Below are positions 1 to 64,000 of a stretch of DNA of 64,000 bases, in pieces. Positions within the stretch are counted from its first letter, which is position 1, and each line of letters begins with the position of its first letter. The stretch comes from Halobellus sp. MBLA0158 (lineage in GTDB: Archaea > Halobacteriota > Halobacteria > Halobacteriales > Haloferacaceae): assembly GCF_041477585.1 (NCBI RefSeq), contig NZ_JBGNYA010000001.1:2294001-2358000 (forward strand). Direction: 5' to 3'. The notes beneath the pieces were generated by a model. The model was not told the origin of the DNA. It searched no databases and saw only the letters and a program-made list of their open reading frames with translations. Made by a program: the position numbers and the translations under genes.

Positions 1-572
1 TCGAGGCCGCCTTCGACGACCCCGAGATCAGCCTCGAAGAGCCCTACGACCACTACGGCAACCGCGGGGCCGTCGACGTGTACGTCCGCACGGCGCCGCC
101 CGAGCGCGTGTCCTATCTCGTCGAACTGAAGGCCGACCCCGCGGTGCGGATGGCCTCGGGCGCGAACGAGATCCTCCGGCAGTACCGGCGGATGGAGCGG
201 TACTTCTACGCCGACGACGCCCACGACCTCCGGACGCGACTCGCCCGCGACGGGCCCGGCGTCCACCTGCTCTTGCTCTTCGCGCCGACCCGGAAGTGCG
301 TCGAACACGTCTTCGAACACCGGCGCCTCTACGGCTCGGTCGACCCGGAGCTGGCGATCGACGGCGTCGACGCCGAGCGCAAGGTCGCCTTTCTGGTCAA
401 TCTCGACGACGCGGCCTCGGGCGGGCTCGGCTTCCTCTCGGTCAACGGCGAGGTCGGCGTCGACTCCCCCGGGTTTCTGGAGGCGGTTCCCGACGGGTCC
501 CACCTGGCGGCGGCGATCCGGGAGGCCGACATCGACCTCGAAGGCGCCGACGGGGGCTCCGAGACGTCCTGA
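1..572 (+). CDS. PD-(D/E)XK nuclease-like protein, 5'-truncated by window edge
   Basis: The reading frame is already open at the window edge, with its first full codon at base 3, so the N-terminus is missing. About 189 residues are visible up to the TGA at 570-572. No family is recognised with certainty. The visible start has the layout of a PD-(D/E)XK nuclease core: an acidic residue in a hydrophobic strand (VDVYV, Asp codon 75-77), then YLVELKAD with the E-x-K pair (Glu codon 123-125, Lys 129-131), then a helix ANEILRQYRR carrying the Q-x3-Y/R seen in RecB- and Hjc-like nucleases. The C-terminal half has no motif I can name. The next gene converges on it with a 5-base gap. The fold assignment is inference from three short motifs. 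Confidence 0.6.
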   Translation, partial: EAAFDDPEISLEEPYDHYGNRGAVDVYVRTAPPERVSYLVELKADPAVRMASGANEILRQYRRMERYFYADDAHDLRTRLARDGPGVHLLLLFAPTRKCVEHVFEHRRLYGSVDPELAIDGVDAERKVAFLVNLDDAASGGLGFLSVNGEVGVDSPGFLEAVPDGSHLAAAIREADIDLEGADGGSETS

Positions 573-577
573 CGCCG

Positions 578-1819
578 CTACCAGGCCCGCTCCAGGATGG
601 CGACGATGGCTTCGGGAGTGGGATCGAGGCCGTCCGGCGCGACCGCCAGCAGGTCGTCGTCGTGAATCGCGGCCGCGACGTCGGGGAAGTCGGACTGATC
701 GACCCCGTCGATGTCGCGGAGGCGGTTCGGGAGCCCCAGGTCGTCGCGGACGCCCGCGACGGCCTGGATGACCGCGCCGGCGGTCGCCTCCGGACCGCCG
801 GTCGCGTCGACGCCGAGCGCCTCCGCCAGCAGGTCCCGGCGGCCGTCGATCTCGCTGAAGAGGTAGCGGAGGACGTGCGGCGCGACGACGCCGTGGATCG
901 TGCCCTGGTGGACGTCGTACCCGTGGGAGAAGCCGTGGCCGAAGGCGTGGATGATCGACGCGCGGTAGCCCTCGCGCCCCGCGAGCCCGTACTGGACGGC
1001 GACGATCCCCGAGAGCACCTCGCGGAGCCGCGCCTCGTTCATCGGCTCGGCGCGGAGCGTTCCCAGCCCCGACCGGAGTAGTCGAAGCCCGCGAGCGGCC
1101 GTGCCGTCCGTGATCGGCGTCGCGAGCGGCGAGTAGAGCGCCTCGATTCCCTTGTCGAAGCCGTTCATCGCCGACGCGGTGAGGACCGAGGTGGGCGTCG
1201 TCCGATACAGGTCGGAATCGTAGAACAGCGCCTCCGGCATCAGGCGCGGATCCGAGACGCCGCCGCTCGGCGGGCCCTCGCCGGAGGATCCGGCGTCCGC
1301 TCCGTCCAGTTCGGTGCCGCGGTCGAGCGTGAGCGTCACGCCCGCCAGATCCGAGAGGTCGGCGCCGGCCAGCGTAGTCGGCACGGCGACTATCGGGAGT
1401 GGCTCGCCCCCGTCCGAAACCGATAGATCTCCCGTCTCGATCGCCCGTTCGGCTGTCGCCCGGGCGTCGTCGTGTGACGACAGCGCACCAAGGACCTTTG
1501 CGACGTCGAGGGTGCTCCCGCCGCCGACCGCGACGGCGACGTCGACGTCGTGATCGCGGGCGGTCTCCAGCCCGTCGAGCGCCGTTCCCAGGGTCTTCTC
1601 GGGCGTCGTCTCGGGGAACTCCGCGACCAGTCGATCGCCGAGCCCCTCGCGGATCGGATCCACGACGGCGTCGGTCCGACCGACGGTCCTCCCGCTCACG
1701 AGCATCGCGCGGTCGTACCCCAGGCGGTCGAGTTCGTCGCCGAGGCGCGCGACGCAGCCCGCGCCGACGCGGATCGCGCCGGGGCGGAAGTCGAAGGTGA
1801 AGCCCTCGGTGGGTGTCAT
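578..1819 (-). CDS. iron-containing alcohol dehydrogenase family protein
   Basis: A 413-residue dehydroquinate synthase/iron-ADH fold protein. The nucleotide-binding AVAVGGGSTLDVAK lies in the N-terminal half. The C-terminal half carries the His-rich segment IIHAFGHGFSHG that usually supplies two metal-binding histidines. Family members oxidise alcohols or reduce aldehydes or ketones with NAD(P); the substrate here is unknown. Where typical members have D-A-x-x-H-x-x-E-A, this protein reads N-G-F-D-K-G-I-E-A, so two usual metal ligands appear changed to Asn and Lys, and the activity may not be classical. The ATG at 1819 is preferred to the upstream in-frame codons because homology to the family begins here and a GAGG-like motif precedes it. 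It is a stand-alone gene on the minus strand. Confidence 0.85.
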   Translation of the reverse strand: MTPTEGFTFDFRPGAIRVGAGCVARLGDELDRLGYDRAMLVSGRTVGRTDAVVDPIREGLGDRLVAEFPETTPEKTLGTALDGLETARDHDVDVAVAVGGGSTLDVAKVLGALSSHDDARATAERAIETGDLSVSDGGEPLPIVAVPTTLAGADLSDLAGVTLTLDRGTELDGADAGSSGEGPPSGGVSDPRLMPEALFYDSDLYRTTPTSVLTASAMNGFDKGIEALYSPLATPITDGTAARGLRLLRSGLGTLRAEPMNEARLREVLSGIVAVQYGLAGREGYRASIIHAFGHGFSHGYDVHQGTIHGVVAPHVLRYLFSEIDGRRDLLAEALGVDATGGPEATAGAVIQAVAGVRDDLGLPNRLRDIDGVDQSDFPDVAAAIHDDDLLAVAPDGLDPTPEAIVAILERAW

Positions 1820-1999
1820 AGCACCCTCTATGCCGGGATCCCCCAAAGGCCTACTCCCGCCACGGCGGCAGAATCCCACGGGCGAGAGTTTATGTCCGAA
1901 CACGGAACCAGGGCACGCGTGCGGTGACCATCGCCCCGCGCCGTCCGCGGTTGTCCGGCACAGCGACGCGGGGGCAGTTCGAGTGCCGGCTGTCCGCCC

Positions 2000-2752
2000 C
2001 TACTCCGCCGCTTCGAGCGCCGCGATCGCGTCGTCGAACGCCTCCCGCGCGAGGTCGTCCGCGTCCTCGCCCGGGTGCGCCTCGCGGACCGCGGCCAGCG
2101 CCTCCGGATCGCCCAGCCGTCCGAGGACGTCCGCCGCCCACGACGGATAGCCGTTGCCGCGGCCGCGGTCGAGCAGGTCACAGAGCTCGTCTCGGAGCCA
2201 CTCGCGGGACACCAGTCCCGGCGAGTCCGCCTCCGCCAGCCCGACGACGAAAAGCAGGTACCGTGAGACGTTCCGATCGCTCCGGAGTCGCGTCGCCATC
2301 TCCTCGGCGTGCGGAACGAAGAGCGACGGCTCTCGCTGCGCCACGCGAGCGAGCGCGTCGGTCGCGTAGACGGTCGCTCTGACGTGCGGCGAGCCCATCC
2401 ACACCGCCGGCGCGGGAATCCCCTCGAAGTCGTCCGGATACGACGCGGCCGCCGAGAGCAGCGCCTCGATGTAGGGTGCGAAGAGCGCCGGCCGGTCGTA
2501 GAGGTGCTGCAGCGCCTTCGCGGCCGTCGATCGAGCCTCGCCGTCGTCCACGGAGAGCAGCGCGACGATCTGCGCCATCTCGTCGCGGGAGACGTCCCCA
2601 GGGTCGCTCTCGGCCGCATCGAGCAGGTCTGACGCCATCGACCGCCGGTCGTCGACGCTGTCGGGGACGGACACCTCCGACGGCGACGGAGCAGTCCCCT
2701 CCTCGCGGGCGTCGGTCTGATCTCGGATCGAATCGGATCTCTCCCCCGTCAT
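2000..2752 (-). CDS. HEAT-repeat-like helical protein
   Basis: A 250-residue protein. After an acidic N-terminal tail of about 45 residues it consists of helical pairs resembling HEAT/armadillo repeats: blocks beginning with SRDEMAQIVALLSVDDGEAR, SPHVRATVYATDALARV and YPSWAADVLGRLGDPEALA show the regular Leu/Ala and Asp/Arg spacing. Such repeats usually mediate protein-protein contacts, and no catalytic motif is seen. The ATG at 2752 overlaps the stop of the upstream gene by four bases (ATGA, 2749-2752), so the two are almost certainly one transcript with coupled translation. Its partner is probably that co-encoded protein (inference). The specific function is unknown. Confidence 0.75.
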   Translation of the reverse strand: MTGERSDSIRDQTDAREEGTAPSPSEVSVPDSVDDRRSMASDLLDAAESDPGDVSRDEMAQIVALLSVDDGEARSTAAKALQHLYDRPALFAPYIEALLSAAASYPDDFEGIPAPAVWMGSPHVRATVYATDALARVAQREPSLFVPHAEEMATRLRSDRNVSRYLLFVVGLAEADSPGLVSREWLRDELCDLLDRGRGNGYPSWAADVLGRLGDPEALAAVREAHPGEDADDLAREAFDDAIAALEAAE

Positions 2753-3225
2753 CGTTCGAGCTCCAGCGTCAGGTCGTGCGAGTCGATGATCGCGCGGTAG
2801 ACCGCGCGCTTGTCCATCCCCGTCTCGGCACAGAGGCGATCGATCTCCCCGCGCGTGAACTCGGGGCCGAGTTCGCGCAGGACCTGATGGAACGACGCCG
2901 AGTAGCGGGGCCGCCGGTCGTCGGTGCGCGCGATCAGCCCCGCGTCGACGAGTTCGTCGAGCACCATCTCGAAGTCGGGCTCGGTCGCCGGCGCGTCCGA
3001 GCGCACGCCGTACTCGTCGTGGCTCTCGAACTGGTAGAAGTGGTCCGCCGCCGAGCGGAGCGGCTCGTCGTCCTCCCCGAGGAACTCGTACACTTGGACG
3101 TGGGTGTCTTCGAGGGCCTCCGGGTCCGGGACCGGGAGGTCCGCCTCGAAGCGCCACAACAGCCCCTCGATCAGCTCGGGTTCGAGGTCGTATTCGTCGA
3201 TCAGTTCCCGTGTGCGGTCGGTCAC
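2749..3225 (-). CDS. conserved haloarchaeal protein with C-terminal DNA-binding-like region
   Basis: A 158-residue acidic protein that I do not recognise. The C-terminal third (EFTRGEIDRLCAETGMDKRAVYRAI) has the spacing of a helix-turn-helix, and the preceding segment (VLDELVDAGLIARTDD) reads like a winged-helix element, so a regulatory role is possible but unproven. The start is taken as GTG at 3225 rather than the much longer in-frame extension, because a TATA box sits at 3249-3257, which would put the transcript start at about this codon (leaderless mRNA), and because the extension would run into the divergent AEC gene. It is the first gene of a two-gene operon with the HEAT-like gene, joined by an ATGA overlap. 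Confidence 0.7.
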   Translation of the reverse strand: MTDRTRELIDEYDLEPELIEGLLWRFEADLPVPDPEALEDTHVQVYEFLGEDDEPLRSAADHFYQFESHDEYGVRSDAPATEPDFEMVLDELVDAGLIARTDDRRPRYSASFHQVLRELGPEFTRGEIDRLCAETGMDKRAVYRAIIDSHDLTLELER

Positions 3226-3248
3226 ACGCCCACCTGGAACGGCGACAC

Positions 3249-3257
3249 AATAAAAAT
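3249..3257 (-). promoter_or_regulatory. TATA box for the 3225/2752 gene pair
   Basis: The minus strand reads TATTTTTAT, centred about 28 bp upstream of the GTG at 3225. This is the spacing expected for an archaeal TATA box driving a leaderless transcript. Confidence 0.6.
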
Positions 3258-3321
3258 ACGGAGCAGGCCGGCGGGACGGGAGACCGAACCGCGTAAGTTC
3301 CCGAACCGACTCGGAGCGGGT

Positions 3322-4230
3322 ATGGAGGTCCTCGGCCGCCTGCTCGGGCTCCTCGTGCTCTTGTTCGCCGGGACGGGTCTCCGTCGGGTCGGGATCCTGG
3401 GCCCCACGCGCACCAGGCGGCTCAACGACCTCGCGTACTACGTCGCGCTCCCGGCGCTCGTCTTCGTCTCGACGTACGACCGGGCGATCGGGGACCTGCT
3501 CACGCCGGCGCTCGTCGCCGGTACCCTGGCGGTGCTCTTCGGGACCGCCGGCGTCGCGTGGCTGCTCCATCGGAACCGCGTCGATCGGGAGCGCCGGGGC
3601 GTCGCGATCGTCCAGTCCTATCACTCGAATCTGGGCTATCTCGGCCTGCCGCTCATCGCCGCGACGTTCAGCGGCGACGTCACCGCGGTCGCGAGCGTCG
3701 TCCTCGGCGTCGTCTCGCTGACGCAGGTCCCGCTGACGATCGCCGTCCTGACGGGGATCAACGGGGCCGGAGCGTCGATCGGCGACGAGCTGACGGAGCT
3801 GGTCCGGAACCCGGTGTTGCTGACGCTCGTGCTCGGGCTGACGGTCGGCTCGATCGGCGTCTCGGTGCCGGGCCCGCTGACCGTCGGCCTCGACGCGCTC
3901 GGGTCGCTGGCGCTCCCGCTCGCGTTGCTGTGCGTCGGCGCGTCGCTCCAGTTCGAGCTCCCCGACGGCGACCTCGGGACGAGCGCGGCGGTCGTCGCCC
4001 TGAAGATGGCGTGGATGCCGGCGCTGGCCTGGGCCGTGTTTTCCACGCTGGATGTCGGCGCCGCCGCGTTCACCGCCGCGGTCGTGATGCTCGGGATGCC
4101 GACGGCCGTCTCGACGTACGTGTTCGCGAACGAACTCGGCGGCGACCCCGAGTTCGCGTCGCTGAACGTCTTCCTGACCACTCTCGCTTCGGTCGGGACG
4201 CTGTTCGTGCTCATTCAGACCGTCGGGTGA
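3322..4230 (+). CDS. AEC family (auxin efflux carrier-like) transporter
   Basis: A 302-residue integral membrane protein with roughly ten hydrophobic segments in two halves, separated by the hydrophilic stretch around GASIGDELTELVRNP. Features typical of the AEC/malate permease family are the N-terminal LNDLAYYVALPALVF, the NLGYLGLPL segment after the first half, LPLALLCVGASL, and the closing GMPTAVSTYVFANEL. AEC proteins are secondary carriers that export or exchange organic anions; the substrate cannot be read from sequence. The start ATG at 3322 is the first codon before the hydrophobic N-terminus. Divergent from the 3225 gene. Its stop is followed by a 78-bp repeat that fills most of the space to the next, convergent gene. 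Confidence 0.88.
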   Translation: MEVLGRLLGLLVLLFAGTGLRRVGILGPTRTRRLNDLAYYVALPALVFVSTYDRAIGDLLTPALVAGTLAVLFGTAGVAWLLHRNRVDRERRGVAIVQSYHSNLGYLGLPLIAATFSGDVTAVASVVLGVVSLTQVPLTIAVLTGINGAGASIGDELTELVRNPVLLTLVLGLTVGSIGVSVPGPLTVGLDALGSLALPLALLCVGASLQFELPDGDLGTSAAVVALKMAWMPALAWAVFSTLDVGAAAFTAAVVMLGMPTAVSTYVFANELGGDPEFASLNVFLTTLASVGTLFVLIQTVG

Positions 4231-4250
4231 GCCCGACGAGCCGGCCTCAC

Positions 4251-4328
4251 AGTGATTACTCTCGTCGCTTCCTGCCGAACGCCGTCACCGGGGGTGGCGG
4301 CGGTAAACAGTGAGAGTCATCACTATCA
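4251..4328 (-). repeat. 78-bp dispersed repeat, copy A
   Basis: Read on the minus strand from 4328, this segment matches 22250-22327 (plus strand) at 71 of 78 positions with no gaps. Its two ends are imperfect inverted repeats (AGTGATTACTCTC at 4251-4263 and GAGAGTCATCACT at 4312-4324, 12 of 13 complementary). A central hairpin (10-base arms with one mismatch around CCC) lies between them. The minus-strand end starts TGATAGTGA, whose first triplet is the stop codon of the phosphatidyltransferase gene. Size, terminal inverted repeats and dispersion resemble a MITE or small palindromic mobile element; a role as a shared bidirectional terminator is the alternative. Confidence 0.85.
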
Positions 4329-5159
4329 GTCGTCGCCCCGCGGGAGTCGCCCGGAGACGGCGAGGTAGTCGCGGACGAACACCGCGAGGGACGGCGCGAG
4401 CACGAGCGCCGCCAGCGGTCGGATCGCCGACAGGGACAGGACCGGCGCGAGGGCGAACGCGATGAACGCCATCTGGAGCCCGGCGAGCGGTCGCCGCAGG
4501 CGGCTCGGCGGGAGGTCGTAGACGGGCTTGCCGCGACGCCGACGGAGCCCGCGGCCCAGTTTGAACAAGTAGCGCGCCGCCGAGAGCGACAGGTACCAGA
4601 CCGGGAGCTGTCCCCAGAGCACGGCGACGACGGGCGCGACGAGGAAGCCGGTGGTGTCGATCGCGAGGTCCAGTTTCGCGCCGAGCTCCGTCGTACGGTC
4701 GCGGCGGCGCGCCAGGAATCCGTCGACGGCGTCCAGCGCACACCCCGCGCCGTAGAGGATCGCCGGCGCCCACGCGACCGCGGGCGTCGGCGCGAGCAGT
4801 CCGAAGCCCGCGACGCCGGCGAACAGCGCGCCGCGGACGAGCGTCACGAGGTTCGGAAGCCCGAGCGACGCGTACGCGTCGGCGGGGGTCGCGGCGGCCT
4901 CGGCGGAGCGTTCCGGGCGATTCGCGTCCAGCCGGCGATACGTGAACGTCGCCTCGAACGCGAGGACGGTGAAGGCGGCCGCGAGCCAGCGGACGGTGGG
5001 CGACCGCGGCAGCACGCCGAAGTCGATCCCGATGGGGTCGGTCGGAGCGAGTGCGGGGCCGAGAGCGGCGGCGCCGCCCAGGGTCGAGAGCGCGAGGAGG
5101 GCGACCGCGGCGGCCCACTCGCGCCGGAGCGCCCGCGGCACTCGGTCGGCGGCGGTCAC
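4326..5159 (-). CDS. CDP-alcohol phosphatidyltransferase family membrane protein
   Basis: A 277-residue membrane protein. It contains the complete CDP-alcohol phosphatidyltransferase signature D-x2-D-G-x2-A-R-x8-G-x3-D-x3-D from about residue 140 (DAVDGFLAR, then G, D and D at the right spacing). These enzymes transfer a phosphoalcohol from a CDP-alcohol to a second alcohol in phospholipid synthesis. The acceptor (glycerol phosphate, inositol phosphate, serine) is not identifiable. Several hydrophobic segments flank the motif, and the N-terminal 90 residues are an extra region with two hydrophobic stretches. The GTG start at 5159 overlaps the stop of the upstream fusion gene as GTGA, indicating co-transcription and translational coupling. 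Its stop codon forms the end of repeat copy A. Confidence 0.88.
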   Translation of the reverse strand: MTAADRVPRALRREWAAAVALLALSTLGGAAALGPALAPTDPIGIDFGVLPRSPTVRWLAAAFTVLAFEATFTYRRLDANRPERSAEAAATPADAYASLGLPNLVTLVRGALFAGVAGFGLLAPTPAVAWAPAILYGAGCALDAVDGFLARRRDRTTELGAKLDLAIDTTGFLVAPVVAVLWGQLPVWYLSLSAARYLFKLGRGLRRRRGKPVYDLPPSRLRRPLAGLQMAFIAFALAPVLSLSAIRPLAALVLAPSLAVFVRDYLAVSGRLPRGDD

Positions 5160-7168
5160 CGTTCGAACCCCGGGTCGGCGAGCGTCGCCAGCCGCTCGCG
5201 GTCCGCTTCGGTGAGGCGGAGTCGCGCGGCCGCGAGGTTGTCGACGACGTGGTCGGGATCGTTGCTGGCCGGGATGGGTACGACGCCGCGGTCGACATGG
5301 AACGCGAGCGCCGCGGCGGCCGGCGAGGCCTCGTGGGCGTCGGCGACGGCCGCCAGCGCGGGCTCGTCGAGCAGGCCCGGCGCCGACAGCGGCGAGTGCG
5401 CGAGCACGCGGATCCCACGGGCGTGGCACGCCTCGATCAGTTCGGTCCGGGGGAGATAGGGATGGGACTCGATCTGCACGATCGCGGGCGGCACGCGCGC
5501 CGATTCGAGGATCGTCTCCAGGTCCGACAGCGAGACGTTGCAGACGCCCAGCGTCCGCGTCAGCCCGCGGTCGACGAGCCGCTCCATCCGCGCCCACGTC
5601 TCGGCGAGCGGCACGTCGACGGCGTCGGGATCGCCGTCGGCGTCGGTCGGGAAGGTGAGCGCCTCCTGCTCGTCCGGCGGACGCTCGGCGAGCGCCCGGA
5701 GCGGACCCTGATAGCGCCAGGCGTCGGGCCAGTGGAGCAGGTACGAATCGAGGGCGTCGACGCCGAGTTCCGCGAGCGTGCCCTCGCAGGCCTCGGCGAC
5801 GTGCTCGTGGTTCGTGTTCCAGACCTTGCTGAGCAGGAAGAGGCCCTCGCGGTCCGGCGCGCCGGGCGAATCGAGCAGGTCGCCGATCCGCGCCTCGTTG
5901 CCGTAGAGCTCCGCGGAGTCGAGGAGTCTGTAGCCGGCGTCCAGCGCCGTCGCGATCGAGTCGATGCGCTCGACGTAGTCGCCGTCGCGGTAGCGCGAGC
6001 AGCCGAAGCCGATCGGCGGGAGCCGGAGCGCCGCGTCACGGCCGGGGGAACCGACGCCGCGCACGACCGATTCGACGGATCGATCGGCGTCTTCGAGCGG
6101 ACGGACGGGCGGTGGCGAGCGCTCGGTCTCCAGCGCGGCCCGCGTCGAGTCGTCCGTGTCGACGCCGACTGACTCGCCCGTCTCTGCGGCGCGTTCGATC
6201 GCGTTACAGACGGCGACGACGTGGGCGGCGCGTCGCGCGCCCGCGGTCGTCGGCCCGTCGGCCGCGACGCGCTCTGCGAGCCGTTCCGGCCCGGCGAGGT
6301 AGGCGCGTCGGCGTCGCGGGGCCGGATAGGGTGCCGAGACGTAGGGCCTGCCGGCGCCGCCGACGGCGACGGTGTCGCGGTCGGCCGCGAGCGCGCCGCT
6401 GTCGGCGAGGTAGAGCGAGCCGTCGTCGCCGTGGAGTTCGAGGCTGTTGAACTCCCGGCTCCGGTGGGGGGCATAGAGGCTCGCGGTCAGCCGGACGACG
6501 GGACCGGTCTCGAAGGCGAGCGTCGCCTCGACGTGCGCGGGACGCTCGGGCCGTCGGTTCTCGCGCGCGGGCCAGACGTCGAGCGCGTCCGCGGTCCGAA
6601 CGCGATCGACGGGGCCGAACCACGTGACAAGGAGATTCAGCGGGTACACCGCGCCGTCGTACAGCGGACCGACCGCGAGGAACGATTCCGGCGAGTTGTG
6701 CCACTCGGTCACGCGGCCCACGTGAGCGTGGGCGTAGCCGAGGCGGATCGGCCCGAGGCGGCCGTCGCCGAGGAGCCACCGCGCGTGTCGTTGGGCGTCG
6801 CAGCGGTGATTGATCGGCGCACAGCCGAGCGCGAGACCGCGTCGCTCGGCCGTCTCGACGAGGGCGAACGCGCGGTCGGCGTCCAAGGCCAGCGGCTTCT
6901 CGCTGAAGACGTGCCGATCGCGAGAGAGGCACGCCTCGGTGACGTCCGCGTGAGCGGCGTGGCTCGTGAGGTTCGCGACGAGCGGCGCGGCCTCGGCGTC
7001 CAGCAGCGCGTCGAGGTCGTCGTAGGCGGCCGCGTCGTACGAGTCGGCGAGGCGCTCGGCGCGCTCCGCGTCGAGATCGCAGACGGCGGTCAGTTCGAGC
7101 GGGGACGCGTCGAGACCGGCGGCGTACTTCTCGGCCACCGCGCCCGCGCCGACGAACGCGCACTCCAT
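5156..7168 (-). CDS. two-domain fusion: Gfo/Idh/MocA oxidoreductase + aldo/keto reductase
   Basis: A 670-residue protein joining two unrelated NAD(P)-dependent reductases. Residues 1 to about 340 form a Gfo/Idh/MocA dehydrogenase with a Rossmann start (AFVGAGAVAEKYA) and the FSEKPLAL motif containing the conserved Lys. After a linker, about residue 380 onward is an aldo/keto reductase with its Asp-Tyr-Lys-His tetrad: LLDSAELYGNE, LLSKVW and SYLLHWPD. Both types act on sugars, polyols or related carbonyls, so the fusion may carry out two linked oxidation/reduction steps or channel an intermediate (inference). ATG 7168 is chosen because the Rossmann strand begins immediately after it. GTGA overlap with the phosphatidyltransferase gene; divergent from the GT4 gene. 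Confidence 0.88.
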   Translation of the reverse strand: MECAFVGAGAVAEKYAAGLDASPLELTAVCDLDAERAERLADSYDAAAYDDLDALLDAEAAPLVANLTSHAAHADVTEACLSRDRHVFSEKPLALDADRAFALVETAERRGLALGCAPINHRCDAQRHARWLLGDGRLGPIRLGYAHAHVGRVTEWHNSPESFLAVGPLYDGAVYPLNLLVTWFGPVDRVRTADALDVWPARENRRPERPAHVEATLAFETGPVVRLTASLYAPHRSREFNSLELHGDDGSLYLADSGALAADRDTVAVGGAGRPYVSAPYPAPRRRRAYLAGPERLAERVAADGPTTAGARRAAHVVAVCNAIERAAETGESVGVDTDDSTRAALETERSPPPVRPLEDADRSVESVVRGVGSPGRDAALRLPPIGFGCSRYRDGDYVERIDSIATALDAGYRLLDSAELYGNEARIGDLLDSPGAPDREGLFLLSKVWNTNHEHVAEACEGTLAELGVDALDSYLLHWPDAWRYQGPLRALAERPPDEQEALTFPTDADGDPDAVDVPLAETWARMERLVDRGLTRTLGVCNVSLSDLETILESARVPPAIVQIESHPYLPRTELIEACHARGIRVLAHSPLSAPGLLDEPALAAVADAHEASPAAAALAFHVDRGVVPIPASNDPDHVVDNLAAARLRLTEADRERLATLADPGFER

Positions 7169-7262
7169 CGGCGGCCGTTCGGACGGGGGCGACAAAAACG
7201 CGTGGGCGGATTCGGTTCGCTGGGAGACCAACAGTAATCACGCGGCCGACCCAACGGACGGT

Positions 7263-8390
7263 ATGGCGCGCGTGGCCGTCCTCCACAACACCCTCGACCT
7301 CCAGGGCGGCGCCGACGTGGTCTGTCTGTCGACCTGCGCGGCCCTCCAGGACGACCACGACGTGACGCTGTACACGCTGTCGACGACCGATCCGGCGGCA
7401 CTGGCCGAGCGGTTCGACATCGGTCTCGATCCCGCGGGGCTTTCGGTCCGGTCGCCGCGGGGCGGGAGCACGGCCGCGCGAGCGCTCTCCGCGGCGACGC
7501 CCGTGTTCGGACCGCAACTCCCCTTCCGGACCGTCCTCGTCCGTGCGATCTTCGAGCGCGAGGCCGACCGCTACGACCTGGCGGTGAGCACCGCGAACGA
7601 GGTGTCGCTGTCGCTTCCGTCTGTACAGTACGTCCACTATCCGCAGTTCCGCGGGCACCGATCGGGCGAGGCCGACGGAGACGGCGACGCCGGCAGACTG
7701 AACCGCCTGTGGAGTCGGCTGGCGGCCCCGACCGACGGCGATCTGAAATCGACGACGCTGCTCGCGAACTCCGCGTGGACCGCGGGCGTCGTCGAGCGGC
7801 GCTACGGCGTCGAACCGACCGTCGTCCACCCGCCGGTCGCGCCGATCGAGGGCGGCCGCCCGTGGCAGGAGCGGGAGAACGGCATCGTCGTGGTGGGGCG
7901 ACTCGCGCCGGACAAGCGGATCCTCGATGCGGTCGAGATCGTCGACGGCCTCCGAGATCGGGGCCACGACGTCCACCTCCACGTGGTCGGCGCCGCACCG
8001 CCGGCGTACCGACAGTACGTCCGAAGGGTCGAGTCGGCGGCCGGGGAGCGCTCGTACGTCGCCGTCGAGACCGACGTCCCGCGATCGCGGATCGAGGAGT
8101 TGCTCCGGACGCACCGCTACGGCCTGAACTGTAAGCCCGACGAGCACTTCGGGCTCTCGGTGGCCGAATACGTCGCGGGCGGGATGATCGCGTTCGCGCC
8201 CGACGGCGGGGGTCAGCGCGACGTCCTCGACGGTCGCGACGATCGGCTGTTCGCCGGGACGAGCGAGGCGATCGATCTCGTTTCGGCCGCCATCGAGGAG
8301 GGGCATCGACCGCGGCTCGCCACCGACCGGTTCGCCCCGGAGCGCTTCCGGGACGCGCTCGGCAGCGCCGTCGAGCGGGCACTACATTGA
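7263..8390 (+). CDS. family 4 glycosyltransferase
   Basis: A 375-residue GT-B fold glycosyltransferase of family GT4 type. The N-terminal domain starts with ARVAVLHNTLDLQGGADVV, matching the Gly-rich acceptor-side loop. The C-terminal domain has the retaining-type strand ENGIVVVGRLAPDKRILD and the E-x7-E nucleotide-sugar motif (Glu294 and Glu302 in DEHFGLSVAEY). It should transfer a sugar from a nucleotide donor to a lipid, protein or glycan at the inner face of the membrane; donor and acceptor are unknown. No transmembrane helix is seen. It is not embedded in a wider glycan cluster, though the divergent fusion gene could act on sugars. ATG 7263 precedes the first Rossmann strand. Confidence 0.88.
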   Translation: MARVAVLHNTLDLQGGADVVCLSTCAALQDDHDVTLYTLSTTDPAALAERFDIGLDPAGLSVRSPRGGSTAARALSAATPVFGPQLPFRTVLVRAIFEREADRYDLAVSTANEVSLSLPSVQYVHYPQFRGHRSGEADGDGDAGRLNRLWSRLAAPTDGDLKSTTLLANSAWTAGVVERRYGVEPTVVHPPVAPIEGGRPWQERENGIVVVGRLAPDKRILDAVEIVDGLRDRGHDVHLHVVGAAPPAYRQYVRRVESAAGERSYVAVETDVPRSRIEELLRTHRYGLNCKPDEHFGLSVAEYVAGGMIAFAPDGGGQRDVLDGRDDRLFAGTSEAIDLVSAAIEEGHRPRLATDRFAPERFRDALGSAVERALH

Positions 8391-8416
8391 AGTCGAACTG
8401 TGTCCATTGCGAACGT

Positions 8417-8794
8417 ATGGCAACGAGCACGTCGACCGGCGGAACCCTCCGAACGGAGTCGCTCTCGGGACTGCACTGGCTCGGCATCGCGCTGGCGGCC
8501 GTCACCGGCGTGCTGCACCTCGCGCTGGGGGTCAGCTTCGTCGCCGGATCGCTCGGGAGCGGCCTGGGCTGGGCGTTCATCGTCGCCGGCGTCGGCTTCC
8601 TCGGCGGGATCGCCGCGATCCTCCTGGACTACCGACGGCGGCTCGTGTACCTCCTGGGAATTCCGTTTACGGCCGGACAGATCGTGATCTGGTACGTCGT
8701 CAACGCGCCGGACTTCTCGCCGCCGGGGATCGGGGATAAAATCGTCCAAGTGCTGTTCGTCGCCGTGCTGATCGTCCTGTATCGACGATCGTAG
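8417..8794 (+). CDS. small four-helix membrane protein
   Basis: A 125-residue hydrophobic protein with four likely transmembrane helices (starting near LHWLGIALAAVTG, LGWAFIVAGVGFLGG, LVYLLGIPFTAGQ and KIVQVLFVAVLIV) and a short polar N-terminus. No catalytic motif is visible and I cannot assign a family. ATG 8417 is chosen over an upstream in-frame codon because the extra residues overlap the end of the GT4 gene and are not hydrophobic. It lies 26 bases after the GT4 stop on the same strand and could share its transcript. It converges on aIF-1A. Confidence 0.7.
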   Translation: MATSTSTGGTLRTESLSGLHWLGIALAAVTGVLHLALGVSFVAGSLGSGLGWAFIVAGVGFLGGIAAILLDYRRRLVYLLGIPFTAGQIVIWYVVNAPDFSPPGIGDKIVQVLFVAVLIVLYRRS

Positions 8795-8812
8795 GCGTCC
8801 GTCGGGCGGTCG

Positions 8813-9097
8813 CTATTCGATGTGACCTTCTTGCCGGAGCTGGTCTGCGTCCTGCTCCGAGTAGCGCCACTCGATGTTGGCCTTCTCGTCCTGCCAGTCC
8901 CACGGCTCGACGAGGACGACGTCGCCCTCGTTGATCCAGGTCCGGTACTTCATTCGGCCGGGGATCCGGCCCATGCGGTTTTTGCCGTCCGCACAGCGGA
9001 CGCGTACGTGGTTGCCACCGTTGTGTTCCGTGACAGTGGCGAACAGCTCGTCTCCGTTGGGCATTCGAAGGTTTCGACGCCCTGTTTCCTCAGTCAC
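8813..9097 (-). CDS. translation initiation factor aIF-1A
   Basis: A 94-residue protein with the features of archaeal eIF-1A: a basic N-terminal tail ([15 protein letters not shown]), an OB-fold core with [20 protein letters not shown], then [15 protein letters not shown] and an acidic helical tail. It binds the A site of the small ribosomal subunit and helps select the start codon. The GTG at 9097 is chosen because a TATA box lies at 9121-9130, giving a leaderless start, and because the family begins with a short tail of this type. Length is normal for haloarchaea. Upstream lies a long AT-rich non-coding block. Confidence 0.95.
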
Positions 9098-9120
9098 AAT
9101 TACAGTACGTCGGGAAGACG

Positions 9121-9130
9121 GATAAAGTAC
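9121..9130 (-). promoter_or_regulatory. TATA box for aIF-1A
   Basis: The minus strand reads GTACTTTATC, centred about 28 bp upstream of the GTG at 9097, consistent with a leaderless transcript. Confidence 0.6.
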
Positions 9131-9214
9131 CGGGTCCGACGCGTGTAGCGGTATCGCGTGACTCGGTATTTGCTCACACAATCGGGTGGTGTAGTCCGTT
9201 CGAGGCCCACTGAA

Positions 9215-9753
9215 ACAAAATATAAATTATATATAATATAAATACAATATTTTTGTTTTATATGATTTGGGAAATTTGCTCAATACTCTCGAAAAGCTGT
9301 TTCAAATCCACTCTGATTCATATATAGTATATCAAATAAAATATAAGTATCTGGTATATAAAAAATTTGTACTTTTAGTAGTCCAAAATCTTGTCCGAAA
9401 ATAGCGGACGAATTATATCACCTGTCCAGTCGAGAATTGAATCGTAGAATATCGAACACCCACGGATCTGAGAGCCGAAAATCAGCGTTAGAGAGCCGAA
9501 TTCGTGATTATAAGACGTGACAGATGCACTTGGTGATTAACGCGATTTGGAATTCCCATAACAGACGTACTTCTGTTACTTCGATATCTGATAGTCGCCC
9601 ACGTCGGGACAGCCAGTGTGACGAATAGCCGCTGTCGGGCGATCTTAGTCGGATTGTGCTCCGATCGGCGCACGGATCATCTCGTCCGGTATTGACGGAC
9701 GTATTTTGTGAGAGCTCGGAGGTGGCGGTGAGGCCGTCGCTCCGACCCAGGTC
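9215..9753. other. AT-rich intergenic block, left flank of catabolic island
   Basis: About 540 bases without a credible gene between aIF-1A and the first CoA ligase. From about 9215 to 9430 it is dominated by A/T runs (tataaattatatataatata and similar), unlike the GC-rich surroundings. Two short inverted repeats are visible: GTCCG/CGGAC at 9393-9409 and CGTCCG/CGGACG at 9683-9701. A 61-codon minus-strand frame at 9488-9673 looks like chance. No transposase remnant or direct repeat was recognised. Confidence 0.6.
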
Positions 9754-11286
9754 TTACTCGTCGGCGCGGGATTCGAGCTTGTAGCGCTCGATCTTCCCGC
9801 TCGGGTTGCGCGGGAGTCCGTCGACGAAGCGGTACTCCCGCGGTCGCTTGTAGTCCGCGAGGTCGTCGCTGTCGCGACACCACTGGTCTAGTTCCGTCTC
9901 GGTCACGTCGCCGCTGCGTTCGACGAACGCCACAACGATCTCGCCCCACTCCTCGTCGGGGTGCCCGACGACGCCGGCGTCCGCGACATCGGGGTGGGTG
10001 AGGAGGACGTCTTCGACCTCCGTGGGGTGGATGTTCTCGCCCCCGCTGATGATCATATCGTCGACGCGCCCGGTGATGACGATCCGGTTCTCCTCGGTTC
10101 GGCGCGCCGCATCGCCCGTGTACAGCCACCCCTCGTGGATGGCTTCCTCGGTGGCCTCGGGCTTGTTCCAGTAGCCGTCGAAGGCCACCGGCGAGTCCGT
10201 GTTGACGATGAGTTCGCCCTGGGTACCCGGTTCGACCGTGTCCGCGGGATCGTCGCTCTCGACCGCGACGACGCGCGTTTCGAGGCCGACGTTCGCGGGG
10301 CCGGTCACGGTCGGGTCGCGGATGTCCTGGAGGTCGATGTACGCGAGCGTCCCGTAGACTTCGGTCGTCCCGTAGAGGTTCGCGATGTGATCCGGGTCGA
10401 ACGTCTCGATCGTCCGCTCGAAGACGGACTGGCTCATCGGTGCCCCGGAGTAGCCGATCGTATCGACCGAGGAGATGTCGACCTCCTCGATCGCGTCGGT
10501 GTCGAGCATATTCGCGAAGATGGTCGGTGCCTCGTGGAGCGCCGTGACCCCGTAGTCCTCGATGGCGCGGACGGCGATCTCGGGGTCGAACTCCGACATA
10601 CAGAGGTAGGTGCCGCTCATCGAGAGCAGGCCGCAGAGGATGCCGTGGAGGCCGACGGTGTGGTACAGCGGCATAATCCCGATCATCGTCTCCTCAAGGT
10701 AGTAGTGCTGGCCGAGAGAATTGATGATCCACCGCGAGGACGTCGAGTCTTGGTCGATCGGGATCCCCTTCGGATCGCCGGTCGTCCCCGAACTGTACAG
10801 CATCACGCTCGGGTCGTCGTAGTCGATGTCGACGTCGGGCTTCTCGGCCGAGGCGTCGGCGAAGTCCGCGAACGGCTCCGCGAAGTCGGGCGCGTCGTCG
10901 CCGACGTACACCATCGGGACGTCGATGTCGTCTGCGACCGACGTGACCGCCTCGCGGGAAATCTCATCGAAGAGGAACAGTTCGGGATCGGAGTCCTCAA
11001 TGTGATACCGCACGCCGCTGGCGGCCAAGCGGAAATTGAACGGGACGGCGACGATGCCGGCCAGCTGGGTGGCGACGAACGTCACGACGTGCTCGGGCCG
11101 GTTCGCCATACAGATCGCCACTCGATCCCCCGGGTCGAGTCCCCGGTCGCGGAGCGCGGTGGCGAGACGGTAGGCGCGAGTCTGGAGTTCGGTATAGGTC
11201 AGCTCGGACCCGTCGTTCAGGTGGGCTATCGCGGTCCGGTCGGGCGTCCGGGCGACCGATTGCTCGAACGTGAGAGGGAACAACAT
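9754..11286 (-). CDS. AMP-forming acyl/aryl-CoA ligase
   Basis: A 510-residue member of the adenylate-forming (ANL) superfamily. It has the phosphate-binding loop YSSGTTGDPKG near residue 163, the NLYGTTEVYG segment, WLYTGD, the hinge region (GRVDDMIISGGENIHPTEVE) and a C-terminal PSGKIERYKL with the catalytic lysine (Lys498). It should activate a carboxylic acid with ATP and transfer it to CoA. The acid is unknown; the neighbouring LigM-like protein suggests an aromatic acid (inference). ATG 11286 has a TATA-like element 26-38 bases upstream, so the mRNA is probably near-leaderless. It is transcribed away from the IclR gene, its likely regulator. Confidence 0.9.
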   Translation of the reverse strand: MLFPLTFEQSVARTPDRTAIAHLNDGSELTYTELQTRAYRLATALRDRGLDPGDRVAICMANRPEHVVTFVATQLAGIVAVPFNFRLAASGVRYHIEDSDPELFLFDEISREAVTSVADDIDVPMVYVGDDAPDFAEPFADFADASAEKPDVDIDYDDPSVMLYSSGTTGDPKGIPIDQDSTSSRWIINSLGQHYYLEETMIGIMPLYHTVGLHGILCGLLSMSGTYLCMSEFDPEIAVRAIEDYGVTALHEAPTIFANMLDTDAIEEVDISSVDTIGYSGAPMSQSVFERTIETFDPDHIANLYGTTEVYGTLAYIDLQDIRDPTVTGPANVGLETRVVAVESDDPADTVEPGTQGELIVNTDSPVAFDGYWNKPEATEEAIHEGWLYTGDAARRTEENRIVITGRVDDMIISGGENIHPTEVEDVLLTHPDVADAGVVGHPDEEWGEIVVAFVERSGDVTETELDQWCRDSDDLADYKRPREYRFVDGLPRNPSGKIERYKLESRADE

Positions 11287-11311
11287 ACGCTACGATCTAT
11301 TCGAACAGATG

Positions 11312-11324
11312 CTAATAATTTTTC
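11312..11324 (-). promoter_or_regulatory. TATA-like promoter of the first CoA ligase
   Basis: The minus strand reads GGAAAAATTATTA-like A/T-rich sequence about 26-38 bp upstream of the ATG at 11286, within the short gap to the IclR gene. Confidence 0.5.
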
Positions 11325-11378
11325 CTCTGTGAACGGCGTCGGTGCGTAGGAGGCTGAACGCCGCCGAGCCGGGCGGGC

Positions 11379-12134
11379 TCAGTAGTAACGGTAATTGACG
11401 GCGATCTCCTCGGCGGCCGCGCGGACGTTCCGGATCAGGTCCTCCCGGTAGTCGTCCTGTTCGAGGCGGCCCGTTGGACACGCGACGGAGACGCTGCCGA
11501 GCAGTTCGCCGTCTTCGATCACTGGACAGGCGACGAAGCCGATGCCGACGACCTGTTCCTCCCGATCGATGGCGTAGCCTTCGTCGTTGATCGCGTCGAG
11601 TTCTGTCCGGAGTACGTCGGGATCGGTGACCGTGTGTTCGGTCACGGCTTCGAGTTCGTCGACGTCGAGCAGTTCGTCGACGCGCTCGTCGGGGAGGTGT
11701 GCGAGCAGAACCTTTCCGGCGGCGTGAGAGTGGATCGGCGTCCGGAAGCCGGGGTAGGTCCCGGTCTGGACGGAGGTGAGGTCGCCCTCTTCGTGGAGCA
11801 TCACCCACTCGCCGTCTTCCTCCTGGCCGAGCTGGGCGAGTTCGTCGGACTGCTCGGAGAGCTTCCGGAGGACCACGTCCGAAGAGTGGAAGAATCGGTT
11901 GCGATACTTGAGCAGGCTCCCGCGTTCGAGGAAGCGGTAACCGATCCGGTACCGTCCCGCCTCCCTGACGACGAAGCCCGTGGCTTCGAGCGAGACGAGG
12001 TAGTCGTGGGCGGTGCTCCGATTGACGCCCATCAGCTCCGCGATCTCCGCGGGGCCGGCCTCCCGTTCGCGCTCCAGCAGGTCGAGGACCTCGAACGCCC
12101 GCGCGACCGTCTGGAGTGGGACGTCGGATGTCAC
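11379..12134 (-). CDS. IclR-family transcriptional regulator
   Basis: A 251-residue regulator. Residues 1 to about 70 form the N-terminal winged helix (TVARAFEVLDLLERE, then AEIAELMGVNRSTAHDYLVS as the helix-turn-helix). The rest is the GAF-like effector domain of the IclR family, with HSHAAGKVLLAHLPDE and a GIGFVACPVIEDGELLGSVS core. IclR proteins commonly control catabolic operons for aromatic or other organic acids by binding a pathway metabolite. The position between the ligase gene and the divergent LigM-like gene suggests it controls both directions (inference). The start is a GTG at 12134, as the family's usual N-terminus begins just after it. Confidence 0.93.
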   Translation of the reverse strand: MTSDVPLQTVARAFEVLDLLEREREAGPAEIAELMGVNRSTAHDYLVSLEATGFVVREAGRYRIGYRFLERGSLLKYRNRFFHSSDVVLRKLSEQSDELAQLGQEEDGEWVMLHEEGDLTSVQTGTYPGFRTPIHSHAAGKVLLAHLPDERVDELLDVDELEAVTEHTVTDPDVLRTELDAINDEGYAIDREEQVVGIGFVACPVIEDGELLGSVSVACPTGRLEQDDYREDLIRNVRAAAEEIAVNYRYY

Positions 12135-12240
12135 AGGTACACGTCCGTCGCGGTCGGTATGAAACTCTGTCGCTCGGTGGGACCGCGACGAACCGGCGCC
12201 GCGGCGATTCTCCGACGGACTGTCGTCGAGTCCGAGAAAG

Positions 12241-12250
12241 TTTTAAATAA
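12241..12250 (+). promoter_or_regulatory. TATA box of the LigM-like gene
   Basis: TTTTAAATAA preceded by the purine-rich BRE-like GAGAAAG. It would place the transcript start near 12270-12275, favouring ATG 12282 over the in-frame ATG at 12255, which would lie upstream of the RNA start. Confidence 0.6.
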
Positions 12251-12281
12251 TATTATGTGGAAGTTAGCGCCAGGCAGCACT

Positions 12282-13667
12282 ATGACAGAGAGCCTCGAAG
12301 ACGCGCTTCAGCAAGCCGACAGTCCCGTCGATTTCGTTCGCTCCCCCGCCCGAGGGGCCGATACCGGCCACCTCCGCCTGTTCACGGACCTACCCGACGA
12401 GGTGACGAACTGGCGCGAAGAGCAGTCCGCGTGGGCCGACAGCGTCGCGCTGGCGGACCTCTCGCACCATATGACGGACCTCTACGTCGAGGGCCCCGAC
12501 GCGCTCGACCTGTTCGCGGATCTCGGAATCAACGACTTCTCGTCGTTCGAGCCGGGGCAGGCCAAGCAGTTCGCCGCGACCAGTCCCGACGGGTACCTGA
12601 TCGGCGACGGGATCCTCTTCCACCTCGGCGAGGATGAGTTCAATCTGGTCGGCTACGGCCCGATCAACTGGGTCGAATTCCACGCCGAGACCGGCGACTA
12701 CGATGTCGCGACCGAGCGCGACGAACACGGCGGCCTGCGCGAGGGGCCGCCGAAGACGTTCCGCTATCAGGTCCAGGGGCCCGACGCCCTCGACCTTATC
12801 AAGGACGTCGTCGACGGCGACCTCCCCGATGTGCCGTTCTTCAACTTCCGTCCGGTCTCGATCGCCGGCCACGAGATCAACGCCTTGCGCCACGGAATGC
12901 TGAACGAGCCCGGCTTCGAGTTCTTCGGCCCCTGGGAGCACGCCGAGGACGTTCGCACCGCCATTATGGAGACGGGGCGAGACTACGACATCCGCCGGAT
13001 CGGCTCGAAGGCCTACCCGACGAACGTGATCACGGCGGCGTGGATGTCGATCCCGCTGCCGGCCATCTACCACGACCACGAGCTCTTAGAGGAGTACCGC
13101 GAGTGGCTCGACGTGAACAGCTTCGAGGGCGCACTCGCCATCGGCGGCAGCCTCGATTCCGAAGACATCACCGACCACTACCTGACGCCGGTCGAGGCGG
13201 GTCACGGTCGCTTCGTCGATCTCGATCACGACTTCGTCGGCCGCGACGCGGTGGCGGAACAGCTCAAGCAGAAAGAGCGGACCCGCGTCACCCTCGTGTG
13301 GGACCAGGCGGCCACGACGGACCTGTACGGCGGGGCGCTCTTCGACGACGACGCCACCTACCGCTACACCGACCTCCCGGTCGCCGACTGGGCGCTGACC
13401 CAGAACGACAAAGTCCTGAAAGACGGCGACGTCGTCGGGATCGCGAACAACACCCGCTACCTCTACTTCGAGCGGCGGATGTTCTCTCTGTGTGCCATCG
13501 ACGAGGAGTACGCCGAGCCCGGGACGGAGGTCTCGATCCTCTGGGGCGAGCCCGACTCCGGTAACCCCCGCGTCGAGGACCACGAACAGACCGAAGTCAC
13601 CGCGACCGTCGCGCCGGCCCCGTACTTCGAGGACAAGCGAAAGACCGCGGACTACAACGCCGACTGA
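12282..13667 (+). CDS. LigM/DesA-like tetrahydrofolate-dependent O-demethylase (GcvT fold)
   Basis: A 461-residue aminomethyltransferase (GcvT-fold) protein. From memory, the pattern of conserved blocks matches the vanillate/3-O-methylgallate O-demethylase LigM of sphingomonads rather than glycine-cleavage T protein: TNWREEQSAW, LSHHMTDLYVEG, IGDGILFHL, FFNFRPVSIAGHEI, LRHGMLNEPG, GSKAYPTN, PLPAIY and the late FVDLDHDFVGRDA. The length is also that of LigM (about 470) rather than GcvT or DmdA (about 370). LigM moves an aryl O-methyl group to tetrahydrofolate, giving 5-methyl-THF. Flanking CoA ligases, an IclR regulator and a binding protein support a catabolic role. The actual methyl donor is untested; another methylated carboxylate is possible. 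Confidence 0.8.
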   Translation: MTESLEDALQQADSPVDFVRSPARGADTGHLRLFTDLPDEVTNWREEQSAWADSVALADLSHHMTDLYVEGPDALDLFADLGINDFSSFEPGQAKQFAATSPDGYLIGDGILFHLGEDEFNLVGYGPINWVEFHAETGDYDVATERDEHGGLREGPPKTFRYQVQGPDALDLIKDVVDGDLPDVPFFNFRPVSIAGHEINALRHGMLNEPGFEFFGPWEHAEDVRTAIMETGRDYDIRRIGSKAYPTNVITAAWMSIPLPAIYHDHELLEEYREWLDVNSFEGALAIGGSLDSEDITDHYLTPVEAGHGRFVDLDHDFVGRDAVAEQLKQKERTRVTLVWDQAATTDLYGGALFDDDATYRYTDLPVADWALTQNDKVLKDGDVVGIANNTRYLYFERRMFSLCAIDEEYAEPGTEVSILWGEPDSGNPRVEDHEQTEVTATVAPAPYFEDKRKTADYNAD

Positions 13668-13770
13668 GCACTCGACCACGCGCGGTCGGTCACGAGCCGC
13701 CTCGGCGGGGCACCCCCGCCGCAGCCGCCGTTCCGGACGATGACTCCGACCCGTAACGTGAGCTACAGAA

Positions 13771-13780
13771 AAATTTATAA
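13771..13780 (+). promoter_or_regulatory. TATA box of the binding-protein gene
   Basis: AAATTTATAA lies about 35 bp upstream of the ATG at 13810. An AGGAG at 13794-13798 could serve as ribosome-binding site, spaced 11 bases from ATG 13810 or 5 from the alternative GTG 13804. Confidence 0.55.
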
Positions 13781-13809
13781 CATTCTTTCACAAAGGAGAG
13801 TCCGTGCCG

Positions 13810-15114
13810 ATGAGTAACAGACGACAATTTATCACAGCCGCCGGGACGGGCGCGGTCGCGCTCGTCACGGGCTGTCTCGGATCGGGCGGCGACGGCGACA
13901 GCACCGATTCGGGAACCACCGACAGCGGGGGTAGCACGACGACGATGGGTTCGAGCGGGAGCGACGAGCCGATCACCATCGCGGCGACGGTCTCGCGGAC
14001 GGGGTCGTTCTCGAGCGCGGGCGAGGACGTCGAGACCGCCTACCGGCTGGGCGAACAGTTGATCAACGACAACGGCGGCATCCTCGGCCGCGACGTCGAC
14101 GTCATCATCCGAGACGACGAGAGCGACCCGCAGAAGGTCCGCGAGTCGCTGCAGACGATCCTCGACAACAACGACGTGGATATGATCTGGGGGACGTTCG
14201 GCAGCCTGCTCGTCGGGGCGGCAGCGTCGATCGCAGAGCGCGAGGGGCTCCCGATGCTGAGTGCGAACTTCGCGTATATGGAGCCACACCTCAACAACAA
14301 CTACCAGTGGACGTTCGCGCCCTTCCCGAAGAGCCGCGATATGGCCAACGGCGCGGTGAAGCTCGCGAACCTCGCGCCGGAGGACAACAGGCCGGTGAAC
14401 GTCGGCATCTGGCAGACGAACACCGGCTGGGGCGCCGAACTCGGCCGCGTCTGGTCCGAGGCCCTGGAGGCGAACGGCCACGAGGTCGTCGTCAACGAGA
14501 AGTTCCAGATCGGCGCCTCGGACTTCTCGACGCTCATCTCGCAGGCCAAGAGCGCCAACGTGGAGTACCTCCTCACGAACCCCGCGCCGGGCGGCGGGAT
14601 CACGATGGTGAACCAGATGCAGGAAAACAGCTTCAATCCGAAGCTCGCGACGATCGAGCGCGCGGCGACGATCACGACCTGGCTGGACGCGACCGGCGTC
14701 GCGGGGCTCTACACCAACTCCACGCCGGGATGGGTCCCCGGACTGACGGGCGGCGGGAATCAGCGGATGCTGGAGGCCTTCCGGGCGCAAGACGACGTCG
14801 CGGCCGACGCCTACCCGGCGCCGACGGTCGGCGGCTCGTACAACGTCACCCAGACCGCGAAGCAGGCCATCGAGGCCGCGGGGTCGGTCGAGCCCGAAGC
14901 CGTCCGCGACACGCTCCTCGACACGGAGTTCCGAACGGTCCTCGGTTCGTTCCGGTTCGACGAGAACGGGATGCCCGTCGAGGGCGACCTCGCACCGCCG
15001 ATGGGCCAGTGGCAGGACGGCCTGCTCCGACTGGTCATCCCCTCGGACGTCGACAGCGAGGCCTCGACCGACATCGAGTATCCGGCGCCGGCGTACGGCG
15101 ACCGCTCGATGTGA
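13810..15114 (+). CDS. ABC substrate-binding lipoprotein, Leu/Ile/Val- or urea/amide-type
   Basis: A 434-residue periplasmic-binding-fold protein (Peripla_BP_6 type). The N-terminus is a Tat lipoprotein signal: RRQF at residues 4-7 and a lipobox ending at Cys22 (LVTGC), followed by a Ser/Thr/Gly-rich linker typical of haloarchaeal surface lipoproteins. The mature part begins ITIAATVSRTGSFSSAGEDV and continues with GILGRDVDVIIRDDESDP, matching branched-chain amino acid/amide receptors. It should capture a small organic acid or amide outside the membrane. No permease or ATPase gene is adjacent, so it must work with a transporter encoded elsewhere or act as a receptor. ATG 13810 is preferred because the Tat motif then sits at the usual distance; GTG 13804 is possible. 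Confidence 0.9.
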   Translation: MSNRRQFITAAGTGAVALVTGCLGSGGDGDSTDSGTTDSGGSTTTMGSSGSDEPITIAATVSRTGSFSSAGEDVETAYRLGEQLINDNGGILGRDVDVIIRDDESDPQKVRESLQTILDNNDVDMIWGTFGSLLVGAAASIAEREGLPMLSANFAYMEPHLNNNYQWTFAPFPKSRDMANGAVKLANLAPEDNRPVNVGIWQTNTGWGAELGRVWSEALEANGHEVVVNEKFQIGASDFSTLISQAKSANVEYLLTNPAPGGGITMVNQMQENSFNPKLATIERAATITTWLDATGVAGLYTNSTPGWVPGLTGGGNQRMLEAFRAQDDVAADAYPAPTVGGSYNVTQTAKQAIEAAGSVEPEAVRDTLLDTEFRTVLGSFRFDENGMPVEGDLAPPMGQWQDGLLRLVIPSDVDSEASTDIEYPAPAYGDRSM

Positions 15115-15150
15115 CGGTCCGCGACCGCCGTCAGGGAGAATCTTTCAGCC

Positions 15151-15160
15151 CCTATAAAAA
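15151..15160 (+). promoter_or_regulatory. TATA box of the second ligase gene
   Basis: CCTATAAAAA centred about 22 bp upstream of the ATG at 15178, compatible with a near-leaderless mRNA separate from the binding-protein transcript. Confidence 0.55.
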
Positions 15161-15177
15161 ATAACGAAACTGATACG

Positions 15178-16716
15178 ATGGAAGACCTACGTGTATTCCG
15201 ACGTGTAGTAGACCGGTACGGCGACCGGACGGCGCTCGTGACCGCGGACGCGACGACCCGGACCTACGGCGAACTGGGGCGGCGGACCGACGCGCTGGCG
15301 AGCGCGCTCGACGCCCGGATCGGAGACGCCCGGACTGCGTCGCTCCTCCGCAACGGCCCCGCGGCCATCGAGATGATGCTCGCCGCACAGAAGCGCGGCC
15401 GGGCGAACGCCCAGTTGAGCTTTCGCGGCGCCGCCGGCGAGCTCGATCGAATGGTCCGGACCGCCGAGGCGGAGGCGCTCGTCTACGACGCGGCGAACGC
15501 CGAGATGGCCGAGGCGGTCCTCGACCGATCGGATCTCGACGTCGCGCTGTACGTCGGCGACGACGCCCCTGACCGGCCCGAGGTGGAGTCCTACGAGGCG
15601 GCGGTCGAATCGGCGGACGCCGACTACGACGCCGTCGAGGATCCCGATGCCGAGACGGGTGTCCTCTACACGAGCGGATCGACGAGCGAGCCGAAAGCCA
15701 TCTTGGAGGACCAGCGGCGCGTCTGGCTGGCGAGCTCCCAGGCGGTGATGGAGATGCGTCTCGGCCCCGACGACGTCGCCCTGGTGACGACGCCGTGGTA
15801 CCACGACGTCACGACCGTCGCGTGGATCTACCCGCACCTCCAGGTGGGCGCGACGCTCGTGCTCCAGCCGGAGTTCGCCCCGCCGGAGACGATGCGGCTT
15901 CTCGACGAACACGACGTGACGGGCCTGCTCGCGGTGCCCGCCCAGCTCGAAGCGCTGCTCGACGCCGATTCGGAGGGCGACTACGACCTCTCGTCGCTGT
16001 CGTACGTCCGGACGGGGGGTGCGGTCGTCTCGCCGTCGCTCGTCGAGCGCGTCCGCGAGCGGATGACCGAGGGCGTCCACAACACCTACGGGCTGACCGA
16101 GGGCATCGCGAATCTGACCCACGCGTACCCCACAGAGCAATTGGAGAGTCCGGGTACGGTCGGGAACGCGTCGTTCAACTGGGACCTCCGGGTCGTCGAG
16201 GCCGCAGAGCCCGACGAGACTCCCGACCCGACGGCCACCGTCGATCGCGGCGAGACGGGCGAACTCATCGGCCGGGGACCGTTCGCCGACGGCTACCTGA
16301 ACAGCCCCGAGGCGGAGGCGCGGCTGTTCGTCGACGGCGAGTGGCTCCGGACGATGGACGTCGCCCACGTCGACGAACACGGCCGGCTGCACATCGTGGA
16401 CCGCGTGGACAATATGCTCGTGAGCGGCGGCGAGAACATCTATCCCCAGGAGGTCGAACTGGCGCTCGCGGACCACCCGGCGGTCCGAGAGGTCGCGGTC
16501 GTCGGCGTGCCCGACGAGGAGTGGGGCGAACGTGTCGGCGCCGTCGTCGTCGGCGACGTCGATCCGGACGCCCTCGACGAGTACTGCCGCGATCACGACG
16601 ACCTGGCCGATTTCAAGCGGCCACGTTCGTACGTCGTCACCGACGACCCGCTTCCGCGGTCCGATACCGGAACGCTGCTTCGATCGGAGGTCCGGGAAAG
16701 GTATTTTAGCCGTTGA
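15178..16716 (+). CDS. divergent adenylate-forming ligase lacking the C-terminal catalytic Lys
   Basis: A 512-residue ANL-superfamily protein. It has the phosphate loop in altered form (YTSGSTSEPKA, near residue 163), the NTYGLTEG segment, the hinge DRVDNMLVSGGENIYPQEVE and a C-terminal domain that aligns with the first ligase of the island. In the position of the usual G-K of the C-terminal motif it reads DTGTLLRSEV, so Thr499 replaces the catalytic lysine that drives adenylation. It may have low or altered adenylation, use only the thioesterification half-reaction, or be regulatory. It shares the island with the LigM-like gene and the binding protein, so the substrate is probably the same class of acid (inference). 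The start ATG sits just downstream of a TATA box. Confidence 0.85.
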   Translation: MEDLRVFRRVVDRYGDRTALVTADATTRTYGELGRRTDALASALDARIGDARTASLLRNGPAAIEMMLAAQKRGRANAQLSFRGAAGELDRMVRTAEAEALVYDAANAEMAEAVLDRSDLDVALYVGDDAPDRPEVESYEAAVESADADYDAVEDPDAETGVLYTSGSTSEPKAILEDQRRVWLASSQAVMEMRLGPDDVALVTTPWYHDVTTVAWIYPHLQVGATLVLQPEFAPPETMRLLDEHDVTGLLAVPAQLEALLDADSEGDYDLSSLSYVRTGGAVVSPSLVERVRERMTEGVHNTYGLTEGIANLTHAYPTEQLESPGTVGNASFNWDLRVVEAAEPDETPDPTATVDRGETGELIGRGPFADGYLNSPEAEARLFVDGEWLRTMDVAHVDEHGRLHIVDRVDNMLVSGGENIYPQEVELALADHPAVREVAVVGVPDEEWGERVGAVVVGDVDPDALDEYCRDHDDLADFKRPRSYVVTDDPLPRSDTGTLLRSEVRERYFSR

Positions 16717-16929
16717 TTTCGGAGTCGAATCTTTATAATTTGTAGAATAAATAGATAGTATTCCGATATATTATTCAAGTGATTAATATCCGATCTATCG
16801 GCTGTCGTCCGCGGTATGTGTCTAAAATACCAAATTAATATAATATCTGTAAATATTATAAACGGTCGGTATTATCTCTCCCATCGGCTGTGACACAACT
16901 CCTAAGCCGGTACGTAATAATGTATAGAT
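16717..16929. other. AT-rich intergenic block, right flank of catabolic island
   Basis: About 210 bases of AT-rich DNA after the second ligase, resembling the block left of the island. It contains a perfect AT-only inverted repeat TATAATAT/ATATTATA at 16839-16860 with a 6-base loop, which may help terminate the ligase transcript or be an AT-rich protein-binding site. No gene is visible. Confidence 0.55.
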
Positions 16930-16986
16930 ATGGCTGATTCGCACAAGACAAAGAAAGCACATCGAGCGGAGACCCGGCGACGATGA
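16930..16986 (+). CDS. possible 18-codon leader peptide coupled to DUF2270 gene
   Basis: ATG at 16930 opens an 18-codon frame (MADSHKTKKAHRAETRRR) ending in the TGA at 16984-16986, which overlaps the ATG of the following gene as ATGA. The peptide is strongly basic, unlike the acidic proteins around it. The exact stop-start overlap suggests translational coupling, but a frame this short could be chance. The nearest TATA-like sequence (about 16911-16925) might instead put the transcript start inside it. Confidence 0.3.
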   Translation: MADSHKTKKAHRAETRRR

Positions 16987-17714
16987 CGACGGACTCGGGG
17001 AATAGAACCGAAGAGGAAGATACAGAGTCCCCGGCGGAGTCGACGACCGACGCAAGCCCGTACGTCGGAGCCGGCCTGCTGGACGAGGCGATGGGACCGA
17101 GTTCGGCGATGGCGCACCTGTACCGCGGCGAGATCCACCGGATGAAACTCTGGCGCGAGCGGCTGGACAAGACGACGAACTGGGCCGTCGTGGTGATCGC
17201 GGCGATCGTCACCTGGGCCTTCTCCAGTCCCGACAATCCGCACTACATCATCCTCATCGGCGTGGCCACGCTCGTCGTCTTCCTGCTGATCGAAGCGCGT
17301 CGCTACCGGGGGTACGACATCTGGCGGACGCGTGTGCGCACGATACAGGAGAACGTCTGGGCCTACGGCCTGGATCCGGACGGCGGCCTCGCCGACGAGG
17401 CGTGGCGGCAGCACCTCGGCGACGACTATCGAACGCCGACGGTGAAGATCACCACCGAGGAGGCGGTCGCCCACCGCCTGCGACGGGTCTACCTCCCGCT
17501 GTTTGTGGTGTTGCTCGCGGCCTGGCTGGTCCGCATCACGGTGTTTTCACCGCGGGACTGGGTCGGGGCCGCCGCCGTCGGGATGATCCCCGGCGCCGTC
17601 GTCGTCGGGGCTGTCGCCGCCTGCTACGTCGCGGGCGCGGTCGTCGCGCTTCGCCCGCGGACCTGGCACGCCGAGGCCGAACTCCGGACCGAAGACCTTC
17701 GGAAACGGCGATGA
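16983..17714 (+). CDS. DUF2270 family membrane protein
   Basis: A 243-residue protein that I recognise as a DUF2270 integral membrane protein. An acidic 30-residue tail is followed by the conserved SAMAHLYRGEIHRMKLWRER, two hydrophobic helices (WAVVVIAAIVTWAF; YIILIGVATLVVFLLI), the RRYRGYDIWRTRVRTIQEN loop, and two further helices near LPLFVVLLAAWLV and GMIPGAVVVGAVAAC. The function is unknown. The conserved polar segments next to the helices suggest interaction with a partner at the membrane surface. It is downstream of the AT-rich flank of the island and upstream of katG. Confidence 0.85.
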   Translation: MTTDSGNRTEEEDTESPAESTTDASPYVGAGLLDEAMGPSSAMAHLYRGEIHRMKLWRERLDKTTNWAVVVIAAIVTWAFSSPDNPHYIILIGVATLVVFLLIEARRYRGYDIWRTRVRTIQENVWAYGLDPDGGLADEAWRQHLGDDYRTPTVKITTEEAVAHRLRRVYLPLFVVLLAAWLVRITVFSPRDWVGAAAVGMIPGAVVVGAVAACYVAGAVVALRPRTWHAEAELRTEDLRKRR

Positions 17715-17829
17715 GTGACGTCGTCTGAGAGGGATCGAATCCGAGTGTCGTCGCGAGAGCACTCCGTCGGGGGTCGCAGTTGGTGATGGCGCTTTTCCGG
17801 TCGGATGTACCCGCCGCAAGAAATTGTTT

Positions 17830-17844
17830 TCCGAAACGGAAAGA
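17830..17844. promoter_or_regulatory. inverted repeat upstream of katG, candidate operator
   Basis: A perfect 6-base inverted repeat TTTCCG-AAA-CGGAAA about 40 bp upstream of the katG TATA region. Its position and symmetry suit a regulator-binding site, possibly for a peroxide-responsive factor. This is inference only. Confidence 0.45.
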
Positions 17845-17876
17845 GTGCTTGGCTACAACCGAGACGTTGTTTTTGA

Positions 17877-20084
<2,208 letters not shown>

Positions 20085-20332
20085 CGCCGCTCCCGGCGGT
20101 CCGTACGGATTTTTTCGTCCCAGTCGTTGAACGAGCCGCGGGTCCCCCCGAAGACCCGGAACTCACGCTCCCGGAACAGCGAAAAACGTTTATAGACACT
20201 ATCGGCAAGGTAGAGACGAACGATTTCGTCCGCCCGGGCGCGTCGGCGTCGCCGACGGCGACCCACCAGGGCGATCCCGACGGTACGGGCCACTGATTTT
20301 GGTGGTACCTGCCCACGGCTTTCCAGATATGT
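20085..20332. other. intergenic region between katG and aCPSF1
   Basis: Beyond the katG terminator this 248-base stretch shows no credible gene. A TATA-like GTTTATAG near 20188-20195 could be the aCPSF1 promoter, which would leave a 5' leader of roughly 110 bases, long for a haloarchaeon. Confidence 0.4.
20100..20115 (+). terminator. katG terminator
   Basis: The perfect 10-base palindrome TCCGTACGGA (20100-20109) is followed directly by six Ts, 16 bases after the katG stop. A G/C-rich inverted repeat just upstream may add to it. Confidence 0.7.
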
Positions 20333-22252
20333 ATGAGCACTAACGACACCACGGACCCGCTCGAAACGGTCAGCGCACGGCTCGAAGAGGAGATCCCCGA
20401 CGACCTCGTCGTCTCTCGGGTGGCCTACGAGGGACCCGAACTGGTCATCTACACCGAGACGCCGCGGAAGTTCGCCGAGCGCGACGGGCTGATCCGACAG
20501 CTCGCCAGCACGCTGCGCAAGCGGATCACCGTGCGGCCCGCCGCGGGGACGCAGTTGGACCCCGCCGAGGCGAAGCCGAAGATCCTCGAACTGATCCCCG
20601 ACGAGGCCGGGATCACGAACCTCCAGTTCTACCCCGCGACCGGCGAGGTGCTGATCGAGGCCGAAAAGCCCGGCCTCGCCATCGGACGCCGCGCGAGCAC
20701 GCTCCGGGAGATCACCCAGGAGGTCGGCTGGACGCCAGAGGTGCTCCGGACGCCGCCGATGGAGTCCTCGACGGTCGAGAACGTCCGCAACTTCCTGATG
20801 CAGGAACGGGACGACCGCCGAGACTTCCTCGAACGCGTCGGCCAGCGGATCCACCGGGAGCCCGACGAAGAGACCGACTGGGTCCGCGTGACCACCCTCG
20901 GTTGCTGCCGGGAGGTCGGCCGCGCGAGCTTCGTCCTCAGCACGCCGAACACGCGCGTGCTCATCGACTGCGGCGACAAGCCCGGCGCCGAGGGCGAGGT
21001 CCCGTACCTCCAGGTCCCCGAGGCGAACCCGATCGCCGACCTCGACGCGGTGGTGCTCACCCACGCCCACCTCGACCACTCCGCGCTGTTGCCGCTCCTG
21101 TTCAAGTACGGGTACGACGGCCCGGTCTACACGACCGAGCCGACCCGCGACCTGATGGGGCTGCTGCAACTGGACTACATCGACGTCGCGGCCAAGGAGG
21201 GTCGGACGCCGCCCTACGACTCCGAGATGGTCCGCGAGGAGCTCAAGCACACGATCACGCTCGACTACGGCGACGTCACGGACATCGCGCCCGACATCAA
21301 GCTCACGTTCCACAACGCGGGCCACATCCTCGGATCGGCCGTCTCGCACTTCCACATCGGCGACGGCTTCCACAACGTCGTCTTCTCGGGCGACGTCCAC
21401 TACACCGACACCCGACTGTTCAACGGCGCCTCGAACGACTTCCCGCGCGTGGAGACGCTGGTGATGGAGTCGACCTACGGCCAGCGTGACGACTACCAGA
21501 CCGACCAGGAGGACTCCGAGCGCAAGCTGATCCAACTGATCAAGGAGACCCACGACCGCGGCGGGAAGGTCGTGATCCCGGCGTTCGCGGTGGGGCGCTC
21601 CCAAGAGCTGATGCTCGTCCTCGAAGAGGCGATGCGCGAGGGCGACCTCCCGACGGTGCCGATCTACCTCGACGGGATGATCCGCGAGGCCACGGCGATC
21701 CACACGGCGTACCCGGAGTTCCTCCGGGACGGCCTCCGCGATCGGATCCTCCACGAGGACGAAAACCCCTTCCTGGCAGAGCAGTTCCAGCAGGTCGACG
21801 GCGGCCAGGAGATGCGCGAGGAGATCGCGGGCGGCGGCCCCTGCATCGTGCTCTCGACGTCGGGGATGGTCACCGGCGGGCCGATCATGTCCTGGCTCGA
21901 ACTCCTCGGGGCCGACGCGGCGAACCGGCTCATCTTCGTCGGCTACCAGGCCCAGGGGACGCTCGGCCGCCGCATCCAGAGCGGCCGGCGGGAGATCCCG
22001 TTCAGCGACCGGGGCGGCCGCAGCGAACAGCTGACCCTCCGACTCGACGTCGAGTCCGTCAGCGGCTTCTCCGGTCACGCCGACCGGAGCGGCCTGGAGA
22101 ACTTCGTCGGGACGATGAACCCCCGTCCCGAGGAGGTGCTCTGCGTCCACGGCGACGAGGCCGCGACCGATCAGCTCTCCTCGGGGCTCTACCAGAAGTA
22201 CGACCTCCGGACGTACGCCCCGCGGAACCTCGAGACGTTCCGGTTCGACTGA
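20333..22252 (+). CDS. aCPSF1 ribonuclease (KH + metallo-beta-lactamase + beta-CASP)
   Basis: A 639-residue archaeal cleavage and polyadenylation specificity factor-like ribonuclease. The N-terminal ~140 residues are the two KH-type RNA-binding domains of the archaeal group-1 proteins. The metallo-beta-lactamase zinc motif THAHLDHS lies near residue 243, followed by NAGHILGSAVSHFHI and FSGDVHYT. The beta-CASP insertion begins around ESTYGQRDDYQ, and the C-terminal His motif is SGFSGHADRSG near residue 578. Archaeal aCPSF1 cleaves RNA at U-rich 3' ends and is a general transcription termination factor; it acts as a dimer through its C-terminus. The stop codon TGA (22250-22252) is the first triplet of repeat copy B. 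Length matches haloarchaeal orthologues. Confidence 0.96.
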   Translation: MSTNDTTDPLETVSARLEEEIPDDLVVSRVAYEGPELVIYTETPRKFAERDGLIRQLASTLRKRITVRPAAGTQLDPAEAKPKILELIPDEAGITNLQFYPATGEVLIEAEKPGLAIGRRASTLREITQEVGWTPEVLRTPPMESSTVENVRNFLMQERDDRRDFLERVGQRIHREPDEETDWVRVTTLGCCREVGRASFVLSTPNTRVLIDCGDKPGAEGEVPYLQVPEANPIADLDAVVLTHAHLDHSALLPLLFKYGYDGPVYTTEPTRDLMGLLQLDYIDVAAKEGRTPPYDSEMVREELKHTITLDYGDVTDIAPDIKLTFHNAGHILGSAVSHFHIGDGFHNVVFSGDVHYTDTRLFNGASNDFPRVETLVMESTYGQRDDYQTDQEDSERKLIQLIKETHDRGGKVVIPAFAVGRSQELMLVLEEAMREGDLPTVPIYLDGMIREATAIHTAYPEFLRDGLRDRILHEDENPFLAEQFQQVDGGQEMREEIAGGGPCIVLSTSGMVTGGPIMSWLELLGADAANRLIFVGYQAQGTLGRRIQSGRREIPFSDRGGRSEQLTLRLDVESVSGFSGHADRSGLENFVGTMNPRPEEVLCVHGDEAATDQLSSGLYQKYDLRTYAPRNLETFRFD

Positions 22253-22327
22253 TAGTGATTACTCTCACTGTCTACCGCCACCACCCCCGGTGACGGCGTT
22301 CGGCGGGAAGAGACGAGGGTAATCGCT
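22250..22327 (+). repeat. 78-bp dispersed repeat, copy B
   Basis: Matches the minus strand of 4251-4328 at 71 of 78 positions without gaps. It begins TGATAGTGATTACTCTC, the first triplet being the aCPSF1 stop codon, and ends GAGGGTAATCGCT, an imperfect inverted copy of the start (11 of 13). It lies between two convergent genes, like copy A. No coding capacity. Confidence 0.85.
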
Positions 22328-22391
22328 ATGAACGGCCGACGGGCCCTCCGAAGTCGCCGCGAAAACGGGAAGAAAGAGCGGACCGAGAGCG

Positions 22392-22796
22392 TCAGCCTTC
22401 GACGGCCAGTTCGGCGTCCTGGGGCTGATCGTACTTCTCTTCGAACTCGCTGATGAGCTGGCCCATCTTCGCGTACCAGTCGTTGAGCATCCGCTGCATA
22501 CTGTCGGCGATCCGCTCGGCGTCGGTCGGCGAGTAGACGTGGTAGTAGCCGCCCTGCTCGTAGTTCACCTGCTCCTTCTGGATGAACCCCGCCTTGAGCA
22601 GGCGCTGGATCGAGCGGTAGGCCGTCGAGCGCTCGCGGTCGACGATCTCGGCGATCTCGTCGACCGTCAGCGGCTCGTCGGCCTGCACCAGGACCTGGAA
22701 ACACTGCTTGTCGAGTTGCTTGAGCCCGTGAAAACACTCCAGGAGACCTTCGCACTCCATATCCCGCTGGAGTTGCTCGGACATCGAGTCTGGCAT
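22392..22796 (-). CDS. winged-helix transcriptional regulator (TrmB/MarR-like)
   Basis: A 134-residue DNA-binding protein. The central part (QVLVQADEPLTVDEIAEIVD, then RERSTAYRSIQRLLKAGFIQK) is a clear winged helix-turn-helix, followed by a beta wing ending YYHVYSPTDAERI and a C-terminal helix (MQRMLNDWYAKMGQLISEFEEKY) likely used for dimerisation. No ligand domain is present. The target is unknown. ATG 22796 is preferred to the in-frame GTG at 22811 because the TATA box at 22825-22834 puts the transcript start near 22803. It converges on aCPSF1, with repeat copy B between them. Confidence 0.85.
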   Translation of the reverse strand: MPDSMSEQLQRDMECEGLLECFHGLKQLDKQCFQVLVQADEPLTVDEIAEIVDRERSTAYRSIQRLLKAGFIQKEQVNYEQGGYYHVYSPTDAERIADSMQRMLNDWYAKMGQLISEFEEKYDQPQDAELAVEG

Positions 22797-22824
22797 TTTA
22801 TCTGCCGGCACGTACGGACCGTTG

Positions 22825-22834
22825 GCTTATAAGG
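22825..22834 (-). promoter_or_regulatory. TATA box of the 22796 regulator
   Basis: The minus strand reads CCTTATAAGC, about 33 bp upstream of ATG 22796; an RNA start near 22803 rules out the upstream GTG at 22811. Confidence 0.6.
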
Positions 22835-23319
22835 CTTGTTCAGACACTTCACAATTCTGTGGTACGACCCCGCGTGCCCGCCCGCGAGCGGCGATTCGGG
22901 CACGAGGCCGGAGCGCGGGAGCGGGGATCGACCGCGGTTCGGTCCGACCCGCCGCCGCGTCCTTTGAGTCGATGGCGGCCGGGGTTCCGAGCCGGCATCC
23001 GTTCAAACCGCGTGAAATCGACACGCTCGGCGAGTCAGCAGTCGTGATCTGTCGTGTAATGATTCCGAACGATACGAGAGACACACCGGCGATGATTCCC
23101 GTCTCATCGAACCGAATCTATCCGACCTGTCCGCGCCCGAACGCTCGCACGTCGTCCGATTCCGGCGCCGGATAGCACGCATAACTTATCTCAAACCATA
23201 CGTGGGATACCCGGATATAGTATTGTACATCAAACCCAATACCGTTAAGTGAACGCGTCGGCTACGGTTCGCTGCGCAGAAATCCATGAAGTTCACAAGA
23301 TCGCACGCAGGTGGTTTCG
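22835..23319. other. intergenic region without a recognised gene
   Basis: About 480 bases between the divergent regulator and the TauE pair. Short frames exist on both strands, but none has recognisable protein features. A TATA-like ATATAGTATT at 23214-23223 may be the promoter of the 23320 gene. I saw no tRNA or structured RNA signature. Confidence 0.4.
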
Positions 23320-23469
23320 ATGTTCGGGCTTGAGAGCGTCGCCGGACCGTTCGGGGCGGCGCTCCTGATCGGCGTCGTACTCGTCGAGGCGCTGCTGCTG
23401 TACGTCGGGTACGGACTGCTGGAGAGCGCGTTGGGGCCGACGATCGCCCGCGCCATCCGGGGTGACTGA
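23320..23469 (+). CDS. 49-residue single-helix membrane protein
   Basis: A small protein beginning MFGLESVAGPFG with one long hydrophobic segment (ALLIGVVLVEALLLYVGYGL) and a short polar tail. An AGGTGG-like ribosome-binding site precedes the ATG at a suitable distance. The stop at 23467-23469 is three bases from the next ATG, so it is almost certainly translated from the same mRNA as the TauE/SafE exporter and may be an accessory subunit of it (inference). Confidence 0.7.
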   Translation: MFGLESVAGPFGAALLIGVVLVEALLLYVGYGLLESALGPTIARAIRGD

Positions 23470-23472
23470 CCG

Positions 23473-24510
23473 ATGGAGATACTCGGCGTCGCTGCGGGTC
23501 TGTTGGCGATGTTCGCGGGGTTCGGCGTCCTGATCGGCCTGCTCTTCGGCTTCTTCGGGATGGGCGGGTCGTTCCTCGTCACCCCGGCGCTGCTCGTGAT
23601 GGGGTATCGGACCGACGTCGCGGTCGCCTCGGGGCTGGCGTTCGTCTTCGGGACGTCCGTGATCGCGACGCTGAAACACCGCGACCTGGGGCAGGTCGAC
23701 TACAAGCTCGGCGCGCTGATGATCGCCGGGACGACCGCCGGCATCGAGGTCGGGAAGATCGGGCTGCATTGGCTCCAGGACCTCGGGCTGGCGAACACGG
23801 TCGTCAGCGTCGCCTACGTGGCGCTCCTCGGCGGGATCGGCGTGTTCATCACCTACAACGCGCTGCGGGGCGACGGCGACGGCGGCGTCAGCCACGACGC
23901 CGAGATGGACGCCGAGGAGGCCGCCGAGGACATCCCCGAGATCGCGAAGACGATCCAGTCCTACCGGGTGCCGCCGATGATGTCGATCAAGGGCGGCCTC
24001 CGCGTCTCGCTGTGGATGATCCTCGGCGTCGCGTTCGCGACGGGGCTTTTGTCGGGGTTCCTCGGCGTCGGCGGCGGCTTCATCAGGATGCCCGCGCTGT
24101 TCTACCTGATCGGCGTCCCGGTGCCGGTCGCGGTCGGGACCGACCTGTTCGAGATCGTCTTCTCGGGCGGGATCGGGAGCTTCCTCTACGCGATGGACGG
24201 CGCGGTCGACCTCGCGATCGTCGTCCCGCTCTTGGCGGGGAGCGCGCTCGGGGCCCGCCTGGGCGCCGCCGCCACGAGCCTCGTCGACGAGGACGACATC
24301 AAGGTCTACTTCGGCGTGATGCTCCTGCTCGGGTCGGTCGCCGTCGCGGTCCGCGAGGTCGGCGGCGCCATCGAGATGCCCGTGCTCAACGCGGTCTCGC
24401 TCGCGATCATCGTCGGCGCGGCGGTGCTCGTGAGCGGCGCCGTCGTCGTCAGTTCGGTCCGCGAACTCCGCGCGACCGAGCCCTCGGGCGCGGCGCAGTC
24501 TGCCGACTGA
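23473..24510 (+). CDS. TauE/SafE family sulfite/organosulfonate exporter
   Basis: A 345-residue membrane protein of the TauE/SafE (DUF81) family. Two homologous halves each start with the glycine-rich motif: FGFFGMGGSFLVTPALLVMG near residue 25 and SGFLGVGGGFIRMPALFYLIG near residue 195. These are joined by a hydrophilic acidic loop (about residues 135-160). About eight transmembrane helices are expected. Characterised members export sulfite, sulfoacetate or related anions, but many are unassigned. It follows a 49-residue membrane protein three bases upstream, so the two form one unit. ATG 23473 is the only sensible start. Confidence 0.9.
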   Translation: MEILGVAAGLLAMFAGFGVLIGLLFGFFGMGGSFLVTPALLVMGYRTDVAVASGLAFVFGTSVIATLKHRDLGQVDYKLGALMIAGTTAGIEVGKIGLHWLQDLGLANTVVSVAYVALLGGIGVFITYNALRGDGDGGVSHDAEMDAEEAAEDIPEIAKTIQSYRVPPMMSIKGGLRVSLWMILGVAFATGLLSGFLGVGGGFIRMPALFYLIGVPVPVAVGTDLFEIVFSGGIGSFLYAMDGAVDLAIVVPLLAGSALGARLGAAATSLVDEDDIKVYFGVMLLLGSVAVAVREVGGAIEMPVLNAVSLAIIVGAAVLVSGAVVVSSVRELRATEPSGAAQSAD

Positions 24511-24582
24511 TCGGCGAAGCAATCGACGGAGGCCGAAAAGCGAACTGCGAAAATCACGGTCCGGACGGACCGGTTCGGAGAG

Positions 24583-24744
24583 TTACTTGTTGTACGATTC
24601 GGGGATCAGCACGACGCCGTGGCGGCCGACGAACCGGCTGACCACGTCGCCGAGCCGGTCGTAGACCGCGGAGATCGACGCCCCGGGGAGGTAGAAGTCG
24701 GTCTCTGTCGTTCCGTTCGGTTTGGGTTTGCTTACTGTCGCCAT
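24583..24744 (-). CDS. 53-residue small protein of unknown function
   Basis: A short protein, MATVSKPKPNGTTETDFYLP at the start and a compact alpha/beta-like remainder (SAVYDRLGDVVSRFVGRHGVVLIPES). It is not strongly acidic, has no Cys and no membrane segment. The ATG at 24744 is preferred over an in-frame start eight codons upstream because the additional residues look like promoter-derived sequence. It converges on the TauE gene. Codon use is similar to the neighbours, supporting a real gene, but no function can be given. Confidence 0.55.
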   Translation of the reverse strand: MATVSKPKPNGTTETDFYLPGASISAVYDRLGDVVSRFVGRHGVVLIPESYNK

Positions 24745-24896
24745 CGTATATACCGATACGTACCGCACCCCTATGAGACTTCGTTAGGACTCGTTCGGGT
24801 ATTTTTATTCTTCATCCATAATTTGTAGCCTGTTTTTGATTTTAGTATAGAAATGACGCCGCCGCCGGTCCATATCTATAATTCGTGAACGACCGG

Positions 24897-25313
24897 TCAG
24901 CCGGAGAGCACCTCGACGAGGTTCCCCTCCGGGTCCCGCACGAAGAAGATCGTCGTGCCGGACTCTGTGGTCTGGGGGTCGCTGACAGTCTCGACGTCGT
25001 CCGGCAGCGACTCGTAGCACGCCTCGACGTCGTCGACGGCGAGGCCGACGTGTGCGGCCCCGGCGGTGTCGATCCGCGGCTCCCCCTCCGGCTCGCCGGT
25101 CGAGTCGTAGGAGACGAGTTCGAGGCGGGCACCGCCGGCGTCGAGGTGTGCGAAGTCCGCGTGCGCGCCGTCGACGCCGACGCCGGTGGCGAAGGCGTCG
25201 CCGCCGACCGAAAAGCGCGAGAGCACCTCCAGATCGAAGGTGTCGCGGTAGAACGCGACGGCGCGGTCGAGGTCCGAGACGGTTAGGCCGACGTGGTGGG
25301 CGGTGGGCTCCAT
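24897..25313 (-). CDS. VOC superfamily (glyoxalase-like) protein
   Basis: A 138-residue single-domain vicinal-oxygen-chelate protein with two beta-alpha-beta modules. Module one begins AHHVGLTVSDLDRAVAFYRD; module two has AAHVGLAVDDVEACYESLPD and the terminal FFVRDPEGNLVEVL. The His in each module start and the terminal Glu fit the metal ligands of glyoxalase I-type enzymes, with a dimer forming the full site. Possible roles include lactoylglutathione-lyase-like, epimerase or dioxygenase chemistry; the substrate is unknown. ATG 25313 directly precedes the first beta strand. Separate from FolD by about 70 bases on the same strand. Confidence 0.85.
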   Translation of the reverse strand: MEPTAHHVGLTVSDLDRAVAFYRDTFDLEVLSRFSVGGDAFATGVGVDGAHADFAHLDAGGARLELVSYDSTGEPEGEPRIDTAGAAHVGLAVDDVEACYESLPDDVETVSDPQTTESGTTIFFVRDPEGNLVEVLSG

Positions 25314-25383
25314 ACCGGCGTTCGTGTGCCCGCTCCCAAAGCACCACCGGACGCCGGGCGCGGGCGGGTCCACGAGAGACGCC

Positions 25384-26289
25384 TTACGGGAGGTCGACGG
25401 CGACGCCCGATCGCTTACTCGCGGCCGCGACGGTGTTGTAGAGGAGCATCGCGACGGTCATCGGGCCGACGCCCCCCGGCACGGGCGTGATCGCGCTGGC
25501 CTTCTCCTTGGCGCTCTCGAAGTCGACGTCGCCGACGAGGCGCGGCCCCCGCTCGGTCGCGGACACGCGGTTGATCCCGACGTCGACGACGACCACGCCC
25601 TCGGCGAGCATCTCGCCGTCGATCAGTTCGGGCTCTCCCGCGGCCGCGATTAGAATGTCCGCCGTCCGGGTCTTCGCCGCGAGGTCCTGCGTCCGTGAGT
25701 GACAGACGGTCACGGTCGCGTCGCCGCCGGGCGCGCGCCGGAGCAGGAGGTTCGCCGTCGGCCGCCCGACGACGTTCGAGCGACCGACGACGACCGCGTC
25801 CTTGCCGGCCGGGTCGACGTCGTACGCCCGGAGGAGCTTCTGGATCCCGTGGGGCGTGCAGGGTCGGTACCGCGGCTCGCCGGCGACGAGGCGGCCGACG
25901 TTCTCGGGGTGGAAGGCGTCGACGTCCTTCTCGGGGCGGATCCGCCGGAAGACCTCGCGCTCGTCGACGTGGTCCGGCAGCGGCAGCTGCACGAGGATGC
26001 CGTCGACCGTGTCGTCGTCGTTCAGTCGGTCGATGCGGTCGAAGAGCGCCGCGGCCGGCGCGCCGGAGTCGATCTCGTGGTGGTCGCTTTCGATCCCCAG
26101 TTCCGCGCACGCCTGCCGCTTCATCGTGACGTAGGTCTTGCTCGCGCCGTCGTCGGCCATCCGGACCGTCGCCAGTCGTGGCGTGACACCAGCCCGGTCC
26201 AACGTGGCGACGCAGTTCCTGAGGGCCCCCCTGACCCGCTCGCTGACTTCGGTCCCGTCGATCGTGATCGCCTGTGATTCCTGTTGCAT
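25384..26289 (-). CDS. folD: bifunctional methylenetetrahydrofolate dehydrogenase/cyclohydrolase FolD
   Basis: A 301-residue FolD. The catalytic pair Tyr53 and Lys57 lies in SKTYVTMKRQA, followed by the substrate motif VQLPLPDH, PCTPHGIQKLL, the NADP-binding VVVGRSNVVGRPTANLLL, and the C-terminal PVPGGVGPMTVAML. It interconverts 5,10-methylene-THF and 10-formyl-THF. Haloarchaea use folate rather than methanopterin for this chemistry. It links the THF-loading demethylases in the window to Fhs, which lies about 13 kb away. ATG 26289 is chosen because the family N-terminus begins a few residues later; upstream in-frame codons encode Arg-rich filler. About 295 bases separate it from the divergent trpE. 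Confidence 0.96.
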   Translation of the reverse strand: MQQESQAITIDGTEVSERVRGALRNCVATLDRAGVTPRLATVRMADDGASKTYVTMKRQACAELGIESDHHEIDSGAPAAALFDRIDRLNDDDTVDGILVQLPLPDHVDEREVFRRIRPEKDVDAFHPENVGRLVAGEPRYRPCTPHGIQKLLRAYDVDPAGKDAVVVGRSNVVGRPTANLLLRRAPGGDATVTVCHSRTQDLAAKTRTADILIAAAGEPELIDGEMLAEGVVVVDVGINRVSATERGPRLVGDVDFESAKEKASAITPVPGGVGPMTVAMLLYNTVAAASKRSGVAVDLP

Positions 26290-26583
26290 CGTTCGGAGTC
26301 GCCGTCGCTCCCTCGTCGCTTCGCCGTGTTCCCGACACGGGAGGCTCTGTCGGTCCAAAGAGCCCGTCGGTCATATTTGATCCCGATTAATAGTCAACCT
26401 CTTGAAGTGCGGTGGCCGATCCGGACCGAGAGCGCGCGCTGGCGATCCGACCGCGCGGTCGGTTCTCCGACGTCGCCCCGACAAAACCGCCGTTCACGCA
26501 AGGCTTTTGGCCGACTCGGCGCTACAGTCGACTCGACAGCTCCGGGGCGCGCGATGTGACCCCGGTGGAGGAAGCCGTTCCAG

Positions 26584-28287
26584 ATGAGTGATATAACGGT
26601 CGTCACCGAGCGAGCAGCGTTCGTCAAGACGGCGGCGTCGGCGCCGTCGGAGGCCCGCGTCCCCGTGGAGGTCCGGGTCGCCGTCGCGGATCCATTCGAG
26701 GCGTACCGCCGCGTCCGCGGTCCCGACACCGACGGAGTCTACCTCGAAACCACGGGCGGACAGTCCGGCTGGGGGTACTTCGCCGTCGATCCGATCGAGC
26801 GGATCCAGGTCGACGAGCCCGACGGAGGCGGATCCGCCGACGCGGGAGGGACCGAGGCCGAGAGCGACTCCGAGACCGGAGACGCGAGCGCGGTCGCCAT
26901 CCCGACGCCGGAGAGCCCGACCGTCGACGCGATCGACGGGCTCCTCGACCGCGAGCAGTTGGTCCGCGGCGACTGCGAGGTCCCCTACCCCTGCGGCGCG
27001 TTCGGCTGGCTCTCCTACGACGTCGCACGGGAGCTCGAAGACCTGCCCGACACGACCGAGTCGGACGGGCTCCCGCGGCTCCAGCTCGGCGTGTTCGACC
27101 GCGTGGCCGCCTGGGAGGAGCCGCGCGCCGAGGGCGAACCCGTCGAGCTCCGCGTGACCGCCTGCCCGGTCGTCGGCGACGACCCGGAAGCCGCCTACGA
27201 GGCCGGCCTGGCCGACGCGAAGGACCTCGCGGAGTCGGCGCTGAACGGCACGCCCGCGGAGGTCTCGCCGCCGGTCGACGCCGACAGCGCGGTCTTCGAG
27301 AGCGAGTGCGGCGAGGCGGCCTTCGCCGACCGCGTCCGCGCGATCAAGCAGTACGTCCACGACGGCGACACCTTCCAGACGAACGTCTCGCACAGATTAG
27401 TCGCGCCCGCGGCGGTCCACCCGGTCGAGGCGTTCGACGCGGTGCGGCGGGTGAACCCCGCGCCGTACTCCGGCCTCCTGGAGTTTCCGGGCGTCGACCT
27501 CGTCAGTGCGAGCCCCGAGCTCCTCTTGGAGGTCGAGGGCGACCGACTCGTCACAGAACCCATCGCGGGGACGCGCCCGCGCGGGGACACCCCCGAGGAG
27601 GACACCCAACTGGAAGCAGACCTCACGACGGACGAGAAGGAGCGCGCCGAACACGCGATGCTCGTCGACCTCGAACGCAACGACCTCGGGAAGGTCAGCG
27701 AGTACGGGACAGTCGAGGTCGCCGAATACCGGCGAGTCGACCGCTACTCCGAGGTGATGCACCTGGTCTCGCTCGTCGAGGGCCGGCGCCGCGAGGACGC
27801 GAGCCTCGCCGACGCCGTCGCGGCGGTCTTCCCCGGCGGCACGATCACCGGCGCGCCGAAACCCCGGACGATGGAGATCATCGACGAGGTCGAACAGACT
27901 CGCCGGGGGCCCTACACCGGCAGTATGGCGGTCTTCGGGTTCGACGACCGCGCGACGCTCAACATCACGATCCGCACGCTGGTCCGCCGCGGCGACGAGT
28001 ACCGGCTCCGGGTCGGCGCGGGGATCGTCCACGACTCCGTGCCCGAGGCGGAGTACCAGGAGACCCTCGACAAGGCCCGCGCGCTCTTGAACGCCGTCGA
28101 CGAGGCGCTCGGCGAGACCGCCTCGTTCGCCGTCGGCGACGACGAGCGAGGGTCGGAGGCAGAGGCGGGAGCGGACGTCGAAGCCGACGGCGGCGTCGAC
28201 GTCGGAGAGTCACCGACCGCCTCCGAGCGGATCGAGACAGAGACCGAAACAGAGACAGGGACCGACACGGAGGCGGGAGAGCGATGA
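26584..28287 (+). CDS. trpE: anthranilate synthase component I
   Basis: A 567-residue chorismate-utilising enzyme that, with its glutaminase partner, makes anthranilate for tryptophan synthesis. The chorismate-binding C-terminal domain is complete: [19 protein letters not shown], the PIAGTRPRG motif near residue 328, [33 protein letters not shown] and GAGIVHDS. The Ala in PIAGT is typical of TrpE, while aminodeoxychorismate synthase PabB has Lys there, so PabB is less likely despite the folate genes nearby. About 60 C-terminal residues are a low-complexity acidic tail ending in Glu-Thr repeats, beyond the usual family length. A GGAGG-like site precedes the ATG. The stop overlaps the ATG of trpG (ATGA, 28284-28287). 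Confidence 0.9.
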
Positions 28288-28850
28288 TCCTCATCGTCGA
28301 CAACTACGACTCCTTCGCGTACAACCTCGTCCAGTACGTCGGGGAGTTCGAAGACGTCGTCGTCAGGCGAAACGACGCCGTCGACGTCGAGGCGATCCGA
28401 GAGCTGGATCCGGACGGCATCGTCGTCTCGCCGGGCCCGGGAACGCCCCAGGAGGCCGGCGTCTCCATCGACGTCTTCGCGGAGACGGAGTACCCCGCAC
28501 TCGGGGTCTGTCTCGGCCACCAGGCGCTGTGTGCCGCCTACGGCTCGCGCGTCGGGCACGCGCCCGAGGTCGTCCACGGCAAGCCCTCGCTGGTCCGCCA
28601 CGGCGGCAGCCCGCTGTACGACGGCGTCGAGAACCCCTTCGAGGTCGGGCGCTACCACTCGCTGGCGGTCGAGCGCGGCGACCTGCCCGAGGAACTGGAA
28701 GAGACCGCCGCCACCGACGCGGAGGGCGTCGTGATGGGCGTCCAACACCGGGAAAAGCCCCAGTACGGCGTGCAGTTCCACCCCGAGAGCATCCTCACCG
28801 ACGCGGGCAAGCGGATCGTCCGCAACTTCTGTACCTCGATCGCGGACTAG
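28284..28850 (+). CDS. trpG: anthranilate synthase glutamine amidotransferase subunit
   Basis: A 188-residue class I glutamine amidotransferase that supplies ammonia to TrpE. It starts [17 protein letters not shown], has the SPGPGTP oxyanion-side motif, the nucleophile Cys76 in GVCLGHQA and the His-Glu pair in VQFHPES. Subunits of anthranilate and aminodeoxychorismate synthases are very similar and can be shared, so a dual role in folate synthesis cannot be excluded. Translation is coupled to trpE by the ATGA overlap. Its TAG stop overlaps the stop of the convergent BCCT gene within the palindrome CTAG (28847-28850), leaving no intergenic space. Confidence 0.92.
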
Positions 28851-30718
28851 TCGTCCTTCCCTCGGTCGGGCGGCTCGACGTCGTGGTGAGTCTCGATCTT
28901 CGGGAGGCGATCGACCACGACGCGGACGATCGAGGTGTGCGCGTCGCCCCGTCCCTCGCGGTACAGCGACAGCGACAGCCCGACGGCGGCCAGCACCGCC
29001 AGGATCGAGAAGGGCGCGCCCGTGAGCACCGCCAGCGCCTGGAGGGTGTCGCCGCCGCCGACGAGCAGCACCGCGAGCGCGACGGCGGCCTGGAAGATCC
29101 CCCACAGCGCGATGGTCCCGCGGGAGGGCGCGACGCCACGCTTCGAGGCCAGGATGGCGGTGACGAGCGTCGCGGTGTCGGCGGAGGTCACGATGAAGAC
29201 CACGATGAGCGCGAGGAACAGGAAGAGCAGCAGATCGCCGAGCGGGAGCGCCGACAGGAGCGGGAAGCCGGCGACGGCCTCCGAGCCGCCGCGGGCGTCT
29301 ATCGCGCCCAGGAGGTCGACGCCGCCGCGGCGCTGCATCCACAGCGACGTCCCGCCGACGACGAGGAACCACGCGCCCGTCGCCAGCGAGGTCGCGCCGA
29401 CGCTCGTGAGCACGACGGTCCGGAGCCGCCGGCCGCGGGAGAGCGCCGCCAGAAAGAGGCCGGCGAAGGGCGCCCACGAGAACCACCACGCCCAGTTCCA
29501 GACGGTCCACGCGGTGACCCACGAACCGCCCGTGTAGAGGCTCATCGGAACGAAGTTGACCAGATAGGCGCCGACCGCGTCGGCCCCGCGCTCGAAGACG
29601 AAACCCCGCGGCCCGACCACGAGGAGCAGGAGCGCGAACAGCGCGAAGAGCACGAGCGTGAGCCCGGCGATCCGGCGGATGCCGCGGTGGAGTCCAGAGA
29701 CCGCAGAGAGCGTGTAGACCGCGGCCAGACCGCCGACGAACAGGATCGGACCGACCGCGCCGGCGGGGACGCCCCACTGGAACTGGACGCCCGCGAGGAA
29801 CTGCTGGGAGACGAGGCCGATGGAGGTCGCGACGCCGCCGACGGTGGCGAAGACCGCGAGCGTGTCGACCAGTCGGCTCCACGGGGAGTCGAGGCCGTCG
29901 GCGCCGAGGAACGGCGTCAGGATCGACGAGACGCGGAGCGGCGCGCCCCGCTCGAAGACGAAGTACGCGATGGGGACGCCGAGGACGGCGTAGGCGCTCC
30001 AGGCGGAGACGCCCCAGTGGAAGAGCGCGTAGACGAGCGCGGCGTCGACGGCGCCGGCCGAGCGCGGCGCGACGTCGAAGTACGGCGGCGGCTGTCGGTA
30101 GTGAAAGAGCGCCTCGGCGGGCCCCCAGAACACGATGCCGGCGGCGATGCCGGCAGTGAAGACGAGCGCGAAGTACGTCGGGTAGGTGTAGGTCGGCTCC
30201 GTGTCCTCGCCGCCGAGCCGGACGCCGCCCCACGAGCTGAAGAAGACGACGACACAGAAGCCGACCGCGAGGAGCATCGCCCCCAGCAGGACCGGCCCCA
30301 GCCCCTGCAGGACCGCGCCGGTGAGCGCGTCGACGGCGGCGGTCGTGCCGGCGGGGAAGGCGAGCCGGAGCGCGAAGTAGAGCGCGAACACGACGAGCGG
30401 GAGCCCGAGGGTCACCCGGTCGTGGACGGCGACGAGTTCGGAGAGGAGCGTCCGCACCGAAGTCCGGCGGACGCGGACGAGCGAGGCGACCCCCGCGTCG
30501 TCAGGGCGGACGCGCTCGTACGGCAGCGTCGCGAGGTAGCCCAGCCCCGAGCCGAAAAAGAGGAGCGAGAGCCCGAGCCAGGTCTGCCCGCCGAGCGCGC
30601 GGCCGACGACGCCGGGGAAGAAGAAGCCGACGAGGACGACGGCGCCCGACCCGACGAACGCGAGCAGCAGCGCTTCCGAGAGGAGGCGCTGCGCGTCCGT
30701 CCCGTCTGGGGCGCTCAT
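28847..30718 (-). CDS. BCCT family transporter (betaine/carnitine/choline type), divergent
   Basis: A 623-residue membrane protein of the betaine-choline-carnitine transporter family with about twelve transmembrane helices. The diagnostic tryptophan-rich segment WTVWNWAWWFSWAPFAGLF is clear, with FVPMSLYTGGSWVTAWTVW before it and IVVFIVTSADTATLV after it. The region usually reading GMGIG in the unwound helix is here AGIAAGIVFWGPAEALFHY, so substrate or ion coupling may differ from betaine carriers. It likely takes up a trimethylammonium-type osmolyte or a related compound. It lies 26 bases downstream of the potassium channel gene on the same strand, suggesting a joint osmotic function (inference). 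The stop overlaps that of trpG. Confidence 0.9.
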   Translation of the reverse strand: MSAPDGTDAQRLLSEALLLAFVGSGAVVLVGFFFPGVVGRALGGQTWLGLSLLFFGSGLGYLATLPYERVRPDDAGVASLVRVRRTSVRTLLSELVAVHDRVTLGLPLVVFALYFALRLAFPAGTTAAVDALTGAVLQGLGPVLLGAMLLAVGFCVVVFFSSWGGVRLGGEDTEPTYTYPTYFALVFTAGIAAGIVFWGPAEALFHYRQPPPYFDVAPRSAGAVDAALVYALFHWGVSAWSAYAVLGVPIAYFVFERGAPLRVSSILTPFLGADGLDSPWSRLVDTLAVFATVGGVATSIGLVSQQFLAGVQFQWGVPAGAVGPILFVGGLAAVYTLSAVSGLHRGIRRIAGLTLVLFALFALLLLVVGPRGFVFERGADAVGAYLVNFVPMSLYTGGSWVTAWTVWNWAWWFSWAPFAGLFLAALSRGRRLRTVVLTSVGATSLATGAWFLVVGGTSLWMQRRGGVDLLGAIDARGGSEAVAGFPLLSALPLGDLLLFLFLALIVVFIVTSADTATLVTAILASKRGVAPSRGTIALWGIFQAAVALAVLLVGGGDTLQALAVLTGAPFSILAVLAAVGLSLSLYREGRGDAHTSIVRVVVDRLPKIETHHDVEPPDRGKDD

Positions 30719-30744
30719 ACGCTACGTGTTAGCGAGGACCATTA

Positions 30745-32076
30745 TTAGCGTGTTGACTGGTCCGACGCGTCGTCGCCCGCCGGACCGTCGGTCGGCGGGC
30801 GGTCGTCGGGCGCTCCCGTGTCGGCGGCGTCGCCCTCGGCTGTCGATCCGCCGAAGCCCACGAGATCCGATCCGAGGCGGTCGCCGTCGTCCGGGTCTGC
30901 GCCGAGGACCGACGCGCCGAGGAGCCGGCCGCCGATCGAGCGGAGGTCGATCACCTCGTCGGCGCCGACGGCGTCGAGCTTCCGGACGTGGGTCTCCTCG
31001 TTGGCGACGGCGACGACCCGGACGTCGGGGTTGACCTCGCGGGCCGCGAGCACCGCGAGGACGTTCTCGGCGTCGTCGTCGCCGGCGACGGCCACGCCGC
31101 GGGCGACGTCGACGCGGGCGTCCTCCAGGGTGGACTCGTCGGTCGGGTCAGCGGTCAGGACCTCGAAGCCTGCGTCCCGCAGCCGGGAGGCGGCCTCGGC
31201 GTCTTCGGTGACGACGACGAGATCCGTGTCGTCGTCGGTGCGGTCGAGAAACGATTCGGCCACGTCGCCGTACCCGAGGACCACGACGTGGCCCTCCAGG
31301 AGTGAGAGGTCTGATGCGGTCATCGTTCCGAAGGCGGCCGCCATCCGCGATTCGATCGCCGGCCCGACTAGGGCGCCGACCGCGACGGTGAACGCGCCGG
31401 TGCCGAGGAGGATCACCGACAGCGAGAACAGTTTCGCTTCGAGGGTCGTGGGCGTGATGTCGCCGTAGCCGACCGTCGCGATCGTCACGATCACGTAGTA
31501 GAAGGCGTCGCCCCAGCCGTCGAGTTCGAGGAACTGCCCGCGGAGCCCGTATGCGCCGACGGTCCCGTAGAGCCCGACGCCCAGGATCGCCGTCAGCGAC
31601 GCGATCTGGAACGGCGAGAGGTCGAGCGATCGGCCGAACTCCTCGCGGTTCGCCCCCAGGAGCGGCAGCGTCACGAGGACCGCGAGGAGGAGCGGGATCT
31701 CCGTCGTGCGGCCGGTCGTGAGCGGGAGCAGCGCCAGCCCCGGCAGAAGCGCCACCGCGGCGTACCACGCGATCCGGCGCCGCCGTCGCAGCCCGAACGT
31801 GACGAGCCCGAGCGGGAAGGCAAAGAGCACGCCCGCAAACCGGACGAAGATCGGCGCCATCGGCACCACCGACGCCAGCGGGCCCGCGACGACCGGCCGG
31901 GCCTGGCTCAGGTTCGAGAGGCCGGTCACGAACGCCAGGACCGTGATCGCCGCCACGAGTGCGACCGTGGGCTTCGCGCCGGAGAACTCCCGCCACTCGA
32001 CGAACGGCACCCGCTCTGTCGGGTAGAAGACCTCCTCGAACGGCCGCGGCCCGGGCTCGCCTTGCGAGTCAACCAC
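30745..32076 (-). CDS. potassium channel with TrkA-N (RCK) domain
   Basis: A 443-residue protein. An N-terminal soluble stretch is followed by several hydrophobic helices, the pore loop with the K+ selectivity filter TVGYGD (about residues 202-207), a pore-lining helix, and a cytoplasmic Rossmann RCK domain starting HVVVLGYGDVAESF near residue 272. An acidic tail closes the protein. RCK domains gate the pore in response to ligands such as nucleotides or cations. The start is the GTG at 32076, since a TATA box at 32099-32107 gives a leaderless transcript there, and further upstream codons would overlap the divergent gene. It is followed by the BCCT gene 26 bases on, a plausible osmo-adaptation operon. 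Confidence 0.9.
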   Translation of the reverse strand: MVDSQGEPGPRPFEEVFYPTERVPFVEWREFSGAKPTVALVAAITVLAFVTGLSNLSQARPVVAGPLASVVPMAPIFVRFAGVLFAFPLGLVTFGLRRRRRIAWYAAVALLPGLALLPLTTGRTTEIPLLLAVLVTLPLLGANREEFGRSLDLSPFQIASLTAILGVGLYGTVGAYGLRGQFLELDGWGDAFYYVIVTIATVGYGDITPTTLEAKLFSLSVILLGTGAFTVAVGALVGPAIESRMAAAFGTMTASDLSLLEGHVVVLGYGDVAESFLDRTDDDTDLVVVTEDAEAASRLRDAGFEVLTADPTDESTLEDARVDVARGVAVAGDDDAENVLAVLAAREVNPDVRVVAVANEETHVRKLDAVGADEVIDLRSIGGRLLGASVLGADPDDGDRLGSDLVGFGGSTAEGDAADTGAPDDRPPTDGPAGDDASDQSTR

Positions 32077-32098
32077 TATCGCATACACGCGGATCGGG

Positions 32099-32107
32099 GA
32101 TAAAAAC
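32099..32107 (-). promoter_or_regulatory. TATA box of the potassium channel gene
   Basis: The minus strand reads GTTTTTATC, centred 27 bp upstream of the GTG at 32076; this decides the start codon. Confidence 0.65.
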
Positions 32108-32216
32108 TGTACTGTCAGAGAAATTATGAGATGTGTTCGCGGCAGCCTCAAAACCCACCTCGCCGTAGGATCTGTATGCACACCACGGACCCGAGAGCCC
32201 CGCGAGGTGACCGCGC

Positions 32217-32627
32217 GTGAATCCCGCGATCCTCTTCGGCGCGGGCACGATGATCGCGTGGGGCTTTTGGATCATCTTCGGCGACGTCGCCTCCAACACC
32301 ATCGATCCCGAGACGGCCGCGTTCCTCTCGTATCTCACGGCCACGGTCGTCACCGGGCTGTACGTCCTCCTCTCGGACGCCTCGTTCGCGGTGACCCACC
32401 GCGGCCTGGTCTTCTCGGCGGTCGCGGGCGTCGCGGCCGCCGTCGGCGTCGTCTCCACGTTCGTCGGGGTGACGGTCGGCTCGACGGCCGTGGTCTCGAC
32501 GATCGGCGGGATGTACTTCGTGACCGCCGCGGTGATAAGCGTCGCCGCGCTGGGCGAACCGCTGTCGCTCCAGAAGGCCGCGGGGATCGGCCTGGCGCTC
32601 GTCGCGATCGTCGTCATCAATCAGTGA
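32217..32627 (+). CDS. half-size EamA/DMT-type membrane protein
   Basis: A 136-residue protein of about five hydrophobic helices that corresponds to one EamA repeat of the drug/metabolite transporter superfamily; full-length members have two such repeats. Typical elements are the start AILFGAGTMIAWGFW and the end GEPLSLQKAAGIGLALVAIVVI. It probably acts as a homodimer, as in small multidrug-resistance proteins (inference). Substrate unknown. The GTG start at 32217 is supported by a GAGGTGA ribosome-binding site 7 bases upstream, making this one of the few genes here with a clear leader. Confidence 0.82.
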   Translation: MNPAILFGAGTMIAWGFWIIFGDVASNTIDPETAAFLSYLTATVVTGLYVLLSDASFAVTHRGLVFSAVAGVAAAVGVVSTFVGVTVGSTAVVSTIGGMYFVTAAVISVAALGEPLSLQKAAGIGLALVAIVVINQ

Positions 32628-32729
32628 GGCCGCGAGCGTCCCGGCACAGATGATCAGTTCGCTGTCACGCTGTGGCCGAATGGGCGCTCCGCCGACTTTT
32701 ATGATCTCCCACCGGGTACGCCCTGGCGG

Positions 32730-33110
32730 ATGAAACGAACTATCAGCACCGACGACGCACCCGCCGCAGTCGGCGCGTACAGCCAGGCGACGACGAACGG
32801 CGATCTGGTCTTCACCGCGGGCCAGCTCCCGCTGACGACCGACGGCGAACTGCTCGACGACGAACCCGTAGACGAACAGACCCGCCAGTGCCTCCGGAAC
32901 GTGGAGGCGATCCTCGAATCCGAGGGGCTCTCGCTGTCGGACGTCGTGAAGACGACAGTCTTCCTCGACGACATCGACGACTTCGACGCGTTCAACGAGG
33001 CCTACAGCGAGTTCTTCGACGAGGAGCCGCCCGCCCGCAGCGCCGTCGGCGCGGGGGCGGTCCCGAAGGGCGCGGCCGTCGAGATCGAGGCCGTCGCGAC
33101 GACCGAGTAG
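32730..33110 (+). CDS. RidA family enamine/imine deaminase
   Basis: A 126-residue Rid/YjgF/YER057c/UK114 protein with the family pattern: APAAVGAYSQATTNGDLVFTAG at the start, QTRQCLRNVEAILESEG in the middle, and the C-terminal PPARSAVGAGAVPKGAAVEIEA including the catalytic Arg. RidA proteins hydrolyse reactive enamines/imines, such as 2-aminoacrylate from serine dehydration or 2-aminobutenoate from threonine, and release ammonia. This fits the PLP ammonia-lyase encoded at 56682-57944 in the same window. The gene is transcribed alone, with an A/T-rich TTTTATG element about 30 bases before the ATG. Confidence 0.95.
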   Translation: MKRTISTDDAPAAVGAYSQATTNGDLVFTAGQLPLTTDGELLDDEPVDEQTRQCLRNVEAILESEGLSLSDVVKTTVFLDDIDDFDAFNEAYSEFFDEEPPARSAVGAGAVPKGAAVEIEAVATTE

Positions 33111-33216
33111 CGGGGGCTGTCCGGGATCCGTCCGCGACCCATCCGCGATCCGTCCGCGGATCCCGACCCTTCCGATAACGAACGCTTAATGGATCCCGGT
33201 GGGTTATCCTTCAGCG

Positions 33217-35034
33217 ATGACCGACGGGGCCCCCACCGACCTGCTCGTCGTCGACCTGACCGAGCGAACGGTCGAACGCGAGCGCCTCCCGGATCGGTGG
33301 CTCCGTGAGTACGTCGGCGGCAAGGGCCTCGGCGCGCGCTACCTCTACGACCGGCTCGACCCGGGGACGGACCCGCTCGGCCCGGACAATCACCTGCTGT
33401 TTATGCTCGGCCCCCTGAGCGGGCTGCTCCCGGGCGAGCCCCAGTTCGCGGCGATCACGCGGTCGCCGCTCACCGGGACGTTCCTCGACTCCTACAGCGG
33501 CGGCGCCTTCGCGGGCGCCCTCGTCGGCGCGCTTGACGGCGCGCTCGGCGTCGCCGTGACGGGCGCGAGCGACGAGCCGCAGGCGCTCGAACTCGAAGCG
33601 GGCGAGGCGACCCTCGCCCCGGCCGAGGACCTGTGGGGCCGGGACGTCGTCGAGACCTGCGCGGCGTTCGACGCGCCCGTCGCCTGCGTCGGCCCCGCGG
33701 GCGAACACCGCGTGCGCTACGCGACGATCGCCTCCGACGGCGGCGACCACCACGCTGGACGCGGCGGCGCGGGCGCGGTGATGGGCGCGAAGGGGCTGAA
33801 GGCCGTCGTCGCGCGCGGCGCGCCGCCGGAGCGTCCCCCCGAGATCGAGTCGCTCCGCGAGGCGTACGAATCGAAATACCGCGACGACGACGTCGGCCGC
33901 TGGCACGCCGCCAGCGCGACCCTTGAAACCGTCGACTTCGCCGACGAGGTCGGCGTCCTCTCGACGCGCGGCTGGCAGGAGGGCTCTTTCGACGGCGCGG
34001 ACGACATCGGGATCGAAGCGGTCCGGGAGGCCGCCGTCGAGCGCGAGCGCGACGGCGAGGCGATCCCTGGCGGCTTCCGCGTCGAGACCGAGGACGGTCA
34101 GTCGGTCCCCCGCGGCGCCACGCCGATGTCGCTCGGCGCGGGCCTCGGCATCGACGACTTCGACGCCGTCGCGACGCTGGGGCAGGCCTGCGACCGTCTC
34201 GGCCTCGACGTGATCAGCGCGGGCAACGCCGTCGCCTGGGCGATCCGGGCGAGCGAGTCGGGGCTCGTCGACGCCGACTTCGGCCTCGACGAACCGCTCT
34301 CGTTCGGCGACGAGCGGGTCGCGGAGGCGCTCATCGAGTCGATCTCGCGCCGGGACACCGACGCCGCCGACGCGCTCGCCGACGGCGTCGACGCGGCGGC
34401 CGAACGGCTCGGCGCCGAGCAGTTGGTGCCGACCGTCAAGTCGATGGAGGTGCCCGCCTACGACCCGCGCGGGTCGCCGACGATGGCGCTGGCGTACGCG
34501 ACGAGCGACCGCGGGGCCTGTCACCGGCGGTCGCTGCCGGCCGAGACCGAGGTGTTCCGCGACGAGTGGGACGAGGCCGACCGCGTCCGACTGGTGATCC
34601 GCGAGCAGACGATCAGTTCGGCGCTGTGGTGTCTCATCGCCGACGACTTCGCCGGCGCCGCCCTCGAAGACGACCTCGGCGCGGAGTGGCTGGCGGCGAT
34701 CGATGCGCGGGCGCCGACGGATCCGGCCGAACTGCTCCGCGTCGGCGAGCGCACCTGGACGCTGACGCGCCTGTTCAACGTCCGCGAGGGGTTCGACGCC
34801 GGCGACGAGTCGCTGCCGACGGCGTTCCAACAGCCCCTGTCCGAGGGCCCCAGCGACGGGGCGGCGCTGGATCCCGGATGGTTCGACCGACTGCGGCGGC
34901 GCTACTACGCCGCCCGGGAGTGGAGCGCCGAGGGGATCCCGGCGCGGTCGCTGCTCGACCGCTTGGACCTCCTCGACGTCGTCGACGACGACACGCCCGT
35001 CGCGGCGTCGCCGCTCGCCAGCCACGACGAGTAG
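33217..35034 (+). CDS. aldehyde ferredoxin oxidoreductase family protein lacking cluster cysteines
   Basis: A 605-residue homologue of tungsten-dependent aldehyde ferredoxin oxidoreductase (AOR). The pterin-binding parts are well kept: GLGARYLYDRL, MLGPLSGLLPGE, RSPLTGTFLDSYSGG, HAGRGGAGAVMGAKGLKAV and PAYDPRG. AORs bind a [4Fe-4S] cluster through C-x2-C-x3-C plus a later Cys. The later Cys is present (Cys472 in ALWCLIADDF), but the C-x2-C-x3-C region around residues 280-295 reads as Gly/Glu-rich sequence with no Cys. Without the cluster, electron transfer to ferredoxin is doubtful. It may use another acceptor or have another function. The ATG 33217 precedes the family's usual first strand; the gene stands alone. 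Confidence 0.88.
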   Translation: MTDGAPTDLLVVDLTERTVERERLPDRWLREYVGGKGLGARYLYDRLDPGTDPLGPDNHLLFMLGPLSGLLPGEPQFAAITRSPLTGTFLDSYSGGAFAGALVGALDGALGVAVTGASDEPQALELEAGEATLAPAEDLWGRDVVETCAAFDAPVACVGPAGEHRVRYATIASDGGDHHAGRGGAGAVMGAKGLKAVVARGAPPERPPEIESLREAYESKYRDDDVGRWHAASATLETVDFADEVGVLSTRGWQEGSFDGADDIGIEAVREAAVERERDGEAIPGGFRVETEDGQSVPRGATPMSLGAGLGIDDFDAVATLGQACDRLGLDVISAGNAVAWAIRASESGLVDADFGLDEPLSFGDERVAEALIESISRRDTDAADALADGVDAAAERLGAEQLVPTVKSMEVPAYDPRGSPTMALAYATSDRGACHRRSLPAETEVFRDEWDEADRVRLVIREQTISSALWCLIADDFAGAALEDDLGAEWLAAIDARAPTDPAELLRVGERTWTLTRLFNVREGFDAGDESLPTAFQQPLSEGPSDGAALDPGWFDRLRRRYYAAREWSAEGIPARSLLDRLDLLDVVDDDTPVAASPLASHDE

Positions 35035-35212
35035 GCGTTGTCGTCCCGTCGCGAGGCGCATCGAAATTGATGCGGTGGACGCCGATTCGCAAAGCCGCCA
35101 GTCGGTCGAGAGGGCCGAGAAGATAGCCGTCGCTGGCGATCGTCGCGTCCGCGAAAGAACAGCGTGAATCTGTGAGCGGCGCCGACTGGTCGCGTCGCGG
35201 CGGCGGTGGCGA

Positions 35213-37339
35213 TCAGTCGTCGGCGGGCACGTCGCTCGGCTCGGCCTCGTCGGGCTCGATCTCGACTTCGAGTTCGGCCGCGGCGGCCTTGTACTCGGGG
35301 ATCTTCGCGCGCTCGTCGAGCACGGCGTTCGTCAGCTTGTTCGCGGAGGCGGCCGCGAAGTGCGGCGTCGTCCAGATGACGCCCTCTTTGATGTCTTCTG
35401 TGACGTGCGCTTCGACCTCGATCTCGCCGCGCCGGGACTTGACCGTGATCGTGTCGCCGTCCTCGATGCCGTAGCGCTCGGCGTCGTTCGGGTGGACGTC
35501 GACGAAGTTCTCGGGGTACTGCTTGTTGAGCCGCGGCGAGCGCCGGCTCATCGTCCCGGTGTTGTAGTGCTCTTCGAGGCGGGCCGTCGTGAGGACGAGC
35601 GGGTACTCCTCGTCGGGGACCTCCTTGGGCTCCTGGTGGGTGACGCCCTCGATCTGACCGAGGCCGCTCTCGGTGTCGAAGCTGTCCTCGTAGAGGAACT
35701 GGTCGCCCTCGTCGCCGGGCTCGTAGCAGGGCCAGTGGATGCCCTCCTCGCCGAGCGCGTCGTAGGTCATCCCGTGGTAGCTCGGACAGACCTGGCGGAG
35801 CTCCTCGAAGACGTCCTCGGGGTCGTCGAAGTCGAAGCCCTCGCCGAAGAGGCGCGTGCCGACCTCACAGAGGATGTCGAGGTCGTGCTTGGTGTTCTCG
35901 TGGACCTTCTGGACCGGACGCATCCGCTGGACGCGCCGGTCGGTGTTGGTGACCGTGCCGCCGCGCTCGGCCCACGTCGTCGCCGGGAGGACGACGTCGG
36001 CGTACTCGGCGGACTCGGTCATGAAGATGTCCTGGACGACCATAAACTCGACCTCGTCGAGGAGTTCGGCGACGTGGTTGGCGTCCGGCTCCGACATTAC
36101 CGGATTCTCGCCCATCACGTACATCCCGTGGATCCCGTCGCCGATCGAGGAGGTGATCTCGACGTTCGTCAGGCCGGGCTCGTCGGGGATCTCGAAGCCC
36201 CAGACCTCCTCGACGCTCTCGCGCGCCTCGTCGTCGTCGACGAGCTGATAGCCGGGAAGGACGTTCGGCATCGCGCCGACGTCGGAGGTGCCCTGGACGT
36301 TGTTCTGGCCGCGCAGGGGGTTGACGCCGGTGCCGGGGCGACCGACGTTGCCGGTGATGAGCGCGAGGTTGATCTCGTTTTGGACGTTGTCGACGCCGCA
36401 GGCGTGCTGGCTCATCCCCATCCCGGTGAAGATGGCGGCGTTGTCGGCCTCGGCGTACTTCTTGGCCGCGAGCTCGATGTCTTCGAGCGGGACGCCGCAC
36501 TCCTCGGCGGCGGCCTCCTTGTCGAAGTCTTCGAGCGTCTCGCGCAGGTGCTCGATGCCCTCGGTGCGCTCTTCGATGAAGTCCTCGTCGACCCAGTCGT
36601 TCTCCAGGATCGTCTTGAGGACGATGTTGAGAAGCGGGATGTCGGTCCCGGGCTTGAGCTGGAGGTGCTGGTGGCGCTCGGTCTCCTCGATGTCGAACGA
36701 GCGCGTGGTCTTGTTCGCGTGGGGGTCGACCTGGATGACGGTCGCGCCGTCGAGCATCGCCTGGCGGAAGTAGTTGCTGTTGGCGATGGGGTGCTGCTCG
36801 GCGGGGTTCGCGCCCTGGATCCAGAAGAGGTCGGCCTCCTCCTGGAGGTCCTCCATACTGTTTGTCATCGCGCCCGCACCGAGGCTGGTCCGGAGCGCCC
36901 ACACCGTCGAGGCGTGGCACATCCGGGTGCAGTTGTCGACGTTGTTGGTGCCGAAGCGGCGCGCGAGCTTCTGGAGGAGGTAGTTCTCCTCGTTCATCGT
37001 CTTCGAGGAGCCGAAGAAGCCCATCGCGTCGGGGCCGTACTCGTCGCGGATCTCCTCCATCTCGGAGACGATGCGCTCGTAGGCCTCCTCCCAGGTGGCC
37101 TCGCGGAACTCGCCGTCCTCTTTGATGAGGGGGTCTGTCAGTCGGTCCTCGTGGTCGACGACCTGCGTCGCCGCGCCGCCCTTGATGCAGACGCGGCCGT
37201 CGTTGACGGGCGCGTCGCCCCACGGCATAAACCGCATATCGCTCGGATCCTCGCCGGGGTTTACCTGAATGCCGCAGCCGACGCCGCAGTACGGACAGAT
37301 CGTCTTCACCGGCTCCTGATCTTGTTGCTCACTTGACAT
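35213..37339 (-). CDS. molybdopterin formate dehydrogenase, catalytic subunit (Cys type)
   Basis: A 708-residue molybdopterin oxidoreductase. The N-terminal [4Fe-4S] motif uses Cys15, Cys18, Cys22 and Cys51 (CPYCGVGC ... RVCIKGG). The metal ligand is Cys141 in NCTRMCHAS, the position of selenocysteine in E. coli FdhF. Further signatures are GANPAEQHPIANSNYF, GTSDVGAMPNVLPGYQ and the C-terminal pterin domain with NTGTMSRRSPRLN. It likely oxidises formate to CO2, with electrons passing to an unknown partner, since no beta subunit, chaperone or diaphorase gene is next to it. It would complete C1 oxidation downstream of FolD and Fhs (inference). The start ATG has a strong GGAGG site at 37349-37353, unusual in this mostly leaderless genome. 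Confidence 0.9.
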   Translation of the reverse strand: MSSEQQDQEPVKTICPYCGVGCGIQVNPGEDPSDMRFMPWGDAPVNDGRVCIKGGAATQVVDHEDRLTDPLIKEDGEFREATWEEAYERIVSEMEEIRDEYGPDAMGFFGSSKTMNEENYLLQKLARRFGTNNVDNCTRMCHASTVWALRTSLGAGAMTNSMEDLQEEADLFWIQGANPAEQHPIANSNYFRQAMLDGATVIQVDPHANKTTRSFDIEETERHQHLQLKPGTDIPLLNIVLKTILENDWVDEDFIEERTEGIEHLRETLEDFDKEAAAEECGVPLEDIELAAKKYAEADNAAIFTGMGMSQHACGVDNVQNEINLALITGNVGRPGTGVNPLRGQNNVQGTSDVGAMPNVLPGYQLVDDDEARESVEEVWGFEIPDEPGLTNVEITSSIGDGIHGMYVMGENPVMSEPDANHVAELLDEVEFMVVQDIFMTESAEYADVVLPATTWAERGGTVTNTDRRVQRMRPVQKVHENTKHDLDILCEVGTRLFGEGFDFDDPEDVFEELRQVCPSYHGMTYDALGEEGIHWPCYEPGDEGDQFLYEDSFDTESGLGQIEGVTHQEPKEVPDEEYPLVLTTARLEEHYNTGTMSRRSPRLNKQYPENFVDVHPNDAERYGIEDGDTITVKSRRGEIEVEAHVTEDIKEGVIWTTPHFAAASANKLTNAVLDERAKIPEYKAAAAELEVEIEPDEAEPSDVPADD

Positions 37340-37348
37340 AATTTGTTT

Positions 37349-37353
37349 CCTCC
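37349..37353 (-). promoter_or_regulatory. ribosome-binding site of the formate dehydrogenase gene
   Basis: The minus strand reads GGAGG nine bases before the ATG at 37339, matching the anti-Shine-Dalgarno end of archaeal 16S rRNA. It fixes the start codon and implies a leadered mRNA. Confidence 0.65.
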
Positions 37354-37575
37354 GCGTGGTGGGTCATCTCGTTTGAAGAACTACTCTGCCAACCGTATGA
37401 ATCTTTCTCACATACCGCTGCCGAGATACCCGGACGATACCCCGAGATGGCCGTTTTGCCCGGATGACCGCGATCGGCGATCCCGGAAGCGATTGCGGGT
37501 ATCCGGACCCGCGGTCGGACGGGCGCCGAGAATACGTATCAGAAATCGGTTGTGTTATCGTCTATACAACGGCGG

Positions 37576-38517
37576 TCAGTACGTCACGCGCTTCAGGGAG
37601 TCGATGCCGCCGATCCACTGGTGGTCGTCGCCGTCGCTGATGTCGTTTTCCTCCCAGGCGACCGGCTCCCAGTGCGGGTCCAGCGTGAGGTAACTGCCCG
37701 TGTTGAACTCGATCCGGTGGCCGCTCGTCGGATCGCGGCCGTACATAAATTCGCCGCGGGAGATGCCGTGCTGGCCGATCCCGTCGACCGGGACGTCGTT
37801 CTCGTTCAGCACGTTGTGCGCCGCGAAGAGGTCGTTCGCGTCGTCGACCTCGAAGGCGATGTGGTGGACCGCGGCGGGGTCGTCGTCGTTCTCGGACTGG
37901 ACGATCGCCAGGTCGATCTTGACGCCGCAGGCGCTGAGGAACGTCCCCCACCGGGAGCCGTCCTGGAGGTCGTAGTACTCCTGGAGCTGGAAGCCCAGCA
38001 CGTCCTGGATCCACTCGGCGCACTCCTTCGCGTCCTGGTCCCAGATCTGGAGGTGGTCGATCCGATTCGGTGCGATCGGGTGGTTGTTCGTGGGGTCGTA
38101 TTGGCGGTTCTTGAGCTTCGAGCGGCGCTCCTTCGGCGGCTCGGGCTTTTCCATCTCGCCGTAGAGCTCGAACTGGTGGCCGTTCGGGACCTCGAAGCGG
38201 ATCGCCTCGCCCTGCCCCGCTTCGGCGCCCGCTTCGACCCACGTGACGTCTATCCCCCGCTCTTCGAGTCGCTCGGCGAAGGCCGCCACGTGCTCGGGCT
38301 CTTCGGTCTGCCAGCCGATGTGGTCGACACCCGCCTCGTCGGCTTCGGTCAGGCTGAGTGAGTGGTGATCGTACTCCTCGACGGCCCGCAGGTACGCCGT
38401 CTCGTCCGTTCGCTCGACGATCTCCATCCCGGAGGTGTCGACGTAGAACGACAGCGACTCGTCCAGATCCGGTGTCTCCAGTGCGACGTGTCCGAGTCGT
38501 GCGACTTCAGGCGACAT
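37576..38517 (-). CDS. extradiol ring-cleavage dioxygenase, type I (VOC superfamily)
   Basis: A 313-residue two-domain vicinal-oxygen-chelate protein of the catechol 2,3-dioxygenase type. The metal site is in the C-terminal domain: His155 (RIDHLQIW), His219 (VHHIAFEV) and Glu270 (HRIEFNTG). The signature around YGRDPTSGHRIE matches the extradiol dioxygenase consensus Y-x2-D-P-x-G-x3-E. It should open a catechol-type ring next to the hydroxyls using Fe(II) and O2. The substrate is unknown, but it fits the aromatic theme of the LigM-like island 22 kb away. ATG 38517 is preferred over the adjacent GTG because a TATA box at 38540-38549 places the RNA start there. Confidence 0.88.
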   Translation of the reverse strand: MSPEVARLGHVALETPDLDESLSFYVDTSGMEIVERTDETAYLRAVEEYDHHSLSLTEADEAGVDHIGWQTEEPEHVAAFAERLEERGIDVTWVEAGAEAGQGEAIRFEVPNGHQFELYGEMEKPEPPKERRSKLKNRQYDPTNNHPIAPNRIDHLQIWDQDAKECAEWIQDVLGFQLQEYYDLQDGSRWGTFLSACGVKIDLAIVQSENDDDPAAVHHIAFEVDDANDLFAAHNVLNENDVPVDGIGQHGISRGEFMYGRDPTSGHRIEFNTGSYLTLDPHWEPVAWEENDISDGDDHQWIGGIDSLKRVTY

Positions 38518-38539
38518 CACCCGCTCGTTGGCGTGAATT

Positions 38540-38549
38540 TATAATAAAA
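38540..38549 (-). promoter_or_regulatory. TATA box of the extradiol dioxygenase gene
   Basis: The minus strand reads TTTTTATTAT, centred 27 bp upstream of the ATG at 38517, giving a leaderless transcript. Confidence 0.65.
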
Positions 38550-38694
38550 AGGCGTGTAGATACTCAGATTCTGGGATTTTCGCCATTGAGTGCTGAGAGC
38601 GTCGATATACGGAATCTCTGGAAATTCGAATCTGGCCGTCCGGGCGGTGGTCCGCAAGCGCCACGCTAAGAACCCCGGCGGACGTAGCACCCGT

Positions 38695-39258
38695 ATGGAA
38701 CTCACGCCAGCGGACGTCGAGGCGTACGTCGCGGACTATCCCGAGTACCAGCCGCTGTCGACCCAGGAGGACGAACACGTCGAGCTGCTGCCGGAGACGC
38801 TCGCCAGCGGCGACTACGGCTGGCGCGACGCCGAGTGGGTCGTTCAGTGGTACGGCCGACGGTTCCTCGGCCGGATGCCGAACGCCGACCGCCGGGAACT
38901 GGAGGCGGTCTACGACGAGAACGACTACGAGGACGTCCACGACGCCATCGCTGCGGCCGTCGACGCCGACGGCGTCGGCGAGATGATCGCGGCGCTGTCA
39001 GACCTCGCGGGCGTCGACGTCGCGATCGGATCGGCGTTCTGCCAGTTCATCGATCCCGAGCGCTACGTCGTGATCGACAGCCGCCAGTGGGACCTCCTCC
39101 GGGAACTGGGCGCTCTCGACGAGGCCTATCCGGACCCGCCGACGGTCGACGACTACGGGACGTACCTGGCGGCCTACCGGTCGGTGGCCGAAGGCTGTGA
39201 GTGCTCGCTGTGGGACCTCTACCGGGCGCTGTGGGTCATCGCCGAAGAGAACGAGTAG
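38695..39258 (+). CDS. protein with HhH-glycosylase-like segment, function unknown
   Basis: A 187-residue acidic protein. The segment from about residue 95 (MIAALSDLAGVDVAIGSAFCQFIDPERYVVIDSRQW) resembles the helix-hairpin-helix plus conserved Asp region of HhH-GPD DNA glycosylase-like proteins, where a G-V-G-x-x-x-A-S hairpin is followed by a D-P-x-x-Y-x-x-x-D stretch. The hairpin glycines are not perfectly kept, so DNA binding is uncertain. No iron-sulfur Cys cluster follows. The N-terminal half (ETLASGDYGWRDAEWVVQWYGRRF) is helical. ATG 38695 begins a frame with good haloarchaeal codon use. It ends beside a purine-rich tract shared with the convergent fhs gene. Confidence 0.65.
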   Translation: MELTPADVEAYVADYPEYQPLSTQEDEHVELLPETLASGDYGWRDAEWVVQWYGRRFLGRMPNADRRELEAVYDENDYEDVHDAIAAAVDADGVGEMIAALSDLAGVDVAIGSAFCQFIDPERYVVIDSRQWDLLRELGALDEAYPDPPTVDDYGTYLAAYRSVAEGCECSLWDLYRALWVIAEENE

Positions 39259-39261
39259 CGT

Positions 39262-39337
39262 AGAGAGGGAAGAAAAGGGAGCGGCGAGAAAGGAGGCGAA
39301 GAGAAAGGAAGCGGAGAGGAAAGAAGAAGAGAAGAGC
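39262..39337. repeat. purine-rich tract between convergent genes
   Basis: A run of about 76 bases on the plus strand that is nearly all A and G with only a few C interruptions, built from GAGAAAG/AGGAAG-like words. On the minus strand, downstream of fhs, the transcript would be pyrimidine-rich, which could serve as the U-containing termination zone for fhs. Long purine tracts can also form triplex DNA. Confidence 0.6.
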
Positions 39338-39358
39338 CGCAAACCGAGGCGAGACGGC

Positions 39359-41077
39359 CTAGAACAGGCCGCTGATGTTACCGTCGGCGTCGATGTCCAT
39401 CCCGGCGGCGGCCGGCTCGGCCGGCAGCCCGGGCATATCGAGGACGTCGCCGGTCAGCGCGACGATGAAGCCCGCGCCCGCCGAGGGGTAGAGCTCGCGG
39501 ACTTCCAGTTCCCAGCCCTCGGGCGCGCCCTTCTTCGAGGGGTCGTCACTGAGGGAGTGGAAGGTCTTCGAGAGGCAGACCGGCACCTCGTCGAAGCCGA
39601 GGTCCTCCAGGCGCTCGATGTCGTCTTCGGCGCTGCCGGTGAAGTTGACGCCGTCGGCGCCGTAGATCTCGGTCGCGACGGTCTCGATCTTCTCTTTGAT
39701 CGGCGCGTCGTCGGGGTAGAGGTGCTCGAAGTCCTCGGGGTCGTTCTCCTCGACTGCGTCGATGACGTGCTCTGCGAGGTCGACGCCGCCCTCGCTGCCC
39801 TCCGCGAAGACGTTCGACTCGGCGATCTCGACGCCGAGGTCCTCGCGGCAGTGCTCGACGACGGCTTCGATCTCCTCGTCGGTGTCGTCGGGGAAGCGGT
39901 TGAGCGCGACGACGACCGGGACGCCGAACTTCTGGAGGTTCGTGACGTGCTTGTCGAGGTTGGCGAAGCCGGCTTCGAGCTCCTCGATGCCGGCCTCCTT
40001 GACCTCGTCGAGGTCGACGGGCCACATCCCCATCCCGTGGTACTTGAGCGCGCGCACGGTGGAGACGAGCACGACCGCGTTCGGCGTCATATCGCCGAGG
40101 CGGCAGACGATGTTCATGAACTTCTCGGCGCCGAGGTCCGAGCCGAAGCCGGCCTCGGTGACGAGGTAATCGCCCATCCCGAAGGCCGCCTTGTCGGCGA
40201 TGAGGGAGTTGGTGCCGTGGGCGATGTTCGCGAAGGGGCCGCCGTGGACGAACGCGGGCGTGCCCTCGATGGTCTGGACGAGGTTCGGCTTGATGGCGTC
40301 CTTCAGGAGCATCGCGGCGGGGCCGGTCGCGTCGATGTCGTCGACGGTGATCGGCTCGCCGTCCTCGGTGTACGCGAGGATGATCCGCGAGATGCGCTCT
40401 TTGAGGTCCGCGAGGTCCTCGGCGAGGCACAGAACGGCCATCAGCTCGGAGGCCGCCGTCAGGAGGAAGCGGCTCTCGCGGGGGGTGCCGCCGGAGGAGC
40501 CGCCGAGGCCGACGACGATGTCGCGGAGGGCGCGCTCGTTCATGTCCATCGCGCGCGGCCACGAGACGTCGTTGACGTCGACGTCGAACTCGTCGCTCTG
40601 GGAGATCTTCGCGTCGAGCATCGCCGCGATGAGGTTGTGCGCGGAGGTGAGCGCGTGGAGGTCGCCCGTGAAGTGGAGGTTGATGTCCTCCATCGGGAGC
40701 ACCTGCGAGTAGCCGCCGCCGGCCGCGCCGCCCTTGACGCCGAAGACCGGCCCCAGCGAGGGCTCGCGGATGGCGATCAGCGCGTCTTCGCCGACGTGAT
40801 TGAGCGTCTGACCGAGGCCGACCGTCGTGACGGTCTTGCCCTCGCCCAGCGGCGTCGGCGTCATCCCCGTCACCAGGACGAGGTTGCCCTCCTTCTCGTC
40901 GGCCTGGTCGCGGAAGCGGTTCACCGCGTCGTGGGTCAGTTTGGCCTTGTAGTCGCCGTACTGCTCGATGTCGTCGGAGCTGACGCCCCAGGAGTCCAGT
41001 ACGTCCGTGATATGTTCCTTCTCGGCGTCCTGTGCGATCTCGTAGTCTGTCGGGAAGCCACCGTCTTCGTCAGACAT
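39359..41077 (-). CDS. fhs: formate-tetrahydrofolate ligase
   Basis: A 572-residue formyltetrahydrofolate synthetase. It has the P-loop-like TPLGEGKTVTTVGLGQT near residue 73, the EPSLGPVFGVKGGAAGGGYSQV segment, FTGDLHALTSAHNL, HGGPFANIAHGTNS and the C-terminal GDVLDMPGLPAEPAA. The enzyme interconverts formate, ATP and THF with 10-formyl-THF; in catabolism it can run backwards and yield ATP. With FolD it connects methyl and methylene groups from demethylation to the formate dehydrogenase encoded upstream. Length and motifs are complete. The ATG at 41077 is clear. Convergent with the 38695 gene across a purine-rich tract. Confidence 0.96.
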   Translation of the reverse strand: MSDEDGGFPTDYEIAQDAEKEHITDVLDSWGVSSDDIEQYGDYKAKLTHDAVNRFRDQADEKEGNLVLVTGMTPTPLGEGKTVTTVGLGQTLNHVGEDALIAIREPSLGPVFGVKGGAAGGGYSQVLPMEDINLHFTGDLHALTSAHNLIAAMLDAKISQSDEFDVDVNDVSWPRAMDMNERALRDIVVGLGGSSGGTPRESRFLLTAASELMAVLCLAEDLADLKERISRIILAYTEDGEPITVDDIDATGPAAMLLKDAIKPNLVQTIEGTPAFVHGGPFANIAHGTNSLIADKAAFGMGDYLVTEAGFGSDLGAEKFMNIVCRLGDMTPNAVVLVSTVRALKYHGMGMWPVDLDEVKEAGIEELEAGFANLDKHVTNLQKFGVPVVVALNRFPDDTDEEIEAVVEHCREDLGVEIAESNVFAEGSEGGVDLAEHVIDAVEENDPEDFEHLYPDDAPIKEKIETVATEIYGADGVNFTGSAEDDIERLEDLGFDEVPVCLSKTFHSLSDDPSKKGAPEGWELEVRELYPSAGAGFIVALTGDVLDMPGLPAEPAAAGMDIDADGNISGLF

Positions 41078-41445
41078 TGTTGTCGGTGTTCCGGGGAGGC
41101 TACGTAAGCGTACCGGAAAAAAGTAACCGATATCCGATAAGTCGTGTTTCGTCGCGCCGACCGGCCACCGAAAACTCGTCCGATAAGGTCGGAGAAAGGA
41201 TCGTGCTCGAACCGTGATCTCGATGGCTGTACGAGCTGCGAAGCGGCCTCTAACGCAGTATATTCGGGATATTGCCCACTAAGGGACCACCGGATGCGGC
41301 AGTTCGTGTGGGCAATGCTACCCCGATTTCGTCCGACATTATCGGTTATTTCGATTTTCTCGTATACATACGATATCTGAGTTTTTCCGCCCGGAGCGGT
41401 CTCGCTGCGATAGGTTAATCAGGCGACCGACGCCGATACGTTGGT
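41078..41445. other. intergenic region between divergent fhs and folCP
   Basis: About 370 bases with no credible gene. It must hold two divergent promoters. A TATA-like GGTTAATC at 41413-41420 lies 26-33 bases before the folCP ATG, and an A-rich patch at 41116-41126 may belong to fhs. Two folate genes sharing one divergent control region suggests common regulation, but no clear operator is visible. Confidence 0.45.
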
Positions 41446-43923
41446 ATGAACTACCACGAGGCCGCCGAGTACCTGACCTCGTTTCAGCGACGCCGGCCGA
41501 AGCTCGGGATCGAGACCACCGCGCGGATGCTCTCGCACTTCGGCGACCCGCACCTCGACGTCGACGCGGTCCAGGTCGCCGGGTCGAACGGGAAGGGAAG
41601 CACCGCCCGGATGCTGGAGAGCGTCCTTCGGCGCGCCGGCGTGAGCGTCGGGCTCTTCACCTCGCCCGGACTGAACGACTTCCGCGAGCAGGTGCGCGTC
41701 GACGGCCGCAAGGTGCCGAAGTCCAAGATCGCCGAGTACGCCGCGGAACTGGAGCCCTGCATCGACCGCCTCCGTGCGGACGACGACGTGCCCACCCACT
41801 TCGAGGTGCTCACCGCGGTCGCACTCCGGCACTTCAGCGAGATGGACGTCGACGTCGCGGTGCTGGAGGTCGGGATCGGCGGCCGCTACGACGCGACGAG
41901 CGCGGTCGACCCCGTCGCCAGCGCGGTCACGAGCGTGAGCCTCGAACACACCGAGCTGCTGGGCGAGACGATCGAGGAGATCGCCACGGACAAAGCCCAG
42001 GTCGCGCCCGCGAGCCGGCCGCTCGTCACCGGGGCCGACGGCGCGGCGCTCGATGCGATCCGCGAGGTGACAGACGCCATCTCGGTCGGTCCGGCCGAAT
42101 CATCCCCCGACGTCGTCGCCGAAGAGCGGGGGATGCACTCGAAGGTCGAAAGCGAGGTCTCGATCGCCGGCCCGGACTGGACGGTGGAGACGAACCTCCC
42201 GCTGCTCGGGAAACACCAGGCGACGAACGCGGGCGTGGCGGCGACGCTGGCGCGGCAGGTCGCCGACGTCGACTCCGCGACGATCGCCGAGGGCCTGCGA
42301 GCCGTCACCTGGCCCGGCCGCTTCGAGGTTATGGAGACCGAGCCGATGGTCGTCCTGGACGGATCGCACAACCCCGGCGCGACCGCGACGCTCTCGGACC
42401 TGCTCGGGCGCTACGAGTACGACGACCTCCACCTCGTGTTCGGAACGATGGCCGACAAGGACTACGGGGAGATGGCGGCGTCGCTCCCCGCGGTCGACGT
42501 CGCGTACGCGACGCGCCCGCATCTGGACCGCGCCGAGGGGGCCGAGGCGCTGGCCGAGACCCTCGCCGACCACGCCGACCGCGTCGAGACGATTCCGTCG
42601 GTCCCCGAGGCCACAGAGCAGGCCATCGAGGCCGCCGGCCCCGACGACTTCGTGCTCGTCTCGGGGTCGCTGTACACCGTGGCCGAGGCGCGTGACCGCT
42701 GGACGCGACTGCTGACGCCGGTCGATTCGACGCGCGACGCCCACGTCGACGCCGCGTTCGTCGACGCGGCATTCGAGCCCGATGCGGAGGGCGACGGCGA
42801 GACCGCCCCGGCCGCGGAGTCGGCGGCGTCCCGGTCGGGCGTCGATCGCCGGATCTTCCGGACGCTGCTCCGCCCCGAACAGGCCGAGCGCGTGGCCGAG
42901 CACCTCGCGGCGGTCGGTGGCGAGTGTCGCCGCTCGCGCGCGGGCAGTCCCGAGAAGCTCGTGGCGACCGTCCTCGCGGGCTCGACGGCGCAGCTCCGCG
43001 AGCTCGCGACCGCGCTCGACGAGGAGGGACACGGGCTCCGGCGGGTAGCCGACCAGCTCCGCGAGCGGCTGGATCCGACCGAGGTCACCGATGCGGCCGG
43101 ACTGGGGGCGATCGCCGACGACGGCACCGCGGTGATGGGAATCCTGAACGTCACCCCCGACAGCTTCCACGACGGCGGCGAGTACGAGGCGTTCGAGGCC
43201 GCCGTCGAGCAGGCCGAGGCGATGGCCGAGCACGGCGTCGACGTCATCGACGTCGGCGGCGAGAGCACCCGGCCGGGCGCCGAGCCCGTGCCCGTCGAGA
43301 CGGAGATCGACCGCGTCGTCCCCGTCGTCGAGGCCATCGGGGACCTCGGCGTCCCGATCTCGGTCGACACCCGGAAGGCCGAGGTCGCCGACGCGGCCCT
43401 CGAAGCCGGCGCCGACATCATCAACGACGTCTCGGGGCTCGCGGACCCCGCGATGCCGTTCGTCGTCGCCGACCACGACGCCGCGCTCGTGCTGATGCAC
43501 AGCCTATCTGTCCCGGTCGATCCCGATCAGGATCCGATCTACGACGACGTCGTCGCCGACGTGGTCGACGAGCTGCTCGAACAGGTGCTGCGGGCCGAGC
43601 GCGCGGGCATCGACCGCGAGCAGATCGTGATCGATCCGGGCTGTGGGTTCGGGAAGTCGCCCGCGGAGTCACACGCCCTGATCGACCGCCTCGGAGAGCT
43701 TCGCGGCCTGGGCTGTCCGGTGCTCGTCGGCCACTCGCGGAAGTCGATGTACAAGGCGGCCGACCACGCCGACGACGGCCGCCTGGCGCCCACGCTGGCC
43801 GGCACGGCGCTTGCGGCCGACCGCGGCGCGGACGTGGTCCGCGTCCACGACGTCCCGGAGAACCTCGCCGCCGTCGCGGCGGCGGAGGGGCGGCTCGCGC
43901 CCGCCGAAGACGACGCGGAGTAG
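41446..43923 (+). CDS. bifunctional FolC-FolP: dihydrofolate/folylpolyglutamate synthase + dihydropteroate synthase
   Basis: An 825-residue fusion. Residues 1 to about 425 form FolC (Mur-ligase fold): P-loop VAGSNGKGSTARM near residue 47, EVGIGGRYDATSAV, SLEHTELLGETIEEIA, and the C-domain DGSHNPGATATLSDL. From about residue 560 comes FolP: ILNVTPDSFHDGG, VGGESTRPGAEPV, INDVSGLADP and LVGHSRKSM. A linker of about 130 residues between them contains an extra folded-looking block (RRIFRTLLRPEQAERVAEHL onward). FolP joins pterin diphosphate to p-aminobenzoate and FolC adds glutamate, so the protein makes the folate needed by the C1 enzymes in this window. FolC/FolP fusions have been described from haloarchaea. 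Divergent from fhs. Confidence 0.95.
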   Translation: MNYHEAAEYLTSFQRRRPKLGIETTARMLSHFGDPHLDVDAVQVAGSNGKGSTARMLESVLRRAGVSVGLFTSPGLNDFREQVRVDGRKVPKSKIAEYAAELEPCIDRLRADDDVPTHFEVLTAVALRHFSEMDVDVAVLEVGIGGRYDATSAVDPVASAVTSVSLEHTELLGETIEEIATDKAQVAPASRPLVTGADGAALDAIREVTDAISVGPAESSPDVVAEERGMHSKVESEVSIAGPDWTVETNLPLLGKHQATNAGVAATLARQVADVDSATIAEGLRAVTWPGRFEVMETEPMVVLDGSHNPGATATLSDLLGRYEYDDLHLVFGTMADKDYGEMAASLPAVDVAYATRPHLDRAEGAEALAETLADHADRVETIPSVPEATEQAIEAAGPDDFVLVSGSLYTVAEARDRWTRLLTPVDSTRDAHVDAAFVDAAFEPDAEGDGETAPAAESAASRSGVDRRIFRTLLRPEQAERVAEHLAAVGGECRRSRAGSPEKLVATVLAGSTAQLRELATALDEEGHGLRRVADQLRERLDPTEVTDAAGLGAIADDGTAVMGILNVTPDSFHDGGEYEAFEAAVEQAEAMAEHGVDVIDVGGESTRPGAEPVPVETEIDRVVPVVEAIGDLGVPISVDTRKAEVADAALEAGADIINDVSGLADPAMPFVVADHDAALVLMHSLSVPVDPDQDPIYDDVVADVVDELLEQVLRAERAGIDREQIVIDPGCGFGKSPAESHALIDRLGELRGLGCPVLVGHSRKSMYKAADHADDGRLAPTLAGTALAADRGADVVRVHDVPENLAAVAAAEGRLAPAEDDAE

Positions 43924-43924
43924 G

Positions 43925-44416
43925 CTACGAGTAGGAGTGCTTGAACTCCCAGTGGTACCGACAGCCGTTACAGGTCGCCCACTCGACGATGTCGAAGGAC
44001 TCGGGGTGCCGCTGGCCGTGGACCATCTCGCTCCGACAGACCGGACAGGTGAGGTGTTTGAGCTCCAAGTCGGGGAACTCCCGGTAGCTGAACTCCGCGA
44101 CGCAGTGGGGGCAGTCGATGTCGTCGCGGGCGTGGTGCTGGGGGATGTCGCCGCCGCAGCGCGGACACTCAAGGACCGCCGGCGGCCGCGAGGCCCACCC
44201 GTCGTCGCCGTCGTAGGTCGTCGTCGCGGTGTCCATCGCGGACAGCCGGAATTTGTTGGGGCCGTCGCCACGACGGAGCGGGCTGACGATCCGCTCGGCG
44301 AGGCGCTTTGCGACGCCGAAGAGCCCCTTGCCCGTCGCGACCAGCCGGTCCCAGCCGACGAGTCGGTCGCCCGCGCGCTTAGTCACCTCCCAGAGCGCCC
44401 CGATCGACCCTGCCAT
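43925..44416 (-). CDS. zinc-ribbon protein with four CxxC pairs
   Basis: A 163-residue protein. The N-terminal half is a helical, mildly basic region with no membrane helix. The C-terminal half carries four C-x2-C knuckles: CPRC, CPHC, CPVC and CNGC, arranged as two zinc ribbons (ECPRCGGD ... DCPHCVAEF and TCPVCRSEM ... TCNGCRYHW). Such ribbons bind nucleic acids or proteins; function unknown. ATG 44416 is preferred to an upstream in-frame GTG because the usual hydrophobic/helical start follows and the leader would otherwise overlap the promoter region near 44436-44445. Its stop is one base from the folCP stop (convergent). Confidence 0.78.
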   Translation of the reverse strand: MAGSIGALWEVTKRAGDRLVGWDRLVATGKGLFGVAKRLAERIVSPLRRGDGPNKFRLSAMDTATTTYDGDDGWASRPPAVLECPRCGGDIPQHHARDDIDCPHCVAEFSYREFPDLELKHLTCPVCRSEMVHGQRHPESFDIVEWATCNGCRYHWEFKHSYS

Positions 44417-44509
44417 ACGGGGCCAAAAGGAGTTCCACACCAAAAGTGACCCGGCCGATTCGCCGTTGCCGGGCGACAGATTTTCCCGTCATTCCGCCGA
44501 GGTAGAGGT

Positions 44510-45079
44510 ATGACGTACGCTGCCGCCGTGATCGTCGGCGTCACCGCACAGATCGGTGATCCGTCGGCCCTCTTCGGACTCTCGGGGCCGGCGTACGCGG
44601 GTCTGTCGTTCGTAGCCGTCCTGGTCGTCGGGGCGGGGCTTCTCGCCCGGCGACGGGCGTTCGTCGACCGGGCGATCGATCGAGTCGCCTCCGACTCCGT
44701 GGTGTCGATCCTCTACGGCGTGGTCCCGTTCGCGCTCGTCGGATTCATCGGCGGCTACGTCCTGAGCCAGGCCGCCAGGGTCGGCGTCGGCAGCGCGGCG
44801 ATGGTCCAGGGGTGGGTCCTCGTCGTCGGGCTCGTCGGGGTCGGCTTCGCCGGGCTGGGCTACCTCGTGGTCGGCGCGTACCTCACCCAGATCGAGGGTT
44901 CGCGGCGGCCGTGGCACGGCGCGGTCGTCGGGAGCGTCCTCAGTGCGATCCCGTGGCTACTCCTCCCGACGCTGCCGGCGCTGTTGGTGTGGTTCCTCGG
45001 CGCGTCCGTGGGCCTCGGGGCCCCGACCCGGCGCTGGGTCCACGGCGCCCGGACCGTCGAATCCGAGGCGGCCGACTGA
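44510..45079 (+). CDS. multi-helix membrane protein, unknown function
   Basis: A 189-residue protein with about five hydrophobic helices (near YAGLSFVAVLVVGAG, VVSILYGVVPFALVGFIGG, WVLVVGLVGVGFAGLGYLV, LSAIPWLLLPTLPALLV and FLGASVGLG) and short charged loops. A resemblance to the membrane domain found C-terminal to haloarchaeal polymer-forming/bactofilin-like proteins is possible but I cannot confirm it. It ends 78 bases before another small membrane protein on the same strand. The ATG 44510 starts just before the first hydrophobic stretch. Confidence 0.7.
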   Translation: MTYAAAVIVGVTAQIGDPSALFGLSGPAYAGLSFVAVLVVGAGLLARRRAFVDRAIDRVASDSVVSILYGVVPFALVGFIGGYVLSQAARVGVGSAAMVQGWVLVVGLVGVGFAGLGYLVVGAYLTQIEGSRRPWHGAVVGSVLSAIPWLLLPTLPALLVWFLGASVGLGAPTRRWVHGARTVESEAAD

Positions 45080-45157
45080 TCGATTCTGCCGGCACGGATC
45101 CGTTCGGACGGGCTATTCCTCGGAAAGACTCTTTCGCTTCGCCGTCCTACAGCGGGT

Positions 45158-45376
45158 ATGGCGTCCGTCATCCTCCAGTCGATCGGCGGCTCGTTCGAGT
45201 CGATCGCACAGATCGCCGGCGTCGCCGGGACGCTCGTGTTGGTCCTGATGCTCGTCGCGGCCGGGGCGCTTGTCTACCGCCAGTTCTACGACGGCGGCAT
45301 CGAGTGGCCCGACGAGGAACCGGACGACGACGAGGTCAGCCGCGGCGGCAAAGACGACGAGTGGGAGTACTACTGA
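45158..45376 (+). CDS. 72-residue single-helix protein with acidic tail
   Basis: A small protein with one N-terminal membrane helix (AGVAGTLVLVLMLVAAGALVY) and a strongly acidic cytoplasmic tail (PDEEPDDDEVSRGGKDDEWE) ending in Tyr-Tyr. No family recognised. The position downstream of the 44510 membrane protein suggests co-transcription, but the 78-base gap could hold its own promoter. Confidence 0.68.
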   Translation: MASVILQSIGGSFESIAQIAGVAGTLVLVLMLVAAGALVYRQFYDGGIEWPDEEPDDDEVSRGGKDDEWEYY

Positions 45377-45528
45377 CCGGAGAGCACACGAGCTGAGGCT
45401 GTCGTGGGTGAGTGAACGAAGAGAAGGGGATCCGCACCGCCGGTCGGTCGTCGCGCGAAGCGCCGAGCAGAAGAGAGGGGGAGTGCCCGTTCCGGCCGCC
45501 GTCGGAACGGGATCGGACCGCTCGTGGG

Positions 45529-47292
45529 TCAGTCGCTGCTGACCGATTCGTCACCCGAGACGTCGGTCACCACCTCGTCGCCGGTGGTGACGACGTCGAC
45601 GTCGCTCTCTTCGGTCATGTCCTGAATGCGCTCGGCGAACTCCTCGGATTCGAGGATCTGGTACTCGTTGTCCAGCCCCAGGTAGACGGTGTAGCACATC
45701 AGACACAGGATCACCGCGAACGGGAGCCCCGTGGTGATGGCCGCCGTCTGGAGCGCGCCGAGGCCGCCACCGTACAGGAGGAGCGCCGCGACGGCGCCCT
45801 CGGTGACCGCCCAGAAGATGCGCTGGGCCTTCGGCACGTCGTGCTTGCCGCCGGAAGTCAGGTGGTCGACGACCAGGGAGCCCGAGTCCGACGAGGTGAC
45901 GAAGAACGTGATGACGAGCAGCGTCGCGATCGACGCCGAGATGGCGCCGAGCGGGTACTGATTGAGCATCACGAACATCCCGAGCGTCTCGAAGGCGCCG
46001 TAGCCGAGTTCGTTGTACGCGCCGACGACGGCGTTCGAGCCCTCACCGAGCGCGCCGTTGAGGGCGCTCCCGCCGAAGGTCGACAGCCAGATGGTCGAGA
46101 ACAGCGACGGGAGGAAGAGGACCCCGAGGACGAACTCGCGGATCGTCCGACCCTTCGAGATGCGCGCGATGAACATCCCCACGAAGGGCGACCACGCGAT
46201 CCACCAGCCCCAGTAGAACACCGTCCAGGCGGTGACGGTACCGCCGCCGGCGCCCATCGCGCCGCGGTAGAAGCCGAGGTTGACGATGTTCTGGAAGTAC
46301 ACGCCGAGGCCCTCGACCCAGGCACCGAGGACGAAGACGGTGGGGCCGACGAGGATCAGGAAGCCCAGCAGCGCGAACATCAAGTAGAGATTGACCGTGC
46401 TGAGGCGCTTGACGCCGCCGTCGAGGCCGGCGGCGACAGACGCCGTCGCGATGCCGGTGATCCCCGCGATGAGGAGGATCTGGACGAACGTGTTGTTCGG
46501 GAAGCTCGCGAATATCCCGAGGATCTCGGTCGAGACGTACTGGAGCCCGCTGTTCACCTGGGCGACGCCGAGCCCGAGCGAGGTCGCCAGCCCGAACAGC
46601 GTCGCGAACACCGTCACGAGGTCGATCAGGTGGCCCGGCCACCCGTAGATGCGGTCGCCGAGCAGCGGCCAGAAGATCGACCGGAAGGTGAGCGGCAGGC
46701 CGCGGTTGAACGAGAAGAACGCCAGTCCGAGGCCGACGAGGCCGTAGATGGCCCACGGGTGGAAGCCCCAGTGGAAGAACGTCTGTGCCATCGCCGCCGA
46801 GGCGGCCGCGCCGGTTCCGGCCTCGACGCCCCAGTAGCCGGGGACGTTGAGGAAGTAGTACACGGGCTCGAGGACGCTGAAGAACATCAGGCCGATGCCC
46901 ATCCCGGCGCTGAACAGCATCGCCATCCACGAGAAGTCGCTGAACTCCTTTTCGGCTTCGACGCCGCCGATTCTGATGTTACCGAACTTCCCGAACGCGA
47001 AGTACAGCAACACCACGATGAAGATGTTCACCGCCAGGAGATAGAACCAGCCGAAGTTCTCGCCGATGAAGTTGAACAGCCACGTGTACGCGGCCGAGGC
47101 GCTCTCACCGAGGATGATGGTGACCGCGATGAAGAGCGCGATGATCGCCAGCGCCACCGGGAAGACGACCGGATGGATGTCGAACCCGAACTTCTGGATG
47201 TTGGTGTCGCCGGGCTCGCGGTCCGAGTCCGGATGGAACAGTTCGACCTGCAGTCCGTCGGACATCTCGCCGGTTTGCTCACTGTCTGACAT
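45529..47292 (-). CDS. BCCT family glycine betaine/choline-type transporter
   Basis: A 587-residue betaine-choline-carnitine transporter with about twelve membrane helices. It carries the classical glycine-rich segment SAGMGIGLMFFSVLEPVYYF and the tryptophan box WTVFYWGWWIAWSPFVGMF, both close to characterised betaine carriers, so a trimethylammonium substrate is likely. The N- and C-terminal tails are acidic and soluble, as in osmoregulated members. It sits at the head of the region with GcvT-fused FAD oxidases and EtfBA and may bring in their substrate rather than serve osmoprotection (inference). The start ATG is set by a GGAGGT site five bases upstream (47298-47303). Confidence 0.94.
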   Translation of the reverse strand: MSDSEQTGEMSDGLQVELFHPDSDREPGDTNIQKFGFDIHPVVFPVALAIIALFIAVTIILGESASAAYTWLFNFIGENFGWFYLLAVNIFIVVLLYFAFGKFGNIRIGGVEAEKEFSDFSWMAMLFSAGMGIGLMFFSVLEPVYYFLNVPGYWGVEAGTGAAASAAMAQTFFHWGFHPWAIYGLVGLGLAFFSFNRGLPLTFRSIFWPLLGDRIYGWPGHLIDLVTVFATLFGLATSLGLGVAQVNSGLQYVSTEILGIFASFPNNTFVQILLIAGITGIATASVAAGLDGGVKRLSTVNLYLMFALLGFLILVGPTVFVLGAWVEGLGVYFQNIVNLGFYRGAMGAGGGTVTAWTVFYWGWWIAWSPFVGMFIARISKGRTIREFVLGVLFLPSLFSTIWLSTFGGSALNGALGEGSNAVVGAYNELGYGAFETLGMFVMLNQYPLGAISASIATLLVITFFVTSSDSGSLVVDHLTSGGKHDVPKAQRIFWAVTEGAVAALLLYGGGLGALQTAAITTGLPFAVILCLMCYTVYLGLDNEYQILESEEFAERIQDMTEESDVDVVTTGDEVVTDVSGDESVSSD

Positions 47293-47297
47293 ACTCT

Positions 47298-47303
47298 ACC
47301 TCC
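47298..47303 (-). promoter_or_regulatory. ribosome-binding site of the BCCT gene
   Basis: The minus strand reads GGAGGT five bases before the ATG at 47292. A strong match to the archaeal anti-Shine-Dalgarno sequence; it implies a leadered transcript. Confidence 0.6.
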
Positions 47304-47800
47304 GCGTTACCGAATCGATGTTGATCGTTCGTTATCATTGTGCGGTCCTCAAACCGAGGCGTCGGTATCTCATCGGCGTCTCGGTCCGTTCTGCCGCTTT
47401 CTCAGTCTGTGGACGATGCAATCGTCGTGAGCCGTACCCACTTGTCACGTGTGGTTGTCGTGCCTCCTGAGTGGAGTGCTACACAACCTCATAGACTCGC
47501 AATTGTTCTACTACAATAAAGGTTAGGCAATATTCACCAGTAAGCGACTCACACGGGCGTTTTGAGATGTGGAAACGACCCCCATATGCCGAACCACCCC
47601 ACCGCGGCGCTCGCGAGCGACCGCGACGCTGATTTCGCGTGGTTCGAACGGGGCGTGCGCTCTCCGTGTTCGAACGTAGCCGTAAATGACAGGTAACGTA
47701 TAATTTGTGTTCTTCGCTGCCCGCTCGCCCCGAACGGTGTACGGATCCGACGGGCGAAGAACACGCATAGACAGCCACTACGGTCTTCGGTCGACACTAC
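47304..47800. other. intergenic region with an 11-bp inverted repeat
   Basis: About 500 bases between the divergent BCCT gene and a small membrane protein. Several overlapping minus-strand frames of 80-100 codons exist, but their Arg/Ser-rich composition and mutual overlap argue against real genes. A perfect inverted repeat, GTGTTCTTCGC (47707-47717) and GCGAAGAACAC (47754-47764), spans a 36-base loop. Control sites for the transporter are likely within this region. Confidence 0.5.
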
Positions 47801-47807
47801 GTTTATG
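47801..47807 (+). promoter_or_regulatory. TATA box of the 47831 small gene
   Basis: GTTTATG centred 27 bp upstream of the ATG at 47831, consistent with a leaderless transcript. Confidence 0.55.
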
Positions 47808-47830
47808 TCCGATCGGCCGACTGTGCGAGT

Positions 47831-47992
47831 ATGCAGAATCCGCTCGCGACCGCGGCGATCGTCGTCGTCGTCGCGCTCTTCGGCGCGGCGCTTGTGGCGA
47901 TGACGCTCCGGAACTACACCGTGGCCGGCCTGTTGTTCCTCAGCGCCAGCATCGTCATTTACTTCCGCGAAAATCGACTCGTGCGGGAGTGA
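47831..47992 (+). CDS. 53-residue two-helix membrane protein
   Basis: A small protein with two hydrophobic segments (ATAAIVVVVALFGAALVAM and GLLFLSASIVIYF) separated by a short turn (TLRNYT) and a charged end (RENRLVRE). It has its own TATA box at the right distance, supporting expression. Function unknown. It converges on the universal stress protein gene. Confidence 0.68.
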   Translation: MQNPLATAAIVVVVALFGAALVAMTLRNYTVAGLLFLSASIVIYFRENRLVRE

Positions 47993-48030
47993 TCGACTCC
48001 CGTCGGCGCGCCGACGGCCTCGCGCTCACC

Positions 48031-48474
48031 TCAGATCTCTTCCATCTTCATCCGCTGGGTGATCACCGGCACGCGGGCCGTCCGGACGACCTTGTCCGTC
48101 GTGCCCCCGAGCAGTGACCCGAGCGTGCCCCGGTACGCCGACCCCATTACGATGGCGTCCATCCCCTCGTCGTCGGCGAAGTCGGCGATCTCCTCGGACG
48201 GCGACCCCGTCCTGAAGGCGGTGTCGCAGTCGACGCCGTGTTCTTCGGCGACGTCGCAGATCTCGTCGAGGGCCTCCTCGCCGTACTCCCGGTACCGCTG
48301 GCGCATCTCCTCTTCGTCGTCGCGGAGCGCGAGCGCCCGCGGCGCTCCGGGCAGATCGATGACATAGAGCGCCGTCACGCTCGCTCCGAGCGCCGCGGCG
48401 AGTTCGATGCCGTGCTCGGCGCCTTTTCGTGCCTCGTTGCTCCCGTCGTACGGTATCAGTATCTGGTCGTACAT
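48031..48474 (-). CDS. universal stress protein UspA family
   Basis: A 147-residue single-domain universal stress protein. It starts MYDQILIPYDGSNEARKGAEH, a typical first strand and helix, and ends with the ATP-binding G-x2-G-x9-G-S/T pattern (MGSAYRGTLGSLLGGTTDKV followed by VPVITQRM). Proteins of this type bind ATP as dimers and modulate transporters or enzymes under stress. It lies between the BCCT gene and the membrane Fe-S oxidoreductase. Haloarchaeal genomes often place Usp genes near transporters, but a direct link here is inference. An A/T-rich promoter element lies about 30 bases upstream. Confidence 0.93.
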   Translation of the reverse strand: MYDQILIPYDGSNEARKGAEHGIELAAALGASVTALYVIDLPGAPRALALRDDEEEMRQRYREYGEEALDEICDVAEEHGVDCDTAFRTGSPSEEIADFADDEGMDAIVMGSAYRGTLGSLLGGTTDKVVRTARVPVITQRMKMEEI

Positions 48475-48539
48475 CGCTGCGAGCGAATCCTCACGACGCG
48501 CTTACAAATAAGTTTCCGCGCTGACGGGGACTGTGGGCC

Positions 48540-50723
48540 TCAGTCGGCTTGCCCGGCCGCTCGTCCCGCGCCCGCGGCGTCGACGCCGGGGCCCACCTCC
48601 AGGGCCTCGACGAGCAGCTCCGCGACGTCGACGATCTCGATGTCGTCCTCGTAGCCGCCGGTCTTCATCCCGTCTTCGTACATCGTCATACACATCGGAC
48701 ACGCCACGACGAACTTCTCGACGGCCGATCCGGCGGGCGTGTCCTCTAAGGCCTCGCGCATCCGCTCTTCGCTGGGCTTCGTCTCCTCGTCGATGTCCAT
48801 CCAGAGCCCGCCCCCGCCGCCGCCGCAACAGAAGGAGTTCGAGCGGTTCCGCGGCATCTCCGAGAGGGTCGCGCCCGTCGCGCGGATGAGCTCGCGCGGG
48901 GCCTCGTACTCGTCGTTGTAGCGGCCGAGGTGGCAGGGGTCGTGATACGTGACCGTGTAGTCGAGCTCGTCGCCGCGGAGCCCGAGCCGATCCTCGGAGA
49001 CGAGCTCTTCGACGGCCTGCGTCCAGTGGAGCACCTCGGTCTCGCCGTCGGCGTTCCACTCGCCGTCGAACTCGAAGTCCATCAGCGGCTCGTCGGCGAA
49101 GTCCTCGTACTCGACCTCCGGGTACTCGTTCTTGAAGGTGTTGTAGGAGTGGGGGTCGGTGCAGATGATCTTCTCGGGGTCGACCGCCTCGAAGCACTCG
49201 ACGTGGTGGCCCGCGAGGTCGACGTAGAGGAACTCCTCGCCCAGCCGGCGGATGTCGTTGCCGTCGTACTTCTCGTCCTCGAAGAGGATGCCGTACTCGA
49301 CGTCGGCGTGTTCGAGGATCTTCGCCAGCGAGCGGGCGACCTGCTTGTTCCGCTCGTCGTAGCTCGGGTAGTCGCCGACGTACCAGAGGTACTCGACGTC
49401 CTCCTCGCGGGCGTCGGCGAGGTCGAACTCCAGCTCCTGGGCCCAGTCGGCGCGGGCGTCCGGCGGGTCACCGAAGGTGTTGCCCATCGCCATGATGTTG
49501 TCGAAGGTGTCCTGGACGTTCGAGTCGACCTGGCCCGTGTCGGTGAGCTGGCGGTTCATCCGCGTGAACGACTTGAGGTGCTCGATGTCGACGGGGCAGG
49601 CGTCCATACAGGCCATACAGGCCATACAGGACTCCATCGTCGCCGCGTCGATCACGCTCTCGCCGCCGTCGGTCACGATGTCGACCTCCTCGCGCTCGCC
49701 CGCGTCGATCGCCTCGCGGTACTGCTTGAGATCGAGGATGACGTCGCGGGGATCGAGCGGCCGACCGGACTCCTTGGCCGGACAGACGGACGAACAGCGG
49801 CCGCACTTGGTACAGGCGTCCTGGTCGAGCAGTTCCTTCCAGGTGAAGTCGTCGACGGATTCGGCGCCGGTGTCGGCGTCGAGGTCCGCGGGGATGCCCG
49901 GCAGGCGCGCGCCGGCCTTCTCGTCGCGGGCGACGATGTTGACGTACGACGAGAGCATGTGGAACGGCTTGCCGTAGGGGACGGCCGCGACGAACGCCAG
50001 CGCCAAGAGCGCGTGGGACCACCAGACCGCCGGGTAGACGGCGGCCGCCATCGATTGACTCATCCCGGCGACCGCCAGCGCCTCGGCGAGGAACCACCCG
50101 ACGAAGCTCACCGTCTCGAAGTCCGGAAAGCCTGTCCCGAGGATGCGGATCGCCTCGGCGAGGTAGCCGCCGACGCCGAGGAGGAAGAGCGCCCAGATGA
50201 AGAGGTCGTCTTCGAGGCTCGTGTGCTTGCCCCAGAGGCGCTCCTCGCGGGCGGCGTAGCGGCGGTAGAGCGCGACGCCGACGCCGACGACGAACAGGAG
50301 GCCCATCGCGTCCATCACCAGCGAGTACGAGAGGTAGAAGTCGCCGACGAAGAACGACTGCTCGGTGCCGAGCGCGGCGGTCACCGGCTGGTAGATGTCC
50401 ATATCGATCGCGAGGATCGTCGTGCCGATGAGCAGCGTGAGAAAGCCCCACATAATGAGGGCGTGCATCACGCCCCCGGCGGTGTCGCGGTCCAACAGCT
50501 TGCGGTTCGAGAGAACGATGCGCGTCGCGTCGACGATCCGGCCCGGCAGATCGTCGAGGCGGTCGAACCAGTCTTCCTGGCCCGACGTGTAGCGCTCGAC
50601 GTTCCGGTAGAGGCCGTACGCGAAGATCGCGATCGCGACGGCGGCGAGGAGGTAGAAGACCACCTCGCCGAGATGTCCGATGCGCCAGAACGTCGGCCTG
50701 GTAGTGGCTCCTTCGGCGACCAT
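48540..50723 (-). CDS. membrane Fe-S oxidoreductase, DgcB/HdrD-like (ETF:quinone type)
   Basis: A 727-residue three-part protein. Residues 1 to about 270 form a membrane domain of five or six helices, like the nitrate reductase gamma subunit, expected to bind haem b and reach quinone. Two [4Fe-4S] motifs follow: CTKCGRCSSVCP near residue 303 and CMACMACMDACP near 365. The C-terminus has two CCG domains with HDPCHLGRYN, NSFCCGGGGGG and VACPMCMTM. Proteins of this architecture (DgcB of dimethylglycine catabolism, ETF:(methyl)menaquinone oxidoreductases) carry electrons from ETF to the quinone pool. With EtfBA and two FAD oxidases downstream, that is the likely job here (inference). A TATA box at 50747-50755 gives a leaderless start at 50723. 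Confidence 0.9.
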   Translation of the reverse strand: MVAEGATTRPTFWRIGHLGEVVFYLLAAVAIAIFAYGLYRNVERYTSGQEDWFDRLDDLPGRIVDATRIVLSNRKLLDRDTAGGVMHALIMWGFLTLLIGTTILAIDMDIYQPVTAALGTEQSFFVGDFYLSYSLVMDAMGLLFVVGVGVALYRRYAAREERLWGKHTSLEDDLFIWALFLLGVGGYLAEAIRILGTGFPDFETVSFVGWFLAEALAVAGMSQSMAAAVYPAVWWSHALLALAFVAAVPYGKPFHMLSSYVNIVARDEKAGARLPGIPADLDADTGAESVDDFTWKELLDQDACTKCGRCSSVCPAKESGRPLDPRDVILDLKQYREAIDAGEREEVDIVTDGGESVIDAATMESCMACMACMDACPVDIEHLKSFTRMNRQLTDTGQVDSNVQDTFDNIMAMGNTFGDPPDARADWAQELEFDLADAREEDVEYLWYVGDYPSYDERNKQVARSLAKILEHADVEYGILFEDEKYDGNDIRRLGEEFLYVDLAGHHVECFEAVDPEKIICTDPHSYNTFKNEYPEVEYEDFADEPLMDFEFDGEWNADGETEVLHWTQAVEELVSEDRLGLRGDELDYTVTYHDPCHLGRYNDEYEAPRELIRATGATLSEMPRNRSNSFCCGGGGGGLWMDIDEETKPSEERMREALEDTPAGSAVEKFVVACPMCMTMYEDGMKTGGYEDDIEIVDVAELLVEALEVGPGVDAAGAGRAAGQAD

Positions 50724-50746
50724 ACCGATTGATTCGCCAATCTCGG

Positions 50747-50755
50747 CATAAAAGT
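50747..50755 (-). promoter_or_regulatory. TATA box of the membrane Fe-S oxidoreductase gene
   Basis: The minus strand reads ACTTTTATG, centred 28 bp upstream of the ATG at 50723. Confidence 0.6.
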
Positions 50756-50994
50756 TGGTGCGCTCGGCCGTGCGCGAGAGGAGGTGATTCCGCCGCGCAC
50801 CGACTGCACGCGGCGTGTATCGATCGAACTGTCGACCTCGGTGCCGACATACGATTTCGATCCCGCCCGATCGGGAGACTCAGCCGGCAGGAGCGTTGAC
50901 ATCGACGAACCACAAATCATAATTTATCCTATATTTCGAGGTTCGGCGGCGCTCGCCCGCCAGTATTTTGCCCGGTTCGCTCCCAGAGGCGAGT

Positions 50995-51129
50995 ATGAAT
51001 CCGCCTGCTCGGTTCGACCACCCGGCGTGGACGGCGCTCGGCGCGAGTCTCGTGAGTTACGGCCTCGGACTGTTCGGGCTGTTCGTGTTGTTGTTCGTCA
51101 TTCCGTTCGCGCTGTTTCTCCTGGTGTAG
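50995..51129 (+). CDS. 44-residue single-helix membrane protein
   Basis: A very short protein: a polar start (MNPPARFDHPAWTALG) followed by one long hydrophobic helix (GLGLFGLFVLLFVIPFALFL). An A/T-rich CAGTATTTTG at 50961-50970 lies about 29 bases before the ATG, as for a leaderless promoter. It precedes the first FAD oxidase gene by 190 bases. Function unknown; possibly a membrane adaptor. Confidence 0.58.
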   Translation: MNPPARFDHPAWTALGASLVSYGLGLFGLFVLLFVIPFALFLLV

Positions 51130-51319
51130 GTGCGGGGCGGTGACCCGCCCTGAGCGGCCGGCATAAAATGGCATTCAATATTCCGGGGGTAGCTAATTAT
51201 CGTTAGGTGTAGAACAGTGTTATCGAACCGCTAGAAAACGCACGTTCGGGGAGCGCACCCACCGTAGTGGGCGAATCGAACGCAACAGCGGACAACGGAT
51301 CTACGAGAGAGACCACAGA

Positions 51320-53854
51320 ATGAGCACGAACGACTTCCCAGATCGCGCAGGTACAGTCATCATCGGGGCCGGGATCGTCGGCAGTTCGCTCGCGGGCGAG
51401 CTGGCCGAGCGCGGCCGAGACGACATCCTCCTGATCGACAAGGGTCCGCTCTCGGACCCGGGCGGCTCCACGGGGCACGCGTCGAACTTCATCTTCCCGG
51501 TCGAGCACAGCAAGGACATGACCCAGCTGACCTCCGACAGCCGGGATATCTATAGGGAGTTTGACACCTTCGAGAACTCCGGCGGGATCGAGGTCGCCCG
51601 CACCGAAGAGCGGATGGAGGAGCTGAAGCGGCGCGTCGTCTCCGCGAAGTCCTTCGGCGAGGAGGCCGAGCTCCTCACCCCCGAAGAGGTCGAAGAGCTC
51701 GTCCCCTACGTCAACACCGACATCATCAAGGGCGGATTCTACAGCAAGGGCGCCGGCACGTGTGACCCGCTCCGCGCCGGCGAGCTCTACCGCCAGCAGG
51801 CCAAGGACAAGGGCGCGCTCCGGACCGCGGCCAACACCGAAGTGACGGACCTCCACGTCGAGAACGGCGAGATCCAGGCCGTCGAGACCGACGCGGGCAC
51901 CGTCGAGGCCGACGAGGTGATCATCGCGGCGGGGCTGTGGAGTCCGAAGATCGCCGACATGGCCGGCGTCGATATCCCGCTGTCGCCGGCGGTTCACCAG
52001 ATGGTCTCGGTCGGCCCGATCGACCGCTTCGAGGACGGCGAGGGCGAGATCAACTACCCGGTCGTCCGCGACATGGACACCCAGATGTACGAGCGCCAGC
52101 ACGGCAACGACATCGAGGTCGGCTCCTACGAGCACCGGCCGATCCTCTGGGACGTCGAGGACGTGCCGTCCATCGAGGAGGCGCCGCTGTCGCCGACCCA
52201 GCCGCCGCTGACCGAGGACGCCTTCGAGCAGTCGATGGAGCACGCCCTGGAGATCATTCCCGACGTACTGGACGACCCCAGCGCCGGGATCCGCCACTCC
52301 ATCGACGGCCTCCTCTCCGTGACGCCGGACGGCCACCCGCTCCTGGGCCCGATCCCCGAGGTCGACGGGCTGTGGTCCTGTGCGGCCATCTGGATCAAGG
52401 AGGCGCCCGCGATCGCCCGCGAGGTCTCCAAGTGGATGACCCAGGGCCACCCCGACATCGACATCGTCGCCCACGACCACGTCGCGCGCTTCGACGAGTA
52501 CGGCGAGACCAAGGAGTTCGTCAAGAGCCGCGGCCACGAGGGCTACCAGAAGATCTACGGCATCGTCCACCCGCGCGAGCAGTGGCAGTCGACGCGGCCG
52601 CTCCGGACGAGCGCGTTCTACAACCGCCAGGAGGAACTCGACGCCGAGTTCTTCGAGGCCGGCGGCTGGGAGCGCCCGCGCTGGTACGAGTCCAACGCGG
52701 ACCTCGTCGAGGAGTACGAAGACGAGATCGAAGACCTCGAGCGACCCAACGAGTGGGACAACCGCTGGTGGTCCGAGATCATCCTCGCCGAGCACCTCCA
52801 TATGCGCGACAACGTCGGGATGATCGGCGACACCGGCTTCGGTATCTTCGACATCATCGGCAGCGACGCCACGGAGAATATGCAGAACCTCTGTGTCGCC
52901 GAGATGGACGTCGACGTCGGCGAATCGGCGTACACGCCGGTGCTCGCGCCGAACGCCGGGTTCGTCTCCGACCTCACGGTCGCGCGCCTCGGCGACAACC
53001 ACTACCGCGTCATCACCGGTGGCGCCCACGCCGGGCAGGACAAGACGTGGTTCAAGAAGCACCTCGAAGGCGACGCCGAGCTAATCGGCCGCTCCTCCGA
53101 GCTGTGTACCCTCGGCGTCTGGGGGCCGAACGCTCAAGAGCTGATGAACGAGGTCGCCGAAGAGGAGATGTCGACCGACACCTTCGACTTCGCGGATATG
53201 AAGGAGGTCACCATCGGCCCGGTGACGGCCAAGGCCTTCCGCATCTCCTACGTCGGCGAGTACGGCTGGGAGCTGTACGCCCCGATGGACCAGGGCCAGA
53301 AGCTCTGGGACACCATCTACGAGGCCGGCCAGGAGTACGACATCCGCCCGGTCGGCACGGGCGTCTACGGCGAGACCGGCCGGATGGAAAAGAGCTACCG
53401 CCTGATGGGCGCCGAGCTCGAAATCGACTACAACCCCGCCGAGGCGGGCCTGGACTTCCACGGCGTCAAGGACGCCGACTTCATCGGCAAGGAGGCCTAC
53501 GCCGAGGCCATCGAAGAGGAGAACGCGGCGACGCTCTGTACGCTGTCGGTCACCGACCACGCGCCCGACGGTGGCGAGCCGCGGTATATGACCGGCGGCG
53601 AGCCGGTGCTCGACCAGGACGGCGAGGTCCTCATCGACGAGGAGGGGCGGCGCTCCTACGTCACCTCCGCCGGGACCGGGCCCTCTGTGGGCAAGCACCT
53701 CCTGCTCGCGTACCTGCCGCAGGAGTACGCTAACGAGGGCGAGGAGCTGCAGGTCGAGTACTTCGGCCAGCAGTACCCCGTCGAGGTCGAGGTCGTCGGT
53801 CACGGCGGCGTCTTCGACCCCGAGGGCGACCGCCTGTTCCGTAACGAGTACTGA
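51320..53854 (+). CDS. dimethylglycine/sarcosine dehydrogenase-like FAD oxidase fused to GcvT (paralogue 1)
   Basis: An 844-residue protein. Residues 1 to about 380 are a DAO-type FAD domain (TVIIGAGIVGSS; GSTGHAS with His53 at the position that covalently holds FAD in dimethylglycine and sarcosine dehydrogenases). A small FAO-type linker domain follows (FYNRQEELDAEFFEAGGWER). From about 445 to the end are GcvT and GcvT_C domains (RVSYVGEYGWELYAP-like ISYVGEYGWELYAP, EKSYRLMGAELEIDYNP). Such enzymes oxidise an N-methyl group and pass formaldehyde to THF as methylene-THF; electrons go to ETF. The exact amine is unknown. EtfBA follows 98 bases downstream, consistent with one operon. An imperfect palindrome CCCAC-CGTA-GTGGG lies at 51258-51271. 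Confidence 0.92.
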   Translation: MSTNDFPDRAGTVIIGAGIVGSSLAGELAERGRDDILLIDKGPLSDPGGSTGHASNFIFPVEHSKDMTQLTSDSRDIYREFDTFENSGGIEVARTEERMEELKRRVVSAKSFGEEAELLTPEEVEELVPYVNTDIIKGGFYSKGAGTCDPLRAGELYRQQAKDKGALRTAANTEVTDLHVENGEIQAVETDAGTVEADEVIIAAGLWSPKIADMAGVDIPLSPAVHQMVSVGPIDRFEDGEGEINYPVVRDMDTQMYERQHGNDIEVGSYEHRPILWDVEDVPSIEEAPLSPTQPPLTEDAFEQSMEHALEIIPDVLDDPSAGIRHSIDGLLSVTPDGHPLLGPIPEVDGLWSCAAIWIKEAPAIAREVSKWMTQGHPDIDIVAHDHVARFDEYGETKEFVKSRGHEGYQKIYGIVHPREQWQSTRPLRTSAFYNRQEELDAEFFEAGGWERPRWYESNADLVEEYEDEIEDLERPNEWDNRWWSEIILAEHLHMRDNVGMIGDTGFGIFDIIGSDATENMQNLCVAEMDVDVGESAYTPVLAPNAGFVSDLTVARLGDNHYRVITGGAHAGQDKTWFKKHLEGDAELIGRSSELCTLGVWGPNAQELMNEVAEEEMSTDTFDFADMKEVTIGPVTAKAFRISYVGEYGWELYAPMDQGQKLWDTIYEAGQEYDIRPVGTGVYGETGRMEKSYRLMGAELEIDYNPAEAGLDFHGVKDADFIGKEAYAEAIEEENAATLCTLSVTDHAPDGGEPRYMTGGEPVLDQDGEVLIDEEGRRSYVTSAGTGPSVGKHLLLAYLPQEYANEGEELQVEYFGQQYPVEVEVVGHGGVFDPEGDRLFRNEY

Positions 53855-53952
53855 ACGCCGGCCAGCGCCGGATTCGACCACGCCACGTCGCGGCGGCGGG
53901 CCGTCCGCCGCCCGTCGTCCGCACACCGCGACCACCAACGATACGAAACACT

Positions 53953-54708
53953 ATGGAAGTACTCACAGCAATCAAGCGCGTGCCCGAAACGGGCGCGAAG
54001 ATCGTACTGACAGAGGACAAGCAAGATATCGACACCAGCTCGCTCGGGTTCACGTTCAGCCCGCACGAGGAGTGCGCCGTCGAGGAGGGCGTCCAGCTGG
54101 TCGAAGAGAACGGCGGCAACCTCACCGCGCTGACGCTCGGCGCGGACGAGGCCACAGAGCAGCTCCGCTCGGCGATCGCGATGGGCGCCGACGACGGGAT
54201 GCTCCTCGAAACGGAGGGCGGCGAGTGGGGGCCGAAGGCCACCGCGAACGCCGTCGCCTCGGCCGTCGAGGCGCAGAAGCCGGACTTCGATCTGTTCCTG
54301 TTCGGGAACGAGTCCGCCGACGCGGCGAACCACCAGGTCGGCGTCCGCGTCGCCGAACAGCTCGGCGTGCCCTGCGTCACCGGGATCAAGGACCTGGAGG
54401 TCGACGGCGACACCGCCGTCGCCAAGCGGGAGATCCCCGGCGGCGCCGAGGTCTACGAGGTCGAACTGCCCGCCGTGATCACGGTCAAGGAGGGGCTGAA
54501 CGAGCCGCGGTACCCCTCGATGCGGGCGAAGATGCAGGCCCGGAAGGCCACCGTCGACACCGTCGAGCCCGAGGCGACGGACGAGGAGCTCGAACTGGTC
54601 GAACTCGAAGTGCCCGAGACCGACGACAGCCCCGCGGAGATCCTCGGCGAGAGCCCGGACGCCGCGGGCGACGTCGTCGACGTCCTCGAAGAACTGGAGG
54701 TGCTATAA
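53953..54708 (+). CDS. etfB: electron transfer flavoprotein beta subunit
   Basis: A 251-residue EtfB/FixA protein: start MEVLTAIKRVPETGAKIVL, FSPHEECAVEEGVQLVEENG, the AMP/FAD-side loop ALTLGADEATEQLRSAIAMGADDG, LFGNESADAANHQVGVRVAEQLG, and KEGLNEPRYPSMRAKMQARK. With EtfA it forms the soluble heterodimer that accepts electrons from the FAD oxidases and hands them to a membrane oxidoreductase. It is two bases upstream of etfA and 98 downstream of the first oxidase gene, so the three are very probably co-transcribed. No separate TATA box is seen in the gap. Confidence 0.96.
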   Translation: MEVLTAIKRVPETGAKIVLTEDKQDIDTSSLGFTFSPHEECAVEEGVQLVEENGGNLTALTLGADEATEQLRSAIAMGADDGMLLETEGGEWGPKATANAVASAVEAQKPDFDLFLFGNESADAANHQVGVRVAEQLGVPCVTGIKDLEVDGDTAVAKREIPGGAEVYEVELPAVITVKEGLNEPRYPSMRAKMQARKATVDTVEPEATDEELELVELEVPETDDSPAEILGESPDAAGDVVDVLEELEVL

Positions 54709-54710
54709 CA

Positions 54711-55679
54711 ATGGTACTCGCGTTAGTCGAACACGACGGCGGCGCCGTCGACGACATTTCGCTGGAAGCGCTCACCCTCGCCCGCGACGTCGCGGCCGGC
54801 GCGGACGAGGCGCTGGAAGTCATCGCGTTCGGCCCCGAGGCCGAGGGCGTCGCCGAGGAGGTCGGCGCCTACGGCGCGGACGTGGTGAACGCCGTCGACC
54901 ACGACGCGCTGGACGCGTACGCGCCCGAAGCGTACGCGCGAGCGGTGATTCAGTGCGCCGAGGCGACCGGGACCGAAGCGATCGTCGCTCCGGGGACGGA
55001 TCGCGGCGCGGAGACGCTGGCGCACGCCGCGGCCAAGCTCGACGTGTCGATGGCCGCCGAGGTGATCGACGTCGAGGTCGGCGACACCTACGAGATCACC
55101 CGCCAGCGCTGGGGCGGCACGCTCACCGAGCACGCCGAACTCGACGCCGAGACCAACCTCCTCACCGTCGCGGCCAACGAGATCTCGGCGAGCGCAGCGG
55201 GCGGCGAGCCCGCGGACGTCAGCGCGTTCGCGCCCGACCTCGAAGACGACGACACGCGCGTCCAACTCACCGAGGTCGAGGAGTCCGACGTCGAGGGCGT
55301 CCCGCTCGCGGAGGCCCGGGTCGTCGTCTCCGGCGGCCGCGGGACCGACGGCGACTTCTCGGAGATCGAGTCGCTCGCCGGCGACATCCCCAACGCGGCG
55401 GTCGGCTCCTCGCGCGCCGCGGTCAACGAGGGCTGGCGGCCCCACGACGACCAGATCGGCCAGACCGGCAACAAGATCGCGCCTGAGATCTACATCCCCT
55501 GTGGGATCAGCGGCGCCGTCCAGCATATGGTCGGCTGTAAGGGCGCCGAGAACGTCCTCGCGGTGAACACAGACCCCGAGGCGGCGATCATCCAGAAGGC
55601 CGACTACGCGGTCATCGCCGACCTCCATGAGGTCCTGCCGGCCGTCGAAGAAGAGCTAGAGAGCCGCGGTCACGCCTGA
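54711..55679 (+). CDS. etfA: electron transfer flavoprotein alpha subunit
   Basis: A 322-residue EtfA/FixB protein. The N-terminal half shares the ETF fold (VLALVEHDGGAVDDISLEAL onward). The C-terminal FAD domain has VVSGGRGTDGDFSEI, AVGSSRAAVNEGW, DQIGQTGNKIAPEIYIPCGISGAVQH and ENVLAVNTDPEAAI, all standard FAD-binding blocks. It partners EtfB. The likely donors are the GcvT-fused oxidases on either side, and the likely acceptor is the Fe-S membrane protein at 48540-50723 (inference). ATG 54711 is two bases after the etfB stop, fixing the start. It converges on the BASS carrier gene; a T-rich stretch at 55698-55707 may terminate transcription. Confidence 0.96.
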   Translation: MVLALVEHDGGAVDDISLEALTLARDVAAGADEALEVIAFGPEAEGVAEEVGAYGADVVNAVDHDALDAYAPEAYARAVIQCAEATGTEAIVAPGTDRGAETLAHAAAKLDVSMAAEVIDVEVGDTYEITRQRWGGTLTEHAELDAETNLLTVAANEISASAAGGEPADVSAFAPDLEDDDTRVQLTEVEESDVEGVPLAEARVVVSGGRGTDGDFSEIESLAGDIPNAAVGSSRAAVNEGWRPHDDQIGQTGNKIAPEIYIPCGISGAVQHMVGCKGAENVLAVNTDPEAAIIQKADYAVIADLHEVLPAVEEELESRGHA

Positions 55680-55708
55680 GTCGAGGCGTCCGCGTCGGAT
55701 TTCCATTT

Positions 55709-56617
55709 TCAGTCGGAGCCGCCGACCCACCGCGCCAGCCCGGCGCTCGTCGCCATCTCCACGATCCCGAACGCGACCGCGGGCAGCGACGCGACCGTGG
55801 GGAGTCCGGCGGCGACGACGAGCGCGGCCGCAACGGCGAAATCGCGCATTCCAACGGAGAGGACCGAGGCGATCCGCGTCGGGCGGGACCGACCGCGGCT
55901 GAAGAGGAGACCGACCGCGTACCCCCCAGCGTTCAGCGCGACCGCGCCGACTCCGACGGACGCGAGCACCGGGACGTTCGCGCGGACGAGAGCCGCGTTG
56001 GCGGCGGTCACGCCGCCGATGATGAGCACGACCATCAGGGCCGAGACCGCGGGGTAGTAGTCGTCATAGGCGCCGATGCGGGCGGGCCGCCACGCTCGCG
56101 CGCCGACCGCGAGCGCCATCGGGGCGACCACGGCGACGGCGATCTGTTCGACGATCGGCCGCGCGGGGACGTCGACCCCGCCGCCGAGGAGCGTGACGAC
56201 CGGGGGCACGACCCCGAGGCTGCCCACGCCGGCGGCCACGAGCGCGGTCGAGGACAGCGCCGTGTCGCCCCCGGCGAGTTCGGTCATCACGGGCGTTACG
56301 AGTTCGGGCGTGACCGCACCGAGAACGACGAAGCCGACCGTCAGTTCGGGCGAGAGCGTCAGCGCACGGGCGATCGCGTAAGCGAGTGCGGGCATCGTCA
56401 GGTGCCCCGCGAGGACGGCGGCGAGGTCGGTGGCGGCGATCTCGCCGAACCGTTCCGCGGAGAGCGTCAGCGAGACGCTGCCGATCATCACTGCGAGGAT
56501 GGGCGTCAAAGCGCGCGTCACGACCGCGATCGACGGAAACAGGAAGCCGAGCGCGACCGACGCGAGCACCCACAGGAGGAGGTAGTCCTCGACGGTGTCG
56601 GTCGGAGAGGTCGGCAT
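55709..56617 (-). CDS. bile acid:sodium symporter (BASS) family transporter
   Basis: A 302-residue membrane protein with nine or ten hydrophobic helices. Family features include the start YLLLWVLASVALGFLFP, the GHLTMPALAYAIARALTLSPELTVG helix pair, and the conserved end VLSVGMRDFAVAAALV, which matches the second crossover region of BASS carriers. These use sodium to import organic anions such as bile acids, pantoate or pyruvate. The gene is the third on the minus strand after the second FAD oxidase and the ammonia-lyase, 64 bases after the latter's stop, so it may transport a substrate or product of that pathway (inference). Confidence 0.87.
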   Translation of the reverse strand: MPTSPTDTVEDYLLLWVLASVALGFLFPSIAVVTRALTPILAVMIGSVSLTLSAERFGEIAATDLAAVLAGHLTMPALAYAIARALTLSPELTVGFVVLGAVTPELVTPVMTELAGGDTALSSTALVAAGVGSLGVVPPVVTLLGGGVDVPARPIVEQIAVAVVAPMALAVGARAWRPARIGAYDDYYPAVSALMVVLIIGGVTAANAALVRANVPVLASVGVGAVALNAGGYAVGLLFSRGRSRPTRIASVLSVGMRDFAVAAALVVAAGLPTVASLPAVAFGIVEMATSAGLARWVGGSD

Positions 56618-56681
56618 CGCCCGCCACTCGTCGTCCGCGGGGTTTGATCCCGTCGGTCCCGTCCCGAGGCGACCGCGATGC

Positions 56682-57944
56682 CTACCCCGTCGAGCGCGTG
56701 ACGTCCTCGACGCTGTACTCTTCGGCTTCGATCGCGTCGACGATGCCCGCGGCGTGTTCGGCGCCGCTTGTCTCCACGGTGAACACGAGGTACGCCTCGC
56801 CGACCTCCAGGTCCGCCACCGAGCGGTCGTGGCGGACGTCGTGGATGTTCGCGCCCTGGTCGGCGATGATGCCGGAGATGTCCTCCATCTTCCCCGGCCG
56901 GTCGTCGATGCGGACCCGGAGGCGGATGCGCTGTTTCCGCTGGGTGAGCGCGTGAACCAGAACGGTCTGGAGCTGTGTCATATCGAGGTTGCCGCCGCAG
57001 AGCAGCGGCATCACCGTCTCGCCGGAGACGTCGAGGTCGTCGCTCAGGAGCGCGGCGACGGAGGCCGCGCCCGCGCCCTCGACGACCTGCTTCGCGCGCT
57101 TCATCAGGAGGAGGATCGCCCGCGCGATCTCGGTGTCGGTGACGGTGACGACCTCGTCGACGTTCGCCTGGATGACCGACAGCGTCGCCTCGGAGATGCC
57201 GCCCGTCGCGATGCCGTCGGCGATGGTGTCGACCTCGTCGAGGGTGACGGGGATGCCCTTGTCGAGGCTCTCGTGGACCGTCTCGGCCCCCGTGGCCTGG
57301 ACGCCGACGACGCGGGTCTCCGGCGAGAGGTGTTTGATCGCCGTCGAGATGCCGCTTATCAGGCCCCCGCCGCCGATGGGGACGATCACGGTGTCGGCGT
57401 CCGGGAGGTCGTGGTACATCTCGGTGCCGAGGGTCCCCTGGCCGGCGATGATGTCGACGTCGTCGTAGGCGTGGACGAACGCCGCGTCGCTCTCCTCGAC
57501 GGCGGCCTGCGCGTGGCTCATCGTCTCCTGGAAGTCCTTTCCGACCAACTCCACGGTCGCGCCGTAGCTCCGGGTCGCGTCGACCTTCGCTTGCGGGGCG
57601 TCAGTCGGCATGTAGATCGTCGAGTCGGCGCCGCACTTCGTGGCCGCGAGCGCGACGCCCTGGGCGTGGTTGCCGGCGCTGGCGGCGACGAACTCCTCGA
57701 CGCCGTCGGCGACGTCCTGGCTGATTTTGTTGTAGGCGCCGCGGGTCTTGAACGAGCCCGTCCACTGGAGGTGTTCCATCTTCAGGTACACCTCCGCGTC
57801 GACGAACCCCCCGAGCGAGGTGCTCTTTTCGACCGGCGTCTGCTTCACGACGGTGTCGTCGTCGATGCGCTCGCGGGCGCGTTCGATGTCAACGTACTGC
57901 ACGGGCAATGCGTCCGGGTCGGATTCGGGTTCGGTGTCGGTCAT
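56682..57944 (-). CDS. threonine/serine ammonia-lyase with ACT domain
   Basis: A 420-residue PLP enzyme. The PLP lysine is Lys66 (TGSFKTRGA), with SAGNHAQGVALAA and the phosphate loop VPIGGGGLISG following. A C-terminal ACT domain (RIRLRVRIDDRPGKMEDISGI) suggests feedback control. It removes water and ammonia from threonine (giving 2-oxobutanoate) or serine (giving pyruvate). The start codon lies 21 bases after the stop of the second GcvT-fused oxidase, so it is likely in that operon. There a serine role makes sense: glycine from demethylation plus methylene-THF gives serine, which this enzyme would convert to pyruvate. This is inference; the usual isoleucine-biosynthesis role is the alternative. 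Confidence 0.93.
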   Translation of the reverse strand: MTDTEPESDPDALPVQYVDIERARERIDDDTVVKQTPVEKSTSLGGFVDAEVYLKMEHLQWTGSFKTRGAYNKISQDVADGVEEFVAASAGNHAQGVALAATKCGADSTIYMPTDAPQAKVDATRSYGATVELVGKDFQETMSHAQAAVEESDAAFVHAYDDVDIIAGQGTLGTEMYHDLPDADTVIVPIGGGGLISGISTAIKHLSPETRVVGVQATGAETVHESLDKGIPVTLDEVDTIADGIATGGISEATLSVIQANVDEVVTVTDTEIARAILLLMKRAKQVVEGAGAASVAALLSDDLDVSGETVMPLLCGGNLDMTQLQTVLVHALTQRKQRIRLRVRIDDRPGKMEDISGIIADQGANIHDVRHDRSVADLEVGEAYLVFTVETSGAEHAAGIVDAIEAEEYSVEDVTRSTG

Positions 57945-57965
57945 AGGTTCTGAAAGGGGGAGGTC

Positions 57966-60515
57966 TCAGCGGATGATCTTGTCGCGGCCGGGGTCGAACA
58001 GGGGCTCGTCTCGGACGGTCGCCTCGTACAGTTCGCCCTCACACCGGACCTGGACGTCGGTGCCGGCCTCGGTGTACTCCGTCGGGAGGTAGGTGTAGGC
58101 GATCGACTCGCCGATGCTGTAGCCGTAATCGGCCGCCTGGACGTAGCCCTGGGGTTCGCCGTCGACGAGGACGGGACGCCCCGAGAGCAGGACGTCGTCG
58201 GAGTCGTCCAGCGTGATCGGCGTGATTTCGTTTTCGATCCCCTCAGCCTTCGCCGCTTCGAGGGCCTCCTTCCCGACGAAGTCGGTGTCGAGGTCGACGG
58301 CGAAGCCGAGGCCGGCCTCGTAGGGGTTCGAGTCGGTGTCGATGTCTGTGCCCCACAGGCGGTAGCCCTTCTCCAAGCGCATCGACGAGAGCGCGCCGCC
58401 GCCCATCGGGCGGACGTCGAGGTCCTGGCCGGCCTCCCAGAGCGTCTCCCAGAGGCGATTTCCATATTCGCTCGGCGCCCACAGCTCCCACCCGAGTTCG
58501 CCGACGTAGGAGACTCGCAGCGCGATGACGGGCACCTCGCCCACGTAGATCTGTTTCGCGCTGAAGTACGGGAAGCCGTCGTCGGAGACGTCGGCGTCGG
58601 TACAGCGCTGGAGCAGGAGGCGCGACTTCGGCCCCCACAGCCCGATGGTGCTCTTTGCGCCCTCCTCGACCGTCACGGAGACTGTCTCGGGGGCGTGGTC
58701 TTCGAGCCAGCCGCCGTGGATGCCGGGGGAGTTGCCGCCGCCGGTGGTGACCATATACTCGTCGTCGCCGAGGCGGACGACCGTTACGTCCGCGAGGATG
58801 CCGCCGCCCTCGTTCAGGAGCAAGGAGTAGCGGACGTCGCCGACGTCGATGTCGACGTCGTTGCTGCACATCCGCTGGAGGAAGTCGCCGGCGTCGGCGC
58901 CCTCGACCATAATCGAGCTGAACGAGGTCATATCGAACATCGAGACCGCATCGCGGGTGTGGAGGTGCTCTGCGCCCTCGATCTTCGATCGATTGATGCC
59001 CTGCCAGCCGTCCTGCGCGGGGATCTGCTCGTCGTATTTCTCGACGAGGTCCGCGTTGGACTCGTACCACTGGGCGGACTCCCAGCCGCCGGACTGGTAG
59101 AACTCCGCGCCGAGTTCCTTCTGCTGGTGGTAGAAGGGGCTCGTGCGCAGGCCGCGGTGCTTCTCGGGCTGCCAGCGCGGCTCGACGATGCTGTAGACCT
59201 GGCGGTAGCGCGTCGCGCCCTTGTCGACGAAGTAGTCCTTCTCGCCCGCGTGGGGCTCGAAGCGGCGGACGTGGACGCCGCCGGTGTCGACCGGGCCCGA
59301 CGGCAGGCGGGGGACGCCGTTCTCCATCCACTCGGCGACGATCTTGCCGTAGCCGCCGGAGTGGGTCCACCAGATGGCGAGCGCGCTCCAGAGGCCCTCG
59401 ACCTTCGTCGGGCCGACCGCGGGCATCCCGTCGGGCGTGAAGACGAAGATGCCGTTCTCGGTCATCTCGTAGTCGACGTCCTGGGTGACGGGCAGGAGCT
59501 CGTCGAAGGCCTGCTTCGCGGACTTTTCCCTGTCGGGATGGGTGGGCTCTTCCCAGTGTTCGCGGGTGAATCCGTGGACGGACGCCTGGCCGTCCTCGGA
59601 GTTCTTCCCCATCGCGTCGGGGTCGACCGAGAGCGTCTCGTGGTTGTACGAGCCCATCCCCAGGCTGTTGCCGTGGGTCCGGAAGTACAGGGAGTTGTCC
59701 TGGTCGCGGCCGACGGGGCGGTGCGGCCCCTCGCTCATGTACTCCTGGATGTCGCGGTCGCCGGGCACGGGCAGGCCCTCGGTGTTCTCGCCGACGCTGC
59801 TGTCGTGGTCCGCGAGTTCGTCGAGGGGCTCGGTGACGACGTACTGGTGCTCGACGGGCGCGATCGGGAGGTCCAGGTCGGCGAGCTGTCCGGTCTGGTA
59901 GCCCCAGTTGTTGGTGGCGATCACACAGCGGTCGCACTCGATCGTGCCGCGGTCGGTGTGGACGGCGGTGATCTCCCCGCCGGCGACGTCGAGGTCCGTG
60001 ACCTCGGTGTTGCCGTAGAAGTCGGCGCCGTGGCTGTTGGCGATGTACCACTGGAGCGCCGCGATGCCGTCGACGCGGCCGTCCGTGGGGGAGTAGTAGC
60101 CGCCGAGGATCTCGTCTTCGTCCACGAGCGGGAGGTGCTCTGTGACCTCCTCGGGCGTGAGGAGCTGGGGGTCCGGGAGCCCGTAGGACTCGGCCCACTC
60201 GACGCGGCGGCGGAGGAAGTCCATCCGTTCCTCGCTCCGGGCGAGTTCGATGCCGCCGACTTCGTCGTAGACCCCGGCGTCCGAGAGGAGGCGGCTGGTG
60301 TAGTGGGCCGCCTTGGTCTGGATCTTCGAGGGCGAGGTCTGGAACATGATCCCCGGCGCGTGGACCGACGACCCGCCGGTGACGGGGAGCGGTCCCTGGT
60401 CGATGACGGCGACGTCCTCGGCGCCGAGCTCGCTGAGGTGGTAGGCGACGCTGCAACCGACCGCCCCGGCGCCGACGACGACGGTCTCCGCCTGCGATGG
60501 AAGCTCTGCACTCAT
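57966..60515 (-). CDS. dimethylglycine/sarcosine dehydrogenase-like FAD oxidase fused to GcvT (paralogue 2)
   Basis: An 849-residue paralogue of the 51320-53854 protein with the same order: DAO-type FAD domain (TVVVGAGAVGCSVAYHL; SSVHAPG with His52 at the covalent-FAD position), linker domain (FYHQQKELGAEFYQSGGWES), then GcvT and GcvT_C (LRVSYVGELGWELWAP; LEKGYRLWGTDID). It should oxidise an N-methyl amino acid and load the C1 unit onto THF. The two paralogues are clearly diverged, suggesting different substrates, for example dimethylglycine versus sarcosine (inference). ATG 60515 directly precedes the FAD strand; upstream in-frame codons cross the promoter area (CATAAAG near 60548). A perfect palindrome lies at 60588-60602. 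Followed by the ammonia-lyase and BASS genes. Confidence 0.92.
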   Translation of the reverse strand: MSAELPSQAETVVVGAGAVGCSVAYHLSELGAEDVAVIDQGPLPVTGGSSVHAPGIMFQTSPSKIQTKAAHYTSRLLSDAGVYDEVGGIELARSEERMDFLRRRVEWAESYGLPDPQLLTPEEVTEHLPLVDEDEILGGYYSPTDGRVDGIAALQWYIANSHGADFYGNTEVTDLDVAGGEITAVHTDRGTIECDRCVIATNNWGYQTGQLADLDLPIAPVEHQYVVTEPLDELADHDSSVGENTEGLPVPGDRDIQEYMSEGPHRPVGRDQDNSLYFRTHGNSLGMGSYNHETLSVDPDAMGKNSEDGQASVHGFTREHWEEPTHPDREKSAKQAFDELLPVTQDVDYEMTENGIFVFTPDGMPAVGPTKVEGLWSALAIWWTHSGGYGKIVAEWMENGVPRLPSGPVDTGGVHVRRFEPHAGEKDYFVDKGATRYRQVYSIVEPRWQPEKHRGLRTSPFYHQQKELGAEFYQSGGWESAQWYESNADLVEKYDEQIPAQDGWQGINRSKIEGAEHLHTRDAVSMFDMTSFSSIMVEGADAGDFLQRMCSNDVDIDVGDVRYSLLLNEGGGILADVTVVRLGDDEYMVTTGGGNSPGIHGGWLEDHAPETVSVTVEEGAKSTIGLWGPKSRLLLQRCTDADVSDDGFPYFSAKQIYVGEVPVIALRVSYVGELGWELWAPSEYGNRLWETLWEAGQDLDVRPMGGGALSSMRLEKGYRLWGTDIDTDSNPYEAGLGFAVDLDTDFVGKEALEAAKAEGIENEITPITLDDSDDVLLSGRPVLVDGEPQGYVQAADYGYSIGESIAYTYLPTEYTEAGTDVQVRCEGELYEATVRDEPLFDPGRDKIIR

Positions 60516-60587
60516 TCGTTCTCGTCCGTCGGTGTCGCTCTCACGGGCATAAAGACAACGGTGGCCCGGATAATCGACCAACGGCAT

Positions 60588-60602
60588 CACCCTCCGAGGG
60601 TG
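60588..60602. promoter_or_regulatory. 15-bp palindrome upstream of the paralogue-2 operon, candidate operator
   Basis: CACCCTC-C-GAGGGTG, perfect 7-base arms around one base, 73-87 bases upstream of the ATG at 60515 and just beyond the presumed promoter. The symmetry and placement suit a dimeric regulator. No regulator gene is adjacent. Confidence 0.55.
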
Positions 60603-60755
60603 GATAATACCGCATATTCAAGACGGCCGATCGGACGGCGTCGGACCGCGACCGCGGCTCGACGGCGAACCTCATTGAGACAGATTTTTGATACTATCGG
60701 TCGCGTCAGTCACGACGCGCCCGCGACCGTCGAGCACCGGCGGGGCCGAATGGCC

Positions 60756-61496
60756 TCACGCGTCGCCGACGCGGGGGCTCGGGTCGCGGTCGCGGACGGC
60801 GTCCAAGAGGTCACACAGCGCGTCGGCCGAGCGGTCGAGGAGCTCCGCGCCCAGGTCGGCGCTGGACTCGCGCGGGTCCCCGACGACGCCGTTGTCGGTG
60901 AACTCCTCGGAGTCGACCGCGAGGTTCACGCGGCCCTGCCAGTCGCCCCAGCGGTCGCTGCCGCCCGCCGCGGCCTCCTCCAGGCGGTCCTCGTGGACGG
61001 TCTCGGGGTTCGTGTGGCGGAGGAGGGACGTCTCCAGCGGCCCGGCGTGGCCCATATCCGAGCTGTGGTCGCCCACCTCGTCGAACCACGTGAACGGGAC
61101 GGCGTAGGCGTCGTCGCGGCGGACGATCCGCGCGGTCACCTCTTTCAGCGCCGAGATGTTCCCGCCGTGGCCGTTGACGACGACGACGCGGTCCCAGCCG
61201 TGACTGGCGAGGCTCCCGACGATGTCGCGGACGTACGCGCGGAAGGTATCTTCGCTCGTCCAGAGGGTGCCCGCGAAGTGGCGGTGCTCCTCGGCGACGC
61301 CGACGGGAACGGCGGGCGCGACCATCACCGGATCGCGGTACCGCTCGGCGGCCGCGTCCGCGACCGCCTCGGCGTCGAGCGTGTCGGTGCCGAGCGGGGC
61401 GTGGGGGCCGTGCTGTTCGGTGCTGCCGACCGGGAGCAGAGCGAGGTGTGTCTCCGCCGCCTCGGCGTCGGTCCACGTCGTGGTCTCCAGATCCAT
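60756..61496 (-). CDS. creatininase family amidohydrolase
   Basis: A 246-residue creatininase-superfamily protein. Metal-binding residues are Glu27, His29 and Asp38 in STEQHGPHAPLGTD, followed by VPVGVAEEHRHFAGTL, VVVNGHGGN and a Glu in GHAGPLETSLL. Family members include creatinine amidohydrolase (creatinine to creatine, a precursor of sarcosine) and the archaeal deformylase ArfB of riboflavin/F420 synthesis. Its position 240 bases upstream of the sarcosine-dehydrogenase-like gene on the same strand favours a role in methylated-amine use, but ArfB cannot be excluded. A TATA box (minus-strand TTTATC at 61521-61528) lies 25-32 bases before the ATG, giving a leaderless start. Confidence 0.88.
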   Translation of the reverse strand: MDLETTTWTDAEAAETHLALLPVGSTEQHGPHAPLGTDTLDAEAVADAAAERYRDPVMVAPAVPVGVAEEHRHFAGTLWTSEDTFRAYVRDIVGSLASHGWDRVVVVNGHGGNISALKEVTARIVRRDDAYAVPFTWFDEVGDHSSDMGHAGPLETSLLRHTNPETVHEDRLEEAAAGGSDRWGDWQGRVNLAVDSEEFTDNGVVGDPRESSADLGAELLDRSADALCDLLDAVRDRDPSPRVGDA

Positions 61497-61519
61497 ATCC
61501 GGTTCGTGGCAAAGCGGAC

Positions 61520-61528
61520 CGATAAACG
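61520..61528 (-). promoter_or_regulatory. TATA box of the creatininase-family gene
   Basis: The minus strand reads CGTTTATCG, centred about 28 bp upstream of the ATG at 61496. Confidence 0.55.
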
Positions 61529-61593
61529 TACGGCCCTCGGGCGGAGGGTTCCCAAACCCGGGGTTTTTGTCCCGCCGACGCCCGGTTCCGAGT

Positions 61594-62583
61594 ATGGAGT
61601 ACGCCCCGGTGAGTCACTCGACGAGCGATCGGCGCCTCGGGCGCTTTCCCTCCGGTCGGGACCTCTCGGTGACGGTCCACCACTACGAAGGGGGCCCGGG
61701 GCCGACGGTGTACGTCCAGGCCGCCCAGCACGGCATCGAACTCAACGGCCCCGCGGTACTGCGGCGCCTCCACGAGCGCCTCTGCGACGCCGAAATCGCG
61801 GGCACGGTCGTCGCGGTCCCGGTGGCGAACCCGATCGCGTTCGACCACCGGTCGTATCTGACGCCCGAGGCGATCGACGCGTTCAACGCGAACTTCAATC
61901 GCATCTGGCCGGGCGACGCCGGCGGGAGCTTCCAGGAGCGGCTGGTCGCGAACCTCTGGCCGCTCGTTTCGGCCGCGGACGCCGCGGTCGACCTCCACAC
62001 GGGGATGCCGGAGATGCTCGAACACGTCCGGTTTCGGGAGTCGGATCCGGCGGCGCGGTCGCTCGCGGAGGCGTTCGGGACCGAGTTCCTGTTGGCCGAC
62101 GAGGATCCGATCGAGGAGCGGGACGGCGACGGGGGGGACGGAGCCGCTGGCGGCGAGGACTTCGCGGGGAAGTTCCGGCAGGCGGCCGCCCGCGCCGGCG
62201 TCCCCGCGATCACGGCCGAGCTCTCGAACAGTCGGACGGTCAGCCGTCCGGCGGTGGAGACCGGCGTCGCGGGCGTGTGGAACGTCCTCCGCGAACGCGA
62301 CGTGGTGGCAGAGCCCGCGGAGCCGACGGGCACACAGCGGCTCCTCCGCGACGACCTGCCCCGGGTGTTCGGGGAGGCGTCGGGGCTCTTCGAGCTCCGC
62401 GCGGACCTGTCGGTCGGCGACGAGGTCGCGGAGGGCGCGGAGATCGGGACGGTGTACGACCCCTCGTCGTTCGAGCACTTGGAGACGATCCGCGCCAGCG
62501 GCGACGGGGTGGTCTACTCGGTCGCCCGGGGGCGCGTCGTCGTCACTGGCGAGCGCCTGGCGAGCATCGCGAGCGTCGTCTGA
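61594..62583 (+). CDS. succinylglutamate desuccinylase/aspartoacylase family hydrolase
   Basis: A 329-residue zinc carboxypeptidase-fold protein of the AstE/AspA group. The zinc ligands His46 and Glu49 lie in QAAQHGIELNGP, with the third His in AVDLHTGM near residue 134. The C-terminal barrel-sandwich domain (FELRADLSVGDEVAEGAEIGTV onward) is typical of the family. It should hydrolyse an N-acyl amino acid or a related amide; the substrate is unknown. It is divergent from the creatininase-family gene, sharing a roughly 100-base control region, so the two may serve one pathway (inference). Its stop codon TGA is the first triplet of a partial copy of the dispersed repeat. Confidence 0.87.
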   Translation: MEYAPVSHSTSDRRLGRFPSGRDLSVTVHHYEGGPGPTVYVQAAQHGIELNGPAVLRRLHERLCDAEIAGTVVAVPVANPIAFDHRSYLTPEAIDAFNANFNRIWPGDAGGSFQERLVANLWPLVSAADAAVDLHTGMPEMLEHVRFRESDPAARSLAEAFGTEFLLADEDPIEERDGDGGDGAAGGEDFAGKFRQAAARAGVPAITAELSNSRTVSRPAVETGVAGVWNVLRERDVVAEPAEPTGTQRLLRDDLPRVFGEASGLFELRADLSVGDEVAEGAEIGTVYDPSSFEHLETIRASGDGVVYSVARGRVVVTGERLASIASVV

Positions 62584-62596
62584 GAGTAATCACTAT
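62581..62596. repeat. solo end of the 78-bp repeat
   Basis: TGAGAGTAATCACTAT matches the terminal 16 bases of repeat copy B (reverse complement) exactly, and copy A with one mismatch. It starts in the stop codon of the AstE-like gene. The interior and the other end of the element are not found here. Confidence 0.6.
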
Positions 62597-62731
62597 GAGG
62601 GCGTCCCGACCGACCGAGCGGGCCGCCCCACTCGGGAAAACACGTCGGGTCAGAACCCCGAGTATTTGAAAACCCTCACCATTCCACACTCACCGTTAAC
62701 GGGTCACAATGTGTCGTTTGCTATCACAGAG

Positions 62732-64000
62732 ATGGCGTTTCAGCCGCACTCCTCGTTCGACGCGCTCGCGTCCGTGATCGAACAGCTCGGGGCTGGCGGG
62801 CGGACCGTCCGCCGGGCCGAGGCGGCCGCGGGCGACGAGGACGACGCGCTGTGCGCCACGGTCGAGGTCGCGATCCCGCTTTCTGCCCTCGCCGACGGCG
62901 CCGACGGGGGCGGCGTGTCGCTCGAACCGGTCGATGACGGCACGGATTCGGGCGTCGTGTTCGGGCTCGAACTCCCCGGGATCGACGCGGCGGGCGTCGA
63001 CGCCGACGACGGAACGGACGTCTCCGTCCGCGCCGTCGAGGCGACGCTCGGGACGGAGTCGGTGGCGGCGACCCTCGAAATCGTGATCCGGTCGGCCGAC
63101 ACCGACGACGGCTCGGTCGTCGAGGACCGCGTCGGCGGCCGCGACGTCGCGAGCGGTGCCGGCGGGTCGTTCCGCCGCGGGAGCGATCGCCCGCGCGACA
63201 GCGGCGAATCGGCGCCGTCGCCCGAAACGCCCGAGGCGCCCGAGGCGGAGGCCGACGTGTTCGGCGGCGTGGAACCCACGGACGCCGACGATGCGGGCGA
63301 CAGTGAGAGCGGGAACGCCGACGACGAGGCGGACGGGGCCGACGGGCTCGCGGCCGCCCGCGACGAGTCGGTGCCGCCTTACGAGGACGTGGCGTACCTG
63401 GCGCGGCTCTACGAGGTCTGTGACACCTTCGCGGAGATGAGCGAGCGGATCGAGATGGACGTCTCTGCGGAGACGGTGCGCCGGTACATGATCGACGCCG
63501 ACGTCCACTCGCCGACGTCGTACGAACTCGGCGGCGCCGGGCGGACGCCGGACGACAGCGACGACGCCCGGAGCGGTTCAGCCGACGACGGGACCGACGA
63601 ACCGGACGAGAGCGTCGTCGAGACCGCCCCCAGCGACGAAACGCCCCCCGACGAGGACGGGAGCGACGCCGACGGACGCGGGGACGGAGGCGACGGGAGC
63701 CGAAACGCGGAGGCCGCGGCGACGCCGGCCGAGGACCGCACGGAATCGGAGCCCGCCGATCGGGTCGCCCCGGAGTCGTTGCCCGACGAGCAGCTGGTCG
63801 CCGACGGGATCGGGCTTCCCGAGTCGCTGACGCTGCCGGACGTCGTGGCGGCCGTCGTCGACGCGCGGACGGTCTACGACGTCCAGCGCGAACTCGGCCT
63901 GGGCCACGATCGGACCCGGCAGCTGCTCCGCCAGCTCAACGTCCTCGATCTGGTGCTGTGCCGGGCGTCCCAGGCCGCCGCGCGCGAGGTCAGCGTCGAG
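62732..64000 (+). CDS. acidic protein with two HTH-like modules, 3'-truncated by window edge
   Basis: The frame from ATG 62732 stays open to the window end (423 codons so far). The first ~135 residues form a domain with beta-strand character (CATVEVAIPLSALAD; GVVFGLELPGIDAAGV). A long acidic Gly/Ser/Asp linker follows, then a helical module (YLARLYEVCDTFAEMSERIEMD and SAETVRRYMIDADVHSP), a second acidic linker, and another module with the same pattern (TVYDVQRELGLGHDRTRQLLRQLNVLDLV). The two modules look like related helix-turn-helix units that could bind DNA, linked by flexible spacers. I do not recognise the family. A Shine-Dalgarno is not evident. Confidence 0.72.
   Translation, partial: MAFQPHSSFDALASVIEQLGAGGRTVRRAEAAAGDEDDALCATVEVAIPLSALADGADGGGVSLEPVDDGTDSGVVFGLELPGIDAAGVDADDGTDVSVRAVEATLGTESVAATLEIVIRSADTDDGSVVEDRVGGRDVASGAGGSFRRGSDRPRDSGESAPSPETPEAPEAEADVFGGVEPTDADDAGDSESGNADDEADGADGLAAARDESVPPYEDVAYLARLYEVCDTFAEMSERIEMDVSAETVRRYMIDADVHSPTSYELGGAGRTPDDSDDARSGSADDGTDEPDESVVETAPSDETPPDEDGSDADGRGDGGDGSRNAEAAATPAEDRTESEPADRVAPESLPDEQLVADGIGLPESLTLPDVVAAVVDARTVYDVQRELGLGHDRTRQLLRQLNVLDLVLCRASQAAAREVSVE

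Follow-up and report, generated by a model that had tools for sequence, protein, structure and literature searches.

A haloarchaeal fusion of a Gfo/Idh/MocA dehydrogenase with an aldo/keto reductase and the conserved gene set around it

What could two NAD(P)-dependent reductases do in one polypeptide, and with which partners? The window (the whole stretch of 64,000 nucleotides from Halobellus sp. MBLA0158 that was analysed) holds a gene on the minus strand at 5156..7168 (read 7168..5156), which translates in a single frame into 670 aa with one terminal stop. The earlier note had described two reductases in one frame, and Pfam confirmed both: GFO_IDH_MocA covered aa 2–114 (2.4e-22), Gfo C-terminal domains reached up to aa 335 and Aldo_ket_red covered aa 385–662 (5.9e-42). 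No missed stop was found between the domains, the only stop being the terminal one. On sequence grounds, a missed stop or a frame error as the source of the fusion is very unlikely, because the architecture is conserved across haloarchaeal genomes.

Residue conservation was read from 60 non-redundant homologues, which were chosen by alignment score after near-copies were dropped (two of them begin late). Altogether, 68 loci were tried, and two with broken frames (L101 and L105) were skipped. The Gfo half (6134..7168, minus strand; aa 1–345), delimited by Pfam, conservation and an AlphaFold2 model with fold matches, carries GxGxxA at aa 7–12 and EKP at aa 90–92, and it scored 80.3 bits with PF01408 against a gathering threshold of 24. 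The aldo/keto reductase (AKR) half with the stop codon (5156..6031, minus strand; aa 380–670), delimited by Pfam, conservation and a fold match, scored 144.2 bits with PF00248 (gathering threshold 24). K91, D171 and Y175 in the Gfo half and the Asp-Tyr-Lys-His tetrad of the AKR half (D417, Y422, K448 and H479) were each invariant in 60/60 homologues. From motif recall, we take K91, D171 and Y175 to be catalytic-type residues, and the position that normally holds the Gfo catalytic His is presumably the Tyr of YDGAVYP in the fusion. The motifs had been called intact. This holds for GxGxxA, the EKP lysine and the AKR tetrad, but not for the EKP glutamate, which was Gln in 20 of the 60 homologues.

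The nearest solved folds to the Gfo half, as modelled by AlphaFold2, were levoglucosan dehydrogenase (Z 34.4), glucose-fructose oxidoreductase (GFOR; 34.3) and aldose-aldose oxidoreductase (33.2). The matches of the AKR half were headed by mannose-6-phosphate reductase (Z 33.1), which was tied with other AKRs. The model of the haloarchaeal xylose dehydrogenase Gfo6 (NF041392) gave 39.4 bits against a cut-off of 350.

The architecture was found across haloarchaea; a search over the archaea had been proposed. At E≤1e-30, 107 of 391 haloarchaeal genomes gave a match, and 106 remained after one Gfo-only match (G196) was left out. Among the 106 are a fragment with a stop (G110), two genomes whose gene is split between two contigs (G044 and G278) and four in which the AKR half is degenerate. 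A sample of 392 genomes from the phylum, whose make-up by order is not given, yielded 23 matches (the window's included), all of them in the window's order. Of 1305 matching plasmid records, five covered ≥80% of the query, all of them haloarchaeal. None of 49 matching phage records had 80% query cover, which has no bearing on the spread of the fusion. Hence, the Gfo-AKR architecture is a haloarchaeal family that extends over several families of Halobacteria. Among the matches listed in a literature search, mostly of open-access papers, no account of the fusion or the cluster was found.

The partner gene, a CDP-alcohol phosphatidyltransferase (4326..5159, minus strand; 277 aa, GTG start), overlaps the fusion by GTGA, as had been noted from the sequence: the fusion's TGA lies at 5158–5156 and the GTG at 5159–5157. 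PF01066 matched a slightly longer stretch with 4.8e-16 and 60 bits (gathering threshold 22), which places the protein in the superfamily, and its motif DxxDGxxARx8GxxxDxxxD was intact in 72 of 73 homologous frames. All 106 fusion genomes held a phosphatidyltransferase match. The conserved linkage that had been put up for checking is real: in 99 of 105 relatives the phosphatidyltransferase was on the same strand, downstream and within 1.7 kb of the fusion. Two loci were without it. One (L107) ends at a contig end; the other (L077), which does not, has the fusion and the PTPS-like protein described below and gave no phosphatidyltransferase match within 10 kb downstream.

The earlier note had taken the product for a polyol or inositol-like lipid headgroup. 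A polyol-type substrate fits the folds of both halves; inositol found no support. The model for inositol 2-dehydrogenase IolG (TIGR04380) gave 52.4 bits against a cut-off of 355, and that for archaetidylinositol phosphate synthase (NF040950) gave the phosphatidyltransferase 28.3 bits against 180. PF07994 (inositol-phosphate synthase) had no match in the window's genome (99.46% complete), while five controls including Haloferax volcanii matched, three of them above the cut-off. From these profile searches, an inositol route appears unlikely in this genome.

Neighbourhoods were mapped from seeds, as GC-rich DNA yields antisense frames, and the pair is part of a larger conserved gene set that the earlier note overlooked. 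Divergent from the fusion lies a GT4-type glycosyltransferase gene (7263..8390, plus strand; Pfam), followed by a gene for a small DUF7475 protein (8387..8794, plus strand; Pfam, start position approximate). The former was present in 41 of 42 fusion loci, the latter in 39, either beside the fusion or between the fusion and the phosphatidyltransferase. Genes for a BchC-like dehydrogenase of the MDR type, a PTPS-like protein and a SAM methyltransferase, along with a GT4 glycosyltransferase gene, mostly accompany the pair in other genera. Apart from GT4, all of these were inside the fetched flanks at 31 of 35 non-Halobellus fusion loci; the window's genome has the same three as one unit ~240 kb away.

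A rival view of the locus has the fusion supply a simple polyol headgroup, inositol-like or other, for an ordinary archaeal phospholipid, with the remaining cluster genes as unrelated neighbours. The tight phosphatidyltransferase linkage and the sugar-enzyme folds speak for it, as do the seven Halobellus loci, which of the set keep just the fusion, phosphatidyltransferase, GT4 and DUF7475 genes together. Moreover, five genomes held a phosphatidyltransferase without PTPS. In the three that were examined (G110, G267 and G301), DUF7475 adjoins the phosphatidyltransferase; the double loss in G110 is weak evidence because its map fits a single deletion reaching from the gene for GTP cyclohydrolase III into that of the fusion. 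However, the low scores of the inositol models count against a simple headgroup, and PTPS was held by 105 of the 106 fusion genomes. We consider this view unlikely.

The PTPS co-occurrence also bears on another possibility, namely that the substrate of the fusion is not a free sugar but the side chain of a PTPS-linked, GTP-derived pterin or pyrimidine, in which case the fusion would be comparable with a tetrahydrobiopterin-finishing reductase. Some AKRs reduce pyruvoyl-pterins, which agrees with this. GTP cyclohydrolase III was encoded at 13 of the 42 fusion loci. According to a passage of PMC8305020, this enzyme also serves riboflavin synthesis, as deletion of HVO_1284 led to riboflavin auxotrophy. 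The same dehydrogenase-PTPS-GT4 core was found in the same order on two actinobacterial plasmids, and on one of them, from Streptomyces, genes for GTP cyclohydrolase II, creatininase and RibD_C (early riboflavin-type) adjoin PTPS. On the other hand, sugar enzymes have the folds closest to the Gfo half, and the PTPS-containing core occurs without the fusion in many genomes and at both plasmid loci, where no Gfo-AKR relative was seen. A pterin or pyrimidine side chain as the substrate is thus improbable.

The public records call the PTPS-like protein 6-carboxytetrahydropterin synthase, and it was the sole PTPS-family match in the window's genome. If it were the archaeosine enzyme QueD, the cluster would merely resemble one pathway. 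The data weigh heavily against this. The Halocatena PTPS copy scored 41.9 bits with the QueD model (cut-off 89.25), and CxxxHGH was missing in 48/48 haloarchaeal copies; in 47 of them the motif stretch has no Cys at all, and the remaining copy has one elsewhere. In a sample of 97 genomes, 59 held the PTPS-like protein. Of these, 21 gave no strong QueC match and had a single PTPS apiece; QueC was present in the other 38, and 36 of those gave at least two PTPS matches. Owing to the low score, the absent cysteine spacing and this copy pattern, QueD was rejected as the identity of the protein, and the chance that it is QueD is very small.

The gene set can also exist without the fusion. Of 222 genomes in which the phosphatidyltransferase gave a match, 116 had no fusion. 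Like the other co-occurrence counts, this one ignores kinship, and weak phosphatidyltransferase matches may be paralogues. In 20 of these 116 genomes that were inspected, no Gfo or AKR relative of the fusion was seen in the fetched stretch. Because many phosphatidyltransferase genomes lack the fusion or a local Gfo/AKR relative, the core set does not need it.

Are the two domains coupled at all? They could be independent activities on different substrates, fused solely for co-expression. The linker (6032..6133, minus strand; aa 346–379) is little conserved and in part of low model confidence: at aa 361–380 the AlphaFold2 pLDDT was ~40, and at aa 346–376 the mean identity to the window's protein was 21% versus 67–68% in both domains of the 60-homologue alignment. 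One Halorubrum laminariae locus retains the AKR half alone. Moreover, all four AKR catalytic residues were lost in 4/4 members of one clade that retained the Gfo site; there, 47 of 51 core-invariant Gfo columns were kept versus 6 of 64 AKR columns. Against independence, the fusion was retained over several Halobacteria families, and even the dead AKR half stays in frame and is predicted to be still folded. Hence, independence is rather doubtful. For the contribution of the second domain, the clade that retains it in a dead form amounts to a natural experiment.

Our preferred reading, with a probability of about one half, is that the fusion is a bifunctional oxidoreductase whose NAD(P)-dependent steps target the sugar or polyol moiety of a pathway intermediate; the phosphatidyltransferase, BchC-like MDR dehydrogenase, PTPS, GT4 and SAM methyltransferase would form the core of that pathway. 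The Gfo half would most likely oxidise a hydroxyl (K91, D171, Y175), and the AKR half would most likely reduce a carbonyl to an alcohol (Y422 with K448, H479 and D417). If coupled in this order, the halves together may isomerise a sugar or reduce it to a polyol. The phosphatidyltransferase would then form a phosphodiester between the polyol and a partner activated by CDP, which is probably CDP-archaeol. The end product would be glycosylated, methylated and phosphodiester-linked, and the fusion would be optional in the pathway. The conserved gene set probably makes an unusual phosphate-linked molecule that is perhaps lipid-bound. Several observations count against this explanation: one clade does without the AKR step, the core is present without the fusion, the phosphatidyltransferase occurs without PTPS in the five genomes, L077 gave no phosphatidyltransferase match within 10 kb downstream of the fusion, and the GTP cyclohydrolase III encoded at 13 loci has a role in riboflavin synthesis too.

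A more specific scheme is speculative, and we regard it as unlikely. Haloarchaea and some actinobacteria might share a pathway in which a GTP-derived ribityl-pyrimidine (an early riboflavin-type precursor) passes via the cysteine-less PTPS, the BchC-like dehydrogenase, the glycosyltransferase and the methyltransferase, and then via the CDP-alcohol phosphotransferase to a lipid. This would give a membrane-anchored pterin- or flavin-like molecule, and the Gfo-AKR fusion would be a haloarchaeal elaboration remodelling its polyol.

In four plasmid copies, annotation names the full fusion merely aldo/keto reductase, which obscures its two-domain nature as well as the pathway. The co-occurrence offers a handle on the function of an archaeal phosphatidyltransferase and a PTPS subgroup, and genetics is feasible in some of the genera concerned, which include Haloarcula and Halorubrum.

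Among known systems with a solved structure, the Streptomyces PTPS homologue SCO6650 (3d7j) is the one most closely related to the PTPS-like protein of haloarchaea; it is not known to have a zinc site or PTPS activity. The actinobacterial plasmid copies read HGA, whereas 47 of the 48 archaeal copies read HSH. PgsA and the PIP/AIP synthases have PF01066 and the full catalytic motif in common with the window's phosphatidyltransferase, which, however, fell far short of the cut-off in all seven NCBIfam models listed. A table in PMC8305020 gives Haloferax HVO_1136 and HVO_1971 as CDP-alcohol phosphatidyltransferases with distant or unclear support. The mannose-6-phosphate/aldose-6-phosphate reductases (7s5f, 7s5i) share the barrel of aa 379–670 (Z 33, identity 34%) with the full tetrad; unlike the fusion, they are plant enzymes without a Gfo half. 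Since these matches are tied with those of aldose, aldehyde and steroid reductases, the substrate class of the AKR half stays broad. Levoglucosan dehydrogenase, GFOR and aldose-aldose oxidoreductase resemble the fold of aa 1–348 (Z 33–34; 18–21% identity in the structural alignment) and share the EKP lysine and the Asp and Tyr of the C-terminal domain, but the fusion alone carries an AKR.

The Gfo-AKR fusion gene (positions 5156-7168, minus strand) was translated into 670 aa without an internal stop. Pfam assigned aa 2-114 to the Rossmann domain of Gfo/Idh/MocA enzymes, followed by the Gfo C-terminal domains up to aa 335, and aa 385-662 to an aldo/keto reductase (AKR) domain. The earlier note's proposal that two reductases share a single frame thus holds. 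In an AlphaFold2 model built with 31 sequences (mean pLDDT 85.5, pTM 0.85), both domains were predicted largely with confidence, and the stretch between them (aa 360-379) had a pLDDT under 50. The best structural matches of the Gfo half were levoglucosan dehydrogenase (Z 34.4, rmsd 3.0, 330 aligned), glucose-fructose oxidoreductase (Z 34.3, rmsd 2.8, 334 aligned) and aldose-aldose oxidoreductase (Z 33.2, rmsd 2.7, 320 aligned). The AKR half matched celery mannose-6-phosphate reductase (Z 33.1, rmsd 1.9, 276 aligned) and peach aldose-6-phosphate reductase (Z 33.0, rmsd 2.0, 276 aligned), and aldose and steroid reductases tied with these.

Residue conservation was checked in the window together with 68 loci. 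After omission of two loci whose reading frames are broken and of near-copies (≥97% identity), 60 sequences remained. No variation was seen at Gfo residues K91, D171 and Y175 or at AKR residues D417, Y422, K448 and H479. The motifs had been described as intact in both halves; this is true of the catalytic residues, but the glutamate of EKP is a Gln in 20 of 60 sequences.

The fusion query matched 107 of 391 haloarchaeal genomes at E≤1e-30. One Gfo-only match (G196) was excluded, leaving 106 fusion genomes. Among them are a fragment (G110), two copies split over different contigs and four copies whose AKR half is degenerate. In a phylum sample of 392 genomes, all 23 fusion hits fell within the order of the window's genome. 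Five public plasmid records covered at least 80% of the query, all haloarchaeal.

In the window, the TGA stop of the fusion overlaps the GTG start of a CDP-alcohol phosphatidyltransferase (277 aa; Pfam and sequence). The expected linkage to this gene proved to be conserved: a phosphatidyltransferase match was present in 106 of 106 fusion genomes (222 of 391 haloarchaeal genomes at E≤1e-20), and in 99 of 105 relatives it lay on the fusion's strand, no more than 1.7 kb downstream. The spacing, measured between aligned stretches and not gene ends, was ≤30 bases in 19, ≤300 in 29 more and ≤1,700 in 51 more. In the remaining relatives, the match was on another contig (G252, G339), 4 kb upstream (G190, G279), one megabase away (G237) or without a listed place (G303).

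On its other side the fusion is flanked by divergent genes for a GT4 glycosyltransferase and a small protein with DUF7475 (both Pfam). Seed searches covering the window plus 41 named loci (n=42; counts ignore kinship) gave these totals: GT4, 41; phosphatidyltransferase, 40; DUF7475, 39; BchC-like MDR dehydrogenase, 34; PTPS-like protein, 32; SAM methyltransferase, 32; weak sulfatase-like protein, 25; and GTP cyclohydrolase III, 13. In haloarchaea the last may simply serve riboflavin (PMC8305020). Of the two loci without a phosphatidyltransferase, one (L107) stops inside the fusion; in the other, a Salinirussus MAG (L077), the 10 kb downstream of the fusion gave no such match even at E 0.01. 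This locus (6010-16010) has the fusion and PTPS cluster and also lacks a downstream DUF7475 match. Dehydrogenase, PTPS and methyltransferase were all present in 31 of 35 non-Halobellus loci. In Halobellus, these three are located away from the fusion (~240 kb in the window's genome); in Halobellus limi they lie on the same megaplasmid as the fusion. PTPS matches occurred in 234 of 391 haloarchaeal genomes and in 105 of 106 fusion genomes.

An Fe-type alcohol dehydrogenase (578-1903, minus strand) and a Mem_trans transporter (3271-4230, plus strand) lie beside the fusion only in the seven Halobellus loci among the 42 mapped. Further along the window (9754-15114), a row of an AMP-binding enzyme, an IclR regulator, a GcvT-like aminomethyltransferase and a periplasmic-type binding protein is possibly a demethylation or catabolic unit.

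The phosphatidyltransferase occurred without the fusion in 116 genomes (counts ignore kinship). Among 20 of these that were fetched, the methyltransferase was near it in 17, the dehydrogenase in 11 and PTPS in 9, and a Gfo or AKR relative in none. Since such genomes keep core genes without a Gfo or AKR relative, the fusion is an optional part and the core stands without it. Five genomes retained the phosphatidyltransferase without PTPS. In two loci (L125, L126; genomes G267 and G301), DUF7475, the phosphatidyltransferase and a membrane protein gene remain, with PTPS, dehydrogenase, methyltransferase and fusion all absent nearby. In G110, which has no PTPS match, an AKR fragment with a stop is all that remains of the fusion. 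Here (L133:6047-9403), a piece of GTP cyclohydrolase III adjoins the fragment, followed by DUF7475, the phosphatidyltransferase and two further genes, and the genes that relatives have between the first two are missing. As this map fits one deletion removing the middle of the cluster, the double loss of fusion and PTPS counts as a single event.

The AKR step appears dispensable in one clade. Four copies have a degenerate AKR half, three from one genus (G124, G173, G345) and one from another family (G367), and form a single clade spanning both families (support 100/96, midpoint-rooted tree). All four lost D417, Y422, K448 and H479 and retained the Gfo residues; 47 of 51 core-invariant columns were kept in the Gfo half versus 6 of 64 in the AKR half. 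None of the three scanned with Pfam gave an AKR match. The Gfo half is intact at the loci with a dead AKR half (L129 to L132). For the Haloarcula copy among them, the degenerate AKR half was still predicted to adopt an alpha/beta fold, though confidence lapsed in places and the underlying alignment included active homologues. The reverse case, Halorubrum laminariae L108 (9785-11044), has no Gfo half and also lacks part of the adjoining sulfatase-like gene; either a deletion or an error of assembly may explain this.

The fusion is real, conserved and functionally linked, and it probably belongs to a larger uncharacterised pathway; this pathway and the dispensable AKR step are the most useful results. 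In broad terms the earlier idea of a polyol or inositol-like lipid headgroup remains plausible, although the window's genome gives no support for inositol.

The possibility that the PTPS-like protein is QueD, the PTPS-I enzyme of the archaeosine route, was rejected, as score cut-off, motif and QueC co-occurrence all spoke against it. The Halocatena copy scored below the QueD cut-off. PMC5041015 gives the motifs as CxxxHGH (PTPS-I), CxxxxxHGH (PTPS-II) and ExxHGH (PTPS-III), and describes the function of PTPS-V as unclear. Among 48 haloarchaeal copies, the motif ended in HSH in 47 and its stretch was cysteine-free in 47; judged by sequence, the protein appears to match none of PTPS-I, -II or -III cleanly. 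Of 97 sampled genomes, 59 had the PTPS-like protein. QueC was strongly matched in 38 of them, and 36 of the 38 had at least two PTPS matches; the other 21 lacked a strong QueC match and had a single PTPS match each. The window's genome is of the latter kind.

The closest solved structure to the haloarchaeal PTPS-like protein is SCO6650 (3d7j). Related clusters, both without the fusion, were found on two bacterial plasmids. The Arthrobacter plasmid carries dehydrogenase, PTPS and GT4 together. On the Streptomyces globisporus plasmid (L144:7800-16000), genes for MDR dehydrogenase, PTPS, GT4 and methyltransferase accompany a phosphatidyltransferase on the opposite strand; further along come an LPG_synthase_TM protein, RibD_C, a creatininase and GTP cyclohydrolase II. 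Two of these matches, to methyltransferase and LPG_synthase_TM, were barely above the cut-off. A creatininase-family gene also lies near the fusion cluster of Haloarcula marismortui pNG700 (L146:12920-13678). The riboflavin-type genes beside the Streptomyces PTPS suggest a GTP-derived precursor.
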